In this document: in pieces, positions 1-52,291 of the stretch | Numbering within the stretch: position 1 is the first letter of the stretch | How the letters are laid out: each line of letters starts with the position of its first letter | NCBI RefSeq assembly: GCF_028745735.1 | Contig: NZ_JAQZSM010000025.1 | Coordinates: forward strand, 1-52,291 | DNA from: Roseinatronobacter alkalisoli | GTDB lineage: Bacteria > Pseudomonadota > Alphaproteobacteria > Rhodobacterales > Rhodobacteraceae | Reading direction: 5' to 3' | Length of the DNA stretch: 52,291 nucleotides | Program-made: the position numbers and the translations under genes | Notes under the pieces: generated by a model | What the model was told of the DNA's origin: nothing | What the model saw: only the letters and a program-made list of their open reading frames with translations | Databases searched by the model: none

Positions 1-401
1 ACGCCCAGCCATGCGGCGCCAGAGCAACAAGCGCGGTCCCGGGGGTGACATCCCTCGAAAGTCCGCAGTGGCGCGATGCTATGTTCGCCCTGCGGCATGT
101 GCATTGGTCGGGTTTCCGCCCTCTGCGAAGGCGACTGCGGGATCGGCGTGCCCGGCCCACAGCCGCCCTTCACTGGATGACGTCGTTGCCGCGGTCGCAG
201 CCTGCATTGCGAAAATTCGCTGCTGCTGCAGAAAGCAGCATGTAGCGAGGATGAACTCACATAGAGATTTCTCTGTAGGGCATCCCTAGCACGAAGCTTT
301 TTGCTAGGCGAACAATCGCGCGGTTGTAGGCTAGTACGGGGGATTCTATTACTGAAGGACAGCTTCACGTTCAGTACGGCAAGCACTTTTGAGAGAAGAT
401 C
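1..401. other. Intergenic, no gene recognised
   Basis: No convincing coding region is visible. Short open frames here have low-complexity, arginine- and alanine-rich translations that resemble no family I know. An inverted repeat of 7 bp (CCTAGCA 285-291 and TGCTAGG 302-308) precedes the broken NTPase gene and could be a weak hairpin. The stretch may be decayed sequence linked to the accessory region that follows. Confidence 0.5.
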
Positions 402-1310
402 ATGACTGACACCATCATTGCGCGGCGACTGAATGGCGTTGACGCCGATGGCAAATTATTTGAGCTGTCCCACACTGACCTTTTAGGTCGGACGAACCCC
501 ATTGTCGTCTTGGGCGATGCTGGAATGGGAAAAGACGACCCTTTTGGAAGAAATCGGACAAGAGGCTGGTTACAAATTTGTTCATGCAAGACGACTAATC
601 CGATCGAATGATCCTTTAAAACTCCTAGGTGACGCGAATACCTTCGTCATAGACGCGCTGGATGAAATAGCAGTGCAAGCAGAAGGAGATGCAGTAGACG
701 CCGTCCTTGCTTCTCTTGAAGTAGCAGGGTTCCCAAACTTCATTCTGTCTTGCCGCGTGGCTGATTGGAGAAGCGCCACAAGCGCGCAAGCTTTGGGGGA
801 CGCCTATGGCAATGATCCACTCGAGCTATTTCTGGAACCAATCTCTCGGTGTGACGCCCGCAGTCTTTTGTCGAAAGGCATCGGAGATGAGCGCGCCGAG
901 ACTGTTCTCATTCATTTTGAAGAAAGGGGGCTTGAAGGGCTGTTTGGTAATCCCCAAACACTTAAGTTGATCAGAGCCGTTGCTAGCAGTGAGGAACTGC
1001 CTGTTTCAAAAGCGGCACTGTTCACCCTCGCCGCGGCGAAGATGTGGGCCGAGCACAGTCAAAAAAAGCCGAATTCATCGCTGTCAAGGCTGAATGAAAT
1101 CGAAGCTCTTGATGCAGCAGGAGCTACATTTTCCTCTCTCATTTTAACCGGCAAGAGGGCTGTATCCAGATCTTCTGCCCTGGTGATGGACCAAGATGAC
1201 CTTGCCGTGGCGGATGTCGGTTTGCTGGCGTCTAGGGAAGCTATTGATGCGGTCCTGGGCAGTCGCTTGCTGACAAGTAAGGTAACCGTCACCGAACGTC
1301 GTCTGTGCAA
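402..1310 (+). pseudogene. Broken STAND/NACHT-like P-loop NTPase remnant
   Basis: The reading starts at ATG 402 in one frame and continues in another from about position 534, where one extra base splits the Walker A motif. The first frame gives GDAGMGK and the second continues TTLLEE, so the ancestor read GDAGMGKTTLLEE. A Walker B with the LDE signature (FVIDALDEI) lies about 45 residues on, as in NACHT/STAND NTPases. Only about 300 codons survive. The expected long C-terminal helical or repeat region is missing, and after about position 1310 the translation becomes low-complexity, so the 3' end is also lost. The stretch is visibly more AT-rich than its neighbours, which suggests transfer. 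Members of this family are often in defence islands; that role here is inference. A sequencing error could explain the frameshift but not the missing C-terminus. Confidence 0.7.
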
Positions 1311-1422
1311 CCGAGAGCACATCTTAGGCAGACAAGGAACCGTTTGTCCGGCGACAGGCGCGGGATCGCGGGTGGTCACCGGTGCTGCAGGCAGCGATGC
1401 ATGCGGAACACAGTACTCCACC

Positions 1423-1485
1423 CGGTAAACGGAAATAAATTGGTTTACCGATTGCCACGGTAAACCGAAATATATAAGTTTACCG
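1423..1485. promoter_or_regulatory. Tandem palindromic operator-like elements
   Basis: Two copies of the same 28-bp palindromic unit, CGGTAAAC-N12-GTTTACCG, lie at 1423-1450 and 1458-1485, 35 bp apart. Both spacers are 12 bases and AT-rich. All four half-sites match exactly. The array ends 22 bases before the ATG of the nucleotidyltransferase gene at 1508. It looks like a cooperative binding site for a dimeric regulator, but the binding protein is unknown. Confidence 0.65.
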
Positions 1486-1507
1486 TGACAACAACCCGGA
1501 GGCTGGC

Positions 1508-2533
1508 ATGGCGAACCTGAGCTCTGTGGCGCGGTCTGCCTATGGCGATCTTTTGCGCCTTCTGAAAGACGACATGGTCGCGAATGTCCGCGGCTCGCTT
1601 GTCAGCAAGGAACGCGGCGGCAAGGTCTACTGGTACGCGGCGGAGAAAATCGGCAGCGATGTGAAATTCTGGTATATCGGACCGGACAGCACGGAAACGC
1701 GCAATCGCGTGGACCGCATGAACGACCTGCGCGCGCAGGCGGCGGAACGCAAGCGCGAACGCGCCAGGCTCGCGCGTCTGCTGCGCGCCGAAGGCATGAC
1801 CCCGGTCGACCGCGGCACAGGCGGGCTGCTGCTGGCCATGGCCAAGGTCGGAACGTTCAGGCTAGGCGGCACCCTGATCGGCACAAATGCCTTTCGCCTG
1901 ATGGAAGGCGAACTTGGCGCCACCCTCCCCCTTGGCAGCGTGGCCAATACCGGCGATGTCGACATCGCGCAGTTCGAACGCCTTTCGGTTGCCTTGCAAG
2001 ACGCTGTCGCGCCATCGCTTGCCGAAACCTTCTCAGCGCTCAAATTCGATCCCGTTCAGGGCCTTGACCGCGACAGTGTCTGGCGCTGGCGGCAAAGCGG
2101 GCAGACAGGCATGATGATCGAATTCCTGACGCCATCCTTTGACGCAGAAGAAGGCATTCGCGATCTTCCTGCCCTGGGCGTCAAGGCCCGGGCCCTGCAT
2201 CACCTGAACTACCTGATCTCGGACCCGCTCCACGCGGTTGCGCTTTATCGTGATGGTCTGCTTGTGCAGATCCCGCGCCCCGAAAAATTCGCCATACACA
2301 AGCTGATCGTTGCGGATCGCCGCCGCGACGGGCCGACATCTTTCAAGGCAGAGAAAGACCGCCAGCAGGCCGCGTTCATTATCGGGACCATGTCCGAGGA
2401 TCGCCCGTCCGACATCTGGCACGCCTATGAAGACGCAATGGAACGCGGCCCCAAGTGGCGCGAAAGAATCGAACGGACGCTGAAGCGGATGCCGGGCACG
2501 CACAAGACCCTCATGGCGTGCGAGGCGGGGTAG
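1508..2533 (+). CDS. GSU2403-type nucleotidyltransferase fold protein
   Basis: A 341-residue protein resembling the GSU2403 family (Pfam NTP_transf_8) of minimal nucleotidyltransferase-fold proteins, which are often found in variable regions and compared with AbiEii-type toxins. The nucleotidyltransferase signature is visible as GGTLIGT (about residues 120-126) followed by GDVD (about 149-152), whose two aspartates would bind metal. The N-terminal 100 residues are charged and include an Arg/Lys-rich helical stretch. A GGAGG ribosome binding site six bases upstream supports ATG 1508. The gene stands alone, with the tandem palindromes directly upstream and the broken NTPase before them. No antitoxin-like partner is seen. 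The family assignment is fairly secure; substrate and role are unknown. Confidence 0.75.
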   Translation: MANLSSVARSAYGDLLRLLKDDMVANVRGSLVSKERGGKVYWYAAEKIGSDVKFWYIGPDSTETRNRVDRMNDLRAQAAERKRERARLARLLRAEGMTPVDRGTGGLLLAMAKVGTFRLGGTLIGTNAFRLMEGELGATLPLGSVANTGDVDIAQFERLSVALQDAVAPSLAETFSALKFDPVQGLDRDSVWRWRQSGQTGMMIEFLTPSFDAEEGIRDLPALGVKARALHHLNYLISDPLHAVALYRDGLLVQIPRPEKFAIHKLIVADRRRDGPTSFKAEKDRQQAAFIIGTMSEDRPSDIWHAYEDAMERGPKWRERIERTLKRMPGTHKTLMACEAG

Positions 2534-2852
2534 CGCGCCCATCCGCGATATGTGTGGTTCGGCATTGCTGAAGTCAGCGCCACTGCGCAGGCAGGACAAA
2601 ATTAACATGGCAGCGTCCCGCGATTGCCGGTCAACAGGACGACCACCGGACTTCCGGGCGCGCAAAGGTCAATACGCGCAGCATTCAGTCTGGATTTGAT
2701 CGATGGGCCGATCCTGCATAGCAGAACCCATGAAATGTCGTACCGACACCCCCCTTCGCGACCGTTGGGCTTGACAGCATCAGGCAAGTAGGCTGCAATA
2801 TGTCATAATAGGTATATGTATTCTATTATTCAGAACACTATGGGAGGGGACC
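2534..2852. other. Intergenic region with promoter-like sequence
   Basis: No gene is recognised in these 319 bases. The last 80 bases turn AT-rich and carry the promoter and palindrome described separately for the downstream acyl-CoA synthetase. Nothing identifiable lies in 2534-2765. Confidence 0.6.
2771..2829 (+). promoter_or_regulatory. Putative promoter and operator for acyl-CoA synthetase
   Basis: A consensus -35 hexamer TTGACA (2771-2776) is followed after 17 bases by TGCAAT (2794-2799), a moderate -10. Just downstream lies an inverted repeat, ATAATAG (2805-2811) and CTATTAT (2823-2829), with an 11-base spacer. Its position suits a repressor operator. On the other strand the right arm reads ATAATAGAA, which recurs in the IclR/tctC intergenic region near 6519-6528. 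Confidence 0.5.
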
Positions 2853-4970
2853 ATGACCAAGCGAACAGACGCCATCCCGATGAACCGCGTGATTGCTCCA
2901 GCATCCATTGCACTTATCGGTGCTTCCGAGGATTACGCCAAATTTGGCGGGCGCATTCTGCATCATCTTGTTGACCACGGGTTCGGCGGGCGTATCTATC
3001 CGATCAACCCAAAACGAGAGTCGGTGCTGGGCCTGCCCTGCTACAAGTCTGTCGCGGACCTGCCAGACCCCGCTGACATAGCGCTGCTGGCTGTTCCGGC
3101 CGCAACCCTTGAGGAAAATGTCGACGCCTGCGGCAGGGCTGGCATCGGGGCCTGCATCATCATCACCGCGCAACTCGGCGAGTTCAGCGCAGAGGGCGCA
3201 GCGCTTGAAACGCGGATCGTCGCGATTGCACAGCGCTACAACATGCGGCTGATGGGGCCGAACTGCATGGGGATGATCATCCCCCAGGCGGGCCTCGCGC
3301 TGTCCTCCACCCCGACGCTACGATATGCCAAGACACTGCGGAAAGGCGGCGTGGCTTTCGTCAGCCAGAGCGGTGCGATGATGGGCACGCTTTTTCTGCA
3401 GGCGCATGACCATGGCGTGGGTCTTTCTGGCATGGTGAGCATCGGGAATCAGGCCGATCTTGAACTTTGCGATTTCCTCGACGGGTTTATCGCCGATCCA
3501 AAAACGCAGGTCATCTGTCTTTATATTGAAGGTCTGAAATCGCCGGAGCGGTTTCGCGCTCTTTGCCTTCAGGCGCGCGCCGCCGGAAAGCCGGTTCTTG
3601 TGGTCAAGGCCGGCAGGACAGAGGCCGGAACACATCTGGCCAAGTCACACACTGCCAGCCTTGCGGGATCATACTCTGCTTTCGAAACGCTTTGCCGGGA
3701 AGTTGGCGTCGTCCTGATGGATGACCCGGATGCGATGATCCTCTGCGCTGGAATCCTTGCAGCAAACCCCCGGCCCGCAACCGCTGCCGCAGGGATCATC
3801 TGTGCATCGGGTGGCGGTGCTGCGATTATGGCGGACCAGCTTGCCCTGCGCGATTTGCAGGCGGGGCGCTTTGCCACCGCCACGCTGCAGCGGCTAGAAC
3901 AGGATTACCCCGCTTCGCACCAGAACAACCCACTTGACCTTGGCGGGCATAAAGGCGGGCTGGAGTTCGGCATCTTCGCGCGGGCCATTGACGCGGTGCA
4001 TGCGGACCCCGGAACCGGAATCACGGTCTATGTCATGACGCCGCAGCCGATGATGCCGCAAACGCTGGAGCATATAATCAGCGTCTGGCAGCGTCAGGAA
4101 AAGCCGGTCATTCTTGTCTTGAACCTGTCGCATTTTGGCGCTGACCTAAGGGAACGCGCATTTGAGGCAGGTATCCCCTTCGTCACCCGCACTGACGATC
4201 TGTATCGCGTGCTGCAGGCCTACCGGGATGAACTGACATCTGAATCCACCCTGCGCCATCAGGAACCCGAACGGCCCACCGGTCTGGGCACGCCAGATGT
4301 GACTGCCGACGGGTTTCTGACCGAACCCCAGGCAAAGGCCGTTCTCGCGGGCTATGATGTGTCGGTGCCCGCAGCGCAATTGACAGGAACAATCGACGAG
4401 GCTGTTCTTGCCGCGCAAACCTGCGGGTATCCGGTGGTCCTGAAAGGCGTTCTGGCGGATGTGGTACACAAAAGCGACGCGGGCCTTGTAAAGGTGGGGC
4501 TTGAAACGGAACAGGATCTGCGCGCGGCCTTTTCCACGATTGCGCAGGCGATGGAAAAGGCCTCTCCGGGCGCAGATATACGGATCGACGTACAGCAGAT
4601 GATCACCCCGGGAATCGAGCTGATCGTCGGGCTGAAAAACGAACCGGGCTATGGTCCGCAGCTTATCCTGGGCGCGGGTGGCATTCATGTTGAATTGCTG
4701 CGCGATGTCGTCCAGCGCCGCGCGCCGGTAACACCACAGGATGTGCGTAAGATGCTGGAAAGCCTGCGCCTCTGGCCACTGCTGTCAGGTGCACGAGGCC
4801 AGACGCCCCTGGCCATCGATGCGGCCTGCGCGGCAATCGCGCGGATGTCCTGGCTTGGCCCGGATCTTGGCGACCGGTTGCGGGATTTTGAGATTAACCC
4901 CTTCCGGATTACTGAAACCGGCGCCTATGCGCTGGACGGTCGTGGAACACTGGAAAGTCCGGCACCCTGA
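2853..4970 (+). CDS. NDP-forming acyl-CoA synthetase, fused subunits
   Basis: A 705-residue protein of the acetate--CoA ligase (ADP-forming) superfamily, with alpha-like and beta-like parts in one chain. In order: a CoA-binding Rossmann domain (IALIGAS near residue 20), succinyl-CoA-ligase-like domains with the phospho-histidine segment KSHTAS (His about 266), and a C-terminal ATP-grasp domain from about residue 480 (YPVVLKG, HKSDAGLV). It should form acyl-CoA from a carboxylic acid, CoA and ATP through a phosphohistidine. A GGGAGGGG ribosome binding site precedes ATG 2853. The 3' end overlaps the convergent IclR gene by 46 bp. The nearby tripartite transporter suggests it activates the imported acid; the substrate is not known. 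Confidence 0.88.
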   Translation: MTKRTDAIPMNRVIAPASIALIGASEDYAKFGGRILHHLVDHGFGGRIYPINPKRESVLGLPCYKSVADLPDPADIALLAVPAATLEENVDACGRAGIGACIIITAQLGEFSAEGAALETRIVAIAQRYNMRLMGPNCMGMIIPQAGLALSSTPTLRYAKTLRKGGVAFVSQSGAMMGTLFLQAHDHGVGLSGMVSIGNQADLELCDFLDGFIADPKTQVICLYIEGLKSPERFRALCLQARAAGKPVLVVKAGRTEAGTHLAKSHTASLAGSYSAFETLCREVGVVLMDDPDAMILCAGILAANPRPATAAAGIICASGGGAAIMADQLALRDLQAGRFATATLQRLEQDYPASHQNNPLDLGGHKGGLEFGIFARAIDAVHADPGTGITVYVMTPQPMMPQTLEHIISVWQRQEKPVILVLNLSHFGADLRERAFEAGIPFVTRTDDLYRVLQAYRDELTSESTLRHQEPERPTGLGTPDVTADGFLTEPQAKAVLAGYDVSVPAAQLTGTIDEAVLAAQTCGYPVVLKGVLADVVHKSDAGLVKVGLETEQDLRAAFSTIAQAMEKASPGADIRIDVQQMITPGIELIVGLKNEPGYGPQLILGAGGIHVELLRDVVQRRAPVTPQDVRKMLESLRLWPLLSGARGQTPLAIDAACAAIARMSWLGPDLGDRLRDFEINPFRITETGAYALDGRGTLESPAP

Positions 4971-5713
4971 TTGGTGCCGGGCCAGGCACGTTCAATCAAT
5001 GCGGCATGCTCCTTCAGGAATGCCACGAAGTCCCCGATCAGTTCATCGCTCAGATCTTCCATCGGGCCAGAGATGCTCAGCGCCGCGACAACATCACCAT
5101 GGCGCGACCGGATCGGCACCGCAACGCCGCGCGCGGCCTCGTTGATTTCGTGAAACGCGGTCGCATAGCCGCGTTTGCGTATCGCCGCAATCTCCTGTGC
5201 AAGGCGGTCTGGGTCGGTGATCGTTCTGGCGGTGAACCTGACAAGGTTCTGCGACATGGCGGCAACCACCTCGTCTGGGGCATAGGCCAGCAGCACCTTG
5301 CCCCCGGACACAGTATGAAGTGGCGCGCGCGCACCAAGATAGGCGAACGTCCGCACGAAGGCGCGGCTTTCGATACGGTCGATGACAACGCTGGTCAGAT
5401 CCTCGCGGACACTAAGCATGACATTTTCTGTAACGTGTTCAGACAGACGCTGAAGGATCGGGTGGGCCGCCGACACCAGGGAATTCGACGCAACCTTGCG
5501 CGCGCTGACTTCAAAAAGCTTGAGCGTAAGGTCATAGTAAGACCCGTCGCCGTTTTGCTGGACATAGCCCAGATCGCGGAGCGTCTGAAGCATCCGGAAT
5601 GCATTCGACCGCGTCAGCCCGGACGCATCCGAAATATCGCGCAGCCGCATCGGGCGGTCCGATTGCGACAGGATTTCCAAAAGGCGCAAGGCCTTGTCCA
5701 CAGACTTGATCAT
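4925..5713 (-). CDS. IclR-family transcriptional regulator
   Basis: A 262-residue IclR-type regulator. The N-terminal winged helix-turn-helix (about residues 1-65) contains LRDISDASGLTRSNAFRML, with the recognition helix around SGLTRSNAF. The C-terminal effector domain carries the typical TVSGGKVLLAY and RGVAVPIRS segments. It follows the second IclR gene (5710-6465) with an ATGA overlap, so both are co-transcribed. Its 3' end runs 46 bp into the end of the convergent acyl-CoA synthetase gene. It probably controls the carboxylate uptake module. The effector is unknown. Confidence 0.9.
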   Translation of the reverse strand: MIKSVDKALRLLEILSQSDRPMRLRDISDASGLTRSNAFRMLQTLRDLGYVQQNGDGSYYDLTLKLFEVSARKVASNSLVSAAHPILQRLSEHVTENVMLSVREDLTSVVIDRIESRAFVRTFAYLGARAPLHTVSGGKVLLAYAPDEVVAAMSQNLVRFTARTITDPDRLAQEIAAIRKRGYATAFHEINEAARGVAVPIRSRHGDVVAALSISGPMEDLSDELIGDFVAFLKEHAALIERAWPGTNQGAGLSSVPRPSSA

Positions 5714-6465
5714 TTAAGCACTCTATCAGACTGGATGTTTTCGGAAAGGTCGTGTTTGTCGTGATGAAAGGCTGACGCGGCGGCGGCCTTCACCGCAGTG
5801 ATCTGGTCCTGCAGACGTTCCTCTGAAAACCGCATGGCCGGACCGGTAATGCCGATGACACCGATGACCGTATTCCACTTTGAACGGATCGGCGCTCCAA
5901 GTTCAAAAATGCGCCGTGACTCATGCCGCCGTGTCAGGGCAAAGCCAGCGTCAATGGCCTGCGTGACCTGTTGGGCCGCCCCGTCGGACAGGTCCGATGC
6001 CGCAAGCAGTTCTTCCCGGTCCTCGTCTGGCAGTGCAGACACAAGCGCAATACCAAGCGCGCTGTCGTCCCAGCGTATGGTCAGATTGTCTGGGATGACC
6101 GATGCGACAGCAACCTGCGGCAAAGCATTTGCAAGGAAAACGACGCTGGTTCTGTCCAGCAGGGCAAAATGCGCACTTTCGCCGGTCCGCTGAACCAGGT
6201 CTTCCAGAAACGGCATGACCGCCATGCGAAACGGAAACCGTGCCGTGACGTGGCTGCCCATCTGCCCCAGCTTGAGCGACGGGAAATACCGCCGCGAATC
6301 GTGGTCAAACTCCAGATAGCCCGCGGCGCGCAGTGTCGCAATCGTGCGATGTACGTTGCTTTTCGGCAGGCCGAGTTTGCGCGCCAGCTCCGATATGCCC
6401 ACCGGTTCAATTTCGGCAACAATCGCTTCCAGAATAGCCAGCCCCTTCAACAATGTAGTGTCCAT
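5710..6465 (-). CDS. IclR-family transcriptional regulator, divergent from tctC
   Basis: A 251-residue IclR-type regulator with an N-terminal winged helix-turn-helix (ISELARKLGLPKSNVHRTI, about residues 24-42) and a C-terminal effector domain (RRIFELGAPI, IGVIGITGP). AAGGAG five bases before ATG 6465 supports the start. It is the first gene of a two-IclR operon, overlapping the next gene by 4 bp, and is divergent from tctC at 6626. The 160-bp intergenic region holds a palindrome at 6510-6532 that is a good candidate for autoregulation and control of the transporter operon. Two tandem IclR regulators for one pathway are unusual; they may bind as partners or read different ligands. Confidence 0.9.
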   Translation of the reverse strand: MDTTLLKGLAILEAIVAEIEPVGISELARKLGLPKSNVHRTIATLRAAGYLEFDHDSRRYFPSLKLGQMGSHVTARFPFRMAVMPFLEDLVQRTGESAHFALLDRTSVVFLANALPQVAVASVIPDNLTIRWDDSALGIALVSALPDEDREELLAASDLSDGAAQQVTQAIDAGFALTRRHESRRIFELGAPIRSKWNTVIGVIGITGPAMRFSEERLQDQITAVKAAAASAFHHDKHDLSENIQSDRVLK

Positions 6466-6509
6466 TCCATCTCCTTCTGGTGCGTCGCGTTAATGCTGGA
6501 GTATTCGTA

Positions 6510-6532
6510 TTTGTTCCCTATAATAGAACAAA
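6510..6532. promoter_or_regulatory. Palindromic IclR-type operator candidate
   Basis: A perfect 7-bp inverted repeat, TTTGTTC (6510-6516) and GAACAAA (6526-6532), with a 9-base AT-rich centre, lies between the divergent IclR and tctC genes. Size and symmetry suit an IclR dimer site. The left half TTTGTTCCCT is repeated exactly on the minus strand at 10841-10850, within the promoter of the small gene at the far end of the module. Confidence 0.55.
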
Positions 6533-6540
6533 ACAATTTA

Positions 6541-6569
6541 TTGAGAAACAACTTTCTCCATGTTAGTGT
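6541..6569 (+). promoter_or_regulatory. Putative tctC operon promoter
   Basis: TTGAGA (6541-6546) and TAGTGT (6564-6569) are 17 bases apart, just downstream of the palindrome at 6510-6532 and about 57 bases before the tctC start. The -10 match is weak, so the assignment is tentative. Confidence 0.35.
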
Positions 6570-6582
6570 ATTTTTGAGGAGA

Positions 6583-6601
6583 GGCTGCCCCAGAGGCAGC
6601 C
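6583..6601 (+). other. Leader hairpin before tctC
   Basis: A perfect 7-bp stem, GGCTGCC (6583-6589) and GGCAGCC (6595-6601), with a 5-base loop ends about a dozen bases before the GGGAGG ribosome binding site of tctC. It lies within the predicted 5' leader. It has no T-run, so it is not a terminator; an mRNA-stabilising or translation-modulating role is possible. Confidence 0.45.
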
Positions 6602-6625
6602 AGATGGCAAAAGGGAGGATACGCC

Positions 6626-7579
6626 ATGATTTCCAGGAAACTCGTTCTTGCGGTTGCCGGTCTGTCATTGATGGCAGGCAGCGCATTCGCACAGGACTGG
6701 CCGTCAAAGCCTGTCACGATGATCGTGCCCTACAATCCTGGCGGAACCACCGACATCCTCGCCCGCCTTGCCGCGGACGCCATCGCAGCAGCCATCGGTC
6801 AGCCTGTCGTAATAGAGAACAAGCCCGGCGCTGGCGGCGTAGTCGGCGCCACACTGGCCGCAGGCGCGCCCAATGATGGCTACACCATCTTTTTTGGCAA
6901 CAATGCCACCAATGTTGTGCAACCGGTCATCAACCCGGCCGTATCCTACAGCGCGACCGACAGCTTCGACGGTATCGCAACCACAGCGGATTCATTGGTT
7001 TTCATCGGTGTGAACGCCGATACCCGCGCCGCTGATCTGGCCAGCTTCGTGGAGTATCTCAAGGAGAATAACGTAAAATACGGCTCGGCCGGCATCGGGT
7101 CCATGGGCCAGTTCTCGACCGAATATTTCCTTCAGCAGACAGGCACCACCGCCACACACATTCCCTATGCCGGCAGCAACGATGCTGTAACAGCGATCCT
7201 CTCGGGTGAGATTGGCTTCATGGCCGACCCTGCGGTGACGCGGCAGATCGACAATGACATGATGAATGTTATCGCAGCCCTGTCGGATGACCGCCACCCG
7301 GCCTATCCGGACGTGCCCACTGCAAAGGAACAGGGTTTTGATGTGTCCATCGTCGGCTGGTTCGGCGTATTTGCACCCGCAGGGACCGACCCCGCCATAA
7401 TCGCACAGATGAGCGCGCCGCTTGAAGACCTGCTCGCAAGCGAAAGCTATCAGCAGCAGGTTCTGACAATGGGCCTTTTGCCAATGTATCGCGACCCGGC
7501 AGCGACCGATGCCGTGGTCGAAAGCGATCTGGAGATTTTTGTCAACATCCGCGACGCCGCCGGTATTTCGATCAACTGA
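6626..7579 (+). CDS. tctC: Tripartite tricarboxylate transporter binding protein (TctC/Bug)
   Basis: A 317-residue periplasmic binding protein of the Bug/TctC family. A signal peptide ends near AFA-QD (about residue 22), and the mature protein begins with the typical segment VTMIVPYNPGGTTDILAR, whose glycine-rich turn contacts the carboxylate ligand. IENKPGAGGVVGA and YGSAGIGS are further family signatures. GGGAGG upstream supports ATG 6626. It is followed by a strong terminator-like hairpin and then by a crotonase, tctB and tctA, so it can be made in excess over the membrane subunits. The ligand is probably an organic acid; its identity cannot be read from sequence. Confidence 0.92.
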   Translation: MISRKLVLAVAGLSLMAGSAFAQDWPSKPVTMIVPYNPGGTTDILARLAADAIAAAIGQPVVIENKPGAGGVVGATLAAGAPNDGYTIFFGNNATNVVQPVINPAVSYSATDSFDGIATTADSLVFIGVNADTRAADLASFVEYLKENNVKYGSAGIGSMGQFSTEYFLQQTGTTATHIPYAGSNDAVTAILSGEIGFMADPAVTRQIDNDMMNVIAALSDDRHPAYPDVPTAKEQGFDVSIVGWFGVFAPAGTDPAIIAQMSAPLEDLLASESYQQQVLTMGLLPMYRDPAATDAVVESDLEIFVNIRDAAGISIN

Positions 7580-7596
7580 CGGTTCCTCCCGCACCT

Positions 7597-7625
7597 GACC
7601 GCCCTTGTTCAAGGGCGGTCTTTTT
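7597..7625 (+). terminator. Intrinsic terminator or attenuator after tctC
   Basis: A perfect 10-bp stem, GACCGCCCTT (7597-7606) and AAGGGCGGTC (7611-7620), with a GTTC loop is followed by five Ts (7621-7625). It sits between tctC and the crotonase/tctB/tctA genes and probably makes only part of the transcripts continue. Confidence 0.85.
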
Positions 7626-7648
7626 CACCTGAAAACAGGGGCTGCGCG

Positions 7649-8392
7649 ATGAATTTTGAAAATATCCGCTATGAAGAAGCCGATGGAATTGCGGAAATCA
7701 CCATCTGTCGCCCGGAAAAACGCAATGCGCTAACCGCCCGGATGTTTACGGATTTGCGCCAGTGCTGGGATAAATTCGCGCATGGCGATGCGCGTGTCGC
7801 CATCCTGAAGTCCTGTGACGACAAGGTATTCAGCGCCGGTGCGGACCTGAAAGACCCGCCAGAACTGTTCTGGCATGCAGTGCCGGAATTCGGCTTTCGC
7901 TGCGACAAGCCGATCATCGCTGCAATCAGCGGCAAGGCCATCGGCGCCGGGCTGGTACTGGCGATGATGTGCGATTTCATCGTCCTGACCGAGGATGCAG
8001 AGCTTATCTATCCGGAAGCTAAGATAGGCGTTGCCAAAGGCGCCGTTTCGGCACTAGCCAAGCGCGGCGCATTGCGTGTGGTTCAGGAAATGATCCTGCT
8101 TGGCGACCCTATAGCTGCGCGGCGTGCCTATGACTGCGGGATGGTGAACCGCCTTGTCCCCGCGGGGACGCATGTGGCCGAAGCGCAGCGCATGGCGCGA
8201 CGGCTGGCAGACAACGCGCCATTGGTCATCGCAATGCTGAAGCGCATGAGCCTTGACGCGGTGGGCGACACCCCGATCCAGACACTGTTTGATGTCACAC
8301 GCAAAGTCGACACGGTCATGAACAGCGAGGACGCGGCCAATGCGCTCGACGCCTTCCGGAACAAACGGCCACCGGTCTTTCGGGGCCGCTGA
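7649..8392 (+). CDS. Crotonase-family protein inside the transporter operon
   Basis: A 247-residue enoyl-CoA hydratase/isomerase superfamily protein. The CoA-binding and oxyanion segments are clear: PEKRNALTA near the N-terminus, FSAGADLKDP near residues 64-73, and GKAIGAGLVLAMMCDF near 97-112. The position of the first catalytic glutamate of classical hydratases (Glu144 in rat mitochondrial enoyl-CoA hydratase) is a valine (GLVLAM), while the second (Glu164) is kept as YPE. It is therefore probably not an ordinary hydratase but an isomerase, hydrolase, decarboxylase or lyase of the fold. It lies between tctC and tctB, about 17 bp before the tctB start, so it likely acts on the CoA ester of the imported acid. 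Confidence 0.85.
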   Translation: MNFENIRYEEADGIAEITICRPEKRNALTARMFTDLRQCWDKFAHGDARVAILKSCDDKVFSAGADLKDPPELFWHAVPEFGFRCDKPIIAAISGKAIGAGLVLAMMCDFIVLTEDAELIYPEAKIGVAKGAVSALAKRGALRVVQEMILLGDPIAARRAYDCGMVNRLVPAGTHVAEAQRMARRLADNAPLVIAMLKRMSLDAVGDTPIQTLFDVTRKVDTVMNSEDAANALDAFRNKRPPVFRGR

Positions 8393-8408
8393 CCAGACAG
8401 GAGCCGCC

Positions 8409-8879
8409 ATGCAGAACAGATTGATCGCAGCGCTGACCTCGCGCAGCGGCCTTGGTGCGATGCTGCTGTTCGCCGCCGCCGCAGTTACCTTTTCCGAAGT
8501 GTCCCGCCTGCGCCTTGGCACACCCGCCTCTATGGGGCCGGGCTACTTTCCTGCCCTGCTCGGCGGGTTGTTCGTGCTTTTCGGGGTAATGTTGCTGGCC
8601 GAAGGCTGGCGCAACCCCGGGCAGCGCGTCAATTTCGGCAGGTTGCGCCCGGTCATCTATCTGCTGGGGGCGATCATCCTTTTCGGCATGCTCTATCCGG
8701 TGCTGGGCGGTGGCATTGCAATCGCTGTGCTCGTGACCGTTTCTGCCATGGCTGAACCCGGCCGGTCCTGGCAAGAGATAGCCTTGCTGGTGGTGACTGT
8801 CATTGTCATGATCTGGGTAATCTTCGTGCTTGCGCTCGGGCTTCAACTGACCATGCTTCCGCCCTGGATACGTACATGA
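8409..8879 (+). CDS. tctB: Tripartite tricarboxylate transporter small membrane subunit (TctB)
   Basis: A 156-residue integral membrane protein with about four hydrophobic segments, matching TctB in size and pattern; MGPGYFPALLG near residues 38-48 is typical. ATG 8409 is preferred over upstream in-frame starts because those lie inside the crotonase gene, and GGAG lies just upstream of 8409. Its stop overlaps the tctA start in an ATGA (8876-8879). It forms the membrane complex with TctA that takes substrate from TctC. Confidence 0.88.
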   Translation: MQNRLIAALTSRSGLGAMLLFAAAAVTFSEVSRLRLGTPASMGPGYFPALLGGLFVLFGVMLLAEGWRNPGQRVNFGRLRPVIYLLGAIILFGMLYPVLGGGIAIAVLVTVSAMAEPGRSWQEIALLVVTVIVMIWVIFVLALGLQLTMLPPWIRT

Positions 8880-10393
8880 TCGACAATCTTCTGCTTGGCT
8901 TTCAGGTCGCCCTGTCATGGGACACGCTGATGTTCTGCTTCATCGGCGTGTCCATCGGGATGTTCATAGGTGTGCTTCCCGGCGTCGGCCCGCTGGCGGC
9001 AATCTCATTATTACTGCCGCTGACCTATTACATCGCAGCGACTGATGCGCTGATCATGCTGGCCGGCATCTATTATGGCGCGCAATATGGCGGGTCGGTC
9101 GCGTCCATTCTTCTGCGCCTTCCGGGAACTGCATCATCCGCCGTGGTCTGCATGGACGGCTATGAGATGACAAAGAACGGGCGCGCCGGTGCCGCGCTGT
9201 TCCTGTCTGCTGTCGCGTCATTTGTCGGGGGCAGTATCGGCATTCTGCTGATGGCGGGGTTTGCACCAGCCCTTGCGGCTTTCGCACTGCGCTTCGGCAG
9301 CCAGGAATATTTCCTACTCATGGCACTCGGCCTTATCGCGGCATCAACCTTGTCCGAGGGTTCGGCGACACGTGGCCTTGCCATGGTCGTGCTGGGCGTG
9401 CTGCTGGGCATCGTTGGTCTAGACACGACATCGGGTACCATGCGCTTTGTTTATGGCCAGTTCGAACTGATGGACGGTATCAGCCTCGTAGCCTCGGCGA
9501 TGGGTCTGTTCGGGTTGTCCGAAATCCTGTCCAATATCGGGCGATCTGAACGCACGCGCCCCATGCACAAGGTAACACTGCGTTCAATGATCCCGACACG
9601 CACCGAAATGCGCGACAGCTGGCCGGCAATATGGCGTGGCTCAGCTATCGGATCGTTCTTCGGGGCATTGCCGGGCACCGGGTCAACCATTGCCTCGTTC
9701 TTTTCCTACGCGACAGAGAAAAAAGTCGCGCGCAACCGCGCCCGCATCGGCCAGGGCATTGTCGAAGGTGTGGCCGGACCAGAGGCCGCAAATAACGCTG
9801 CGGCGCAGACGGCCTTTATCCCAACGCTTACCCTGGGCGTTCCGGGCGATGCGGTCATGGCGTTGCTGCTGGGCGCAATGATTGTGCATGGCGTGAACCC
9901 CGGTCCGCAGATGCTGACCAACACGCCCGAAATGTTCTGGGGTCTGGTCGCCAGCTTCTGGTTGGGGAACCTGATCCTTCTTGTGTTCAACATCCCGATG
10001 ATCGGGCTTTGGGTATCGATGCTGCGCATTTCCTACAGGTTGCTGTATCCTGCGATTCTGGTCCTTGTCGTGATCGGCACCTACTCGATCCGCTATTCCG
10101 TTTTCGACATCTACCAGTTGCTGGCTTTCGGTTTTCTGGGCTACATCCTCCGGCTGCTTGACTTTCCGGCGGCGCCGCTGGTGCTCGGCCTGGTTCTGGG
10201 ACCACTGATGGAAGAAAATTTCCGACGTTCCTTAATGCTGTCGGACGGTGATTTCACAACCTTCCTCACCCGCCCGATCAGTGCAGTGCTGTTTGCATGC
10301 ATCGTGCTGGTCCTGCTTGCGCAGGTCGTCGCGCCGCTGCTGCGGCTGTGGCGCGGAAAGACACATGATGTAAGAAATGACACGCACCAGTGA
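8876..10393 (+). CDS. tctA: Tripartite tricarboxylate transporter large permease (TctA)
   Basis: A 505-residue polytopic permease. The TctA signatures are present: GVLPGVGPLAAISLLLP near residues 33-49, ALIMLAGIYYGAQYGG near 59-74, and the second-half repeat GALPGTGSTIASFFSY. Length and the roughly dozen hydrophobic segments agree with the family. It starts within the tctB stop codon, which indicates translational coupling. It should use the proton or sodium gradient to import the acid delivered by TctC. It is the last gene of the operon; no clear terminator is seen in the 107 bp before the convergent small gene. Confidence 0.93.
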   Translation: MIDNLLLGFQVALSWDTLMFCFIGVSIGMFIGVLPGVGPLAAISLLLPLTYYIAATDALIMLAGIYYGAQYGGSVASILLRLPGTASSAVVCMDGYEMTKNGRAGAALFLSAVASFVGGSIGILLMAGFAPALAAFALRFGSQEYFLLMALGLIAASTLSEGSATRGLAMVVLGVLLGIVGLDTTSGTMRFVYGQFELMDGISLVASAMGLFGLSEILSNIGRSERTRPMHKVTLRSMIPTRTEMRDSWPAIWRGSAIGSFFGALPGTGSTIASFFSYATEKKVARNRARIGQGIVEGVAGPEAANNAAAQTAFIPTLTLGVPGDAVMALLLGAMIVHGVNPGPQMLTNTPEMFWGLVASFWLGNLILLVFNIPMIGLWVSMLRISYRLLYPAILVLVVIGTYSIRYSVFDIYQLLAFGFLGYILRLLDFPAAPLVLGLVLGPLMEENFRRSLMLSDGDFTTFLTRPISAVLFACIVLVLLAQVVAPLLRLWRGKTHDVRNDTHQ

Positions 10394-10500
10394 CCCGGAT
10401 TCCAGTGTCGGCATTACGATTTCAGCAATTCCGAACAGGTATCTGAACCCTGATTACACGCGCGACGGTCAACAAGGGGTCAAGCCGCAGCCGCCCACCC

Positions 10501-10797
10501 TTATCTGTTTCCGTCGATCCATTTCGACATCAGCCCCTTGTCGCGGAAGCATTCCTCCGGCACGGCGCGGCGCTTGATGCGCGCAAGGCGTTCGGCAAAG
10601 GCGACCTGTCTGGACGAAGGCAGGCAGTCAAGCGCGGATGCGGGCTTCAGTTTAGACTGTGCTTCGATCCAGGTGCTCAGCGCCCTCCGGTCCTGCTGAA
10701 CCGCCCAGGGCAGCAGGGTCTTGTTGCGCAGTGCAAGCGCGCGCGCATAAGCGATCTGCCGGGGCGTTGCGGGCAGGGCGAATGTGGTGTCTTCCAT
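10501..10797 (-). CDS. Small protein with internal duplication, unknown function
   Basis: A 98-residue soluble protein made of two copies of one ~40-residue unit. The first reads PATPRQIAYARALA ... LSTWIEA and the second LPSSRQVAFAERLA ... MSKWIDG, sharing (S/T)xRQxAxAxxLA and a closing (L/M)SxWI. I recognise similar short proteins in Rhodobacterales but know no function. AGGGAG precedes the ATG, and a good promoter lies directly upstream (TTGATT, 17 bases, TATTCT), so the gene looks genuinely expressed. It stands alone, convergent with tctA. Confidence 0.7.
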   Translation of the reverse strand: MEDTTFALPATPRQIAYARALALRNKTLLPWAVQQDRRALSTWIEAQSKLKPASALDCLPSSRQVAFAERLARIKRRAVPEECFRDKGLMSKWIDGNR

Positions 10798-11193
10798 CGG
10801 GGTTCTCCCTTTCTGGCGTCTTTTGTAGAATAGAACATAAAGGGAACAAAATCAAGTCACCTGTCGCGGTGCCGCTATCTGATCAATCACAAGGCCGCTG
10901 GTTCCGGATAAAAAGCGCAGCGCGGCGGTCATGGCGACTCGGTCACCGCGCGGCATGCCGGAACCCCGCGATTGGCACCCGCGTACCCTGTGCGTATGTC
11001 CGGCGTGCCGCGAAAAAAACAAATTATGCCGCACACAGACGCGCGCTGCGCAGCTTATTTCCGCATCACTGAGTCATCTCTAAGAACCATCTGCTCTCAT
11101 GCCCCATCCGTCCTGCCATCCAGCCGCCCGCAGCACCCTTCCCCGCAGACCGGGACAAAGATTATCTGACCTGTCGTTACAAAGGCCTCCCCG
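10798..11193. other. Divergent intergenic region
   Basis: This stretch of 396 bases holds the promoter of the minus-strand small gene at its left end and must hold the promoter of the Rieske oxygenase gene on the right. I see no clear -35/-10 pair for the latter and no recognisable small gene or RNA between 10860 and 11193. Confidence 0.5.
10827..10855 (-). promoter_or_regulatory. Promoter of the small duplicated protein
   Basis: On the minus strand TTGATT (10850-10855) and TATTCT (10827-10832) are separated by exactly 17 bases. The spacer includes TTTGTTCCCT, which also forms half of the palindrome at 6510-6532. A shared regulator is possible. Confidence 0.55.
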
Positions 11194-12429
11194 ATGATCA
11201 GCAATTCTGACCTTCTCTACCTGCTCATGTCCCGCAAGCCATGGCATTCATTACCGCAGCCTTTTTATAATGATTCTGAAGTCTTTGATGCCGACCTGCG
11301 CAACATCTGGCAACGCGACTGGATTTTTGCGGCACCTTCCGCTGAATTGCCGAAAACCGGCAGCTATATCACGCTGGAAATCGGCACGGCTTCGGTGATT
11401 TTGGTGCGCGGGGCTGACCGGGTGATCCGGGCGTTCCATAATTCCTGCCGTCACCGGGGCAGCCGGATTTGTAGCGCCCATAAGGGCACTGCCCCCAAGC
11501 TTGTCTGCCCCTACCACCAATGGACTTATGATCTGGATGGCAAACTTCTGTGGGCGCGCGAAATGGGCGATGATTTCGACCCCTCGGCGCATGGGCTTGG
11601 CCTTGTCCATTGCCGCGAAGTGTCGGGGATGGTGTTCATCTGTCTGGCCGAACACGCACCCGATACACGCACGCTGGAGGCCCATGCCGCCCGCTACCTT
11701 GGCCCGCATGATCTGGCCAATCTGAAAATCGCGCATCAGTCCAGCATCATCGAACAGGCCAACTGGAAACTGGTGCTGGAAAACAACCGCGAATGCTATC
11801 ATTGCTCTGGCTCGCACCCGTCACTTTGCGTGACCTTCCCTGACGACCCCAATCTTGTGGGGGCCGATGACAGCACCACCAGCAATATGGGCCGCGCCCA
11901 TGTGGACCGCTGCGAAGCTGCGGGCCTGCCGTCGAAATACGTCATCGACCCGCTTGAGCGCTGGCGCTTCGTGCGTATTCCGTTCCTGGGCAAGGGTGTC
12001 AGCTACACACTGGACGGCAAAGCGGCTGTTGCAAAGCGCGTCGGGCATGTGCCGTTTGATGACGCGGGATCATGCCTGTTTTTCCACTACCCCAATAGCT
12101 GGAATCACTTCCTGTCAGACCATGTTCTGACCTTCCGGGTGTTGCCCGTCGGCCCGCAGCAGACACAGGTCACAACCACATGGCTGGTGCATAAGGATGC
12201 CGAAGAAGGGCGTGATTACGACCTGAAGCGCCTGACAGAGGTGTGGATCAATACCAATGACGAAGACCGCCGGATTGTCGAAGAAAATCAGCGCGGTATC
12301 AACTCACCCGCCTATCTGCCCGGCCCCTACAGCCGCGCGCAGGAAGGCGGCGTTAACCAGTTCGTGGACTGGTATTGCCGCACCCTGCACACAGCCCTGA
12401 TGGGGCCACACCAGATCGCAGCGGAGTAA
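11194..12429 (+). CDS. gbcA: Rieske oxygenase, GbcA-like (betaine-type demethylase)
   Basis: A 411-residue aromatic-ring-hydroxylating-type Rieske non-haem iron oxygenase alpha subunit. The Rieske cluster ligands are Cys85/His87 (CRHRGS) and Cys105/His108 (CPYH). The mononuclear iron motif is ENNRECYHCSGSH, with His193 and His198. The pattern ENNRECYHC plus a C-terminal EENQRGINS...PGPYS is characteristic of glycine-betaine monooxygenase GbcA and its relatives, including stachydrine and similar N-methyl demethylases. It would remove one methyl group as formaldehyde. The ferredoxin-reductase partner follows 4 bp downstream. The exact methylammonium substrate cannot be decided here; no dimethylglycine or sarcosine catabolic genes are nearby. 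Confidence 0.87.
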   Translation: MISNSDLLYLLMSRKPWHSLPQPFYNDSEVFDADLRNIWQRDWIFAAPSAELPKTGSYITLEIGTASVILVRGADRVIRAFHNSCRHRGSRICSAHKGTAPKLVCPYHQWTYDLDGKLLWAREMGDDFDPSAHGLGLVHCREVSGMVFICLAEHAPDTRTLEAHAARYLGPHDLANLKIAHQSSIIEQANWKLVLENNRECYHCSGSHPSLCVTFPDDPNLVGADDSTTSNMGRAHVDRCEAAGLPSKYVIDPLERWRFVRIPFLGKGVSYTLDGKAAVAKRVGHVPFDDAGSCLFFHYPNSWNHFLSDHVLTFRVLPVGPQQTQVTTTWLVHKDAEEGRDYDLKRLTEVWINTNDEDRRIVEENQRGINSPAYLPGPYSRAQEGGVNQFVDWYCRTLHTALMGPHQIAAE

Positions 12430-12433
12430 TACC

Positions 12434-13507
12434 ATGATCCCGATGCCCAGCAAGGACAGTCCGGCCTGGCGTGATGATGAAGAACTGGAATGCGTGGCCG
12501 TGCTGCCCGAAGCGCCCGGCGTCCGGACATTCGTGTTCCGCGCGCCATCGGCGGCCATGTTTGTCTATCGTGCCGGTCAGTTCCTGACGCTGGATCTGCC
12601 TGTTCCCGGCGGGAATGTGCAGCGTACCTATACCATTTCGTCGTCGCCGGTGACATCGGCCTATATCAGCATAACCACCAAGCTGCAGCCGGATTCCGTC
12701 GGGACGCGGTGGATGCATGATCATTTGCAGGCCGGCATGCGGCTGCGCGCCTATGGGCCTGCGGGCTTGTTCCACCTTCCACCGCAGCCCGACGGGAAAT
12801 ACCTGTTCATTTCCGCCGGGTCCGGCGTGACACCGATGATGTCCATGGCGACCACATTGTTTGAACGTGGCGAAGACCCGGATATCTGTTTCATCCAATG
12901 CGCCCGCCGCCCCAGTGACCTGATCTTCAGGCGCAGGCTGGAATACATGGCTTCGCGCGTGGCGGGGCTGGGGTTGCATTTCGTGGTCAGCCGGTCGGAA
13001 CCCTATGATGTCTGGACCGGCTATCGCGGGCAGTTCAACCAGCTGATGCTGGGCCTGATGTGCAATGACTATCTGGAACGCGATGTCTATTGCTGCGGGC
13101 CAGAAAGCTTCATGACTGCGGTGCGCGAAATCCTGATATCGCTGGGCTATGACATGGCGCGCTATCATCAGGAATCCTTCCACGCACCCGCTGAAAGCGT
13201 GTCCGATATCAAGGAATTTGATGACCCTGTACCGGATGACAGCGCACAGGCGGAGATTGTCTTCGCCCGGTCCGGCCTGACTGTCACCTGCACAGAGGGC
13301 GACACAATCATGCAGGTCGCCCGCGCCCATGGTCTGGCTGTCGCGTCGGGCTGCAATTTCGGCCTTTGCGGAACCTGCAGGACGCGCAAGGTGTCGGGCG
13401 AAGTGCATATGGTACATAACGGCGGGATCACGGAAGAAGACATCGAAAGCGGATACATCCTTGCGTGTTGTTCCAAACCGGTGGGCCGGGTGGAGGTGGA
13501 CGCCTGA
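12434..13507 (+). CDS. gbcB: Rieske oxygenase reductase, GbcB-like
   Basis: A 357-residue electron-transfer protein in three parts: FAD-binding barrel (RTYTISSSP near residues 62-70), NAD(P)H-binding domain (GSGVTPMMS near 131-139; CCGPESF near 221), and a C-terminal plant-type [2Fe-2S] ferredoxin with Cys307, Cys312, Cys315 and Cys345/346. This layout matches GbcB, which feeds electrons from NAD(P)H to GbcA. It starts 4 bp after the oxygenase stop and is clearly in the same operon. Its 3' end faces the methyltransferase cluster. Assignment as reductase is secure; the named substrate pathway follows from the partner. Confidence 0.88.
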   Translation: MIPMPSKDSPAWRDDEELECVAVLPEAPGVRTFVFRAPSAAMFVYRAGQFLTLDLPVPGGNVQRTYTISSSPVTSAYISITTKLQPDSVGTRWMHDHLQAGMRLRAYGPAGLFHLPPQPDGKYLFISAGSGVTPMMSMATTLFERGEDPDICFIQCARRPSDLIFRRRLEYMASRVAGLGLHFVVSRSEPYDVWTGYRGQFNQLMLGLMCNDYLERDVYCCGPESFMTAVREILISLGYDMARYHQESFHAPAESVSDIKEFDDPVPDDSAQAEIVFARSGLTVTCTEGDTIMQVARAHGLAVASGCNFGLCGTCRTRKVSGEVHMVHNGGITEEDIESGYILACCSKPVGRVEVDA

Positions 13508-13632
13508 CATGACCCTTGCGGATATGCGCGTGTTCCTGTCCCGGCCCTGATATCGCTTTGCGCGATTTCGACCTGCGCGCCGCAGAACGGCCCGCAGTCT
13601 TGCCTGCTTGGCTGGAACTGTTCCGCGCCGGT

Positions 13633-14418
13633 TTACTGCTTCGTCAGCGGTCGTTGCGCGACCATGGCAAATTTACGGGATGCCATAAGCCGCAAACGCC
13701 GGGGCCAAGGGGCATGCCCCATGCCCCGCCAATAGATATCCCGCAAGGAATATGTCCGGATGCCGGTAAATCCAGCCGCCGCAAGATCATCTGCCAACAG
13801 CATTGCATCAACCCCTTTGCCATATTTCACATGGTCCATGATATCGCCGTAATCCGCACGCGCATTGGGCCGGTCTTTTCCCGGCTCCAGCCAGTCGGCC
13901 AGAGCACGCAACATGTTTCGCGGAAAACCGTTGCTGCGCCAGTCGCCGTCAACCAGAAGAATGCGTCCGCCGGGTTTCAGGACACGATACCATGTCCGGA
14001 ACGCGCCATCCGGGTCGGGCAAGGTCCAGACAAGGTGCCGCGTCATGATCGCGTCAAAATGTGCATCCGGTTGCGAGGCAAGAATTTCGGCATCATCAAG
14101 GACGCCCTGCCACCTCCTGCCCGCGTGTTTTTCGCGCGCGCGGTGCATCATCTCTTCCGAAAAATCAACGCCGGTCACGTCAGCACCCAGATCCAGAAGC
14201 TGGCGGCTGATCTCGCCTGTGCCGCTGGCCAGATCAAGCACCTGCTTGCCCTTCACCGGCCCCAGCGTTCGGGTAATCAACGCCTGCCACAGGGGCGCTT
14301 CCCTGACGGGTTCGATGGCATGACCCGGATCATTGTCGAATGTCGCGGCGCGGAACGACCAGTAGTCGCGAATTCTGTCCTTCACGGAATGATTGGTCAG
14401 GGGGGGCATTTCAGTCAT
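13633..14418 (-). CDS. Class I SAM methyltransferase coupled to FecBCD-type transporter
   Basis: A 261-residue Rossmann-fold methyltransferase. Motif I is VLDLASGTGE (about residues 60-69), with an acidic loop at VTGVDFSEEM and the post-motif LVWTLPDPDGAF / LKPGGRILLVDG, as in UbiE/Methyltransf_11-like enzymes. It is the last gene of a minus-strand operon and overlaps the upstream ABC ATPase by 4 bp, so its activity is probably linked to the imported ligand. The substrate is unknown. It could modify an imported metal chelate, a corrinoid or a tetrapyrrole, but nothing in the sequence decides this. Confidence 0.82.
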   Translation of the reverse strand: MTEMPPLTNHSVKDRIRDYWSFRAATFDNDPGHAIEPVREAPLWQALITRTLGPVKGKQVLDLASGTGEISRQLLDLGADVTGVDFSEEMMHRAREKHAGRRWQGVLDDAEILASQPDAHFDAIMTRHLVWTLPDPDGAFRTWYRVLKPGGRILLVDGDWRSNGFPRNMLRALADWLEPGKDRPNARADYGDIMDHVKYGKGVDAMLLADDLAAAGFTGIRTYSLRDIYWRGMGHAPWPRRLRLMASRKFAMVAQRPLTKQ

Positions 14419-15188
14419 AGTTCTGCCTCCACCAGCAAGCGGCCTGCTGCGGTTTCTGCCTTGTTCAACCGGACACCGTAAACGCCTTCGCTATGCGCTG
14501 ATAAGATGACATCCTCTGGTGTTCCGGTGGCGCAGATCCGGCCATCATACATCAGGATGCAGCTATCCGCATGCCGGATTGCAAGATTAAGGTCATGCAA
14601 TGCCGCGATCAGGATGACATTGCGGTCACGCGCGACGCGGCGCGCCACGTTCAGCAGTTCCAGTTGGCGCCGCAGATCCAGCGCGCTGGTTGGTTCGTCC
14701 AGCAGCAGAACCGGCGCCGGGCGGGCCAGACCCATCGCCAGCGCAACAAGTTGTTGCTGACCACCGCTCAGGTCGGTGACCGGACGCTCCGCCAGATGCG
14801 CGATGCCGACCTCCACCAGTGCTTCAGCGGCTGCGGTCCGGTCCTGCGCGGCGGCGCGCACATGCAGATCACCTGCCAGTCGCGCCACAAGTACCGCATC
14901 CAGCACCGTCAATGCCGCTGAATGTCCGAAAAGTTGCGGGACATAGCGGACATGGCGTGCCCAGTCGCGGCGGCGCATACCGTCAAGTCGCGTGTCCGCC
15001 AGCCAGACCTCGCCCGCGGCCAGCGGACCAAGCCCTGCCAGCGCGCGCAGCAAGGTTGATTTTCCCGCAGCGTTCGGGCCGATCAGTGCCGTTACGCTGC
15101 CGGGTTGCAATGCCGGCAGCGTAACATTGTGCAAAACGGTGGTGCCGCCATAGCGGACCGTCATGCCATGTGCGTGAAGATGTGTCAT
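14415..15188 (-). CDS. ABC importer ATPase, FecE/BtuD-like
   Basis: A 257-residue ATP-binding subunit. Walker A is GPNAAGKST (about residues 35-43), the signature is LSGGQQQL, and Walker B is PVLLLDEPTSALD. ATG 15188 is chosen because it gives the family start and shares its last base with the permease stop (TGATG). The downstream methyltransferase overlaps its stop by 4 bp. It drives import by the FecCD-type permease encoded upstream. Confidence 0.9.
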   Translation of the reverse strand: MTHLHAHGMTVRYGGTTVLHNVTLPALQPGSVTALIGPNAAGKSTLLRALAGLGPLAAGEVWLADTRLDGMRRRDWARHVRYVPQLFGHSAALTVLDAVLVARLAGDLHVRAAAQDRTAAAEALVEVGIAHLAERPVTDLSGGQQQLVALAMGLARPAPVLLLDEPTSALDLRRQLELLNVARRVARDRNVILIAALHDLNLAIRHADSCILMYDGRICATGTPEDVILSAHSEGVYGVRLNKAETAAGRLLVEAEL

Positions 15189-16294
15189 CACATAACCTTC
15201 CTGCGTCCAAGAACCAGCGCCAGAAAGAACGGCACGCCGATCAGCGCTGTGATAATGCCGATGGGGTAAATGACCCCCGGCGTGATCGTTCGTGACAGGA
15301 TCGATGCGGCCACCAGAAGGCAGGCACTGGCGATCATCGACAGCGGCAGGAAATACCGCTGATCCTCGCCCACCAGCAGCCGCGCTATATGCGGGCCGAC
15401 CAGACCGACGAAACCGATAACGCCTACAAATGCCACCGATGTCGCAGCAAGAAGCGCGATGACGATAAAGGCCCAAAGCCGCAACCGGCTGACATCAACC
15501 CCAAGGCTTGCCGCGCGGTCATCACCCATACGCAGCGCAGTCAACGCGTGGCGCATGCGCCAGAAGAAGAACACGCCGACACCCAGCACGCCCGATGCAA
15601 TATACACCTTGTCCATCGACGCACGTGTAAGCGACCCCATCATCCAGAAAACGATCATTGTCAGCTGGGATTCTGATGACGAATATTGCAGCAGGCCCAG
15701 AACGGCATTGGCCGAAAACATCAGCGCGATCCCGAACAGGATCATGGTTTCGGGTGTGACGCCGCGGATCCGGGTCAGGCTGAATACAAGCAGCGATGCG
15801 CCACAGGCAAAGACAAAAGCGTTCAGTGTCACCAGGGCCGTTCCGGCGACGGGCACCACGCTCAGGCCCAGTGTGATTGCAACCGCTGCGCCCACGCTGG
15901 CCGAAGACGATACGCCCAGGGTAAACGGATCGGCCAGCGGGTTGCCAAGGATGGTCTGCATCTGCGCCCCGGCCAGCCCCAGCATTGCACCGACAGCCAG
16001 CGCCATCAGCGCGACCGGCAGGCGGATATTCCAGACAATCACCCGCGTACCGCCCGATATGGTGTCGGGCATGAACAACGCCCGCAACAGATCAGGGGGG
16101 CTGATGGCGGCAGGGCCGGAACCGAAATCCATGATGACCAGCACGGCCAGCAAAATCAGGGCCGACAAGGTGATGACGGCCTTGCGCCTGTGTCGCGCCT
16201 GATGTGCCCATAGCAGGGCAGCAACGCCCTGACGCAATGGGGCGGGGGCGCGCGAAGCGCCCCCGTCGATGTGCGGAACGTCAGTGCTGTGCAT
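15188..16294 (-). CDS. FecCD-type ABC importer permease
   Basis: A 368-residue membrane protein of the FecCD/BtuC family (siderophores, haem, cobalamin, other metal chelates). Signatures include RLPVALMALAVGAMLGLAGAQMQ, NPLADPFTLGVSS and FVGLVGPHIARLL. About nine or ten membrane segments are expected. The start at 16294 (MHSTDVPH) overlaps the end of the binding-protein gene by 14 bp; the longer upstream open frame only shadows that gene. A single permease gene means a homodimer, as in BtuC-type systems. The substrate is uncertain. Confidence 0.88.
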   Translation of the reverse strand: MHSTDVPHIDGGASRAPAPLRQGVAALLWAHQARHRRKAVITLSALILLAVLVIMDFGSGPAAISPPDLLRALFMPDTISGGTRVIVWNIRLPVALMALAVGAMLGLAGAQMQTILGNPLADPFTLGVSSSASVGAAVAITLGLSVVPVAGTALVTLNAFVFACGASLLVFSLTRIRGVTPETMILFGIALMFSANAVLGLLQYSSSESQLTMIVFWMMGSLTRASMDKVYIASGVLGVGVFFFWRMRHALTALRMGDDRAASLGVDVSRLRLWAFIVIALLAATSVAFVGVIGFVGLVGPHIARLLVGEDQRYFLPLSMIASACLLVAASILSRTITPGVIYPIGIITALIGVPFFLALVLGRRKVM

Positions 16295-17438
16295 CGTGCA
16301 GGCTCGTCCAGAAGACGCCGGTATAGGGAATGGGCAGGAATTCATCATGGAAGGTCCGCATGGTTGCTTCCGGGTCGATCTGCGCGAAGGCAGGATCATC
16401 AGGGTGCAGCCATGTTGCAAAAAGTTGCAGCGCCACCAGATGCAGCGGGCCGGTGTAGAACTGGTGCCAGACCGAATGAAAATCACCGGAGGCCACGGCC
16501 TGCAATTCCGTCCAGCCGGGCCGCGTGGCAAGTGCGGCAAGCTCTGCCTGTGCCTCGTCAGCGGCAAGTTCATAGCCAAAGCGCACTGCGGTACTTTCGG
16601 GCCGGGCTTCGGACCAGTCCGCGCCGGTCCCGATAATGACTGCAGGGTTTTCTGCGATGATGGTTTCCAGCGAAATTTCCCCGCCAGTCCCCGGAAAACG
16701 GCTGCTTCCCCAGTTTTGGCCACCTGCGGCATCCACCAGCCGCCCCAGATTGCCTGCCCCGTAGGTGTTGCAACAGGTGGTGCCGATCCCTTGCGCGCGT
16801 TCCATGATGACCAGCGGGCGGTCCTTTGGTGCAATCCGCGTGGCGGGCATTGTGACCGCGCGGGTTTCATACAGGTAGAAATCATTGAAGCGCTGCGCGA
16901 CATCTTCGCGGTCAAAGATCCGGCCCAGAAGCGCCATGGACGGTGCGGTGTTTTCCAGCAGGTCTTCGCGCAGGTCGACAAAGATTGTTGGAATCCCGGC
17001 CGCTTCAAGCGTGGCCAGAAGGTTGCCGTCGACAGCTCTGTAATACCCGCCAAGCGGCAGCACGATCAGGTCAGCTTCCAGGGCGATTGCCTGTTCAGCG
17101 CTGAAATCCGCAGCGTAGGCATTGGCAAAGCGGGGAACGTCTGCAAGCTGCGGGAAGGCTGCAAGAAATGCCCTGTAGGTTCCCGGGTCATTGACGATCA
17201 TGTCCTCTGCCCAACCGGCCAGACGCGCCACGGGATCATCCCGATCAAGGATAGAGGTGGCATAAAGCAACCGCCCTTCGCCAAGGATGACACGCTGCGG
17301 GTTATGTGGCACCTCAACCATGCGCCCGGCAAGGTCGGTCACGACAAGCGTCCCTTCAGCCCATGCAGACAAGGGACCAAAGGCACCAAGAACGGTAAAC
17401 GCGCCGACAACACCGGCCAGCAACTGACGTCGAAACAT
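16281..17438 (-). CDS. ABC importer metal-chelate binding protein (FecB/BtuF-like)
   Basis: A 385-residue periplasmic binding protein of the peripla_BP_2 family. A signal peptide ends near AWA-EGT (about residue 27), followed by VVTDLAGRMVEVPHNPQRVI, the usual N-terminal strand. A Cys-Cys pair sits in IGTTCCNTYGAGN (near residues 219-220), in a loop between the lobes; such a pair could touch a metal or form a vicinal disulphide. The protein is longer than typical BtuF. It heads a four-gene operon with permease, ATPase and methyltransferase. Likely ligands are iron or nickel chelates, haem or a corrinoid, not determinable here. Confidence 0.85.
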   Translation of the reverse strand: MFRRQLLAGVVGAFTVLGAFGPLSAWAEGTLVVTDLAGRMVEVPHNPQRVILGEGRLLYATSILDRDDPVARLAGWAEDMIVNDPGTYRAFLAAFPQLADVPRFANAYAADFSAEQAIALEADLIVLPLGGYYRAVDGNLLATLEAAGIPTIFVDLREDLLENTAPSMALLGRIFDREDVAQRFNDFYLYETRAVTMPATRIAPKDRPLVIMERAQGIGTTCCNTYGAGNLGRLVDAAGGQNWGSSRFPGTGGEISLETIIAENPAVIIGTGADWSEARPESTAVRFGYELAADEAQAELAALATRPGWTELQAVASGDFHSVWHQFYTGPLHLVALQLFATWLHPDDPAFAQIDPEATMRTFHDEFLPIPYTGVFWTSLHDAQH

Positions 17439-17846
17439 GAGAATCGATTCCTTTATTGTTGTGTGATGGAAGTGATGCTCGCGACCAGCTGGCTGACGAT
17501 ACCAGATATCCCGACAGGGAATCTGGCAGCCTGCGCATAGTTTACTATTACTGTCGGAATTGGAAGGCTAAATTTCCCGCCATGCGGATTGCAAGGGGCG
17601 GCACCGCGCAAACAGGGGCGCGGAAAGCTTATTCGCACGCCAGTCGGCTTGCCGCGTTTACCGCGGCGCAACCGCCCCTTTTGGGGATGGTATCATAGTT
17701 GAAACGGGATTCCGGGCCTTCATGGCATTTCAGATCATTCCTGAACCCGGTCAGTCCGGGCGCGGATTTTCACCGGATATCCGGACCGGGCGGCAGTGAA
17801 TGCCTGCTGCCGCGCGGCTGTGGCCGGGGCGGATGCCTGTCCGCCG
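17439..17846. other. Leader and intergenic region with several hairpins
   Basis: These 408 bases lie between the alpha/beta hydrolase stop and the start of the metal-chelate operon. Several inverted repeats are visible: GCCGCG/CGCGGC (17651-17667), CCCC-TTTT-GGGG (near 17674-17685), CCGGATATCCGG (near 17772) and CGGCAG/CTGCCG (near 17791-17813). None has a T-run on either strand. I looked for cobalamin riboswitch core segments and did not find them. No gene is recognised. Confidence 0.45.
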
Positions 17847-18551
17847 TCAATACACTGCCTTTTCCTGCAGCCATTGGGAAATGACCAGCGCCAATTCATC
17901 CGGCTGTTCAAATGGCAACAAATGCCCTGCGCCGACAATCGTGATACATGTCGCATCCGGAATTCTTGCGGCAACCGCGCGCAGCACGGTTTCAGTACAC
18001 AGATGGTCTTCATCCCCCGCGATCAGAAGCACCGGAAAAGGGAAATCCCCGATATAGGCCATTGCATCGGGCCGGTGCAGAAGTGCGGTATTCTGGCGGG
18101 CATGCACCTGTGGCGGGCAATCTTCAACCATTTGCCTGACCTTCGCCACAAGGGCATCGTTTTTCGCATTCGCGCCCGAAAGGACCGTTGGCGCCCAGTC
18201 CCGGCCATAGGCTTCCATCCCGGCATTGGCCTTCGAAATCCGCGCTTCGCGCTTCGCCGCTTCGTTCTCACCTGGTCCATCGGCGTCTATGCCTGCAAGG
18301 ACCATCGCCCTGATCCGCTCTGGGGCCTGTCGGCCCATCTCCATGGCGACGCGCCCGCCCATGGAATGGGCGATGATGATCAGGTTGCCGCCCGTCTGCG
18401 ACAGGGCACGGGCGGCCATCCCCTGCAATGTGTCATCGGTTGTGGTATCGGCCACATGCACATTCCCGATCCGGGGCGCCAACGCTGCCGCAACCGGGGC
18501 CCATGTTCTTTCATCGGACATAATGCCCGGGATTGTGACCAGCGTTGTCAT
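17847..18551 (-). CDS. Alpha/beta hydrolase
   Basis: A 234-residue alpha/beta-hydrolase fold enzyme. The triad can be placed: nucleophile Ser63 in AHSMGG, acid about Asp182 in GDEDH, and His210 in GAGHLLPFE. The cap is short and helical (about residues 95-150). Homologues cover esterases, lactonases and C-C hydrolases, so no substrate is claimed. It lies 253 bp downstream of the crotonase gene on the same strand and may or may not share its transcript. Confidence 0.85.
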   Translation of the reverse strand: MTTLVTIPGIMSDERTWAPVAAALAPRIGNVHVADTTTDDTLQGMAARALSQTGGNLIIIAHSMGGRVAMEMGRQAPERIRAMVLAGIDADGPGENEAAKREARISKANAGMEAYGRDWAPTVLSGANAKNDALVAKVRQMVEDCPPQVHARQNTALLHRPDAMAYIGDFPFPVLLIAGDEDHLCTETVLRAVAARIPDATCITIVGAGHLLPFEQPDELALVISQWLQEKAVY

Positions 18552-18804
18552 ATTGGTTTCTCATGTGTTGGCGGTGGGAACGAACCATCGGTTATAACCA
18601 GCCTAGCAGATGCAGATGATTGCCTGAATTGAGTAAATGTTAGGGGCGATCAAACAGATGGGCCATTGCTGCGGCTAGGCGACAGACAGGCAAGTTTCAG
18701 CGTCGCCCGCATGTTGCGCAGGGCGGATCACCTGCGAACAGATGTGACGGGTCCGGCGGCAGTGGCAAGCCTGACGTGCTGCCACCGCGCCCATGTTCCT
18801 GAAC

Positions 18805-19623
18805 TTATGCCTTGGTATCGGCCTTGTGCAAGAACGCCTCGACAGAGGCGCGATGCTCTTTTGTCGAATAACAGATGGCTTGCGCCTGACGGCCAAGGGC
18901 GAAAATGTCTTCGTCAGAACTTTCGAAGGTCTTGTCCAGTATTGCCTTGGTCAAGGCGACAGCAGCCGGCGATCCCTGTGTCAGTTCCTCTGCCCATGCG
19001 CAGGCCTCGTCCAACAGGGATTCGGACGTTGTGACCCGGTCAACAAGCCCGATGGCCAGCGCCTCGTCCGTCAGGACCACGCGCCCTGACAGGATAAGTT
19101 CCTTTGCACGCACAAGACCCACCCGACGGGGCAGGAAATACATGCCGCCCCCGTCTGACACCAGCCCGCGTTTCAGGAAACTCATCGACATTCTGGCCCC
19201 GTCCACGGCAATGATGAAGTCACATGCCATGGCCATATCAAGGCCAAGACCAAACGCGGCCCCATTCATCGCAGCGATAACAGGCTTGGTGCATCCATGG
19301 ATCACTGCAACGCCGCGATGTGTCTTTTTCTGACGCATCCAGCCATTGAAGGACACTTCATCCTGTGGCGCGCTCAGGCGTTCGCGCATCCCACCGATAT
19401 CACCGCCTGAACAAAAACCTTTGCCCGCACCGGTCAGAATGATGGCCCGGATGGCCGGGGTCTGGTCGGCCCATTCGAATATCGAAACAAGTTCCTGACG
19501 CATCTGGTCATTGATGGCGTTGCGCAGATCAGGCCGGTTCAAGCGGATAATCGCGATCGTGCCCCGGATCTCGGTTTCGACGAATTCAGCTTGCGGGGCA
19601 GCGGGAGGGTTGTTGTCTTTCAT
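18805..19623 (-). CDS. Enoyl-CoA hydratase/isomerase, PaaG-like
   Basis: A 272-residue crotonase-superfamily protein. RLNRPDLRNAIND and FCSGGDIGGM form the CoA and oxyanion sites. The first hydratase glutamate position is Asp (GLDMAM) and the second is Phe, so the hydratase pair is absent. The segment GLVSDGGGMYFLPR keeps the aspartate used by PaaG-type isomerases. A double-bond or ring isomerase is therefore more likely than hydratase. It follows the MmgE/PrpD gene by 30 bp and probably shares its operon with the SDR. Confidence 0.85.
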   Translation of the reverse strand: MKDNNPPAAPQAEFVETEIRGTIAIIRLNRPDLRNAINDQMRQELVSIFEWADQTPAIRAIILTGAGKGFCSGGDIGGMRERLSAPQDEVSFNGWMRQKKTHRGVAVIHGCTKPVIAAMNGAAFGLGLDMAMACDFIIAVDGARMSMSFLKRGLVSDGGGMYFLPRRVGLVRAKELILSGRVVLTDEALAIGLVDRVTTSESLLDEACAWAEELTQGSPAAVALTKAILDKTFESSDEDIFALGRQAQAICYSTKEHRASVEAFLHKADTKA

Positions 19624-19653
19624 GATCTTCGTGATCCTTATAGCTGGCGCGGG

Positions 19654-21021
19654 TCAGGCCGCGGGATGTTTGGGAAACTGAAGGGGAATGCTGCCAGGCA
19701 GGCGGTCCGAGGACATGATCGTTTCGCGCAGATGCCGCGCGCTGTCCTTGTCCAGAACTTCGGTTGCAAGCTCCTGGTATTTCTCGAACAACTCCGCATC
19801 GCTCAGCGGGTCGTCAGGGTCGCCTTTGCGGGTGGGCTGGAAATGCGTGAGAACCTCGCCTGTGGTCAGGGTAATCACCAGTCGCGCCTGACGCCGGGCC
19901 GGATAGGCGGCGGCAATCCCGGCATCCTGGGCAACGCTGACCTTGGGCATGAAGGCGCGCATATCAGCACGGGCCATCGCGTCCGGGGCAAAGGCCGCAA
20001 GGCGCACAGCACCCATATACAGCAGGGCCGCCACGCAATACTGAACACTGAAACGCGCATCTGCTGTGGTTTCAACCCTTACGCGGTCACAGATCAGGGC
20101 GGTGGGACCGTAGCCCTGTACCTCTATGCGCGCAACATCGTCCGGGCCGAAGGGGCGCTTTGCCAGCGCGGCGCGCAGCCCGTCCAGGGTTGGGAAAATA
20201 TGCCCACAACAGCCATGGTTCTTGAAGGTCATCCGTGAAATCGGCGTCCACTCGCCCAGCCCCTGCAAGGCCGCATCCCAGTTCCCGGTACTGTCGCTGG
20301 TGGCGGCCGCATATCCATGCGCTGCATGCAGACTGTCGGGCGAACCGGTGATCCCTTCCGCCGCTGCCAGACCGGCAAGCACCCCAGCTTCGGCGGCATG
20401 GCCGCAATGCAAGGGCTTGGTCTGGCCCTGCCCTTGCAGGTTTTCCTGATGCCCGCCCGCAAAACTGCTGGCAATCGCAATCGCATTGCCAATACCCTCC
20501 GCACCGCAACCCTTGAGCATGGCCGTGGCGACAGCCGCACCGATAGTGCCCACAGTCGCGGTGATATGCCAGTTGCGGTAATGGCTTGGCTGAAGGGCCA
20601 GCGCAATCCGGCACCCCACTTCATAGCCGCCGATCACCGCACGGTGAAACGCCTCCGGACTTGCCCCTTCATCCTGCGCAACGGCAAGGGCCGCCGCAAT
20701 GGTGGGGCTGCCGGGGTGGTAACCGCCATCACGGAAGATATCGTCAAACTCGACCGTATGGCTTGCCACGCCGTTCAGAAGGGCCGCGTGACGGGCACTT
20801 CCGGCCGTCCCTGTCACGTAAGCGATCGCGCGCCCATCGCCGCGCGCCCGATCAAGCGCGCGGGCCAATGGCACTGATGGCCCCTCGGCGCAGCCAGGCA
20901 GCATTGCGGCGAACCAGTCCAGCACCGCACGGCGGGTGTCATGCAATACGTCAGGCGACAGCTCGCGCGTGCGCCAATCGTTTGCGGCCCGGGCAAGCAC
21001 AACAAGCGGGTTTTCGTTCAT
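19654..21021 (-). CDS. MmgE/PrpD family protein
   Basis: A 455-residue member of the MmgE/PrpD family, which includes 2-methylcitrate dehydratase and cis-aconitate decarboxylase. Recognisable segments are TVEFDD near the first fifth, GYEVGCRIALAL, MLKGCGAEGIGNAIAIASS and KNHGCCGHIFPTLD. Family members act on hydroxylated tricarboxylates and similar acids. Here it sits 5 bp after the SDR gene and 30 bp before a crotonase, forming a small catabolic operon. No methylcitrate synthase or isocitrate-lyase-type partner is present, so a propionate role is not supported. Confidence 0.85.
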   Translation of the reverse strand: MNENPLVVLARAANDWRTRELSPDVLHDTRRAVLDWFAAMLPGCAEGPSVPLARALDRARGDGRAIAYVTGTAGSARHAALLNGVASHTVEFDDIFRDGGYHPGSPTIAAALAVAQDEGASPEAFHRAVIGGYEVGCRIALALQPSHYRNWHITATVGTIGAAVATAMLKGCGAEGIGNAIAIASSFAGGHQENLQGQGQTKPLHCGHAAEAGVLAGLAAAEGITGSPDSLHAAHGYAAATSDSTGNWDAALQGLGEWTPISRMTFKNHGCCGHIFPTLDGLRAALAKRPFGPDDVARIEVQGYGPTALICDRVRVETTADARFSVQYCVAALLYMGAVRLAAFAPDAMARADMRAFMPKVSVAQDAGIAAAYPARRQARLVITLTTGEVLTHFQPTRKGDPDDPLSDAELFEKYQELATEVLDKDSARHLRETIMSSDRLPGSIPLQFPKHPAA

Positions 21022-21026
21022 CCGGT

Positions 21027-21818
21027 TTATCCCCGCTTCAGCAACAGACCGCCATCAACGGGCAACAACACGCCCGTGATGTATTTTGCTTCGTCCGATG
21101 CCAGAAAGACTGCGGCATTCGCGACATCCCATGCGTCGCCCATATACCCCATAGGCACCAGCGCATCGCGTTCTGCCTGAATGTCCTCACGCGGGCGGCC
21201 TGATTCCTGCGCGCGGCGCTCGATTGCCATGGGCGTGTTGATCAAGCCCGGCAGAATGACATTCGCGCGCACCCCATGGCGTGCATTTTCAGCAGCCACA
21301 TGTTGGGTGAAAGTGTTGATTGCCCCTTTTGAGGTCTTGTAGGCCACCGTTGGGCGCATCGCCTTTGAGGCTGTCGAGGAAATGGTGATGATTGACCCGC
21401 TGCCTTGCGCGCGCATCGTGGGCAGCGCCGCCTTGCAAAGCATGAACATGCTTTTGAGGTTGAGAGTCATCAACCTGTCCCAGGTTTCGGTGTCCAGATC
21501 AGGTGTGGCGCGATCACCCTTGGACATGCCGACATTGCTGTGCAGCACATCAATGCGTCCGAACTGGTCCAGCGTTTGCTGCATGATGCCCTGACAAGCG
21601 GCCTCATCAGTGACATCTGCGGCGATAACAATGGCGTCGTCGCTGTCCAGCATCGCGCGGGTTTCATGCGCCCACCCGGCATTCACATCGACCAGAACGC
21701 AGGTTGCACCCTCTTGTGCAAAGCGGATGGCGGTTGCGCGTCCATTGCCCGGGGTTGCGCCGGGCTGCTGCCCTGCCCCTGTAATGATTGCGACTTTTCC
21801 GGTCAGCCGTCCACTCAT
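21027..21818 (-). CDS. SDR-family oxidoreductase
   Basis: A 263-residue short-chain dehydrogenase/reductase. The cofactor loop is unusually long: TGAGQQPGATPGNGRA (residues 13-28) replaces the usual TGxxxGIG. Catalytic residues are Ser147/148 (ISSTAS), Tyr160 and Lys164 (YKTSK). The HSNVG segment replaces NNAG. It is the first gene of the SDR - MmgE/PrpD - crotonase operon and would oxidise or reduce a hydroxy intermediate with NAD(P). The LysR gene upstream points the same way with a 111-bp gap that can hold a promoter. Confidence 0.87.
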   Translation of the reverse strand: MSGRLTGKVAIITGAGQQPGATPGNGRATAIRFAQEGATCVLVDVNAGWAHETRAMLDSDDAIVIAADVTDEAACQGIMQQTLDQFGRIDVLHSNVGMSKGDRATPDLDTETWDRLMTLNLKSMFMLCKAALPTMRAQGSGSIITISSTASKAMRPTVAYKTSKGAINTFTQHVAAENARHGVRANVILPGLINTPMAIERRAQESGRPREDIQAERDALVPMGYMGDAWDVANAAVFLASDEAKYITGVLLPVDGGLLLKRG

Positions 21819-21929
21819 GATGCGTTGTCCCTCTATGACTCAACCATCAGTCTATCAGGGCTTTTAAGGCATGAGACCTGATTAGAGGTAAGGCTCGGCA
21901 AATCGCGGGTCTGATCCGGGGGTGCAGGA

Positions 21930-22850
21930 TCACGTCGTGCGGGATTTGAAAAATTCGCGCGGCTGTCCAACCTGATCAAGCAGCCAGTCGATAAACCGCT
22001 TGGTTTTCACACTGACCGAAACCGTGGTCGGCCAGATGACATAGAACGCAGCGCCGGTCGGAACGCGCATGTCAAGCGGGCGGACAAGTCGCCTCTCTGC
22101 TATCACATCGTCAAGCAGGCCCAGTTGCCCGATCGTCAGCCCCAGCCCCTGCTGCGCCGCCGAAAAAGTAAGAAGCGATGTGTCGAAATCCGTGCCTGTA
22201 TTGAAATCCATGTCGACCTTTACCGCGCGTGCCCAGAATTCCCAGGCGCGCCGACGGTAGCGCGAATGCAGCAACTCCCCCTTGATGACGTCCTGCGGGG
22301 ACGCCAATCCACCGATTGATTCCAGATATGCCTGAGAGCAGACGACATCGACCTCCTCGTCCCACAGCTTGCGCATGCGGGCATCGCGCCAGTCGCCTGT
22401 GCCAAGCTGCAACGCCACATCAAGATGCGTGCCGCGAAAATCAAGAGGCTCCACCTTGGTGTCGAAGCGAACGCGGATATCGGGGTGGCGACTGGTGAAA
22501 TCACGAAGCTTTGGCATAAGCCAGTGATGCGCAACTGTCGGATGGACACGCAGACTGACAGTCCCTTCGGTTTCGTGGCTGATCATGCGCTGAGTCGCGC
22601 GCTCCAGATCATCGAAAAGGCCCGCTATTTCCAACCCGAAGGCACGTCCCACCTCTGTCAGTTTGGCCGAGCGGACACCGCGTTCAAACAGGCTGACATC
22701 CAGAAAATCTTCCAGGATGGAAATCTGGCGACTGATCGCAACCTGACTGACGCCCAGTTCCTGCGCAGCGGCCGTGAATGTCTTATGCCGGGACGCCACT
22801 GCGAAAGAACGCAAAGGGTTGAGAGGAAGATTAATACGGCGGCGTTGCAT
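21930..22850 (-). CDS. LysR-family transcriptional regulator (GcvA-like)
   Basis: A 306-residue LysR-type regulator. The N-terminal helix-turn-helix is typical of the GcvA/AmpR-like subgroup: LNPLRSFAVASRHKTFTAAAQELGVSQ, then VSLFERG. The rest is the periplasmic-binding-protein-like effector domain. It is divergent from the AbrB-type membrane protein gene (start 22969) and lies upstream of the SDR operon, so it may control either or both. The divergent 118-bp region holds GTTATGCTAAC (22901-22911), a short palindrome. Confidence 0.9.
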   Translation of the reverse strand: MQRRRINLPLNPLRSFAVASRHKTFTAAAQELGVSQVAISRQISILEDFLDVSLFERGVRSAKLTEVGRAFGLEIAGLFDDLERATQRMISHETEGTVSLRVHPTVAHHWLMPKLRDFTSRHPDIRVRFDTKVEPLDFRGTHLDVALQLGTGDWRDARMRKLWDEEVDVVCSQAYLESIGGLASPQDVIKGELLHSRYRRRAWEFWARAVKVDMDFNTGTDFDTSLLTFSAAQQGLGLTIGQLGLLDDVIAERRLVRPLDMRVPTGAAFYVIWPTTVSVSVKTKRFIDWLLDQVGQPREFFKSRTT

Positions 22851-22968
22851 AATGATTGGTTATCCCTGCGCAAGGTTTATGCCGGTTAACTTCCGGATTT
22901 GTTATGCTAACGCTGTGCCAATAATATCGTCAAGGTGGCGCATTTGCGTGCCACAAACGGGCATTCGC
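22851..22968. promoter_or_regulatory. Divergent LysR / AbrB-protein control region
   Basis: A 118-bp spacer between divergently read genes. It contains GTTA-TGC-TAAC (22901-22911) and CCGG-N7-CCGG (22882-22896), both short palindromes in the place expected for a LysR activator. No strong -35/-10 pair was found in either direction. Confidence 0.35.
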
Positions 22969-24066
22969 ATGGAAAAACCCCAGTCCCCACCCCCGAAACC
23001 GCCATCCGTCAGGGGCTGGCGCCACAGTCTGGGCCTGGGCGTGTTGCTTTTGATTGCGGCGGCCGCAGGCTGGGTGTTTGAACGGATGGGCGCGCCCCTG
23101 CCCTGGATGATTGGACCGCTGGTTGTCACCGCAGCCATTTTCATGGGGCCTGCGCCGCAGATCACCGTACCTACCCGGTTGCGCCCTGTCGGGCAGGTGG
23201 TGGTTGCCACGCAGGTGGGGCTTGCCTTCTCGCCCGAAGCGCTTGACCTGCTGCTCGGCTTTGCGCCCGTTATCATAGGCGCGGCCCTTGCGACGGGCCT
23301 GTGTATTCTGGCGGTTTCCATACTGGTTTCGCATCTGACCGGGCAAAGCGTCGCGCAGACCTTTCTGTCATCTGTGCCAACAAGCCCGGTCGAGGCAGCG
23401 TCCATGGCGCGGGCTGCCGGCATAAACCCCACGCCCGTAATATTTTCGCAAACGCTGCGCATGGCTGCTGTCGTCCTTATTCTGCCTTTCGCGCTCTATG
23501 CGCTTGATGGGTGGCCGGACGTGCATCGGCAGGCCGTTGGTTTCGCACTGCCGGACCCCGGTCACATTCTGTGGCTGGTCGCGATCGGTGTGGCAGGTGC
23601 ATTGCTGTTTCGTGTCCTGCGCGTGCCGAACCCCAACTTTCTGGGGCCTATGGCAGCTGCGGCATTGCTGGCGGTCAGTGGCAACGGGCCTGTCGCCTAT
23701 CCGCCCGATATTCTGGCGCTTGCGCAAATTCTGCTGGGCACATGGCTGGGGGCAACGTTCCGGCGCGAATTCATGACCTCTGCGCTGCGGCTCACGCTTA
23801 TCAGCGCGGGGTCATCGCTTCTGTTGCTGCTTCTGTGTTCACTCAGCGCAGTTGCTATTGCTATAGTATCGGGTGTCGATTGGCAGACCATGGTTCTGGG
23901 GTCCGCGCCGGGTGGCGTTGTCGAAATGGCCCTGACAGCCAGGTTTCTGGGTCAGAACGTTGTGCTTATTACCACCTTTCATCTTGTGCGCATTTTCATA
24001 ATCATGCCGAACATTCCCTGGATCGTGCGACTGCTCGCCCGATATGAGCGGCGCAAAACCGGATAA
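22969..24066 (+). CDS. AbrB-family membrane protein (putative transporter)
   Basis: A 365-residue polytopic membrane protein of the Pfam AbrB duplication family, often mis-named ammonia monooxygenase or AbrB regulator. Two similar halves are visible: GAPLPWMIGPLV near residue 45 and the second-half NPNFLGPMAAAALL. About ten hydrophobic segments are expected. ATG 22969 is chosen because upstream in-frame codons run into the LysR promoter region; the ribosome binding site is weak, so the start is uncertain. It is followed 11 bp later by a D-2-hydroxyacid dehydrogenase, which suggests an organic-acid substrate, though no member is known well enough to assert this. Confidence 0.78.
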   Translation: MEKPQSPPPKPPSVRGWRHSLGLGVLLLIAAAAGWVFERMGAPLPWMIGPLVVTAAIFMGPAPQITVPTRLRPVGQVVVATQVGLAFSPEALDLLLGFAPVIIGAALATGLCILAVSILVSHLTGQSVAQTFLSSVPTSPVEAASMARAAGINPTPVIFSQTLRMAAVVLILPFALYALDGWPDVHRQAVGFALPDPGHILWLVAIGVAGALLFRVLRVPNPNFLGPMAAAALLAVSGNGPVAYPPDILALAQILLGTWLGATFRREFMTSALRLTLISAGSSLLLLLLCSLSAVAIAIVSGVDWQTMVLGSAPGGVVEMALTARFLGQNVVLITTFHLVRIFIIMPNIPWIVRLLARYERRKTG

Positions 24067-24077
24067 GGACCAGTAAA

Positions 24078-25073
24078 ATGAACGAATACCGCCCGCTACC
24101 AAAGGACCGCAAAGCCCGGATTGCCGTTCTGGACGACTATATGGGCGTTGCCCATCGCCTTGCGGACTGGTCACACCTTGAAGACCGCGCAGAAATTACC
24201 TTCCTGACCCATGCCGTACCGTCCGGGCGTCTGCTTCAGGAACTGGCCCCCTATGACGCGCTTTGTCTGCTACGAGAGCGCACCGATTTTCCTGCAGCCG
24301 TTCTGCGCGGACTGCCGAACCTGAAAGTCATCGCGGCAACCGGGCGTCAGAACCGTACATTGGACAGTGTTACCGCCGCGGAACTTGGCATCCCCATCAT
24401 GACAACGGATGGCAGCGGCAATGGCGCATTCGCAACAGTAGAACTGGCCTGGGGTCTGATCATCGGGCTGATGCGGCATATTCCGGCAGAATCAGCGGCC
24501 CTGCGCGCAGGTGCCTGGCAGTCGCGGCTTGGGCAGGCCCTTTATGGCCGGACCCTCGGGTTGGTGGGGCTGGGCAGGCTGGGCGCGCGTATGGCGCTGG
24601 TCGCGCAGGCATTCGGCATGAAGGTCATCGCCTGGAGTCCGAACCTGACACCCGAGCGCGCCGAAGCCGCCGGGGCCGAATATGCAGACAAGGCCACCCT
24701 GTTCGGGAACGCGGATATCGTGTCGCTGCATCTGGTGTTGGGGCCATCGACCGAAGGCATTGTCGGGGCCGCTGACCTTGCCCGCATGAAGGCCAATGCA
24801 ATCCTGATCAACACGGCACGTGGCCCGCTGGTCGATCAGGTCGCCTTGCAGGCAGCGCTGGTCGACGGGCAGATCGCCGGGGCCGGGATTGATGTCTTTG
24901 ATCACGAACCCCTGTCTGCCAACGCCCCGATCCGCCAGTTCCCCAATATGCTGGCCACCCCGCATCTGGGCTACGCTGTGCAAGAAACATTCGAAAGCTT
25001 CTATCGCCAGACAGTTGAGAATCTGGATGGGTGGCTGGATGGCAACCCGCAAAGATTGTTGCAGCCCAAATGA
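24078..25073 (+). CDS. D-2-hydroxyacid dehydrogenase
   Basis: A 331-residue NAD-dependent D-isomer-specific 2-hydroxyacid dehydrogenase. The NAD-binding motif is GLVGLGRLG (residues 161-169). The catalytic triad is Arg248 (TARGPLV), Glu277 (FDHEPL) and His296 (ATPHLGY). Phosphoglycerate dehydrogenase C-terminal regulatory domains are absent, so it more likely acts on a small catabolic hydroxy- or keto-acid. AAGGACC precedes the ATG. It is co-directional with and 11 bp from the AbrB-type membrane protein gene, suggesting a two-gene uptake/oxidation unit. Confidence 0.88.
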   Translation: MNEYRPLPKDRKARIAVLDDYMGVAHRLADWSHLEDRAEITFLTHAVPSGRLLQELAPYDALCLLRERTDFPAAVLRGLPNLKVIAATGRQNRTLDSVTAAELGIPIMTTDGSGNGAFATVELAWGLIIGLMRHIPAESAALRAGAWQSRLGQALYGRTLGLVGLGRLGARMALVAQAFGMKVIAWSPNLTPERAEAAGAEYADKATLFGNADIVSLHLVLGPSTEGIVGAADLARMKANAILINTARGPLVDQVALQAALVDGQIAGAGIDVFDHEPLSANAPIRQFPNMLATPHLGYAVQETFESFYRQTVENLDGWLDGNPQRLLQPK

Positions 25074-25079
25074 ACAAGC

Positions 25080-25102
25080 CGGCCCCGATGGGCCGACTTT
25101 CA
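25080..25102. terminator. Possible terminator between convergent genes
   Basis: A 6-bp GC stem, CGGCCC (25080-25085) and GGGCCG (25090-25095), with a CGAT loop is followed by a short T-containing stretch. It sits between the ends of the dehydrogenase and the convergent tctC gene. The T-run is weak. Confidence 0.4.
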
Positions 25103-25122
25103 GTGTTTCACATGGCTGGATG

Positions 25123-26076
25123 TTACTGGCCGATGCCGCGTTCGGCCGCCAGGTCCCGCCAGATTTGCAGATCGCGCACATATATTTCGCCAAATTCTGC
25201 CGGTGACAGGTTGCCCGCCAAAGCATAGTTCTGCTCCAGTTGTTCCTGCATCCGCTCAGAGGCCATGGCTTCGGCAAGATCGGCGTTGATCCTGTCGACG
25301 AGCGCGTCATCCATGCCACCCGGACCGAAGATTGCGACCCAGCCTTCCAGTTCGACACCGGCCACACCGACTTCGCCGCTGGACTGAATATCGGGCAATA
25401 GCGGGAAGCGTTCGGGCGCCAGCACGGCCAATGCTTTTGCGCGGCCGTCATTGACATAGGGCATCACGCTTTGTGTCGTCGAGATATAGGTGTCGGCATG
25501 GCCGCCCATCAGATTGGTGAATGATTCGCCAGCGCCCCCGAAATGCACAATATCGGCGGGCAGGTCTGCTGCCTGCATCACCAGTTCAGACATGAAATGG
25601 CCCGAACTACCCGGCCCCGCAGTGGCCATGAACATCAGGCGGCTCTGCGCTTCTTCCATGAAGCCGGAAAAATCGGTTGACTGGACATTGGCGCCACCCA
25701 CCAGAACATAGGGGCTGGTGATCAGCAGCGAGATGGGCGTGATATCGTTGACAGGGTCGAACTGCAGATCACTTTGCAATGCCGGTGCGGTGGTGATGGC
25801 GGCGGTGTTGATAAGAAGTGTCTTGCCGTCGGGCTCGGCTTGCGTCAGTTCCGTCGTGCCAATCATGGAACCCGCGCCTGGCCGGTTCACGATCACGATT
25901 GGCTGGTTCCAGATTTTTTCCAGTTCGATCGCAAGCGCGCGCATGGTGGTGTCGGTAGATCCGCCCGTACCATAGGGCACAATAATGGTGACAGGACCGT
26001 CTGGAAAGCTGTCCTGGGCATTGGCAACGCTGGTGCCAAGGGCTGCCAGAACGGCGGCGGCTATTATGGATTTCAT
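25123..26076 (-). CDS. tctC: Tripartite tricarboxylate transporter binding protein (TctC/Bug), second copy
   Basis: A 317-residue Bug/TctC periplasmic binding protein. The signal peptide ends near ANA-QD (about residue 20). The ligand-turn region is VTIIVPYGTGGSTDTTMR and the second signature is VNRPGAGSMIG. It is clearly different in sequence from the first copy at 6626, so the two probably bind different acids. Here it is the last gene of a tctB-tctA-tctC order, 102 bp after tctA, which leaves room for its own promoter. GGGAGGAA lies just upstream of the start. Confidence 0.92.
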   Translation of the reverse strand: MKSIIAAAVLAALGTSVANAQDSFPDGPVTIIVPYGTGGSTDTTMRALAIELEKIWNQPIVIVNRPGAGSMIGTTELTQAEPDGKTLLINTAAITTAPALQSDLQFDPVNDITPISLLITSPYVLVGGANVQSTDFSGFMEEAQSRLMFMATAGPGSSGHFMSELVMQAADLPADIVHFGGAGESFTNLMGGHADTYISTTQSVMPYVNDGRAKALAVLAPERFPLLPDIQSSGEVGVAGVELEGWVAIFGPGGMDDALVDRINADLAEAMASERMQEQLEQNYALAGNLSPAEFGEIYVRDLQIWRDLAAERGIGQ

Positions 26077-26178
26077 GGGTAGTTCCTCCCTTTTGGTGGT
26101 GTCGCGAATTTGTTTGTTTGTGTGTGCGGTTTCAGGGCAACCGCAAGCATGACCCGGTGTCCGGGCCGTGCGCCCATC

Positions 26179-27720
26179 TCAGCCCAGACCGCTTCGTGAC
26201 GATCTGCGGTCCCGCGCCTTGCGTCGGAAATCCCGGCCCGCGACATACAGGGTCCAGGCCAGCAGCAGGGCCGCAAGGGCCAGAACAGTTCCGGCAAGCG
26301 GGCGCTCCAGAATGGCGGTGAAGTCCCCCCGTGCCAGAACCATGGCCCGGCGGAACTGCGTCTCTACCAGCGGTCCCAGCACGAAACCCAGCAGCAGCGG
26401 CGCTGCAGGCAAAGCGGCAAGGCGCATGACATAGCCCAGAACACCGAAGCCCAGCACCATCAGCACATCAGCCGGATTGGCGCGCACGCTGTATGCCCCG
26501 ATGCAGACAAAGACCAGAATCGCCGGGTAGAGGTAGTGATATGGCACCAGCAGCAGCCGCACCCACAGCCCGATCAGCGGCAGGTTCAGCACCACAAGCA
26601 ACAGGTTGCCGATCCAGAAACTCATCACCAGACCCCAGAACAGGGACGGCTGTTGCGAAATCAAGGTGGGGCCGGGCTGGATGCCATGTACCATCAATGC
26701 ACCCAGCATCAGCGCCATTGTCGCGCTGCCCGGAATGCCCAGCGTCAGCGTCGGAATGAACGCTGTCTGGTCGGCGGCGTTGTTTGCGCTTTCAGGGGCA
26801 ACGACCCCTTCGATCGCGCCATTTCCAAACCGCTCAGGTGTCGATGACACGCGCCGTTCAACCGCATAGGCCATGAAGGACGCAATGGACGGTCCCGTTC
26901 CGGGCAATGCCCCGAAGAAAGAGCCGATGGCAGAGCCGCGCAACCCCGGTTTCCAGGACCGGCGCCAGTCTTCGCGGGTGGGAATCATGTTGCGCAGTTT
27001 TGCGCTGGAACTGTCGATCCTGGCGTCGCGTGTCGCGCCCACGGATGTCAGGATCTCACCTACCCCGAACAGGCCCATCGCCAGCGCGGCAATACCAAAA
27101 CCGTCCAGAAGACTCATGGACCCGAAGGTATAGCGTGCAGCGCCGCTCTGGCTGTCAATGCCGACAGTCGCGATCAGCATGCCCAGCACAACCATCGACA
27201 GCCCTTTTGACGGCGACGCATTCGTAATTGTCGAGGCCGCGACAAGTCCCAGAACCATCAGCGCAAAATAGTCAGCGGGTCCGAACCGCAACGCATATTC
27301 CGCGATCAGCGGCGAAAACAGACTAAGAATGATGATGCCGATCGACCCGCCGACGAACGACGCGATCGTCGTCATGAACAGCGCGACACCGGCCCGGCCT
27401 TGCTGCGCCATGGGATAGCCGTCAAGACAAGTCACCGCCGCCGAGGTGGCCCCGGGAATATTCAGCAGGATCGATGCGGTGGAGCCGCCATAAGTGGTCC
27501 CGTAATAAATGCCCGCAAGCATGATAAGCGCGGAAGTCGGGTCCAGATAGAAGGTAATCGGGAACAGCATCGAAATCGCGGCCAGCGGACCCACACCAGG
27601 GATGACCCCGATGAACGTGCCAAGAAAGACCCCCGCGAAGCAGTAGAACAGGTTCCAGGGTGTGATCGCCGTTTCAAGCCCCAGCGCGAGATTTGCGAGA
27701 AGTTCCATCAGAAGCGCCAA
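26179..27720 (-). CDS. tctA: Tripartite tricarboxylate transporter large permease (TctA), second copy
   Basis: A 513-residue polytopic permease with the TctA signatures IGVIPGVGPLAAISMLFP (about residues 37-54), ALIMLAGIYYGTTYGG and the second-half GALPGTGPSIASFMAY. The C-terminus ends in a short basic cytoplasmic tail. It overlaps the tctB stop by 13 bp, so the two are translated together. It is the same family as the copy at 8876 but differs clearly, arguing against recent duplication. Confidence 0.93.
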   Translation of the reverse strand: MALLMELLANLALGLETAITPWNLFYCFAGVFLGTFIGVIPGVGPLAAISMLFPITFYLDPTSALIMLAGIYYGTTYGGSTASILLNIPGATSAAVTCLDGYPMAQQGRAGVALFMTTIASFVGGSIGIIILSLFSPLIAEYALRFGPADYFALMVLGLVAASTITNASPSKGLSMVVLGMLIATVGIDSQSGAARYTFGSMSLLDGFGIAALAMGLFGVGEILTSVGATRDARIDSSSAKLRNMIPTREDWRRSWKPGLRGSAIGSFFGALPGTGPSIASFMAYAVERRVSSTPERFGNGAIEGVVAPESANNAADQTAFIPTLTLGIPGSATMALMLGALMVHGIQPGPTLISQQPSLFWGLVMSFWIGNLLLVVLNLPLIGLWVRLLLVPYHYLYPAILVFVCIGAYSVRANPADVLMVLGFGVLGYVMRLAALPAAPLLLGFVLGPLVETQFRRAMVLARGDFTAILERPLAGTVLALAALLLAWTLYVAGRDFRRKARDRRSSRSGLG

Positions 27721-28157
27721 TCAAAAGCAGGAATGGTCAGCCCAAGACCAAGGATGAAGATGGACCATGTCAGCAGCGCCATTGCCCCGGCAAGGACCGC
27801 CGCACGCGTGAGCGACAGATTGGATTCGGCGAATGTCGCGATGAAGGTTGTCGCGAAAACTGTCGGAACAAAGCCGACTGACCGGATCATGACCGCGAAG
27901 CTCAGGACGCTGGCGGACAGGAAAATCAGCGGGCGAACACGGACGTGGACTGTTTTCCCGCGCCGCGCCAGCGCCGGAATGGCGATAAGAAGGCCAAACA
28001 CCACAAGGATTGTGCCAAGCGTAGCGGGCATCATTCCCGGACCCATGCGCGTCAATGTGCCTGTTGCATAGGTCGCAAGCGCATAGAGTGCCGCCGCACC
28101 CCCCATTGTGCTTATTACCAATCCGGCAACGATATCACGATAGTCTCGATCGAGCAC
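27708..28157 (-). CDS. tctB: Tripartite tricarboxylate transporter small subunit (TctB), second copy
   Basis: A 149-residue membrane protein with about four hydrophobic segments; RMGPGMMPATLG near residue 34 is the TctB signature. A GTG start at 28157 is preferred: GGGAGGGG lies three bases before it, and the first residues VLDRDYRDIVAGL match the usual TctB beginning. The upstream ATG at 28211 in the same frame has no ribosome binding site. The stop overlaps the tctA start by 13 bp. Confidence 0.8.
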   Translation of the reverse strand: MLDRDYRDIVAGLVISTMGGAAALYALATYATGTLTRMGPGMMPATLGTILVVFGLLIAIPALARRGKTVHVRVRPLIFLSASVLSFAVMIRSVGFVPTVFATTFIATFAESNLSLTRAAVLAGAMALLTWSIFILGLGLTIPAFDWRF

Positions 28158-28321
28158 TTTCCCCTCCCTGCGGTACGGCACCACTGTCTGATCTGCGGAG
28201 TGTCGAGCCATACGTATTTTTTCACAACAGTCTAAACTTGGGGCGGCCATAACAAGAAGTTGGCCTCGGAACATGCGACAGGCAGCTTGCCTGCCCCTGC
28301 ATCCTGCGCCAGACTTGCGCT

Positions 28322-28735
28322 ATGGAACAGGATCTGGAAAATGCAGGATGGCGACCGGAAACCGATGACGGCTTCGTCGGGCATGTGGGCGGCTTGTGGC
28401 GCCGCGACATCAACGGCCGGATGCAGATGGCGTTTATCGCCCGCCCTTTTCACGCCAACCGCAACGGCGTGGTGCATGGCGGGATGCTGATGACCTTTGT
28501 TGACCGCGCGTTCGGGCAGTTCGCGCGGGTCACAACGGGGGCAACACGCGGGGCCACTATAAGCCTGAACCATAATTTCCTGGCGCCAGTCAGGATCGGT
28601 GATCTTGTTGAAATAGAACCGGAAATCGTAAAAGTGACCACGCGCCTGGTGTTTGTCGCGGGCACCGCCCATGTGGCAGACGCCTCGGTCATTTCTGCCC
28701 AAGGCATCTTTCGTGTGTCCCACAGCCCGCGTTAG
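28322..28735 (+). CDS. PaaI-like hotdog thioesterase
   Basis: A 137-residue hotdog-fold protein. The active-site helix segment NRNGVVHGGMLMTFVDRAFG has the Asn/His-Gly-Gly and Asp pattern of the PaaI/4HBT thioesterase group. It would hydrolyse acyl-CoA esters to release CoA, a common safety valve in CoA-dependent catabolism. It is divergent from tctB and convergent with the acyl-CoA synthetase gene, whose stop is 6 bp away. A thioesterase beside a synthetase suggests control of CoA sequestration; the acyl specificity is unknown. Confidence 0.83.
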   Translation: MEQDLENAGWRPETDDGFVGHVGGLWRRDINGRMQMAFIARPFHANRNGVVHGGMLMTFVDRAFGQFARVTTGATRGATISLNHNFLAPVRIGDLVEIEPEIVKVTTRLVFVAGTAHVADASVISAQGIFRVSHSPR

Positions 28736-28741
28736 TGCAGG

Positions 28742-30823
28742 TCAGTCCGCCAGCACGATCAGCCCGTCCGCAGCCGCCACGCCCTGCCCGTCCTGCATCA
28801 CGAACAAGGGGTTGATCTCTGCTTCCTGCAAGCGGGCGCCAAGCGCTGCGCCCATCCGCGCCAAAGCCTCTATCGCAGCGACAAGCGCATCCACATCATG
28901 CGCCGGCCCGCCACGATAGCCGTCCAGCAAAGGCTTGACGCGCAGTTCGTCAACCATGGCGCGCGCATCGCCTTCGGCAAGCGGAAGCAGCCGCAAGGTG
29001 CTGTCGCCCGACAGCTCTGCCTGAACCCCGCCTGCGCCCAGCAGGACCAGCGGCCCCAGTTGCGGATCATGGCGGAAACCAAGAATCATCTCCATCCCGC
29101 CGCGCAGCATCGCCTGCACCAGATAGCCCTCGGGTTCTGGCAGGTTCCGGGCGGCCAGCGTCGCCGCCATCTCTGTCAGGGCCGCGCCGACATTGTCTGC
29201 TGACAGCCCGACGCGGACACCGCCGACATCCGATTTATGGGCAATCTCGCGCGACAGAACCTTCAGCACCACCGGGCCACCCAGCTTGCGGGCCGCCTTT
29301 ATCGCTTCATCTGCCGTCCTGACGACATGGCTTGCGGCCCCGCTCAGACCGAAAGCGTCGAAAAGCGCGCGCGCCTCCGCCTCGTTCAGGGTGCCGACGG
29401 GCAGGTCATCGGGCACAGAAACATTGTCCTGCAACGCCAACGGTGCGCCGACCGGCCCTGACCTGAGCGCCGCTTTCAGCACTGTTGCGCAGGTTTCTGG
29501 CGCGGCGAAGGCAGGGACACCTTCACGGTTGAGCAATTCGACAATATGCGGCGCATGTGGGCTGACATAGGCGATCAGGGGCTTATCGCTTTGGGCAGCG
29601 CCTGCGCGAATGGCACCGACGGCCACATCTGGCCGCGCCAGGGCGGACGAACCGACCACGACCACCACCCCGTCAATCCCGTCGGATGCAAGCAAGGCTT
29701 CAGTCGCAGCTGTCATGATGGCCGGTTCAACGCCCGCAAGCGTCACATCAACCGGGTTGCCGGTCATGGGCGCATCCTGTCCCAGAAGACCCGCCAGAAC
29801 GGCACCGGTCCTGTCGTCAAGTTCCGGCACATCCAACCCCAGAATACCACAATTATCCGCGACAAGGCTACCAGCCCCCCCGGTGGAGGTCAGGATGGCA
29901 ATACGTTTGCCGGGCAACTCACGCTTGCTGGCCAGCATGGCCGGCAGGTCCAGCAAATCGCTGAAGGTTTCGGCCCGAATGGCACCGACCTGCCGGAACA
30001 ATGCATCATAAACGCGGTCTTCGCCCGCCATGGCCCCGGTATGCGACACAGCAGCCCGCGCCCCGGATTCAGAGCGTCCAACCTTATAGACAACCAACGG
30101 TTTACCAGCACTGCGCGCAGTCAGGGCTGCATGACGGAATTTTTCGACCGAACGAATACCTTCTATATAGGCAACGATGACTGTGGTTGTATCATCTGTC
30201 GCATAGGCTTCGATCAGATCGGCAATATCGATATCGGCCTCATTGCCCGTAGACGCCAGCTTGCAAAAGCCGATACCGCGCGCCGCGCCGCGCGACAGAA
30301 GCGCGCCAAGGATGCCACCGCTTTGCGAGGCAACCGAAATCCCGCCCTTGGGAATGTTGTCGCCCTCCAGCGCGCCGCTTGCTGACAGTACAATGCCGCG
30401 TGTCAGATCCATGGCACCGATGGTGTTTGGCCCCAGCAACCGCATATCCCCGGCGGCTGCGCGCAACCCCTCCTGCCGCCTGCGCCCCTCTTCGCCTGCT
30501 TCGCCATAGCCACTGGCCAATACAATTGCGACCCGGCACCCTTTTGCCGCCAGATCACGGACCGCCGCTTCTGCGCGCTCCACGCCCAGAAGCACGATGG
30601 CAACATCAGGCGCGCCCGGCAGATCCGCCACGCTGGCAAAGCAAGGCAACCCTTCGATTTCATCCGCGCGCGGGTTTATAGGCCAGATTTTCCCCTGAAA
30701 TCCGTGCTTGAGCAGATAATTGACCGGTCGGCCACCGGTTTTGTTCGGGTCGGCCGATGCCCCTACAACCGCGACGCTTTCCGGCATCCAAAGCGCATCG
30801 AGTGCCGAGTTCTGTTGTGTCAT
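28742..30823 (-). CDS. NDP-forming acyl-CoA synthetase, second copy
   Basis: A 693-residue one-chain NDP-forming acyl-CoA synthetase. The CoA-binding domain opens with VAVVGASADPNKTGGRP, the phospho-histidine segment is VSHTGAMAG (His about 261), and an ATP-grasp domain occupies the last 230 residues (GPVVLKVLS, HKSDVGGVRVG). The start at 30823 is set by GGAGAG seven bases upstream and by an ATGA overlap with the FadJ-like gene; the longer frame upstream is inside that gene. It is last in the acyl-CoA dehydrogenase - FadJ - synthetase operon, so the full activation/beta-oxidation route for some acid is encoded together. It is only distantly similar to the copy at 2853. Confidence 0.88.
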   Translation of the reverse strand: MTQQNSALDALWMPESVAVVGASADPNKTGGRPVNYLLKHGFQGKIWPINPRADEIEGLPCFASVADLPGAPDVAIVLLGVERAEAAVRDLAAKGCRVAIVLASGYGEAGEEGRRRQEGLRAAAGDMRLLGPNTIGAMDLTRGIVLSASGALEGDNIPKGGISVASQSGGILGALLSRGAARGIGFCKLASTGNEADIDIADLIEAYATDDTTTVIVAYIEGIRSVEKFRHAALTARSAGKPLVVYKVGRSESGARAAVSHTGAMAGEDRVYDALFRQVGAIRAETFSDLLDLPAMLASKRELPGKRIAILTSTGGAGSLVADNCGILGLDVPELDDRTGAVLAGLLGQDAPMTGNPVDVTLAGVEPAIMTAATEALLASDGIDGVVVVVGSSALARPDVAVGAIRAGAAQSDKPLIAYVSPHAPHIVELLNREGVPAFAAPETCATVLKAALRSGPVGAPLALQDNVSVPDDLPVGTLNEAEARALFDAFGLSGAASHVVRTADEAIKAARKLGGPVVLKVLSREIAHKSDVGGVRVGLSADNVGAALTEMAATLAARNLPEPEGYLVQAMLRGGMEMILGFRHDPQLGPLVLLGAGGVQAELSGDSTLRLLPLAEGDARAMVDELRVKPLLDGYRGGPAHDVDALVAAIEALARMGAALGARLQEAEINPLFVMQDGQGVAAADGLIVLAD

Positions 30824-32868
30824 TTCTTCTCTCCAATTTCCACGCTCAATGCGCGCAGATCTCCTGTGCGACGACGTGATCCTGCATGTTCTGCGAATTG
30901 CGCGCAGGCTTGCGCCAGATGTTCCGGATTCTGCTGCCGTGCCCAATGTACCGGTCCGCCCAGCCACCGCGGAAAGCCGTAGCCGTTTACCAGCACCACA
31001 TCGACATCACCGGCCCGCAGCGCAACACCGTCCTGCACAACCAGCGCGGCCTCGTTCACGATGGCGGCGAGCGCGCGCAGCTGAATTTCCTCGGATGACA
31101 GGCTTTTGCGCAAAATCCCCTTCTCGGCTGAGGCCGCAAGGATCAGCGCTTCTACTGCGGGATCGGGGGTTTTCCGGCCCTCTGCGTCATAAAGGTAATA
31201 TCCCGCACCGGTTTTCCGCCCAAGCCGCCCGGCTTCGCACAGGCGGTCGGGGATATGCACATAGCGATCCGCCGGGTCACGTGCAGCGGCCATTTGCTTG
31301 CGCATGCGCCAAGCGATATCAAGCCCGGAAAGATCGGCCACGGCAAACGGACCCATCGCAAAGCCGAACGCCTCCAGGGCCGCGTCAACGTCTTGCGGCA
31401 AGGCCCCGTCCTCGATCATGAATTCACACGCCATGCGGTATGCCGCATAAATGCGGTTTCCGATGAAACCAAAAGCGTTTGCTGCCTCCACCGGTTGCTT
31501 GCCCAACATGCGCGCAACAGCAAGGCCCGTCGCCATCGCATCGTCACTGCTGCTGGCACCACGCACGATTTCCAGCAACTTCATGATATGCGCCGGGCTG
31601 AAGAAATGCAGGCCGATCACGCGCTCCGGGCGCGATATTTCCGCTGCCATACGGTCGATATCAAGATACGACGTGTTCGTTGCCAGAATGGCGTCTGGTT
31701 CCACAATGCAATCAAGCGCGCGAAACAACGCCTCCTTGACCTGCTGATCCTCAAACACCGCTTCAATGACCAGATCGCAGGGGGCAAGCGCTGCAAGATC
31801 GGTTGCTATGCGCAAGGCATCGCGCGCGGCCTGCGCCTGCGCAGGTCGCATGCGGCCCCGTTTCACGCCACTTGCCAGCGCGGCCTCTATCCGTTCGACA
31901 CCCTGTTGCAGGGCCGCTGCATTCGTATCCACCAGAATCACGGGTTTTCCGGCTTGAAGGATCGCAGCGGCAATTCCTGCCCCCATTGTGCCACTGCCAA
32001 TCACCCCGAACAGCGAAACAGGCAGGGGTTTGGCCACCCGGTCAGGCATGCCCCGCGCGGCGTCGCGTTCGGCAAAGAATATGTGTCGCAGGGCCTTCGC
32101 CTCGGGGGCGGTGCGCAACATCTGAAATGTCGCGCGTTCTGCGGCCAACCCTTGCGCGGCGGGCACGTCACCGGCCGCGCGGATATGGTGGATTGCGGCC
32201 AGAACATGCGGGCGTGCCCGGCGCGACGCGCGCGCCGCTGCCGCTTCCACGTCATCCGCTTGCGGCACATCCATATCGATCACGCGCCGCTTGATACCGG
32301 CCATGTCCTGCGCGCGTTCCACCGCGACGCGGCGCAGATCACGGGGTGCGACTGCATCCACCATACCCAGTGCAAGGGCTTCTTCAGCGCCGATCCGCGT
32401 TGCATTTGCGATTAGCTGTATCGCCTTAGCCTTGCCGACAAGCCGCGGCAGTTTCTGCGTGCCGCCCGCACCCGGAATGATGCCCAGTGCGGTTTCCGGC
32501 AGTCCGACCACTGTGCCGGGCGCGGCAATCCGCGCGTCGCAGCCAAGCGCCAGTTCATACCCGCCCCCAAGCGCCGCACCATGCAGCGCGGCCACAAAAG
32601 GTTTCGACGCCTGTTCAATAGCCGCGATGACCTGCGGCATCTGGGGCGGGCCAAGCGGCAGATCGAATTCGCGGATATCCGAACCGGAGATAAAACTGCG
32701 CCCTGCCCCGATCAACACGGCCCCTGTCAGATCGCTGTCGGATTCGACCTGCGCAATCGCAGCCAGCAATCCCTTGCGGATGTCATGTGAACCCGCATTC
32801 ACCGGCGGATTGTCGATCACAAGAACAGCAATGCTGCCATCGCGTTCGAAACGAACCTGCCCTGCCAT
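30820..32868 (-). CDS. FadJ-like bifunctional enoyl-CoA hydratase / 3-hydroxyacyl-CoA dehydrogenase
   Basis: A 682-residue fusion. The N-terminal crotonase domain (about residues 1-190) keeps both hydratase glutamates, in GGYELAL and GLPETALG. The dehydrogenase part starts at FGVIGSGTMGAGIAAAI (about residue 297), the catalytic His is in GLHFFSPAHIMK, and the helical C-terminal 3HCDH domain follows twice. It converts trans-2-enoyl-CoA to 3-ketoacyl-CoA with NAD. Its start shares one base with the acyl-CoA dehydrogenase stop, and its stop overlaps the synthetase start. Of the three crotonase domains in this window it is the only one with a complete hydratase active site. Confidence 0.92.
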   Translation of the reverse strand: MAGQVRFERDGSIAVLVIDNPPVNAGSHDIRKGLLAAIAQVESDSDLTGAVLIGAGRSFISGSDIREFDLPLGPPQMPQVIAAIEQASKPFVAALHGAALGGGYELALGCDARIAAPGTVVGLPETALGIIPGAGGTQKLPRLVGKAKAIQLIANATRIGAEEALALGMVDAVAPRDLRRVAVERAQDMAGIKRRVIDMDVPQADDVEAAAARASRRARPHVLAAIHHIRAAGDVPAAQGLAAERATFQMLRTAPEAKALRHIFFAERDAARGMPDRVAKPLPVSLFGVIGSGTMGAGIAAAILQAGKPVILVDTNAAALQQGVERIEAALASGVKRGRMRPAQAQAARDALRIATDLAALAPCDLVIEAVFEDQQVKEALFRALDCIVEPDAILATNTSYLDIDRMAAEISRPERVIGLHFFSPAHIMKLLEIVRGASSSDDAMATGLAVARMLGKQPVEAANAFGFIGNRIYAAYRMACEFMIEDGALPQDVDAALEAFGFAMGPFAVADLSGLDIAWRMRKQMAAARDPADRYVHIPDRLCEAGRLGRKTGAGYYLYDAEGRKTPDPAVEALILAASAEKGILRKSLSSEEIQLRALAAIVNEAALVVQDGVALRAGDVDVVLVNGYGFPRWLGGPVHWARQQNPEHLAQACAQFAEHAGSRRRTGDLRALSVEIGEKK

Positions 32869-34019
32869 TATGCGGGCCTCTGGCTGAATCGCCGTTCAAA
32901 TACATGTTCGGCAATGCGATTTTTCAGCATCTCGGTCGACCCGCCCGCAATCTGCCAGCCGCGTGTGCGCTTGACGCAGTATTCCACCAGACTTTCGGTC
33001 GAATACCCATAAGCCCCCATGGCCTGCATCGCGGCATTTGCCACCTCGAACCCGGCCTCGTTGCAGGCCAGCTTGGCAACAGCAGTATTGAACGCACAGG
33101 GCAAGCCGTTTTCATCGCCATCGCGCGCAGCGCGATAAAGCAACATCTGCGCGGCTTCCAACTTGACGATCATTTCGGCAAATTGCCATTGCAGGCCCTG
33201 AAACTCGCATAACGGGCGCCCGAACTGGCTGCGCATGGTCACATGTCGGCGCGCAACCTCATAAGCGTGACGCCCCAGCGCCAGCGCGCGCGCGGCATTG
33301 CCGATCCGTTCAACATTGAACCCCGCAATCTGCTTCTTGAACCCGCCTTCGCCAAGCAGCACATTATCCGCCGGGATGCGGCAATCCGAAAAATACAGTG
33401 GGCACCATTCTTCGCCACTCATGAACGGGGCTGGCTGACCAATGGTGAATCCCGGCGTGCCACGTTCAACAAGCACTGAGCCGATGCCACCGGTTCCCGG
33501 CCCGAAGCGGACATATATCAGAAACAAATCGGCATGCGGACTATGCGTTGAAAAGACTTTCGCACCGTTGAGGAGATAGTCATCCCCGTCCTTGCGCGCT
33601 GTGGTTTTCAACTCCGTCACGGCGGAACCCGCGTCCGGCTCGCTCATGCCAAGCGAGATCAGCTTCTTGCCCGTCAGAAGATCAGGCAGCCACCGCGCCT
33701 TCTGGGCAGGGGTGGCGAATTCCGCGAAGGTGCGGATCGGCCCGAAATTTCCTGCCTGCACGACATCTGCACTTTTGGGGCAGACCATCGCGAGTTCCTG
33801 AATGGTGATGACGGCATCCATCAGACTGCCACCAACGCCCCCATCTTCTTCGCGAATGGTAATGCCAAGCATCCCCATATCCGACAGCCTGGCCGCCACA
33901 TCCCAAGGATAGTCACGGGTATGGGCACGTTGCAGCGCGCCATTGGTCAACTCTCCTTCGGCAAACCGGCGAACGGCCTGCGCAAGTTCGGCCTGCTCGG
34001 GGGTAAGTCCATTTGTCAT
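32868..34019 (-). CDS. Acyl-CoA dehydrogenase
   Basis: A 383-residue flavin-dependent acyl-CoA dehydrogenase with all three domains; LISLGMSEPDAGSAVTELKTTA is the FAD-contact loop and FGRPLCEFQGLQWQFAEM the C-terminal helix segment. The usual catalytic-Glu site of medium/short-chain enzymes reads IAGGSTE, with Gly where Glu is expected. A Glu in the earlier helix (NVERIGNAA) sits where isovaleryl-CoA and long-chain enzymes place their base. Branched or unusual acyl groups are therefore possible. It is the first gene of the operon, with a palindrome upstream at 34111-34129. Confidence 0.9.
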   Translation of the reverse strand: MTNGLTPEQAELAQAVRRFAEGELTNGALQRAHTRDYPWDVAARLSDMGMLGITIREEDGGVGGSLMDAVITIQELAMVCPKSADVVQAGNFGPIRTFAEFATPAQKARWLPDLLTGKKLISLGMSEPDAGSAVTELKTTARKDGDDYLLNGAKVFSTHSPHADLFLIYVRFGPGTGGIGSVLVERGTPGFTIGQPAPFMSGEEWCPLYFSDCRIPADNVLLGEGGFKKQIAGFNVERIGNAARALALGRHAYEVARRHVTMRSQFGRPLCEFQGLQWQFAEMIVKLEAAQMLLYRAARDGDENGLPCAFNTAVAKLACNEAGFEVANAAMQAMGAYGYSTESLVEYCVKRTRGWQIAGGSTEMLKNRIAEHVFERRFSQRPA

Positions 34020-34110
34020 CGGATGACACTCCTTCTATGGCCGTGGGATTGGTGGTGCGACACACTGGCCGGGGCATACGAAGACAAATCCGAACAGTAT
34101 GAAAGCGACA

Positions 34111-34129
34111 TTATGTTGCAATGACATAA
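34111..34129. promoter_or_regulatory. Palindromic operator candidate for the beta-oxidation operon
   Basis: TTATGT (34111-34116) and ACATAA (34124-34129) form a perfect 6-bp inverted repeat with a 7-base spacer, about 90 bases upstream of the acyl-CoA dehydrogenase start. The minus strand has TTGCAA overlapping it, a possible -35. The binding regulator is not encoded next to it. Confidence 0.4.
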
Positions 34130-34155
34130 CCGGGGGTTAGTCTTGAGGGGCGGGT

Positions 34156-35358
34156 TCAGACCCGCTCCAACGCGATCGCGATGCCCTGCCCGACACCGAT
34201 ACACATCATCGACAGCGAAAGGCGGCCACCTGTTCTGGCAAGTTCCAGGGCCGCTGTCCCGGTGATCCGCGCACCCGACATTCCCAAGGGGTGACCCAAC
34301 GCAATCGCGCCGCCATTGGGGTTTACACGCGCGTCATCATCCGCAATTCCCAGCCCGCGCAACGTTGCCAACCCCTGACTGGCAAAGGCCTCGTTCAACT
34401 CGATCACGTCGAAATCTGACTGGGACAGACCAAGGCGCGCCATCAGCTTCCGGGATGCAGGCACAGGCCCGAAACCCATGATGCGGGGCGCAACACCTGC
34501 TGTGGCACCGCCAAGAATGCGGGCAATCGGGGTCAGTCCGTGGCGCTTTGCTGCGGCTTTAGACGCGATAATCAGCGCCGCAGCCCCGTCATTGACGCCC
34601 GATGCATTGCCTGCGGTCACGGATCCACCCTTGCGAAACGGCGCCTTGAGCGCGGCCAGCGCGTCAAGTGTCGTTTCCGGGCGGGGGTGTTCGTCCGTGT
34701 CTACATTATGTACGGCACCTTTGCGCTGCGGGATCGCGACCGGCGTTATCTCGCTGGCAAGGCGGCCATTCTGCATCGCGACCCCTGCCTTTTGCTGCGA
34801 ACGCAGGGCAAAGGCATCCTGATCCGCGCGCGAAATGCCAAAATCTTCGGCAACATTCTCCGCTGTTTCGGGCATGGACTCGACGCCATACTGGGCCTGC
34901 ATCAGCGGGTTGACGAAACGCCAGCCGATGGTGGTGTCGTGAATTTCGGCCGAACGCGCAAAAGCCGAACCAGCCTTGGGCAGCACGAAAGGCGCGCGCG
35001 ACATGGATTCGACACCGCCTGCGATGACCAGCTCAGTCTCGCGCGAGCGAATGCCGCGCGCGGCTGTCAGGACCGCATCCATGCCAGAACCGCAAAGCCG
35101 GTTAATTGTCGTTCCCGGCACGGTCTCCGGAAGCCCCGCCAGAAGTGCGGACATGCGCGCAACATTCCGGTTGTCCTCGCCTGCCTGATTGGCGCAGCCA
35201 AAGACAACTTCGTCCACGGCGGACCAGTCAATGCTGTGGCGTGCCATCAACGCCCGGATCGGAACCGCCCCAAGATCATCAGCCCTGACAGACGACAACA
35301 CACCGCCATAGCGACCAACAGGTGTGCGGATATAGTCGCAGATATAGGCGTCTGTCAT
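34156..35358 (-). CDS. Acetyl-CoA acyltransferase (thiolase)
   Basis: A 400-residue degradative thiolase of the 3-oxoadipyl/3-ketoacyl-CoA thiolase type. Active-site residues are Cys89 (RLCGSGMD), His356 (ALGHPLG) and Cys386 (CIGVGQG). ATG 35358 is preferred over the in-frame ATG at 35364 because GGAGG is eight bases away from the former but only two from the latter. It would cleave the 3-ketoacyl-CoA made by the FadJ-like enzyme, completing one cycle. It is upstream of, and in the same direction as, the acyl-CoA dehydrogenase operon, with a 136-bp gap containing a palindrome. Confidence 0.9.
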   Translation of the reverse strand: MTDAYICDYIRTPVGRYGGVLSSVRADDLGAVPIRALMARHSIDWSAVDEVVFGCANQAGEDNRNVARMSALLAGLPETVPGTTINRLCGSGMDAVLTAARGIRSRETELVIAGGVESMSRAPFVLPKAGSAFARSAEIHDTTIGWRFVNPLMQAQYGVESMPETAENVAEDFGISRADQDAFALRSQQKAGVAMQNGRLASEITPVAIPQRKGAVHNVDTDEHPRPETTLDALAALKAPFRKGGSVTAGNASGVNDGAAALIIASKAAAKRHGLTPIARILGGATAGVAPRIMGFGPVPASRKLMARLGLSQSDFDVIELNEAFASQGLATLRGLGIADDDARVNPNGGAIALGHPLGMSGARITGTAALELARTGGRLSLSMMCIGVGQGIAIALERV

Positions 35359-35509
35359 GCTCATGTCCTCCGTCTTGGGCCTTATGTCTAGCGGGTTTCG
35401 GCAAAGGGCGACAACGGACAAGGGATTCGCATTGCCAAAGAAATTATCAGGTCAGCCGACAATAAAACTGTGGGATACAAGCATAAGTCTGGCTGAACAG
35501 GAAAAACCG

Positions 35510-36094
35510 ATGGAAGACAGCAATAGTCAAAATCCGGACTGGCCCGCGCCGCGCCTGTCCGCGCCCGACCCGCAAACCTACACCCCGCGCCAGCGCGAAA
35601 TTCACGACAGCATCGCCTCTGGTCCGCGCGGCGGCGTTCGTGGCCCGCTTGCAATCTGGCTGCACCGCCCGGAACTGGCGGCGCGTGCGCAGGAACTTGG
35701 ACGATACTGCCGGTATGATACATCACTTGATCCACGCCTGAGCGAACTGGCCATCCTGACCATGGCCCGCCATTGGGGTGCCGAATATGAATGGGCTGCA
35801 CATAAGAAAGAAGCCTTGAAAGCCGGTCTGTCTGCCGATGTGATCGAGGCAATCCGCACCGGAACGCCGCCAACCTATGCAGATACCGACGAGAAGATCG
35901 TGCATGCGGTTGCACGATCCGTGCTGGAAACACGCCATGTCCCCGATGCACTTTATGCACAGGCCAGCAGGATACTTGGCACCGAAAGGCTGGTCGATCT
36001 GATCGGCGTGTTGGGATATTACACGCTTATATCAATGACGCTGAATGTATTTCGCATTCCGCCACATAACAACGAACCTGCCGAGCTGTCCTGA
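35510..36094 (+). CDS. Carboxymuconolactone decarboxylase family (CMD/AhpD-like) protein
   Basis: A 194-residue CMD-family protein. The core helices are LDPRLSELAILTMARHWGAEYEWAAHKKEALKAGLS (about residues 75-110; shown here only as landmarks: LSELAIL, EYEWAAH, EALKAGLS). The AhpD redox motif CxxC is absent; the His after EYEW is kept. A lactone decarboxylase or uncharacterised role is possible. ATG 35510 is chosen because the region upstream belongs to the divergent thiolase promoter. The gene is divergent from thiolase and ends 14 bp before the convergent sugar ABC ATPase gene. Confidence 0.8.
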   Translation: MEDSNSQNPDWPAPRLSAPDPQTYTPRQREIHDSIASGPRGGVRGPLAIWLHRPELAARAQELGRYCRYDTSLDPRLSELAILTMARHWGAEYEWAAHKKEALKAGLSADVIEAIRTGTPPTYADTDEKIVHAVARSVLETRHVPDALYAQASRILGTERLVDLIGVLGYYTLISMTLNVFRIPPHNNEPAELS

Positions 36095-36108
36095 CAGCGG
36101 CGCGGCCA

Positions 36109-37194
36109 TTACACGCGCAGTTCTTCGGCCTTGTCGAATATCGACGCGCGCGCCGGGTCAAACCCGATTCGGAGCATGTCACCCGTCGCAACCTTTTCCT
36201 GTCCATCAAGTCGGAACCTTATGGACGTATCCGCAAGCGTCGACCAGACAAGGATTTCAGACCCCATAGGTTCGACCAGTTCTGCGCAAACTTCAAACCT
36301 GACCGGCGCCGAAGCCGCGGCCTCGCCCGTCAGGATATGCTCTGGCCGAATGCCGAACCAGACCGCGCCCGCAAAATCCTTGCGAACGAACCCATATGTC
36401 GCCAGCGGCACATCCCTGCCTGCCAGAACAACCTTGGGTTCCGCGCCCCTGCTCAGGGTTGTTTCGAAGAAATTCATCGACGGTGACCCGATGAAATCGG
36501 CCACATATTTGTTGGCGGGCCGGTTATAAATTTCGTTCGGGCTGCCAAGCTGCATGACCACACCGCCCTTCATGATCGCAATGCGGTCTGCAAGGGTCAT
36601 CGCCTCGACCTGATCATGTGTCACATAGATCATGGTGTTCCTGAGTTTCTGATGCAGGCGCTTGATCTCTACCCGCAGATCGGCGCGCAGTTTTGCATCC
36701 AGATTCGACAGTGGTTCATCAAACAGGAACACATCGACATCGCGCACCAGCGCGCGGCCAATCGCCACCCGCTGCCGTTGCCCGCCAGACAGGGCGGCGG
36801 GCTTGCGCTTCAGAAGCGGCTCAATCTGCAGGACATCGGCGGCACGGGCCACGCGGCGCCTGATCTCCTCCTTCGGCATACGGATGTTCTTCAGGCCAAA
36901 GGACAGGTTCCCCTCAACCGTCATCTGCGGATAAAGCGCGTAGGACTGGAACACCATGCCGATGCCACGTCTGGACGGTTCTGCCCAGGTGACATTCTGG
37001 CCGTTGATGTAGATGCTGCCATCCGACGGTTCCAGCAGGCCCGCAATGCAGTTCAGCAAGGTAGACTTGCCACAGCCGGATGAACCCAGAAGAACCAGAA
37101 ACTCACCCTGGCCAATTTCCAGATTGAGATCGCGCAAGACCGAGACCGTGCCATAGTCCAGCTTCAGATTTTGGATCGAAACACTCGACTGCAT
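36109..37194 (-). CDS. Sugar ABC importer ATPase (MalK/UgpC type)
   Basis: A 361-residue ATPase. Walker A is GSSGCGKST (about residues 37-45), the signature LSGGQRQR, Walker B DVFLFDEPLSNLD, and a C-terminal regulatory OB-type domain follows from about residue 240. This layout is that of MalK/UgpC, which energise CUT1 sugar importers. AAAGGA precedes the ATG. It is the last gene of a binding protein - permease - permease - ATPase operon, 4 bp after the second permease. Confidence 0.92.
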   Translation of the reverse strand: MQSSVSIQNLKLDYGTVSVLRDLNLEIGQGEFLVLLGSSGCGKSTLLNCIAGLLEPSDGSIYINGQNVTWAEPSRRGIGMVFQSYALYPQMTVEGNLSFGLKNIRMPKEEIRRRVARAADVLQIEPLLKRKPAALSGGQRQRVAIGRALVRDVDVFLFDEPLSNLDAKLRADLRVEIKRLHQKLRNTMIYVTHDQVEAMTLADRIAIMKGGVVMQLGSPNEIYNRPANKYVADFIGSPSMNFFETTLSRGAEPKVVLAGRDVPLATYGFVRKDFAGAVWFGIRPEHILTGEAAASAPVRFEVCAELVEPMGSEILVWSTLADTSIRFRLDGQEKVATGDMLRIGFDPARASIFDKAEELRV

Positions 37195-37198
37195 CGCG

Positions 37199-38116
37199 TT
37201 ATCCTTTCACAGCGCCAGCGGCGATGCCGCGAACAAACAGTTTGCCAGAGATGAGATAGATGGAGAGGGGAACAATGCCGGACAGAAGTGTCGCCGCCAT
37301 GTTCACATTGTATTCCTTAACACCCGTGACCGAATTGACGATATTGTTCAGCTGGACCGTCATCGGGTAATTCTCCGGGCGGGTGTAGATGGCCCCGAAC
37401 AGGAAATCATTCCAGATAGCGGTGGTCTGCAGAATGACGGCAACAACAAAGATCGGCAGGGCCATTGGCAACATGATCTTGAAATAGATGGTCCGGAACC
37501 CGGCGCCATCGACACGCGCCGCCTTGAACAACTCTTCCGGGACCGATGAAAAATAGTTGCGGAAAAGCAGTGTCAGGATCGGCATGCCAAAGACAGTATG
37601 CACAAGCACAAGGCCAGAAAGCTCGCCATAAAGGCCGATTTCGCGCAACAGAACCACAATGGGATAGATCATCACCTGATAGGGAATGAAGGCCCCGATG
37701 ATCAGGATGGTGAACAGGACATTGGCCCCCTTGAAGCGCCACATCGACAGCGCATAGCCATTGACCGAGGCCACCGCGATAGAGAAAAAGACCGACGGAA
37801 CCGTGATCTTGAGCGAGTTCAGGAAACCACGCGACAAGCCATCGCAGTTCAGGCCAGTACATACGCTTGACCATGCCTTGACCCACGGAGCGAATGTAAT
37901 CTCCACAGGTGGGGCGAAGATGTTGCCAACCCGGATTTCGGGCATGCCCTTCAGCGATGTCACGACCATCACATAGATCGGCAGCAGATAGTAAAGGGCC
38001 AGCACGATCAGCACACCATAGATGATGATGTTGCGGCGTGAAAATATCGGTCGGGGCCTGGGGCCTGCCGCATGGGCATGGCTGGCATGCTGTGTTCTGA
38101 TGACAGTATCAGCCAT
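37199..38116 (-). CDS. Sugar ABC importer permease, MalG type (GtsC-like)
   Basis: A 305-residue CUT1 permease with about six membrane segments and the EAA loop EELFKAARVDGAGF. An extracytoplasmic segment with two cysteines (SSVCTGLNCDGLSRGF) resembles the one in GtsC-type glucose permeases. Start 38116 is set by GGAGG eight bases upstream; it overlaps the preceding permease by 8 bp. It pairs with the MalF-type permease encoded just before. Confidence 0.9.
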   Translation of the reverse strand: MADTVIRTQHASHAHAAGPRPRPIFSRRNIIIYGVLIVLALYYLLPIYVMVVTSLKGMPEIRVGNIFAPPVEITFAPWVKAWSSVCTGLNCDGLSRGFLNSLKITVPSVFFSIAVASVNGYALSMWRFKGANVLFTILIIGAFIPYQVMIYPIVVLLREIGLYGELSGLVLVHTVFGMPILTLLFRNYFSSVPEELFKAARVDGAGFRTIYFKIMLPMALPIFVVAVILQTTAIWNDFLFGAIYTRPENYPMTVQLNNIVNSVTGVKEYNVNMAATLLSGIVPLSIYLISGKLFVRGIAAGAVKG

Positions 38117-39002
38117 TTTTCTTGCCTCCGAATTCAAGATACGCCCATGGAATGATGATGAAGGTCACAGCAACAAGCATCATCGTTGAAGCAGCAAACC
38201 CCTGGGCCAGGTTTTGCGAAACGAACATGGCATCGAAGACAAATTTTGCAGGCACTTCAGATGCCAGACCCGGACCGCCACCGGTCTGCGCGATGATCAG
38301 GTCATAAAGTTTGATAATGCCCGACGTGACCAGAACCAGCGTGGTCACGAAAACCGGGCGCATCATCGGGATGACAACGAAAATATAGGTTTTCCAGGTT
38401 GGAATGCCGTCAACCTTGGTCGCTTTCCAGACATCTTCATCTATGCCGCGCAGCCCTGCCAGCATCAGGCACATGACCAGACCACTGCCATGCCACAATC
38501 CCGCGACCAGCACGCCATAAAGAACCAGATTGGGATTATAGAGCGGGTCAAAGGTGAAATTCCCGAACCCCAGACTGCGCACGACATTCTGAATGCCGAA
38601 TTCGGGGTTCAGTACCCATTGCCACACCAGCCCGGTTACAATGAAGCTAAGCGCATAGGGATACAGAAAAATGGTCCTGAACCCGTCCTCGAACCGGATC
38701 TTCTGGTCAATCAAGGCCGCCAGAAGAAACCCCAGCACCAGCGACAGGATCAGCATAAGGCTGCCATAGATCAACAGGTTCTCAATCGAGATAAGCCAGC
38801 GCCGCGTCCCCCACAGACGTTCATATTGCGCAAGACCAACCCAGTCGGCGCGGGGCAGCAAGCGCGAGTTGGTGAAGGAAAAAACGATCGTCCAGACAGT
38901 GCAACCGACAAAAACGACCAGCGCTGTCAGTACCATGGGAATGGCCGCGATCTTCGCGCTAAGATTCTTGAATAGCCCTGACGGTTTGCCGTTTTGCGAC
39001 AT
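38109..39002 (-). CDS. Sugar ABC importer permease, MalF type (GtsB-like)
   Basis: A 297-residue CUT1 permease with about six membrane segments and the EAA-type loop DEDVWKATKVDGIPT. I take the start at 39002 (MSQNGKPSG), which has a purine-rich GGGG upstream; a longer frame to 39053 would add a segment that looks non-coding. The 3' end overlaps the second permease by 8 bp. The 72-bp gap after the binding-protein gene is usual in such operons. Confidence 0.85.
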   Translation of the reverse strand: MSQNGKPSGLFKNLSAKIAAIPMVLTALVVFVGCTVWTIVFSFTNSRLLPRADWVGLAQYERLWGTRRWLISIENLLIYGSLMLILSLVLGFLLAALIDQKIRFEDGFRTIFLYPYALSFIVTGLVWQWVLNPEFGIQNVVRSLGFGNFTFDPLYNPNLVLYGVLVAGLWHGSGLVMCLMLAGLRGIDEDVWKATKVDGIPTWKTYIFVVIPMMRPVFVTTLVLVTSGIIKLYDLIIAQTGGGPGLASEVPAKFVFDAMFVSQNLAQGFAASTMMLVAVTFIIIPWAYLEFGGKKNG

Positions 39003-39074
39003 CTGAAAACCCCAATCTGCAAGAAGGTGAAGCGAATGGCGCGGACCGGACAAGAAGGTCCACGCCAGACGTGA

Positions 39075-40307
39075 TCAGTCGGCGGATGCAATGATGTCGA
39101 CGAATTCTGCTTGTGCCTGTTCCACTGAAAATCTTGTGTCGGCAAAAAACTCTACCACCAGATCCGTCACGCGCCCCAAAGTGTCCGGCGACACCATTGT
39201 ATTGACGCTTTCGACGACATTTCCTTGCGAGAGGATCTCCATGCCACGCTGCATGCAGGGCGTCGGATCGACCAGTTCGATATCAAGACGCACTGGCAAG
39301 GCACCCTTCGCCTTTGTGAAGGCCAACTGCGTTTCCGGTGCCACAATGGTTCCGACAAGAATATCCTGCGCAGCGATGACGTCGGGATCTGTCACCTTGG
39401 GGAAATAGAAAGCATCCCCTGCTGCCGTGATGTATTGATGCACCCCTAGGCCGGGCAGGCATGTCAGGTCTTCGCCCGGCGTCATGCCCGCTTGCATGAA
39501 TTCGCCCTGCACCCAATCCCCCATGATCTGGCCAGCGGCGCGTCCGTCCGCAACAAGCTGCGCCGCAAGGTTCCATTCCTGAATATTGGACCCCCGCATC
39601 ATGTCACGCGCTTCCCCGGCGGCCACAAACACCGCTGACATTTCCGGCCCTGCCGCAAATTCCGGTTCACGCTCGCGGTAAATGCGCTCAAACAGATCCG
39701 GGCCACCGATGGACACCATCAGCACATTGAACAACAATTGCTGTTGCCAGGCCTGCTGGCCCTGTGCCAGCGGGATGATACCGTTTTCGCGCAGGACGGG
39801 TGCAGCGGCCACGAACGCATCCCAGTTCTGCGGAACATCCAGCCCGTTATCGATGAAAACAGAGTTGTTCAGCCACAGCCATTGCTGCGAATGGATGTTC
39901 GACGGCACGCAGAAAATTTTGCCCTCGAACGTGCAGCTGTCAAGTAGCGACTGCGGGAATATGGCATCTTTCCAGCCCTGCGTTTGCGCCAACTCCGTCA
40001 CATCGCGCATGAAGCCCGACTCGATCAGCTCGCGCATTGCCGAACTATGCGTGAACTGGGTGGCCCCCATCGGGTCACCGCCTGTGATCCGGCTTGTGAT
40101 CAGTGGCCGTGCAATTCCGCCTGCACCCGCAATGGCGCCATCGACCCAGGTATGGCCGGATTCCGCAAATGCTTCTGCAATAACGCGGATCGCATCCGCT
40201 TCGGACCCAGATGTCCACCAGTGCGTAACTTCAAGATTTGTCGCATGTGCTGGCAGCCAGGCCGTGCTGGCCAGCAGACAGAATGTAAGAGGCTTCAGCG
40301 ATGTCAT
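39075..40307 (-). CDS. Sugar ABC importer binding protein (GtsA-like)
   Basis: A 410-residue periplasmic solute-binding protein of extracellular family 1. The signal peptide ends near AHA-TNL (about residue 22), and the mature protein begins LEVTHWWTSGSEADAI, typical of glucose/mannose-type GtsA binding proteins. Four or more cysteines are spread through the mature part. It heads the sugar ABC operon. GGAG lies upstream of the ATG. The ligand is probably a hexose or small glycoside; the GH3 enzyme nearby could supply it. Confidence 0.9.
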   Translation of the reverse strand: MTSLKPLTFCLLASTAWLPAHATNLEVTHWWTSGSEADAIRVIAEAFAESGHTWVDGAIAGAGGIARPLITSRITGGDPMGATQFTHSSAMRELIESGFMRDVTELAQTQGWKDAIFPQSLLDSCTFEGKIFCVPSNIHSQQWLWLNNSVFIDNGLDVPQNWDAFVAAAPVLRENGIIPLAQGQQAWQQQLLFNVLMVSIGGPDLFERIYREREPEFAAGPEMSAVFVAAGEARDMMRGSNIQEWNLAAQLVADGRAAGQIMGDWVQGEFMQAGMTPGEDLTCLPGLGVHQYITAAGDAFYFPKVTDPDVIAAQDILVGTIVAPETQLAFTKAKGALPVRLDIELVDPTPCMQRGMEILSQGNVVESVNTMVSPDTLGRVTDLVVEFFADTRFSVEQAQAEFVDIIASAD

Positions 40308-40535
40308 GGTGTTCTCCCGGTTGTAAGGTTTGATCAGTCAGTCATGGGTAGGGGCATTGTTTTTATTGGTACTGGTGCAGGGTTTTTCCGACCGGACCGT
40401 TACTGTGTCATCGTCCAGAATCCCTTGTTTCAGTCAACGCATCTGACATTTGGCGTGCTAAAACATTTTGTATAAGATGCTGTTTTTATAGGATTTTAAT
40501 GCGTACCCAATGCATCTTTATCGCTGCATTTCGCC
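40308..40535. other. Upstream region of the sugar operon
   Basis: A 228-bp gap between the CoA-transferase stop and the sugar operon start, both on the minus strand. AT-rich blocks around 40460-40500 should hold the operon promoter; TTGACT on the minus strand near 40431-40436 is the best -35, with no clear -10. No gene is recognised. Confidence 0.35.
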
Positions 40536-41729
40536 TTAGCCCGCTATGATTTTGGCCGCGCGTAAGGCCTTGATATCGTCAGGGCCATAGCCAAGCTCGT
40601 ACAGAATCTGATCCGTCTGCGCGCCTGTGGGCTGGGGTGGCCGCACAAGCGCAGGACCGTCGTGCCGCATACCGAAACCAGCAAGTGTGGTGTTCATTCC
40701 TGCAACAGTGCCTTCTGGTCCGTTGAACCGGTGCAGCACAGGGCGGGCGGCAACCTGCGGATCGTTCAATGCTTCGTCCATAGTGCGTATCCGCGCGCAC
40801 GGAATTCCATGCGATTGCAGGAAATCTTCCCAATACCGGGCCGGTTTCAACCTGAAACTTTCGCGCAGCGCTTCCGCTTCCTGCGCATGTGCATCAAGCC
40901 GCTGGTTGTTGTCTGTCTTGATCTGGTCCTCGCGGCCCAGCAACGTCCAGAGCTTGCGCTGCTGCCTGAGGTTTGACGCCGACACCATCATGGGCGCGTC
41001 ACTCGCCCAGTACATGCCGATCGTCGCGAAAGGATAGGTGTTGCCCTTGGCTACCGGAACTTTGCCACCCCAGAAATACGAAGCGACATGCGATGTCGCG
41101 AACATGAGTGCGACATCAAGCATGGACACGTCGATGTAATTCCCCATGCCGCCCGTGCGCTCGCGCTGAAGAAGTGCTGCGGCAATGGCATAGGCCGCGG
41201 TTGTCCCTGTCGCATAATCCATGACCGGTGCCCCACATTTGAAGGGCGTTTCAGGGTCATCGCCGGTCATCGCCATAAAGCCGGAAAAGGCCTGGATGAT
41301 ATTGTCATAGCCGCGCAGTTCCCGGCGCGGTCCTGTCGCGCCGAATGCCGAAACTGAACAATAGATGATCCTGGGGTTACGCTTCGCCACTTCGTCATAG
41401 CCCAGCCCAAGTGCGTCGAACGCGCCGGTGCGGTAATTCTCGATGAAGACATCGGCAGTTTCGATCAGCCGCAGCATCGCCTCGCGGCCTTCCTGTGTTT
41501 TCAGGTCAATCGCGATACAGGATTTGTCAGACCCTTGCGCCAGAAACGCGGTGCCCATACCGGCATCGTTCATCGCGCCGTCAGGCCCTTGGCCACGGGC
41601 CTGATCAGGGTCATGCGGATCTTCAACCTTGATGACATCCGCGCCAAGTGTTGCCAGTTGAAACGCTGCAAACGGGCCAGCCAGAACATGCGTCGTGTCA
41701 ATCACCCGGAAATTCTGAAACGCCTTCAT
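40536..41729 (-). CDS. Class III CoA-transferase (CaiB/BaiF family)
   Basis: A 397-residue family III CoA-transferase. The nucleophilic Asp is about Asp171 in APVMDYATG; the N-terminal segment HVLAGPFAAFQLATLGADVIKVE and YDNIIQAFSGFMAMTG are family signatures. It moves CoA between carboxylic acids. ATG 41729 has GGAG nine bases upstream; the longer frame extends into the promoter region. It lies alone between the sugar operon and the divergent GH3 gene. A role with the carboxylate modules is plausible but not shown. Confidence 0.9.
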   Translation of the reverse strand: MKAFQNFRVIDTTHVLAGPFAAFQLATLGADVIKVEDPHDPDQARGQGPDGAMNDAGMGTAFLAQGSDKSCIAIDLKTQEGREAMLRLIETADVFIENYRTGAFDALGLGYDEVAKRNPRIIYCSVSAFGATGPRRELRGYDNIIQAFSGFMAMTGDDPETPFKCGAPVMDYATGTTAAYAIAAALLQRERTGGMGNYIDVSMLDVALMFATSHVASYFWGGKVPVAKGNTYPFATIGMYWASDAPMMVSASNLRQQRKLWTLLGREDQIKTDNNQRLDAHAQEAEALRESFRLKPARYWEDFLQSHGIPCARIRTMDEALNDPQVAARPVLHRFNGPEGTVAGMNTTLAGFGMRHDGPALVRPPQPTGAQTDQILYELGYGPDDIKALRAAKIIAG

Positions 41730-41950
41730 GATGGATTTCTCCGTTCGGTTCCGGTCGGTTGTGGCCCGCTTTGCGCGATGCAAGCCGCCATTGCCGGAAT
41801 TGAAATTCTGCTGGTGGCGACAATCACCGCGCAGACGCGCCAGCGCCACTGCCGAAAGGTTTGGTCGGACCTGACGAATGCGCACCCCCTTTTGTGCGGC
41901 GGTCGCATATGCTGGGCAAAAAGTACAACTTACCCAGAACAGGTGCTTCA

Positions 41951-43645
41951 ATGACCAATGCCGCCCTCCCCCTGACCGACGCCCAGCTTTGCGCGGCGCC
42001 GTTTCATCTGGATGCAGGCGGATTGGACTGGGTCAGAACACGCTTTGCCGCGCTTGATACAGACGCGAAGATTGCGCAGCTTGTTCTGCCCATGTGCCGT
42101 GATCTCTCTGATGCCGGAATCGAGGCAGTTGCCCGTTTCCGCACCGGCGGCGTTCATCGTTTCCCAAGCTATAGCGAAGCCGAATTGCGCCGCTCTGCGA
42201 TGTTGCTGATGCAGCAAAGCGCTATTCCGCCGCTGCTGACCGCCGATATCGAGATGTCGGAGAAGGCCAGTATCAAAGCTGGAACCGCATTTCCCAACCA
42301 AATGGCCGTCGCAGCGACAGGTGACAGGCAAAACGCCCACCACATGGGTGCTATCGCTGCGCGCGAGGCGGGCTATCTGGGCTTTGGTGTAAGCTGGACA
42401 CCAGTTGCGGATCTGGCATTGAATTTCCGGTCCAACGTCGTGAACACGCGGGCGTTTTCAGACAATGTGGACAACACTATCGGCATGGTTTCCGCCTATC
42501 TTGACGGGATGCACAGCAATGGACTTGTCGCGTGTATCAAGCATTTTCCCGGCGATGGTCTGGATGAACGGGACCAGCATTATGTCACCACACATAACAC
42601 AATGGACATGGACGAATGGCGCGCAAGTTTCGGGCGCATCTATGCCGAAGCTATCCGAAAGGATGTGCGCCTTGTCATGGTCGGACATGTGACCCTTGCT
42701 GCCTACGGGCGCAATCTGGGTGGCGCGGCGCGAAGCGGGGCGCATCTTCCCGCCTCGCTTAATGGTGACATTCTGCATGGGCTTCTGCGCGGGGACCTGA
42801 ACTATAACGGCGTTATCGTGTCGGATGCGACCGGCATGGCAGGCTTTACATCCTGCGGGGCGCGCAAGGACATTGTGCCCATGTGCATTGAAAACGGCTG
42901 TGACATTCTGCTGTTTCCGCGCGATATAGAGGAAGATATCGGCTTCCTTTGGGCCGGGCTGGAATCCGGCGCCCTGTCGCAGTCCCGGCTGGATGCAGCA
43001 GTGCTGCGGATTCTGGCGCTGAAAGCGTCCATGGGGCTGCATCTGGGCCACCCAGTTCTGCCCGATGAAAAACAGCGCGCCAGTTTGCTTGGCAGTGAAC
43101 AACACCGCAACTGGGCAAGGGATGTCGCCGAAGGGTGCGTGACACTGGTGCGGGACACCCAGAACCTGTTGCCCATTTTGCCCGCCCGTCACCGGCGCAT
43201 TCTGCTGGCGGAATTGCGCGACCGGCGCAGCCCGTCTGCGGCCCTGCCCGATCTGGAAATTCCCGCAATGCTTGAAGCACTGGGCTTTATCATCACGCGC
43301 GTTGTCCCGGGAGAGGTGATTGCCCCGGATGATCACGATATTGGTCTATATCTGATGGCCGAAGAAGGACTGTCCGGAAAAGAGGTTCTTGGCCCCCGAT
43401 GGGAACAGCTTCATGGCCCTTTTCCGCTGACCATGCAACGGATGTGGCAGCATCTGCCAACACTGTATGTGTCCCTCGGTTCGCCGTTCCTGACGTTTCA
43501 TGTGCCCGATTGCCCGACATTCGTGAACGCCTACAGCGCGGTGATGCCAGTGCAACAGGCCGTGGTCGATGCGCTTACCGGCAAGATCGCGTTCAAGGGC
43601 CGCAGCCCGGTTGACACAAATTGCGGTCTGCCCGTCTTTCACTGA
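41951..43645 (+). CDS. Glycoside hydrolase family 3 enzyme
   Basis: A 564-residue GH3 protein. KHFPGDG (residues 197-203) is the substrate loop, and the Asp-Gln-His at 208-210 matches the Asp/His acid-base dyad of NagZ-type beta-N-acetylhexosaminidases. The probable nucleophile is Asp292 (VIVSDATGM). A C-terminal domain of about 180 residues follows, lacking the fibronectin III part of large GH3 glucosidases. No signal peptide is visible, so it is cytoplasmic and probably acts on an imported glycoside, which fits the neighbouring sugar ABC importer. The ribosome binding site is weak. Specificity for hexosaminides rather than glucosides is inferred only from the dyad. Confidence 0.87.
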   Translation: MTNAALPLTDAQLCAAPFHLDAGGLDWVRTRFAALDTDAKIAQLVLPMCRDLSDAGIEAVARFRTGGVHRFPSYSEAELRRSAMLLMQQSAIPPLLTADIEMSEKASIKAGTAFPNQMAVAATGDRQNAHHMGAIAAREAGYLGFGVSWTPVADLALNFRSNVVNTRAFSDNVDNTIGMVSAYLDGMHSNGLVACIKHFPGDGLDERDQHYVTTHNTMDMDEWRASFGRIYAEAIRKDVRLVMVGHVTLAAYGRNLGGAARSGAHLPASLNGDILHGLLRGDLNYNGVIVSDATGMAGFTSCGARKDIVPMCIENGCDILLFPRDIEEDIGFLWAGLESGALSQSRLDAAVLRILALKASMGLHLGHPVLPDEKQRASLLGSEQHRNWARDVAEGCVTLVRDTQNLLPILPARHRRILLAELRDRRSPSAALPDLEIPAMLEALGFIITRVVPGEVIAPDDHDIGLYLMAEEGLSGKEVLGPRWEQLHGPFPLTMQRMWQHLPTLYVSLGSPFLTFHVPDCPTFVNAYSAVMPVQQAVVDALTGKIAFKGRSPVDTNCGLPVFH

Positions 43646-43678
43646 CAGTGAACCAGATACGCCAACCCGCGCATACGG

Positions 43679-44485
43679 TTAGCGCGCGCCGCGACGGGTA
43701 AACCCGGCGGCAATAAGCGCCCCGTCCTGCCGCGCCATGAACCAGCGCTTTCCCTGCCCGAACATCTGCACGGTGTCGCCCTGATCCAGATTGCCCAGAT
43801 AGACAACATCTCGCTGAAGCAGCGGCGCAGGTTGTGATGGCCGGGCATGCTCGGCGGTTTCAGCAAGACGCGAGAATGTCGGGAAATACAACAAACCCAC
43901 TGCGTTGAAATCCAGCGAAGGTATCGGCCGCTCTGCATAGACCGGGGTGCTGTCAGCCGGGTGAACAAGGCGCATCTTGCGCGACATCGCGCGGGCCTGA
44001 CAATCAAGCCGCGCGAGTGCCGCATCCGCAGCCGGAAGATGCATCTGCCCCAACACAGAATTGCGGACAATGCGCTTGTTCGACCCGCTATTGTCATGAC
44101 TGACGAATGTAGAAATCATCCGGAGTTCGGCCAGTATCCCGCCCTGCGAGGTGATCATGTGGCAAGAGCCTGTGCGCGTGTCTGATACGGCGTGCAGGGC
44201 AGATGCGATCCTGACCTCCTGCCCGAGCAATGCCCGCCCCGCCGGATGGAATTTCAGCGATGTCGTGCAGAACGCCGCATAGACGGGCCGCCCGTCCGCA
44301 GCCCTGAAGATTACATCATTCTGGCCGAGGGCAGTCGCCACCATGCGCCAGTGTTCATCGCCGCAATAGCGCAGCAGCCATTGTTCGGACAAGCCCGCCG
44401 GTGCCAGCTGCGCCATGCCCAGCATCAGGTTGTTCACCTGAAATACCGGCCCCGAGCAGCAAGCAATTGCCACAGACGTCATCAC
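43679..44485 (-). CDS. LnmK-like / Pnap_2097-type double-hotdog protein
   Basis: A 268-residue protein with the opening LMLGMAQLAPAGLSEQWLLRYCGDEHWRMV (landmarks: GLSEQWLL and CGDEHW), which I recognise from the LnmK / Pnap_2097 group of double-hotdog proteins. LnmK is a bifunctional acyltransferase/decarboxylase that turns methylmalonyl-CoA into propionyl-carrier protein in leinamycin synthesis. The second half (PSLDFNAVGLLYFPTF) forms the second hotdog. It overlaps the flavoprotein gene by 4 bp and ends the nitrilase operon, so it is very probably co-translated. No carrier protein or ketosynthase is nearby. The catalytic role here is unproven. Confidence 0.72.
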   Translation of the reverse strand: MMTSVAIACCSGPVFQVNNLMLGMAQLAPAGLSEQWLLRYCGDEHWRMVATALGQNDVIFRAADGRPVYAAFCTTSLKFHPAGRALLGQEVRIASALHAVSDTRTGSCHMITSQGGILAELRMISTFVSHDNSGSNKRIVRNSVLGQMHLPAADAALARLDCQARAMSRKMRLVHPADSTPVYAERPIPSLDFNAVGLLYFPTFSRLAETAEHARPSQPAPLLQRDVVYLGNLDQGDTVQMFGQGKRWFMARQDGALIAAGFTRRGAR

Positions 44486-45762
44486 GCCACGGACCTTGTT
44501 CCGACCATGACCAATTGGCGTTCGATCTGCTCTGCCAGATACGCGCTGTCTTCTTCAATGGCCAGAAAACGACCCGACCCCCAGGTATTCAGCCATCCCA
44601 GACCGATAAAATGAACGCCGTGAACATCCGTCACCCCGCGGTGGAATTCTGGCTTTCCGCGCCCGTCAAACACATCGACTTCGATCCAGCTGTAATCCGG
44701 GCGAAAGCCGATCGCCCAAATCACCGATGCGATATTGGCGTCTTTCGTGTCCAGTTCGGTGCGCTCTGTTTCAGGCTCCCATACCTTTGCGAATGGGGCC
44801 TCTTCCGGCGCGTCAATGCCTTCGCGCGCAATATAGGCATCAATCTGATTGCAGATACCGACATAGCTTGCATCCGCATCATCCAGATTCTTTTTCAGAT
44901 CGGGCAGGAATTTCAGTTTGCTGCCGTCCATATCCGCCAGCGAACCATATAGTTCCACGCCATGATCGACATGCCATTTGCGCAGGTCGATTTCCTTGCC
45001 GCCGTCGCGCCCGGACATGTAGTGATTGGTCTGGGTCATGGCTTTGTGCGGGTCGGGGTGGCGGTCGATGGTGATATCATAATGGCCGGCATCATACAGC
45101 CAATCGGTCGCATCGCGCCCCCGGTATTTGCGCGGGCTGCGCGGGGCGGGTCCAACAGCCAGATGCACCTTGCGACCAGCGCGGACGAAATCTTCCATGA
45201 TCTGCACGCCGGACTGGCCGGTTCCGACAATCAGGATATCCCCATCCGGCAGCTGAGCGGGCGACCGGTAATCGACCGAATGCATCTGCGTTATCGCCGG
45301 ATCCAGTTTGCTGGCATAGGGTGGCTCAATCGGCGTGTCATAACCGCCGGTCGCGATGACCACCTGATCGCAGGTCCATGTGCCCGCCGTAGTCTCGACG
45401 ATAAAACCGCCATCATCATGCGGTGCCACGCGGGTCACACGGGTATGTTCGCGGATGTCCGGTTCGAAACTACGCGCAAACGCATCCAGATATTCCGTGA
45501 TCTCCGCGCGCAGCATGAAACCGTGCGGGTCAGTGCCGCCATATTCCTTGTCATAATGGAAACCGGGCAGGCGGCATTGCCAGTTCGGCGTCACAAGGCA
45601 GAAGCTGTCCCAGCGGTTCACCCGCCAGGAATGGAATTTCTCATGCCTTTCGAAAATTACTGATCTGATGCCCTTTTTGTGCAACTGCTTGGCGACAGAC
45701 AAGCCGGCCTGTCCTCCGCCAATAATCGCGACGGGAACATCGAAGATATCTGCAGCGTTCAT
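44482..45762 (-). CDS. MSMEG_0569-family flavin-dependent oxidoreductase
   Basis: A 426-residue flavoprotein monooxygenase-like enzyme. The FAD-binding motif is IIGGGQAGLS (residues 13-22), the central NAD(P) motif is IVGTGQSG, and VIATGGYDTP follows. It resembles the MSMEG_0569 family, a standard member of the Nit1 nitrilase cluster, and more broadly the FMO/BVMO-like oxidases. AAGGAG eight bases before ATG 45762 fixes the start. It overlaps the LnmK-like gene and follows the MSMEG_0570 gene by 11 bp. The substrate is unknown. Confidence 0.85.
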   Translation of the reverse strand: MNAADIFDVPVAIIGGGQAGLSVAKQLHKKGIRSVIFERHEKFHSWRVNRWDSFCLVTPNWQCRLPGFHYDKEYGGTDPHGFMLRAEITEYLDAFARSFEPDIREHTRVTRVAPHDDGGFIVETTAGTWTCDQVVIATGGYDTPIEPPYASKLDPAITQMHSVDYRSPAQLPDGDILIVGTGQSGVQIMEDFVRAGRKVHLAVGPAPRSPRKYRGRDATDWLYDAGHYDITIDRHPDPHKAMTQTNHYMSGRDGGKEIDLRKWHVDHGVELYGSLADMDGSKLKFLPDLKKNLDDADASYVGICNQIDAYIAREGIDAPEEAPFAKVWEPETERTELDTKDANIASVIWAIGFRPDYSWIEVDVFDGRGKPEFHRGVTDVHGVHFIGLGWLNTWGSGRFLAIEEDSAYLAEQIERQLVMVGTRSVA

Positions 45763-45773
45763 AGCGCTCTCCT

Positions 45774-46061
45774 TTATGTTGAAATCGCAAGGCACAGGAT
45801 CCTGGCGTCCTTTTGTCCTGCGAAGGTGGCGGCGCGGCGTTCCAGGCGGTCAAGCTGATCCATGGCCAACGAACAAGCGAACCCATATTTCTGCTCCACC
45901 CGGGCGGAGGCTTGTTCAAGCGCCCTGCGCGCAGATTGCATGAACGCTGGCAACGGGTAGCTCTGTCCTGCGCTGAAGGTTTCGGCAATGACGCTGGACG
46001 GGGAATAGCAGCGTTCTTCATGCCCGTCAGGCCAGCGGATTGTCCAATAGGTTTCAGGCAT
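45774..46061 (-). CDS. MSMEG_0570-family small protein of the Nit1 cluster
   Basis: A 95-residue protein beginning METYW-like (MPETYWTIRWPDG), with SPSSVI and LPAFMQSAR as landmarks. It matches the MSMEG_0570 'nitrogen starvation response' family, known only from nitrilase clusters. The start at 46061 overlaps the AIR-synthase-like gene by 8 bp; a longer frame to 46100 lies inside that gene. Small size and no catalytic motif suggest a binding or regulatory subunit. No biochemical role is known to me. Confidence 0.8.
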   Translation of the reverse strand: MPETYWTIRWPDGHEERCYSPSSVIAETFSAGQSYPLPAFMQSARRALEQASARVEQKYGFACSLAMDQLDRLERRAATFAGQKDARILCLAIST

Positions 46062-47031
46062 TTGCGGTTTCCTTTCCCGAAAACGACAGATAAGGCGCAC
46101 TGGCGTAATCCCAGAAAAGCGCGGTGTCTTGCCCCTGTATCAGGTCCACGCGGCTGCCCTCGGACACGGCCCCGATGCGGCTTGCCCAGATGCCGCGTGC
46201 GCGAAACGCATTGCAGACCTTTCCGGCATTTTCCCGGCTGACAGACAGCAGAAAGCCAAAACTGGGAAAGCTGCGCATCCAGCGTTCAAGGCCAACCCCG
46301 TCGGGCGGTGTGATCTGGTCCAGATCCAACGCAATCGCGACATTCGAACATTCCGCAAGCATCAGCGCCGTGCCCGCAATGCCACCCTGACTGATATCCT
46401 TGCCAGCATTCAACAGACCTGCTTCGGCCAATTCCGGCAACAGCGCAAGATCACCGCGCAGGCGTGCATGCGGCGCATCCAGCGCGGCACAGTAATTGTC
46501 GAAATTCACATAGTGACCGCGGTGGTCAATCGCCGCAAGCAGCACATCACCGGGGCGCGCGTCAAAGCTGGTCACCGGGACGGTTGCCTTGCCCAGCACC
46601 GATACCGCAAGGTTCAGTTCACTGGCCGCAAAATTCGTATGCCCGCCCACCAGCGGCACGCCATAGGCCGCCGCCGCATCGCGCAAACCCGTCATCAAGG
46701 GCAACGCGCTGGCCTCATCCGGGGCCCATACCATGTCGATCAGCGCACGCGCCCGCCCGCCCATGGCCGCAATGTCGGACAGATTCACCATCACACCACA
46801 CCACCCTGCAAACCATGGGTCCGCCTGCACGAAAGCGGGAATGAACCCTTCGCCCGCCAGCAGATCAACGCCATCGGCTGTGGCAATCATGGCGGCGTCG
46901 TCACCGGGCCTGCCCGCAGACCCCGCTGTCAGCCCGAGCATGCCCGCCGCGCGTGCAATGCCCAGCTTCGACCGGATCGCGGGGTGCGCGCGCAACCGCG
47001 GCGCAAGGGTGTAGGGACCGGGGCCGGTCAT
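46054..47031 (-). CDS. Sll0787-family AIR synthase-like protein
   Basis: A 325-residue PurM/AIR-synthase-like ATPase. PurM landmarks are GRPGDDAAMI (about residues 40-49), the metal/nucleotide segment VNLSDIAAMGG, and the C-terminal ISQGGIAGTALML. The family is a constant member of the Nit1 cluster. PurM-type enzymes activate an amide, acid or thio group as a phosphate ester, so this one may activate the product of the nitrilase or radical SAM step. It overlaps the GNAT gene by ATGA (47028-47031) and the MSMEG_0570 gene by 8 bp. Confidence 0.85.
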   Translation of the reverse strand: MTGPGPYTLAPRLRAHPAIRSKLGIARAAGMLGLTAGSAGRPGDDAAMIATADGVDLLAGEGFIPAFVQADPWFAGWCGVMVNLSDIAAMGGRARALIDMVWAPDEASALPLMTGLRDAAAAYGVPLVGGHTNFAASELNLAVSVLGKATVPVTSFDARPGDVLLAAIDHRGHYVNFDNYCAALDAPHARLRGDLALLPELAEAGLLNAGKDISQGGIAGTALMLAECSNVAIALDLDQITPPDGVGLERWMRSFPSFGFLLSVSRENAGKVCNAFRARGIWASRIGAVSEGSRVDLIQGQDTALFWDYASAPYLSFSGKETANA

Positions 47032-47570
47032 CTGCGTTTTCCCGGTTTCAGGAACCACCCCAGTTCCGGGTCTGCACAAGGCGGATAAAACGCCAGATCA
47101 GCGCGCATCTGCGCATGGACAACACCGTGAAGAACCACTTCACCCACGACTGACCAGTGAAGCCTGCGAAATAATGGCACATTCTGCTTTTGCACATGCG
47201 CGAGGAAAGTGTCGCAACCACGGGTGTTGGCCGAGCAGACCGCAAGCCTGATCAGTTCGGCCCCCAACCGCCCCACCTGACGAAAATCGCGGTCCACCGC
47301 CAGCCGCGACCCCCACCACAGGCCCGGTTGCGGTTCATGAATGCGGACGGTCCCGACCACATCATCGGCCTCATGCGCATAGGTTGACAGCGCAACAAGA
47401 TGGGTCGCGACATGGTCCACCTCGTCGCGGTCATGTTGCGGAAATATTTTCTGCTCCTCGACAAAGACTTTGTGGCGCAAGGCTTGCGCACCATGCAATT
47501 CAAACGGTCTGGAAGCCACGCGGATGTAGAATCCCGGGCACTGGAAATGTTGCGGTTCCAGTTCAATCAT
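47028..47570 (-). CDS. MSMEG_0567/Sll0786-family GNAT acetyltransferase
   Basis: A 180-residue GNAT-fold protein. ALRHKVFVEEQKIF (about residues 29-42) is the characteristic start of this subgroup and resembles autoinducer-synthase-like GNATs; the acetyl-CoA region is RLAVDRDFRQVGRLGAELI. It overlaps the radical SAM gene (ATGA, 47567-47570) and the AIR-synthase-like gene. It presumably N-acylates an intermediate of the cluster's pathway; substrate unknown. Confidence 0.83.
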   Translation of the reverse strand: MIELEPQHFQCPGFYIRVASRPFELHGAQALRHKVFVEEQKIFPQHDRDEVDHVATHLVALSTYAHEADDVVGTVRIHEPQPGLWWGSRLAVDRDFRQVGRLGAELIRLAVCSANTRGCDTFLAHVQKQNVPLFRRLHWSVVGEVVLHGVVHAQMRADLAFYPPCADPELGWFLKPGKRR

Positions 47571-48670
47571 GCCGGCACCTTCAGGGATTCATATTTCGAC
47601 AGCGCCGAGCAGGCACCGCATTTTCCGCATCCCGCCTTAATGTCTTCAGACCGCATTCCTGCACGCACGATCATCTGTCCAAGCGGACGCAGGACAGATG
47701 CCATGAATTCAGGTCTGGGCGCAGGGTGACTTTCCAGCGGTGTGCCGGAAATAGGCACAAACGGCACGACAAACGGGTAAACCCCCATGTCACACAGCTT
47801 TTGCCCCATTTCCAGGATCGCCTCGCGCGTGTCCCCAAGCCCGGCCAGGATGTAGGTTGACACCTGACCGCGCCCGAAAACCTTCACTGCGGCCTCAAAG
47901 CTCGACATGTATTTCTCAACCGGAACCGTGGCCTTGCCCGGCATGATGCGCGCGCGCACCTCCTGCGTCACGGCCTCCAGGTGCATGCCAAGCGCATCAA
48001 TGCCCGCATCAAACATGCGCTGATGCCAGATATCATCGGCGGGCGGTTCGCATTGGCCCTGAATGGGCAGATCAACCGCTGCCTTGATCGCGCGCGCGCT
48101 GTCAACCATGACCGCAGCACCCCGGTCCTTGCCCGGCGGTGTTCCGGTCGTCATGACCATATGCTTCACGCCATCCAGTTCGACCGCTGCCTTCGCAACC
48201 TCAGCCAGTTGTTCAGGGGTTTTGTGCGCAATGGTGCGCCCTGCGGCCAGACTCTGGCCGATGGCGCAGAACTGACAGGTCTTCTTGCGGCTTTCATAGC
48301 GGATGCAGGTCTGCAGAACTGTTGTCGCCAGAACATCGCGTGAATGCAGGGTCGCTATATGGCTGTATGGTATGCCGTCGGCGGTTTTCAGGTCATAGAA
48401 CCGTGGCCGCGTGGGAAAATGCAGCCGTGCCACCTCTTTCCCGTCGCGTGTCAGGCGCGCGTGGCCGCTGGCGTCTGGTGCCTCGACCAGAAACGGCGAC
48501 TGAAAGGCGGGCGCGGTATGCACAGGCACCATGACGGTCTTTGACCCAAGCGTGACGGCCTTGTGGTCAGACGGGCCCGCCCCGCCGCGGCGCGCTTCGT
48601 GCCCCGCGCCGGGATCGGCCAGCCGCATCCCGTAGGATTGCAGATCGTTGATCAGGTCAGCGTCAGACAT
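47567..48670 (-). CDS. MSMEG_0568-family radical SAM protein
   Basis: A 367-residue radical SAM-fold protein of the MSMEG_0568 family. The cluster cysteines are Cys122, Cys132 and Cys135 ([15 protein letters not shown]), a CX9CX2C spacing instead of the canonical CX3CX2C. Three more cysteines, Cys348, Cys351 and Cys354 (CGKCGAC), close to the C-terminus could bind a second cluster. [10 protein letters not shown] follows the GGE-like position. It overlaps the nitrilase gene by 8 bp and the GNAT gene by 4 bp. It is expected to cleave SAM to make a radical on an unknown substrate; the odd spacing makes the exact chemistry uncertain. Confidence 0.82.
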
Positions 48671-49652
48671 TGGGTGTCTCCTCTTCCATCACATTCGCGA
48701 AGGGTTCCGGGTTCGGGGCTGGCGGCATGACAACGCGCGCTTCTGCGGGGCGGGTGTCATGCACCAGATGCAGCAATTCTGGGCGCGCATAATGGCCAAC
48801 GCTGTCCATCATGCGCTTGCGCTTGGTGATCAGCCGCATATCCAGATCGGCAATCAGAATCCCCTCGCCCGATGTGATCGGGTCGGCCAGATGCCGGCCT
48901 TCGGGCGATATGATGCAGGTCATGCAGCCGTCGCGCATGGCTGACTGCAACCTGGGATCGGGGTGCAGCGACTGAATCTGGTCTTCGGTCAACCAGCCGG
49001 TCGCATTGACCACGAAACACCCCGCTTCCAGCGCATGGTGGCGCATCGTCACTTCGATCTGTTCCCCGAAGATCGGGCCGACCAGCGAACCGGGAAAATG
49101 CGCGGCGTGAATTTCCTCGTGCTGGCACATCAGGGCGTAGCGCGCCAAAGGGTTATAATGCTCCCAGCAGGCAAGTGCGCCGACGCGGCCGACTCTGGTT
49201 TCCACAACCTTCAGCCCGGCCCCATCGCCTTGCCCCCAGACCATGCGCTCATGATACGTGGGCGTGATCTTTCGCCGCTTGAGCGCCAGCGTGCCATCCG
49301 CATCGAAAATCAGTTGGGTATTGAAAAGCGATCCATTGTCACGTTCGTTCACGCCCAGAACAACCACGACGCCATGCCTGCGGGCCATATCCGCCACTGC
49401 ACGAGTTTCATTGGACGGCACAACAACGGCCTGTTCATAAAGTTCCAGATGCGCAGGGCCTTGTTGCACCGGCGGCAGAACGAAGGAAAAATATGGATAG
49501 TAAGGCACGAATGTTTCTGGAAAGACGATAAATTCCGCGCCCTTCCCCGCCGCCTCTGCAATGGCATTCAGAACCCGCTCAATGGTTCCGGCACGCCCCG
49601 TAAGATCAGGGGCAATCTGCACAGCGGCGGCACGGATTGTATCGGTTCGCAT
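48663..49652 (-). CDS. Nitrilase of the Nit6803 / Nit1-cluster type
   Basis: A 329-residue nitrilase-superfamily enzyme. The catalytic triad is Glu46 (VFPETF), Lys128 ([15 protein letters not shown]) and Cys162 (ACWEHYNPL), as in true nitrilases. Start 49652 is set by the family N-terminus [17 protein letters not shown]; the ribosome binding site is weak. The gene follows the MSMEG_0572-family gene by 71 bp. It would convert a nitrile to an acid plus ammonia. Nit1 clusters have been linked to cyanide or nitrile use in other bacteria; which nitrile is used here is unknown. Confidence 0.9.
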
Positions 49653-49723
49653 GATATCACTCTGTCGATAGGAAAATGCCGGTATCGGGCCGGACCAGAT
49701 ACATAGGGTCCGGCCCGAAGGCT

Positions 49724-50206
49724 TCAGACTGTCCAGGTGTCCAGAATGAAGGCGTTGTCCTTGCGGTGCAGCAGGATACAATCCAGCACATCCTGCGGGG
49801 CTATCGGCACGATACCGGGCAGCAACGCTGGCTCGCCGTGACCATACAGCGCTTGCAGGCCGAACCGGCAGCAATAGATCGTTCCACCCTCTGCCATGAA
49901 TTTCTTCAGGTTTGCGGCGAAATTCTGGTGCCCCGGGAACGCCTCGTCGCCCAGCGTCGGAAAGCCGCGCTGAATACCCAATGTGACACCCGGCCCGTAA
50001 AGCAGGATCGACGTTTCGAAACCTTTGCGCTGCAACCGGATTGCCTGCAAAATGTTGACAAGCCCGATAGACCCTTCGAACGCAACTGTATGGAAGGTCA
50101 CAAGAGCTTTCTCGCCAGGATCGGCCTTGACGTCTTCAAAGACCTTTTCCTCGTAATCGACGAAAAAATCGCCATCCTTGTGCTTTTCCTTGGTAACTGC
50201 AGGCAT
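49724..50206 (-). CDS. MSMEG_0572/Sll0783-family protein, first gene of the Nit1 cluster
   Basis: A 160-residue protein resembling the MSMEG_0572/Sll0783 'nitrogen starvation response' family, with DsrE-like fold features ([42 protein letters not shown] as landmarks). ATG 50206 is preferred over 50221 because AAGGAG lies seven bases upstream of it. It is the first gene of the operon, divergent from the MocR-type regulator across 283 bp. The paired cysteines (IYCCRFG) could be functional. Its activity is unknown. Confidence 0.85.
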
Positions 50207-50489
50207 CAAGTTCTCCTTCATCGCTGTCTGACTGTTGATGCCCCAACATGCGCCCAAAGAATTTTTGCCCGCAATAATGCAGTCAATAAGATATCAATTA
50301 TCCATACAATTTACCAAGAAGATGCTGAATAGTTGCGCATACTGCATGGTTTTCGTTCAGGTTCAGAACGGGAATCCGGCGCTCCCATGCACCGAAGCTG
50401 ATCTTTGCAGCGATTCGCGGCCTGCATCCATACAATCCGCTTCAATCCCGCCCGAAGTTCCATTACCCTGCGCCCAAACGGAGAGATCG
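50207..50489. promoter_or_regulatory. Divergent MocR / nitrilase-cluster control region with direct repeats
   Basis: Two exact copies of ATCCATACAAT lie at 50300-50310 and 50426-50436, 126 bp apart, in the spacer between the divergent operon and regulator. MocR/GntR regulators are known to bind pairs of direct repeats, so these are good operator candidates. The spacing is longer than in the well-studied GabR case. Confidence 0.5.
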
Positions 50490-51860
50490 ATGATTGACTG
50501 GACGCCAGATTTGGAAACCGAAGGCAGACCGCGCTACATGGCAATCGCGGATGCCATCGAAAAAGATATCGGACGCGGGATCCTTGCAGCCGGTGTGCGC
50601 CTGCCGCCACAGCGCAGCCTGGCAGACCGCCTTGGAATTGATTTCACCACAGTTTCGCGCGGCTATTCCGAGGCACAATCCCGCGGACTTGTCGAAAGCC
50701 ATGTGGGGCGCGGCACCTTTGTTGCAAAACAGGCGAATTCCGGCAACGAGCCAGACCCGCAACGCATGGCGGAAGAAGATCTTTCCATGAATCTTCCGCC
50801 AGAACCCACCGACGCAGCACTTGTCGCCAGAATGCAGAACGGCCTGAATTATGTATCCGCCAATCTGTTGCAGCTGCTCAGATACCAGTCGCCGACCGGA
50901 TCAGACCGCGACAAGATGGCAGCGTCAACATGGCTTAGTCTGCGCGGCATGATGCCCAACAATGCGCGGGTGGTCATTACACCCGGGGCGCACAGTACGA
51001 TCTGCGCCATTCTTGCAATACTGACCAACCCCGGCGACACGGTTCTATGTGAACAGATTACATATCCGGGGTTTCGCAACATTGCCGCCCGTTGCGGCCT
51101 GAATGTGATCGGCGTCAGGATGGATGATCATGGCATCCTGCCCGAGGCGCTGAATGACGCCATTGCAACCCACCGGCCGAAAGCCGTGTATCTGAACCCG
51201 ACACTGCAAAACCCGACGACAATAACAATACCAAACGACCGCAGGCTTGTTATTTCGGAAGTGCTGAACAAGCACGGCGTGCAACTGATCGAGGATGACG
51301 CTTACGGCTTTGTTCCGGCCCGCGCACCAGCACCGATCGCGGTTTCTGCGCCGGATCTGACCTGGCATATCGGGGGGCTGGCAAAATGCATCGGCGCAGG
51401 CTTGCGACTGGCCTATACTGTCGCGCCCAACGCAAAAGAAGCACACGCCCTGGGACAGATCATCAAGACACAAGCAGTCATGGCGTCCCCGATCATGGCC
51501 GCCCTTGCAACGCGCTGGATAGAGGACGGAACCGCCGACCAGATACGGCGCTTTATCCGTTCTGAAACCGCCGCCCGGCAGGCCATAGCGCGCGATGTTC
51601 TGGACGGATGCACCTTCCGGTCAGAAGAAAACGCATTCAATGTATGGCTGTCACTGCCAGAAGGTGTCGGACGTGCAGATATCGTGGCACGCATGGCCGG
51701 TCGCCCCATAGGCCTGCTGTCATCCGATGCGTTTACTGTCGGCACGCCACCGGGCGAACATGTGCGGCTCTGCCTTGGCGGATCACTCTCGCGCGACGCG
51801 CTGCGTTCTCATCTGTATTTCCTTGTGAACAGCATCCAGCACAATTCCTACATGGGGTGA
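50490..51860 (+). CDS. MocR-type regulator (GntR helix-turn-helix fused to aminotransferase fold)
   Basis: A 456-residue MocR-family protein. The N-terminal GntR winged helix spans about residues 14-80 (GVRLPPQRSLADRLGIDFTTVSRGY). The remainder is a fold-type I aminotransferase domain with the PLP lysine Lys299 in HIGGLAKCIGAGLR and Asp269 near LIEDDAYGF; the NPTLQNPT loop is present. ATG 50490 has GGAG seven bases upstream; longer frames begin in the control region. It is divergent from the nitrilase cluster and probably senses an amino compound tied to that pathway through PLP. Confidence 0.9.
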   Translation: MIDWTPDLETEGRPRYMAIADAIEKDIGRGILAAGVRLPPQRSLADRLGIDFTTVSRGYSEAQSRGLVESHVGRGTFVAKQANSGNEPDPQRMAEEDLSMNLPPEPTDAALVARMQNGLNYVSANLLQLLRYQSPTGSDRDKMAASTWLSLRGMMPNNARVVITPGAHSTICAILAILTNPGDTVLCEQITYPGFRNIAARCGLNVIGVRMDDHGILPEALNDAIATHRPKAVYLNPTLQNPTTITIPNDRRLVISEVLNKHGVQLIEDDAYGFVPARAPAPIAVSAPDLTWHIGGLAKCIGAGLRLAYTVAPNAKEAHALGQIIKTQAVMASPIMAALATRWIEDGTADQIRRFIRSETAARQAIARDVLDGCTFRSEENAFNVWLSLPEGVGRADIVARMAGRPIGLLSSDAFTVGTPPGEHVRLCLGGSLSRDALRSHLYFLVNSIQHNSYMG

Positions 51861-51944
51861 TTGCAGCCCTCACTGTTCAGCGGCGGTTGCCCTGCTGCTT
51901 GAATTCCCGCATTACCTGCGGACACATGCTGAATTGTCTGCATA

Positions 51945-51968
51945 AATGATGCAAAAATGTGCATCATT
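51945..51968. promoter_or_regulatory. Large palindrome upstream of LysR gene
   Basis: AATGATGCA (51945-51953) and TGCATCATT (51960-51968) form a perfect 9-bp inverted repeat around a 6-base AT-rich loop. It lies between the MocR gene and the LysR gene at 52099. No T-run follows, so it looks like an operator, not a terminator. Confidence 0.55.
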
Positions 51969-52098
51969 GTCGCGAGATGCGACTGCATTGTGTAACAATG
52001 GCATTTCATCGCGCCTTTCTGATGTTAATGTCACGGTATCTTACTGTGGATCCTGACAACCGGTCCCTGATCAACCGGTTCGAAAAAGGGATGTAGGC

Positions 52099-52291
52099 AT
52101 GACGCAAATCCAGAACCGCACACTTCCGCCGCTGAACCCGCTCAAGGCGTTCGAAGCGGCGGCGCGGCACAACAGCCTGACATTGGCCGCCGACGAACTG
52201 AATGTCAGTCAGGTCGCCGTCAGCAGACAGGTGCGTGTGCTGGAAGACTACATGGGCGTCACATTGTTCCGGCGCCTGAATCGCGGCCTGG
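52099..52291 (+). CDS. LysR-family transcriptional regulator, truncated by window end
   Basis: The first 64 codons of a LysR-type regulator, cut by the end of the window. The helix-turn-helix reads LNPLKAFEAAARHNSLTLAADELNVSQVAVSRQ (landmarks: LKAFEAAARH, DELNVSQ, VSRQVRVLE), typical of the GcvA/AmpR subgroup. ATG 52099 follows AAAAGGG. The palindrome 51945-51968 is about 130 bp upstream. Nothing can be said of its target. Confidence 0.88.
   Translation, partial: MTQIQNRTLPPLNPLKAFEAAARHNSLTLAADELNVSQVAVSRQVRVLEDYMGVTLFRRLNRGL

Follow-up and report, generated by a model that had tools for sequence, protein, structure and literature searches.

An eight-gene operon with a divergent MocR gene

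The window, a 52,291-nucleotide stretch of Roseinatronobacter alkalisoli (contig NZ_JAQZSM010000025.1), contains at positions 43679..51860 an operon of eight minus-strand genes and a divergent gene for a MocR-type regulator (Table 1). A preliminary description of this DNA had proposed this gene set, and NCBIfam scores and coordinates show that all of its members are present. The conserved seven-gene Nit1C set is complete, with 7/7 families above their NCBIfam cut-offs, on one strand and in one cluster. The starts of the DsrE-like, AIR-synthase-like and MSMEG_0570 genes were moved to an in-frame ATG, after which the lengths match the annotation of a relative. As described, the junctions are mostly short overlaps: nitrilase/radical SAM (8 bp), radical SAM/GNAT (4 bp), GNAT/AIR (4 bp), AIR/MSMEG_0570 (8 bp) and flavoprotein/LnmK-like, where the claimed overlap is 4 bp from the GTG start and 1 bp from the next codon, an ATG. 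The other two junctions are gaps of 71 bp (DsrE-like to nitrilase) and 11 bp (MSMEG_0570 to flavoprotein). Beside the operon, RefSeq labels the eighth protein "Pnap_2097 family," a name absent from the papers retrieved in a literature search.

Table 1. Genes and repeats of the operon region
Feature	Position	Strand	Basis
MSMEG_0572/Sll0783 family (DsrE-like), operon gene 1	49724..50206	-	TIGR04044, 281.8 bits (cut-off 109.85)
Nit6803 family nitrilase	48663..49652	-	TIGR04048, 549.8 bits (cut-off 502.6)
MSMEG_0568 family radical SAM	47567..48670	-	TIGR04043, 606.8 bits (cut-off 303.7)
GNAT, MSMEG_0567/Sll0786 family	47028..47570	-	TIGR04045, 212 bits (cut-off 68.45)
AIR-synthase-like, sll0787 family	46054..47031	-	TIGR04049, 395.8 bits (cut-off 321.3)
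MSMEG_0570 family gene	45774..46061	-	TIGR04042, 118.3 bits (cut-off 79.85)
MSMEG_0569 family flavin-dependent oxidoreductase	44482..45762	-	TIGR04046, 589.6 bits (cut-off 498.35)
LnmK-like gene, Pnap_2097 family	43679..44485	-	TIGR04099, 206.1 bits (cut-off 125)
MocR-type regulator, divergent	50490..51860	+	PF00392 and PF00155
ATTGTATGGAT copy on the operon side, putative half of a MocR operator	50300..50310	-	repeat search
ATTGTATGGAT copy on the mocR side (126 bp from first), putative half of a MocR operator	50426..50436	-	repeat search

The eighth protein resembles LnmK

Besides its own family model, the eighth protein matches TIGR04098 (LnmK_bifunc) at 181.6 bits (cut-off 100). The double hot dog fold ascribed to it earlier is borne out by a predicted model (pLDDT 92.6); the Pfam LnmK N-terminal domain match stays below threshold (17.1 bits; cut-off 26.5). 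A Foldseek search with this model returned LnmK entries as its top seven matches (best matches 4HZN and others; E 4.2e-15, TM 0.72), followed by acyl-ACP thioesterases, and in a profile search of the PDB LnmK was the sole match (E 3e-18). Identity to LnmK is approximately 18% in the structural alignment. Tyr69, which aligns with position 62 of 6X7L, is invariant in 107/107 LnmK-like sequences; we take Tyr62 of LnmK to be catalytic. Asn194, in the GLLYF loop, is invariant in 106/106; in one further row a contig end removes this position. Relatives of the protein outside Nit1 have the same two residues, which are therefore no proof of a Nit1-specific role. We found no acyl carrier protein gene among the operon genes by NCBIfam search or among the annotated neighbors in the relatives' loci that were inspected. 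In one relative outside Nit1 (L046), the LnmK-like protein carries a fused PP-binding-like domain that falls just short of the gathering score (19.0 versus 20.8 bits), and the host AcpP could act as carrier partner for the protein encoded here.

The LnmK-like gene recurs in the operon but is optional

All seven Nit1 genes lie just upstream in 74/80 kept LnmK-like loci, and four of the other six loci are cut by contig ends. Of 394 genomes from the GTDB family of the window, 15 have an LnmK-like gene above the cut-off; in 13 of these 15, a Nit6803 nitrilase lies approximately 5 kb away on the same strand, in agreement with the operon membership that had been claimed for the gene. Among 99 loci taken as LnmK-bearing, 92 contain all eight genes, on one strand in 92/92 and in exactly the same order in 84/92 as scored by script, some of the order variants being artefacts of over-long ORF starts. 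With these counts, the arrangement is not due to chance.

The search was also run from the Nit1 genes, which we saw in alpha-, beta- and gammaproteobacteria, one actinobacterium and the Synechococcus control genome. In three small and mostly proteobacterial samples, the LnmK-like gene was in the operon in 6/11, 4/16 and 17/29 genomes and absent from it in 5/11, 12/16 and 12/29, one of the latter genomes having a copy elsewhere. On the checks suggested earlier, whether the eight-gene order recurs and whether the gene tracks the cluster, the order is upheld, but membership is not fixed. The preliminary description had also held that scattered LnmK-like genes would weaken the functional link, and it is weakened in part by copies found without the Nit1 set (G710, G082, G813 and L089). 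No conserved partner of stand-alone copies emerged, as none of the neighbors searched (L208 and L209) had a Pfam match at 1e-5. Overall, the LnmK-like gene recurs in the operon as an optional member.

Genes in or beside the last slot

Directly downstream of the LnmK-like gene, 12/12 plasmid records of Burkholderiales have a same-strand gene for methylmalonyl-CoA mutase (990.4 bits; cut-off 876). No other locus examined had a mutase neighbor, among them two LnmK-bearing Comamonadaceae loci (L159 and L163). The genome of the window has a methylmalonyl-CoA mutase gene, located away from the operon. Operons of Klebsiella, Acidisoma and Acetobacter that lack the LnmK-like gene have in the same slot an acetate/propionate-CoA-ligase-like gene; its products score below every cut-off, and the score therefore does not fix which acid they use. 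No common replacement was evident from the ORF lists of LnmK-less clusters in the phylum and order samples, among which only L206 has, 400 bp behind the flavoprotein gene, a weakly similar AMP-binding-like ORF close to the slot. Glycosyltransferase genes are present in some Nit1 operons.

The best reading of these data is that the last slot supplies a short acyl thioester, in this operon probably propionyl, perhaps to the operon's GNAT. The acyl transfer and decarboxylation predicted earlier agree with the protein's fold, its two invariant residues and the mutase gene beside it on Burkholderiales plasmids.

Relationship between the LnmK-like protein and the GNAT

The GNAT has a GNAT fold, scores 39.8 bits against Pfam FeeM (gathering 27) and has ordinary acetyltransferases as its best fold matches. 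For comparisons among clusters, we removed those at least 93% identical in the core, which left 90/110 (72 with and 18 without the LnmK-like gene); two of the 72 LnmK-bearing rows, which lack MocR, were dropped from the distance and covariation analysis, leaving 70. The GNAT is the protein whose distances covary most with those of the LnmK-like protein (partial r 0.36; best in 283/300 subsamples). In a scan of 2317 columns in the eight other proteins across the 72 and 18 clusters, GNAT Arg136 ranked first (70/72 with versus 3/18 without the LnmK-like gene) and Arg135 third (56/72 versus 1/18). When the six top-ranked columns were put to a phylogenetic pair test, only Arg136 and Arg135 were supported, with means of 6.7 and 7.5 of 9 pairs concordant and none opposite. 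On 22 new genomes this signature failed: Arg136 occurred in 14/14 genomes with and 7/8 without the LnmK-like gene (one of these 8 has a copy elsewhere), and Arg135 in 8/14 and 3/8. We therefore rejected the Arg135/Arg136 signature as evidence. Nor did we find faster GNAT evolution in clusters without the LnmK-like gene (median ratio 1.58, n = 18, versus 1.66, n = 72; p 0.60); the AIR-synthase-like protein differs the opposite way (1.69 without versus 2.01 with; p 0.004).

The MocR regulator and its putative operator

The regulator combines a GntR DNA-binding domain (PF00392, 50.6 bits) with a fold-type I aminotransferase domain (PF00155, 63.7 bits). Lys299 is kept in 109/109 sequences and, judging from the family, would be the PLP lysine; on the same basis, the protein may sense an amino acid, as proposed earlier. 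Its best NCBIfam model is the ectoine regulator EhuR, at 406.3 bits below the cut-off of 480. The divergent gene accompanies 90/92 clusters with the LnmK-like gene and 17/18 without it, and we rejected a specific association of the two genes on the latter count. The 11-mer ATTGTATGGAT has two copies in the genome, both between mocR and the operon. After 3/90 rows without MocR were dropped, at least two repeat copies were found in 73/87 loci versus a mean of 2.3 for shuffles that kept base composition only. These repeats are putative MocR binding sites.

Proposed function and alternatives

We propose that this Nit1C operon has an acyl-donor enzyme in its last slot, feeding the GNAT under MocR control, and give this reading a probability of about 0.5. 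The LnmK-like protein would most likely take a carboxyacyl-CoA, probably methylmalonyl-CoA, and decarboxylate it to a propionyl thioester, whether or not the acyl group also passes to a carrier protein. With this thioester, the operon's GNAT would most likely N-acylate an amine that the remaining operon enzymes produce. MocR probably controls this operon only, via the two repeats as its putative operator, and its PLP lysine would let it respond to an amino compound. We consider the decarboxylase chemistry with methylmalonyl-CoA likely, and the delivery of the acyl group to the GNAT possible at somewhat less than even odds. The computed support consists of operon membership, the predicted fold, invariant residues, recurrent neighbors and the repeats. 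Also in favor are the FeeM match and the distance covariation of the GNAT and the mutase gene elsewhere in the genome of the window. Against an acyl donor we count the lack of an ACP gene in the operon, the many Nit1 operons without the LnmK-like gene, the seven-gene type being the one that published work ties to cyanide use, and the restriction of the mutase neighbor to Burkholderiales plasmids, as well as the fast evolution of the LnmK-like protein, the ordinary acetyltransferases matched by the GNAT fold and the failed signature and rate tests.

Some of the same points would suit an acyl-thioesterase, or a decarboxylase working by itself, that serves editing or detoxification and takes no part in feeding the GNAT: thioesterases follow LnmK among the Foldseek matches, the operon has no ACP gene, and the gene is often missing and elsewhere stands alone. 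We think this unlikely, since the sequence profile matches LnmK only, the LnmK-aligned Tyr and loop Asn are invariant, and the mutase and ligase neighbors point to acyl-group supply. A purely catabolic operon for cyanide or nitrile assimilation, in which the LnmK-like protein and mutase process the carbon skeleton left by nitrile hydrolysis, appears improbable to us. It draws on the requirement of nit1C for growth on cyanide, which the published text available reports for Pseudomonas only (PMC11049912), and on the fact that a mutase beside a decarboxylase could serve propionate metabolism too. Nevertheless, radical SAM, GNAT, AIR-like, flavoprotein and, in some operons, glycosyltransferase genes exceed the needs of hydrolysis, the alternative ligase would activate its acid and not break it down, and available text on a Mycobacterium smegmatis relative links it to nitrogen starvation and peroxide resistance (PMC6039565).

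The LnmK-like gene might instead be a passenger that travels last in a mobile operon and has no role in the pathway. It lies at the operon end, has a patchy distribution on the core tree, with 9-10 changes, has many copies carried on plasmids and encodes the fastest evolving of the nine proteins (mean distance 1.35 versus 0.20-0.75 for the others). Its overlap with the flavoprotein gene, its identical place from Rhodobacterales to Burkholderiales and its last position even in the rearranged operon of G051 all speak against this, as do a dN/dS of 0.11-0.37 in 15/15 pairs and distances congruent with the core (r 0.84), and we regard a passenger as very improbable.

Returning to an acyl donor in the last slot, the Nit1C operon, known from cyanide use, includes here an additional LnmK-like enzyme, a frequent companion of it, that probably converts methylmalonyl-CoA into a three-carbon acyl donor. 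This points to an operon that produces an acylated compound and does more than degrade nitriles. The mutase neighbor and the ligase exchange offer a practical way into the acyl chemistry of Nit1C: they indicate a labeled precursor to feed and a mass shift to seek, by which the long-standing question of the Nit1C product becomes testable. The available text of the Nit1 literature found names no end product. In a wider and rather doubtful reading, Nit1C would be more than an operon for cyanide use: a modular biosynthetic pathway in which shared core enzymes assemble an amine through nitrile/amide chemistry and the GNAT caps it. The acyl group would be set by an exchangeable last gene, which may be an LnmK-like decarboxylase (accompanied in Burkholderiales by a dedicated methylmalonyl-CoA mutase), a gene resembling an acetate/propionate-CoA ligase, or nothing. 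A family of N-acylated metabolites would result, the amine or its acylated form being read by the operon's MocR.

Comparison with known systems

The published Nit1C clusters (Podar et al. 2005, PMC1199592; Pseudomonas nitABCDEFGH, PMC11049912) share the same seven families in the proteobacterial order, with the flavoprotein last. The available parts of these papers do not mention an LnmK-like gene, and Podar et al. there report no conservation outside the seven genes (PMC1199592). Pseudomonas Nit1C is described with the sigma-54 regulator NitA (PMC11049912), in contrast to the MocR gene here. The gpr cluster MSMEG_0565-0572 of M. smegmatis has the same core families; in the text available it is GlnR controlled, further linked to the NADPH pool and described without mention of an LnmK-like gene (PMC6039565). 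LnmK itself is described, in the text available, as a methylmalonyl-CoA:ACP acyltransferase/decarboxylase of leinamycin biosynthesis (PDB 4HZN, 6X7L; PMC9396626). It has the fold, aligned Tyr and loop Asn in common with the LnmK-like protein, to which Burkholderiales loci add an adjacent methylmalonyl-CoA mutase, but the present operon is without polyketide synthase, ACP and HMG synthase genes, and the activity of its protein is a predicted one. By description, the malonyl-ACP decarboxylases MadA and MadB (PMC8666670) offer a further likeness: as presented in the available text, a hot dog decarboxylase with a loop Asn yields a short acyl-ACP, and in MadA a GNAT domain is joined to it. Those enzymes have just one hot dog domain, and in MadA the two parts form a single fused polypeptide, whereas here the two functions would be divided between two genes.

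The eighth gene is a recurrent part of a known operon

The Nit1C operon of the window is of the known kind, and its eighth gene, encoding an LnmK-like protein, is a real, recurrent variant, of which we found no description in the literature. As the preliminary description had proposed, a Nit1-type cluster of eight minus-strand genes stands beside a divergent MocR gene, and all eight score over their NCBIfam cut-offs. Its claim that most genes are joined by 4- to 8-bp overlaps holds for five of the seven junctions, the others being gaps of 11 bp and 71 bp; these lengths rest on three corrected gene starts. That the LnmK-like gene is an operon member is close to certain.

Genes of the operon and its regulator in the window
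Gene	Position	Strand	NCBIfam cut-off
LnmK-like	43679-44485	minus	over
Flavoprotein	44482-45762	minus	over
MSMEG_0570	45774-46061	minus	over
AIR-like	46054-47031	minus	over
GNAT	47028-47570	minus	over
Radical SAM	47567-48670	minus	over
Nitrilase	48663-49652	minus	over
DsrE-like	49724-50206	minus	over
MocR-type	50490-51860	opposite to operon (divergent)	

A GH3-family glycosidase gene (41951-43645, plus strand) converges on the LnmK-like gene, and the five best-scoring loci (L084 to L088) have a related gene close to the operon. Also beside the operon, positions 28742-41951 encode, all on the minus strand, an acyl-CoA dehydrogenase, an enoyl-CoA hydratase/3-hydroxyacyl-CoA dehydrogenase, a thiolase, a CoA-transferase and a sugar-type ABC transporter.

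The preliminary description proposed testing whether the LnmK-like gene tracks the cluster, and from the LnmK side it does. A scan of genome contigs confirmed 112 LnmK relatives, the best 80 of which were kept, a set that leans to close relatives. All seven Nit1 genes lie on the same strand just upstream of LnmK in 74 of these 80 loci, with ~1.5 kb separating the flavoprotein and LnmK genes in some methylobacteria. Contig ends cut four of the six exceptions (L087, L140, L145 and L151). At locus L089, LnmK stands alone, in a genome with a complete operon at L107. In L152 the middle of the operon is gone, leaving MocR and fragments of the DsrE-like and LnmK genes; L212 shows the same kind of internal deletion sparing both ends. 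From the Nit1 side, LnmK tracks the cluster only in part and is no fixed member. Among 292 genomes of the window's order, 11 have the nitrilase over cut-off and 6 of these carry LnmK behind the operon. Across the phylum (398 genomes), LnmK accompanies the radical SAM gene in 4 of 16 genomes, the window included, one of them (G990) with 1.4 kb between. In a second order (297 genomes, seven shared with the phylum sample), the GNAT gene occurs in 29 genomes, with LnmK behind the operon in 17 and elsewhere in the genome in one more. A whole-genome search found the LnmK family in 1 of 20 LnmK-less genomes.

LnmK-like genes scattered without the nitrilase set, which the preliminary description took as a sign of a weak functional link, do occur (genome G710, which lacks any Nit1 nitrilase, and the stand-alone L089). 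In the window's family (394 genomes), LnmK matches were found in 18 genomes and exceeded the cut-off in 15, of which 13 have a Nit6803 nitrilase ~5 kb away, G710 being one of the 15; in G688, another, the two genes are on different contigs. None of the three below-cut-off genomes has a Nit6803 nitrilase over cut-off, and one of them (G540) has a decayed operon. In the window's class (289 genomes), 2 of the 3 genomes over the LnmK cut-off have it in Nit1 operons. In G688 (locus L046), a stand-alone LnmK-like domain is fused both to a hexapeptide-repeat region scoring 43.5 bits and to a PP-binding-like stretch scoring 19.0 bits (gathering score, 20.8), a fusion that hints at a domain working on a carrier protein.

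Gene order and evolution

By script, 92 of the 99 loci taken as LnmK-bearing contain all eight genes. The eight-gene order does recur in other genomes: all 92 complete loci are on one strand, and 84 match the window's order. Some of the eight variants stem from over-long ORF starts in the script; in G051 the rearrangement is genuine and LnmK remains at the end. On a 90-row tree built from the radical SAM protein, the nitrilase and the flavoprotein, LnmK presence requires 10 changes, nine forced by well-supported branches. Since none of 500 label shuffles was as low, LnmK presence is clustered on the tree, with repeated gains or losses.

LnmK distances track nitrilase plus radical SAM distances (r = 0.84 over 70 loci, against at most 0.20 in 500 permutations). 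In all 15 pairs its dN/dS lies between 0.11 and 0.37, higher than that of the nitrilase and below 1; some of the pairs have dS > 1. It evolves fastest among the nine proteins. With the other seven removed, its top partial covariation is with GNAT (partial r = 0.36, 70 loci), which ranks best in 283 of 300 subsamples and again in the 58-locus main clade (0.30). This covariation is modest: both proteins are fast-evolving, and other pairs covary more (nitrilase-flavoprotein, 0.66; MocR-AIR-like, 0.54; MocR-radical SAM, 0.51). A stronger-looking GNAT site signature for LnmK failed on new genomes and was withdrawn.

A DUF983 protein gene adjoins the operon in L076, L078 and L081 (Sagittula, Methylocystis and Tabrizicola). 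In Methylocystis iwaonis (L078), an MSMEG_0565 glycosyltransferase gene splits the Nit1 genes into two blocks, alongside cytochrome bd-type oxidase genes. In Tabrizicola piscis (L081), the eight genes sit on a circular plasmid of 29.4 kb and occupy ~6.5 kb of it. The Rhodococcus cluster L269 has two carbon-nitrogen hydrolase genes and a single annotated protein combining GNAT and AIR-like parts.

The eighth slot and a proposed acyl route

LnmK-less Nit1 operons on Klebsiella oxytoca, Acidisoma and Acetobacter plasmids have a gene annotated as AMP-binding after the flavoprotein gene. Propionate- and acetate-CoA ligase models score best against the Klebsiella and Acidisoma proteins, though none reaches its cut-off. 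The Klebsiella protein recurs at ≥80% identity in 403 of 645 matching plasmid records, a few of them partial, and in 34 of the 37 full-length ≥80% matches listed, the annotation shows an overlap with the flavoprotein gene. No ligase occupies this slot in the LnmK-bearing loci examined (L144 and L152 have ligase-like matches elsewhere in the locus), and the Acinetobacter and Rhodococcus clusters have neither LnmK nor a ligase-like gene. Judging from annotation and profile matches, the slot can hold another, putative acyl-activating enzyme instead of LnmK. Of the 513 plasmid records that have a Nit1 radical SAM gene, 373 come from Klebsiella (e.g., L265). Large Klebsiella plasmids commonly carry the operon, and wherever the slot was looked at it held the AMP-binding gene.

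A profile of 22 relatives matched four PDB sequences below an E value of 0.01, all LnmK (best, 3e-18). The seven best Foldseek matches of the AlphaFold2 model (pLDDT 92.6) are LnmK entries at 17 to 18% identity, followed by acyl-ACP thioesterases. Counted along the profile alignment, Tyr69 aligns with position 62 of chain 6X7L, which we take to be the catalytic tyrosine of LnmK. All 107 sequences have Tyr69; Asn194 is found in 106, and in the last one a contig end truncates the sequence at that position. PMC8666670 names a loop asparagine as the key residue for decarboxylation in MadB and in LnmK as well. Both residues are present in four relatives outside Nit1 and so back superfamily chemistry rather than a Nit1-specific role.

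In Burkholderia anthina, a plasmid carries a methylmalonyl-CoA mutase gene (equivalog model, 990.4 bits; cut-off, 876) that follows the LnmK-like gene with a 4-bp overlap. This LnmK, searched against 72,556 plasmid records (E up to 1e-40), found 14, of which 12 are from Burkholderiales and 2 from Methylocystis. At E up to 1e-200, the mutase was found in exactly those 12 Burkholderiales records, each time directly downstream on the same strand (-1 to 86 bp between aligned ends); they include close relatives (eight Paraburkholderia), so independent cases number fewer than 12. No such mutase occurs in the other loci examined, including the LnmK-bearing Comamonadaceae L159 and L163 (the latter cut ~3 kb downstream); the window's genome encodes one elsewhere (1,266 bits). 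Methylmalonyl-CoA is the substrate of LnmK according to PDB molecule names and PMC9396626, and the neighboring genes hint at the same substrate here, although the absence of the mutase from the other loci counts against this. Decarboxylase chemistry on methylmalonyl-CoA is probable for the LnmK-like protein.

Among Pfam families, the operon's GNAT matches FeeM (39.8 bits against a gathering score of 27); ornithine N-acyltransferase models also match, though with scores well under their cut-offs. Enzymes of these types use acyl-ACP. Its predicted fold (pLDDT 91.5) best matches ordinary GNATs, with acyl-homoserine-lactone synthases and FeeM within the first 50. GNAT is a possible acyl recipient. 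On our best reading, the slot behind the flavoprotein gene would supply a short acyl thioester, in the window probably propionyl from methylmalonyl-CoA, for an acylation by GNAT.

Proposed regulation by MocR

A divergent MocR gene accompanies 90 of 92 LnmK-bearing clusters and 17 of 18 that lack LnmK; in two of the three clusters where it is missing, a contig or record end cuts the locus. Between MocR and the operon, ATTGTATG-type repeats (≤1 mismatch, either orientation) occur in at least two copies in 73 of 87 loci; in 20 shuffles the number of such loci averaged 2.3 and never exceeded 5. Within the window's 4.84-Mb genome, the 11-base ATTGTATGSAT has exactly two occurrences, both in this interval, and its reversed control pattern has none. 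The simplest reading of these patterns is that MocR would control this one operon through the candidate repeats. According to PMC8567248, a MocR protein of Pseudomonas pseudoalcaligenes controls the cio cluster, and nitA is the regulator gene of the nit1C cluster.
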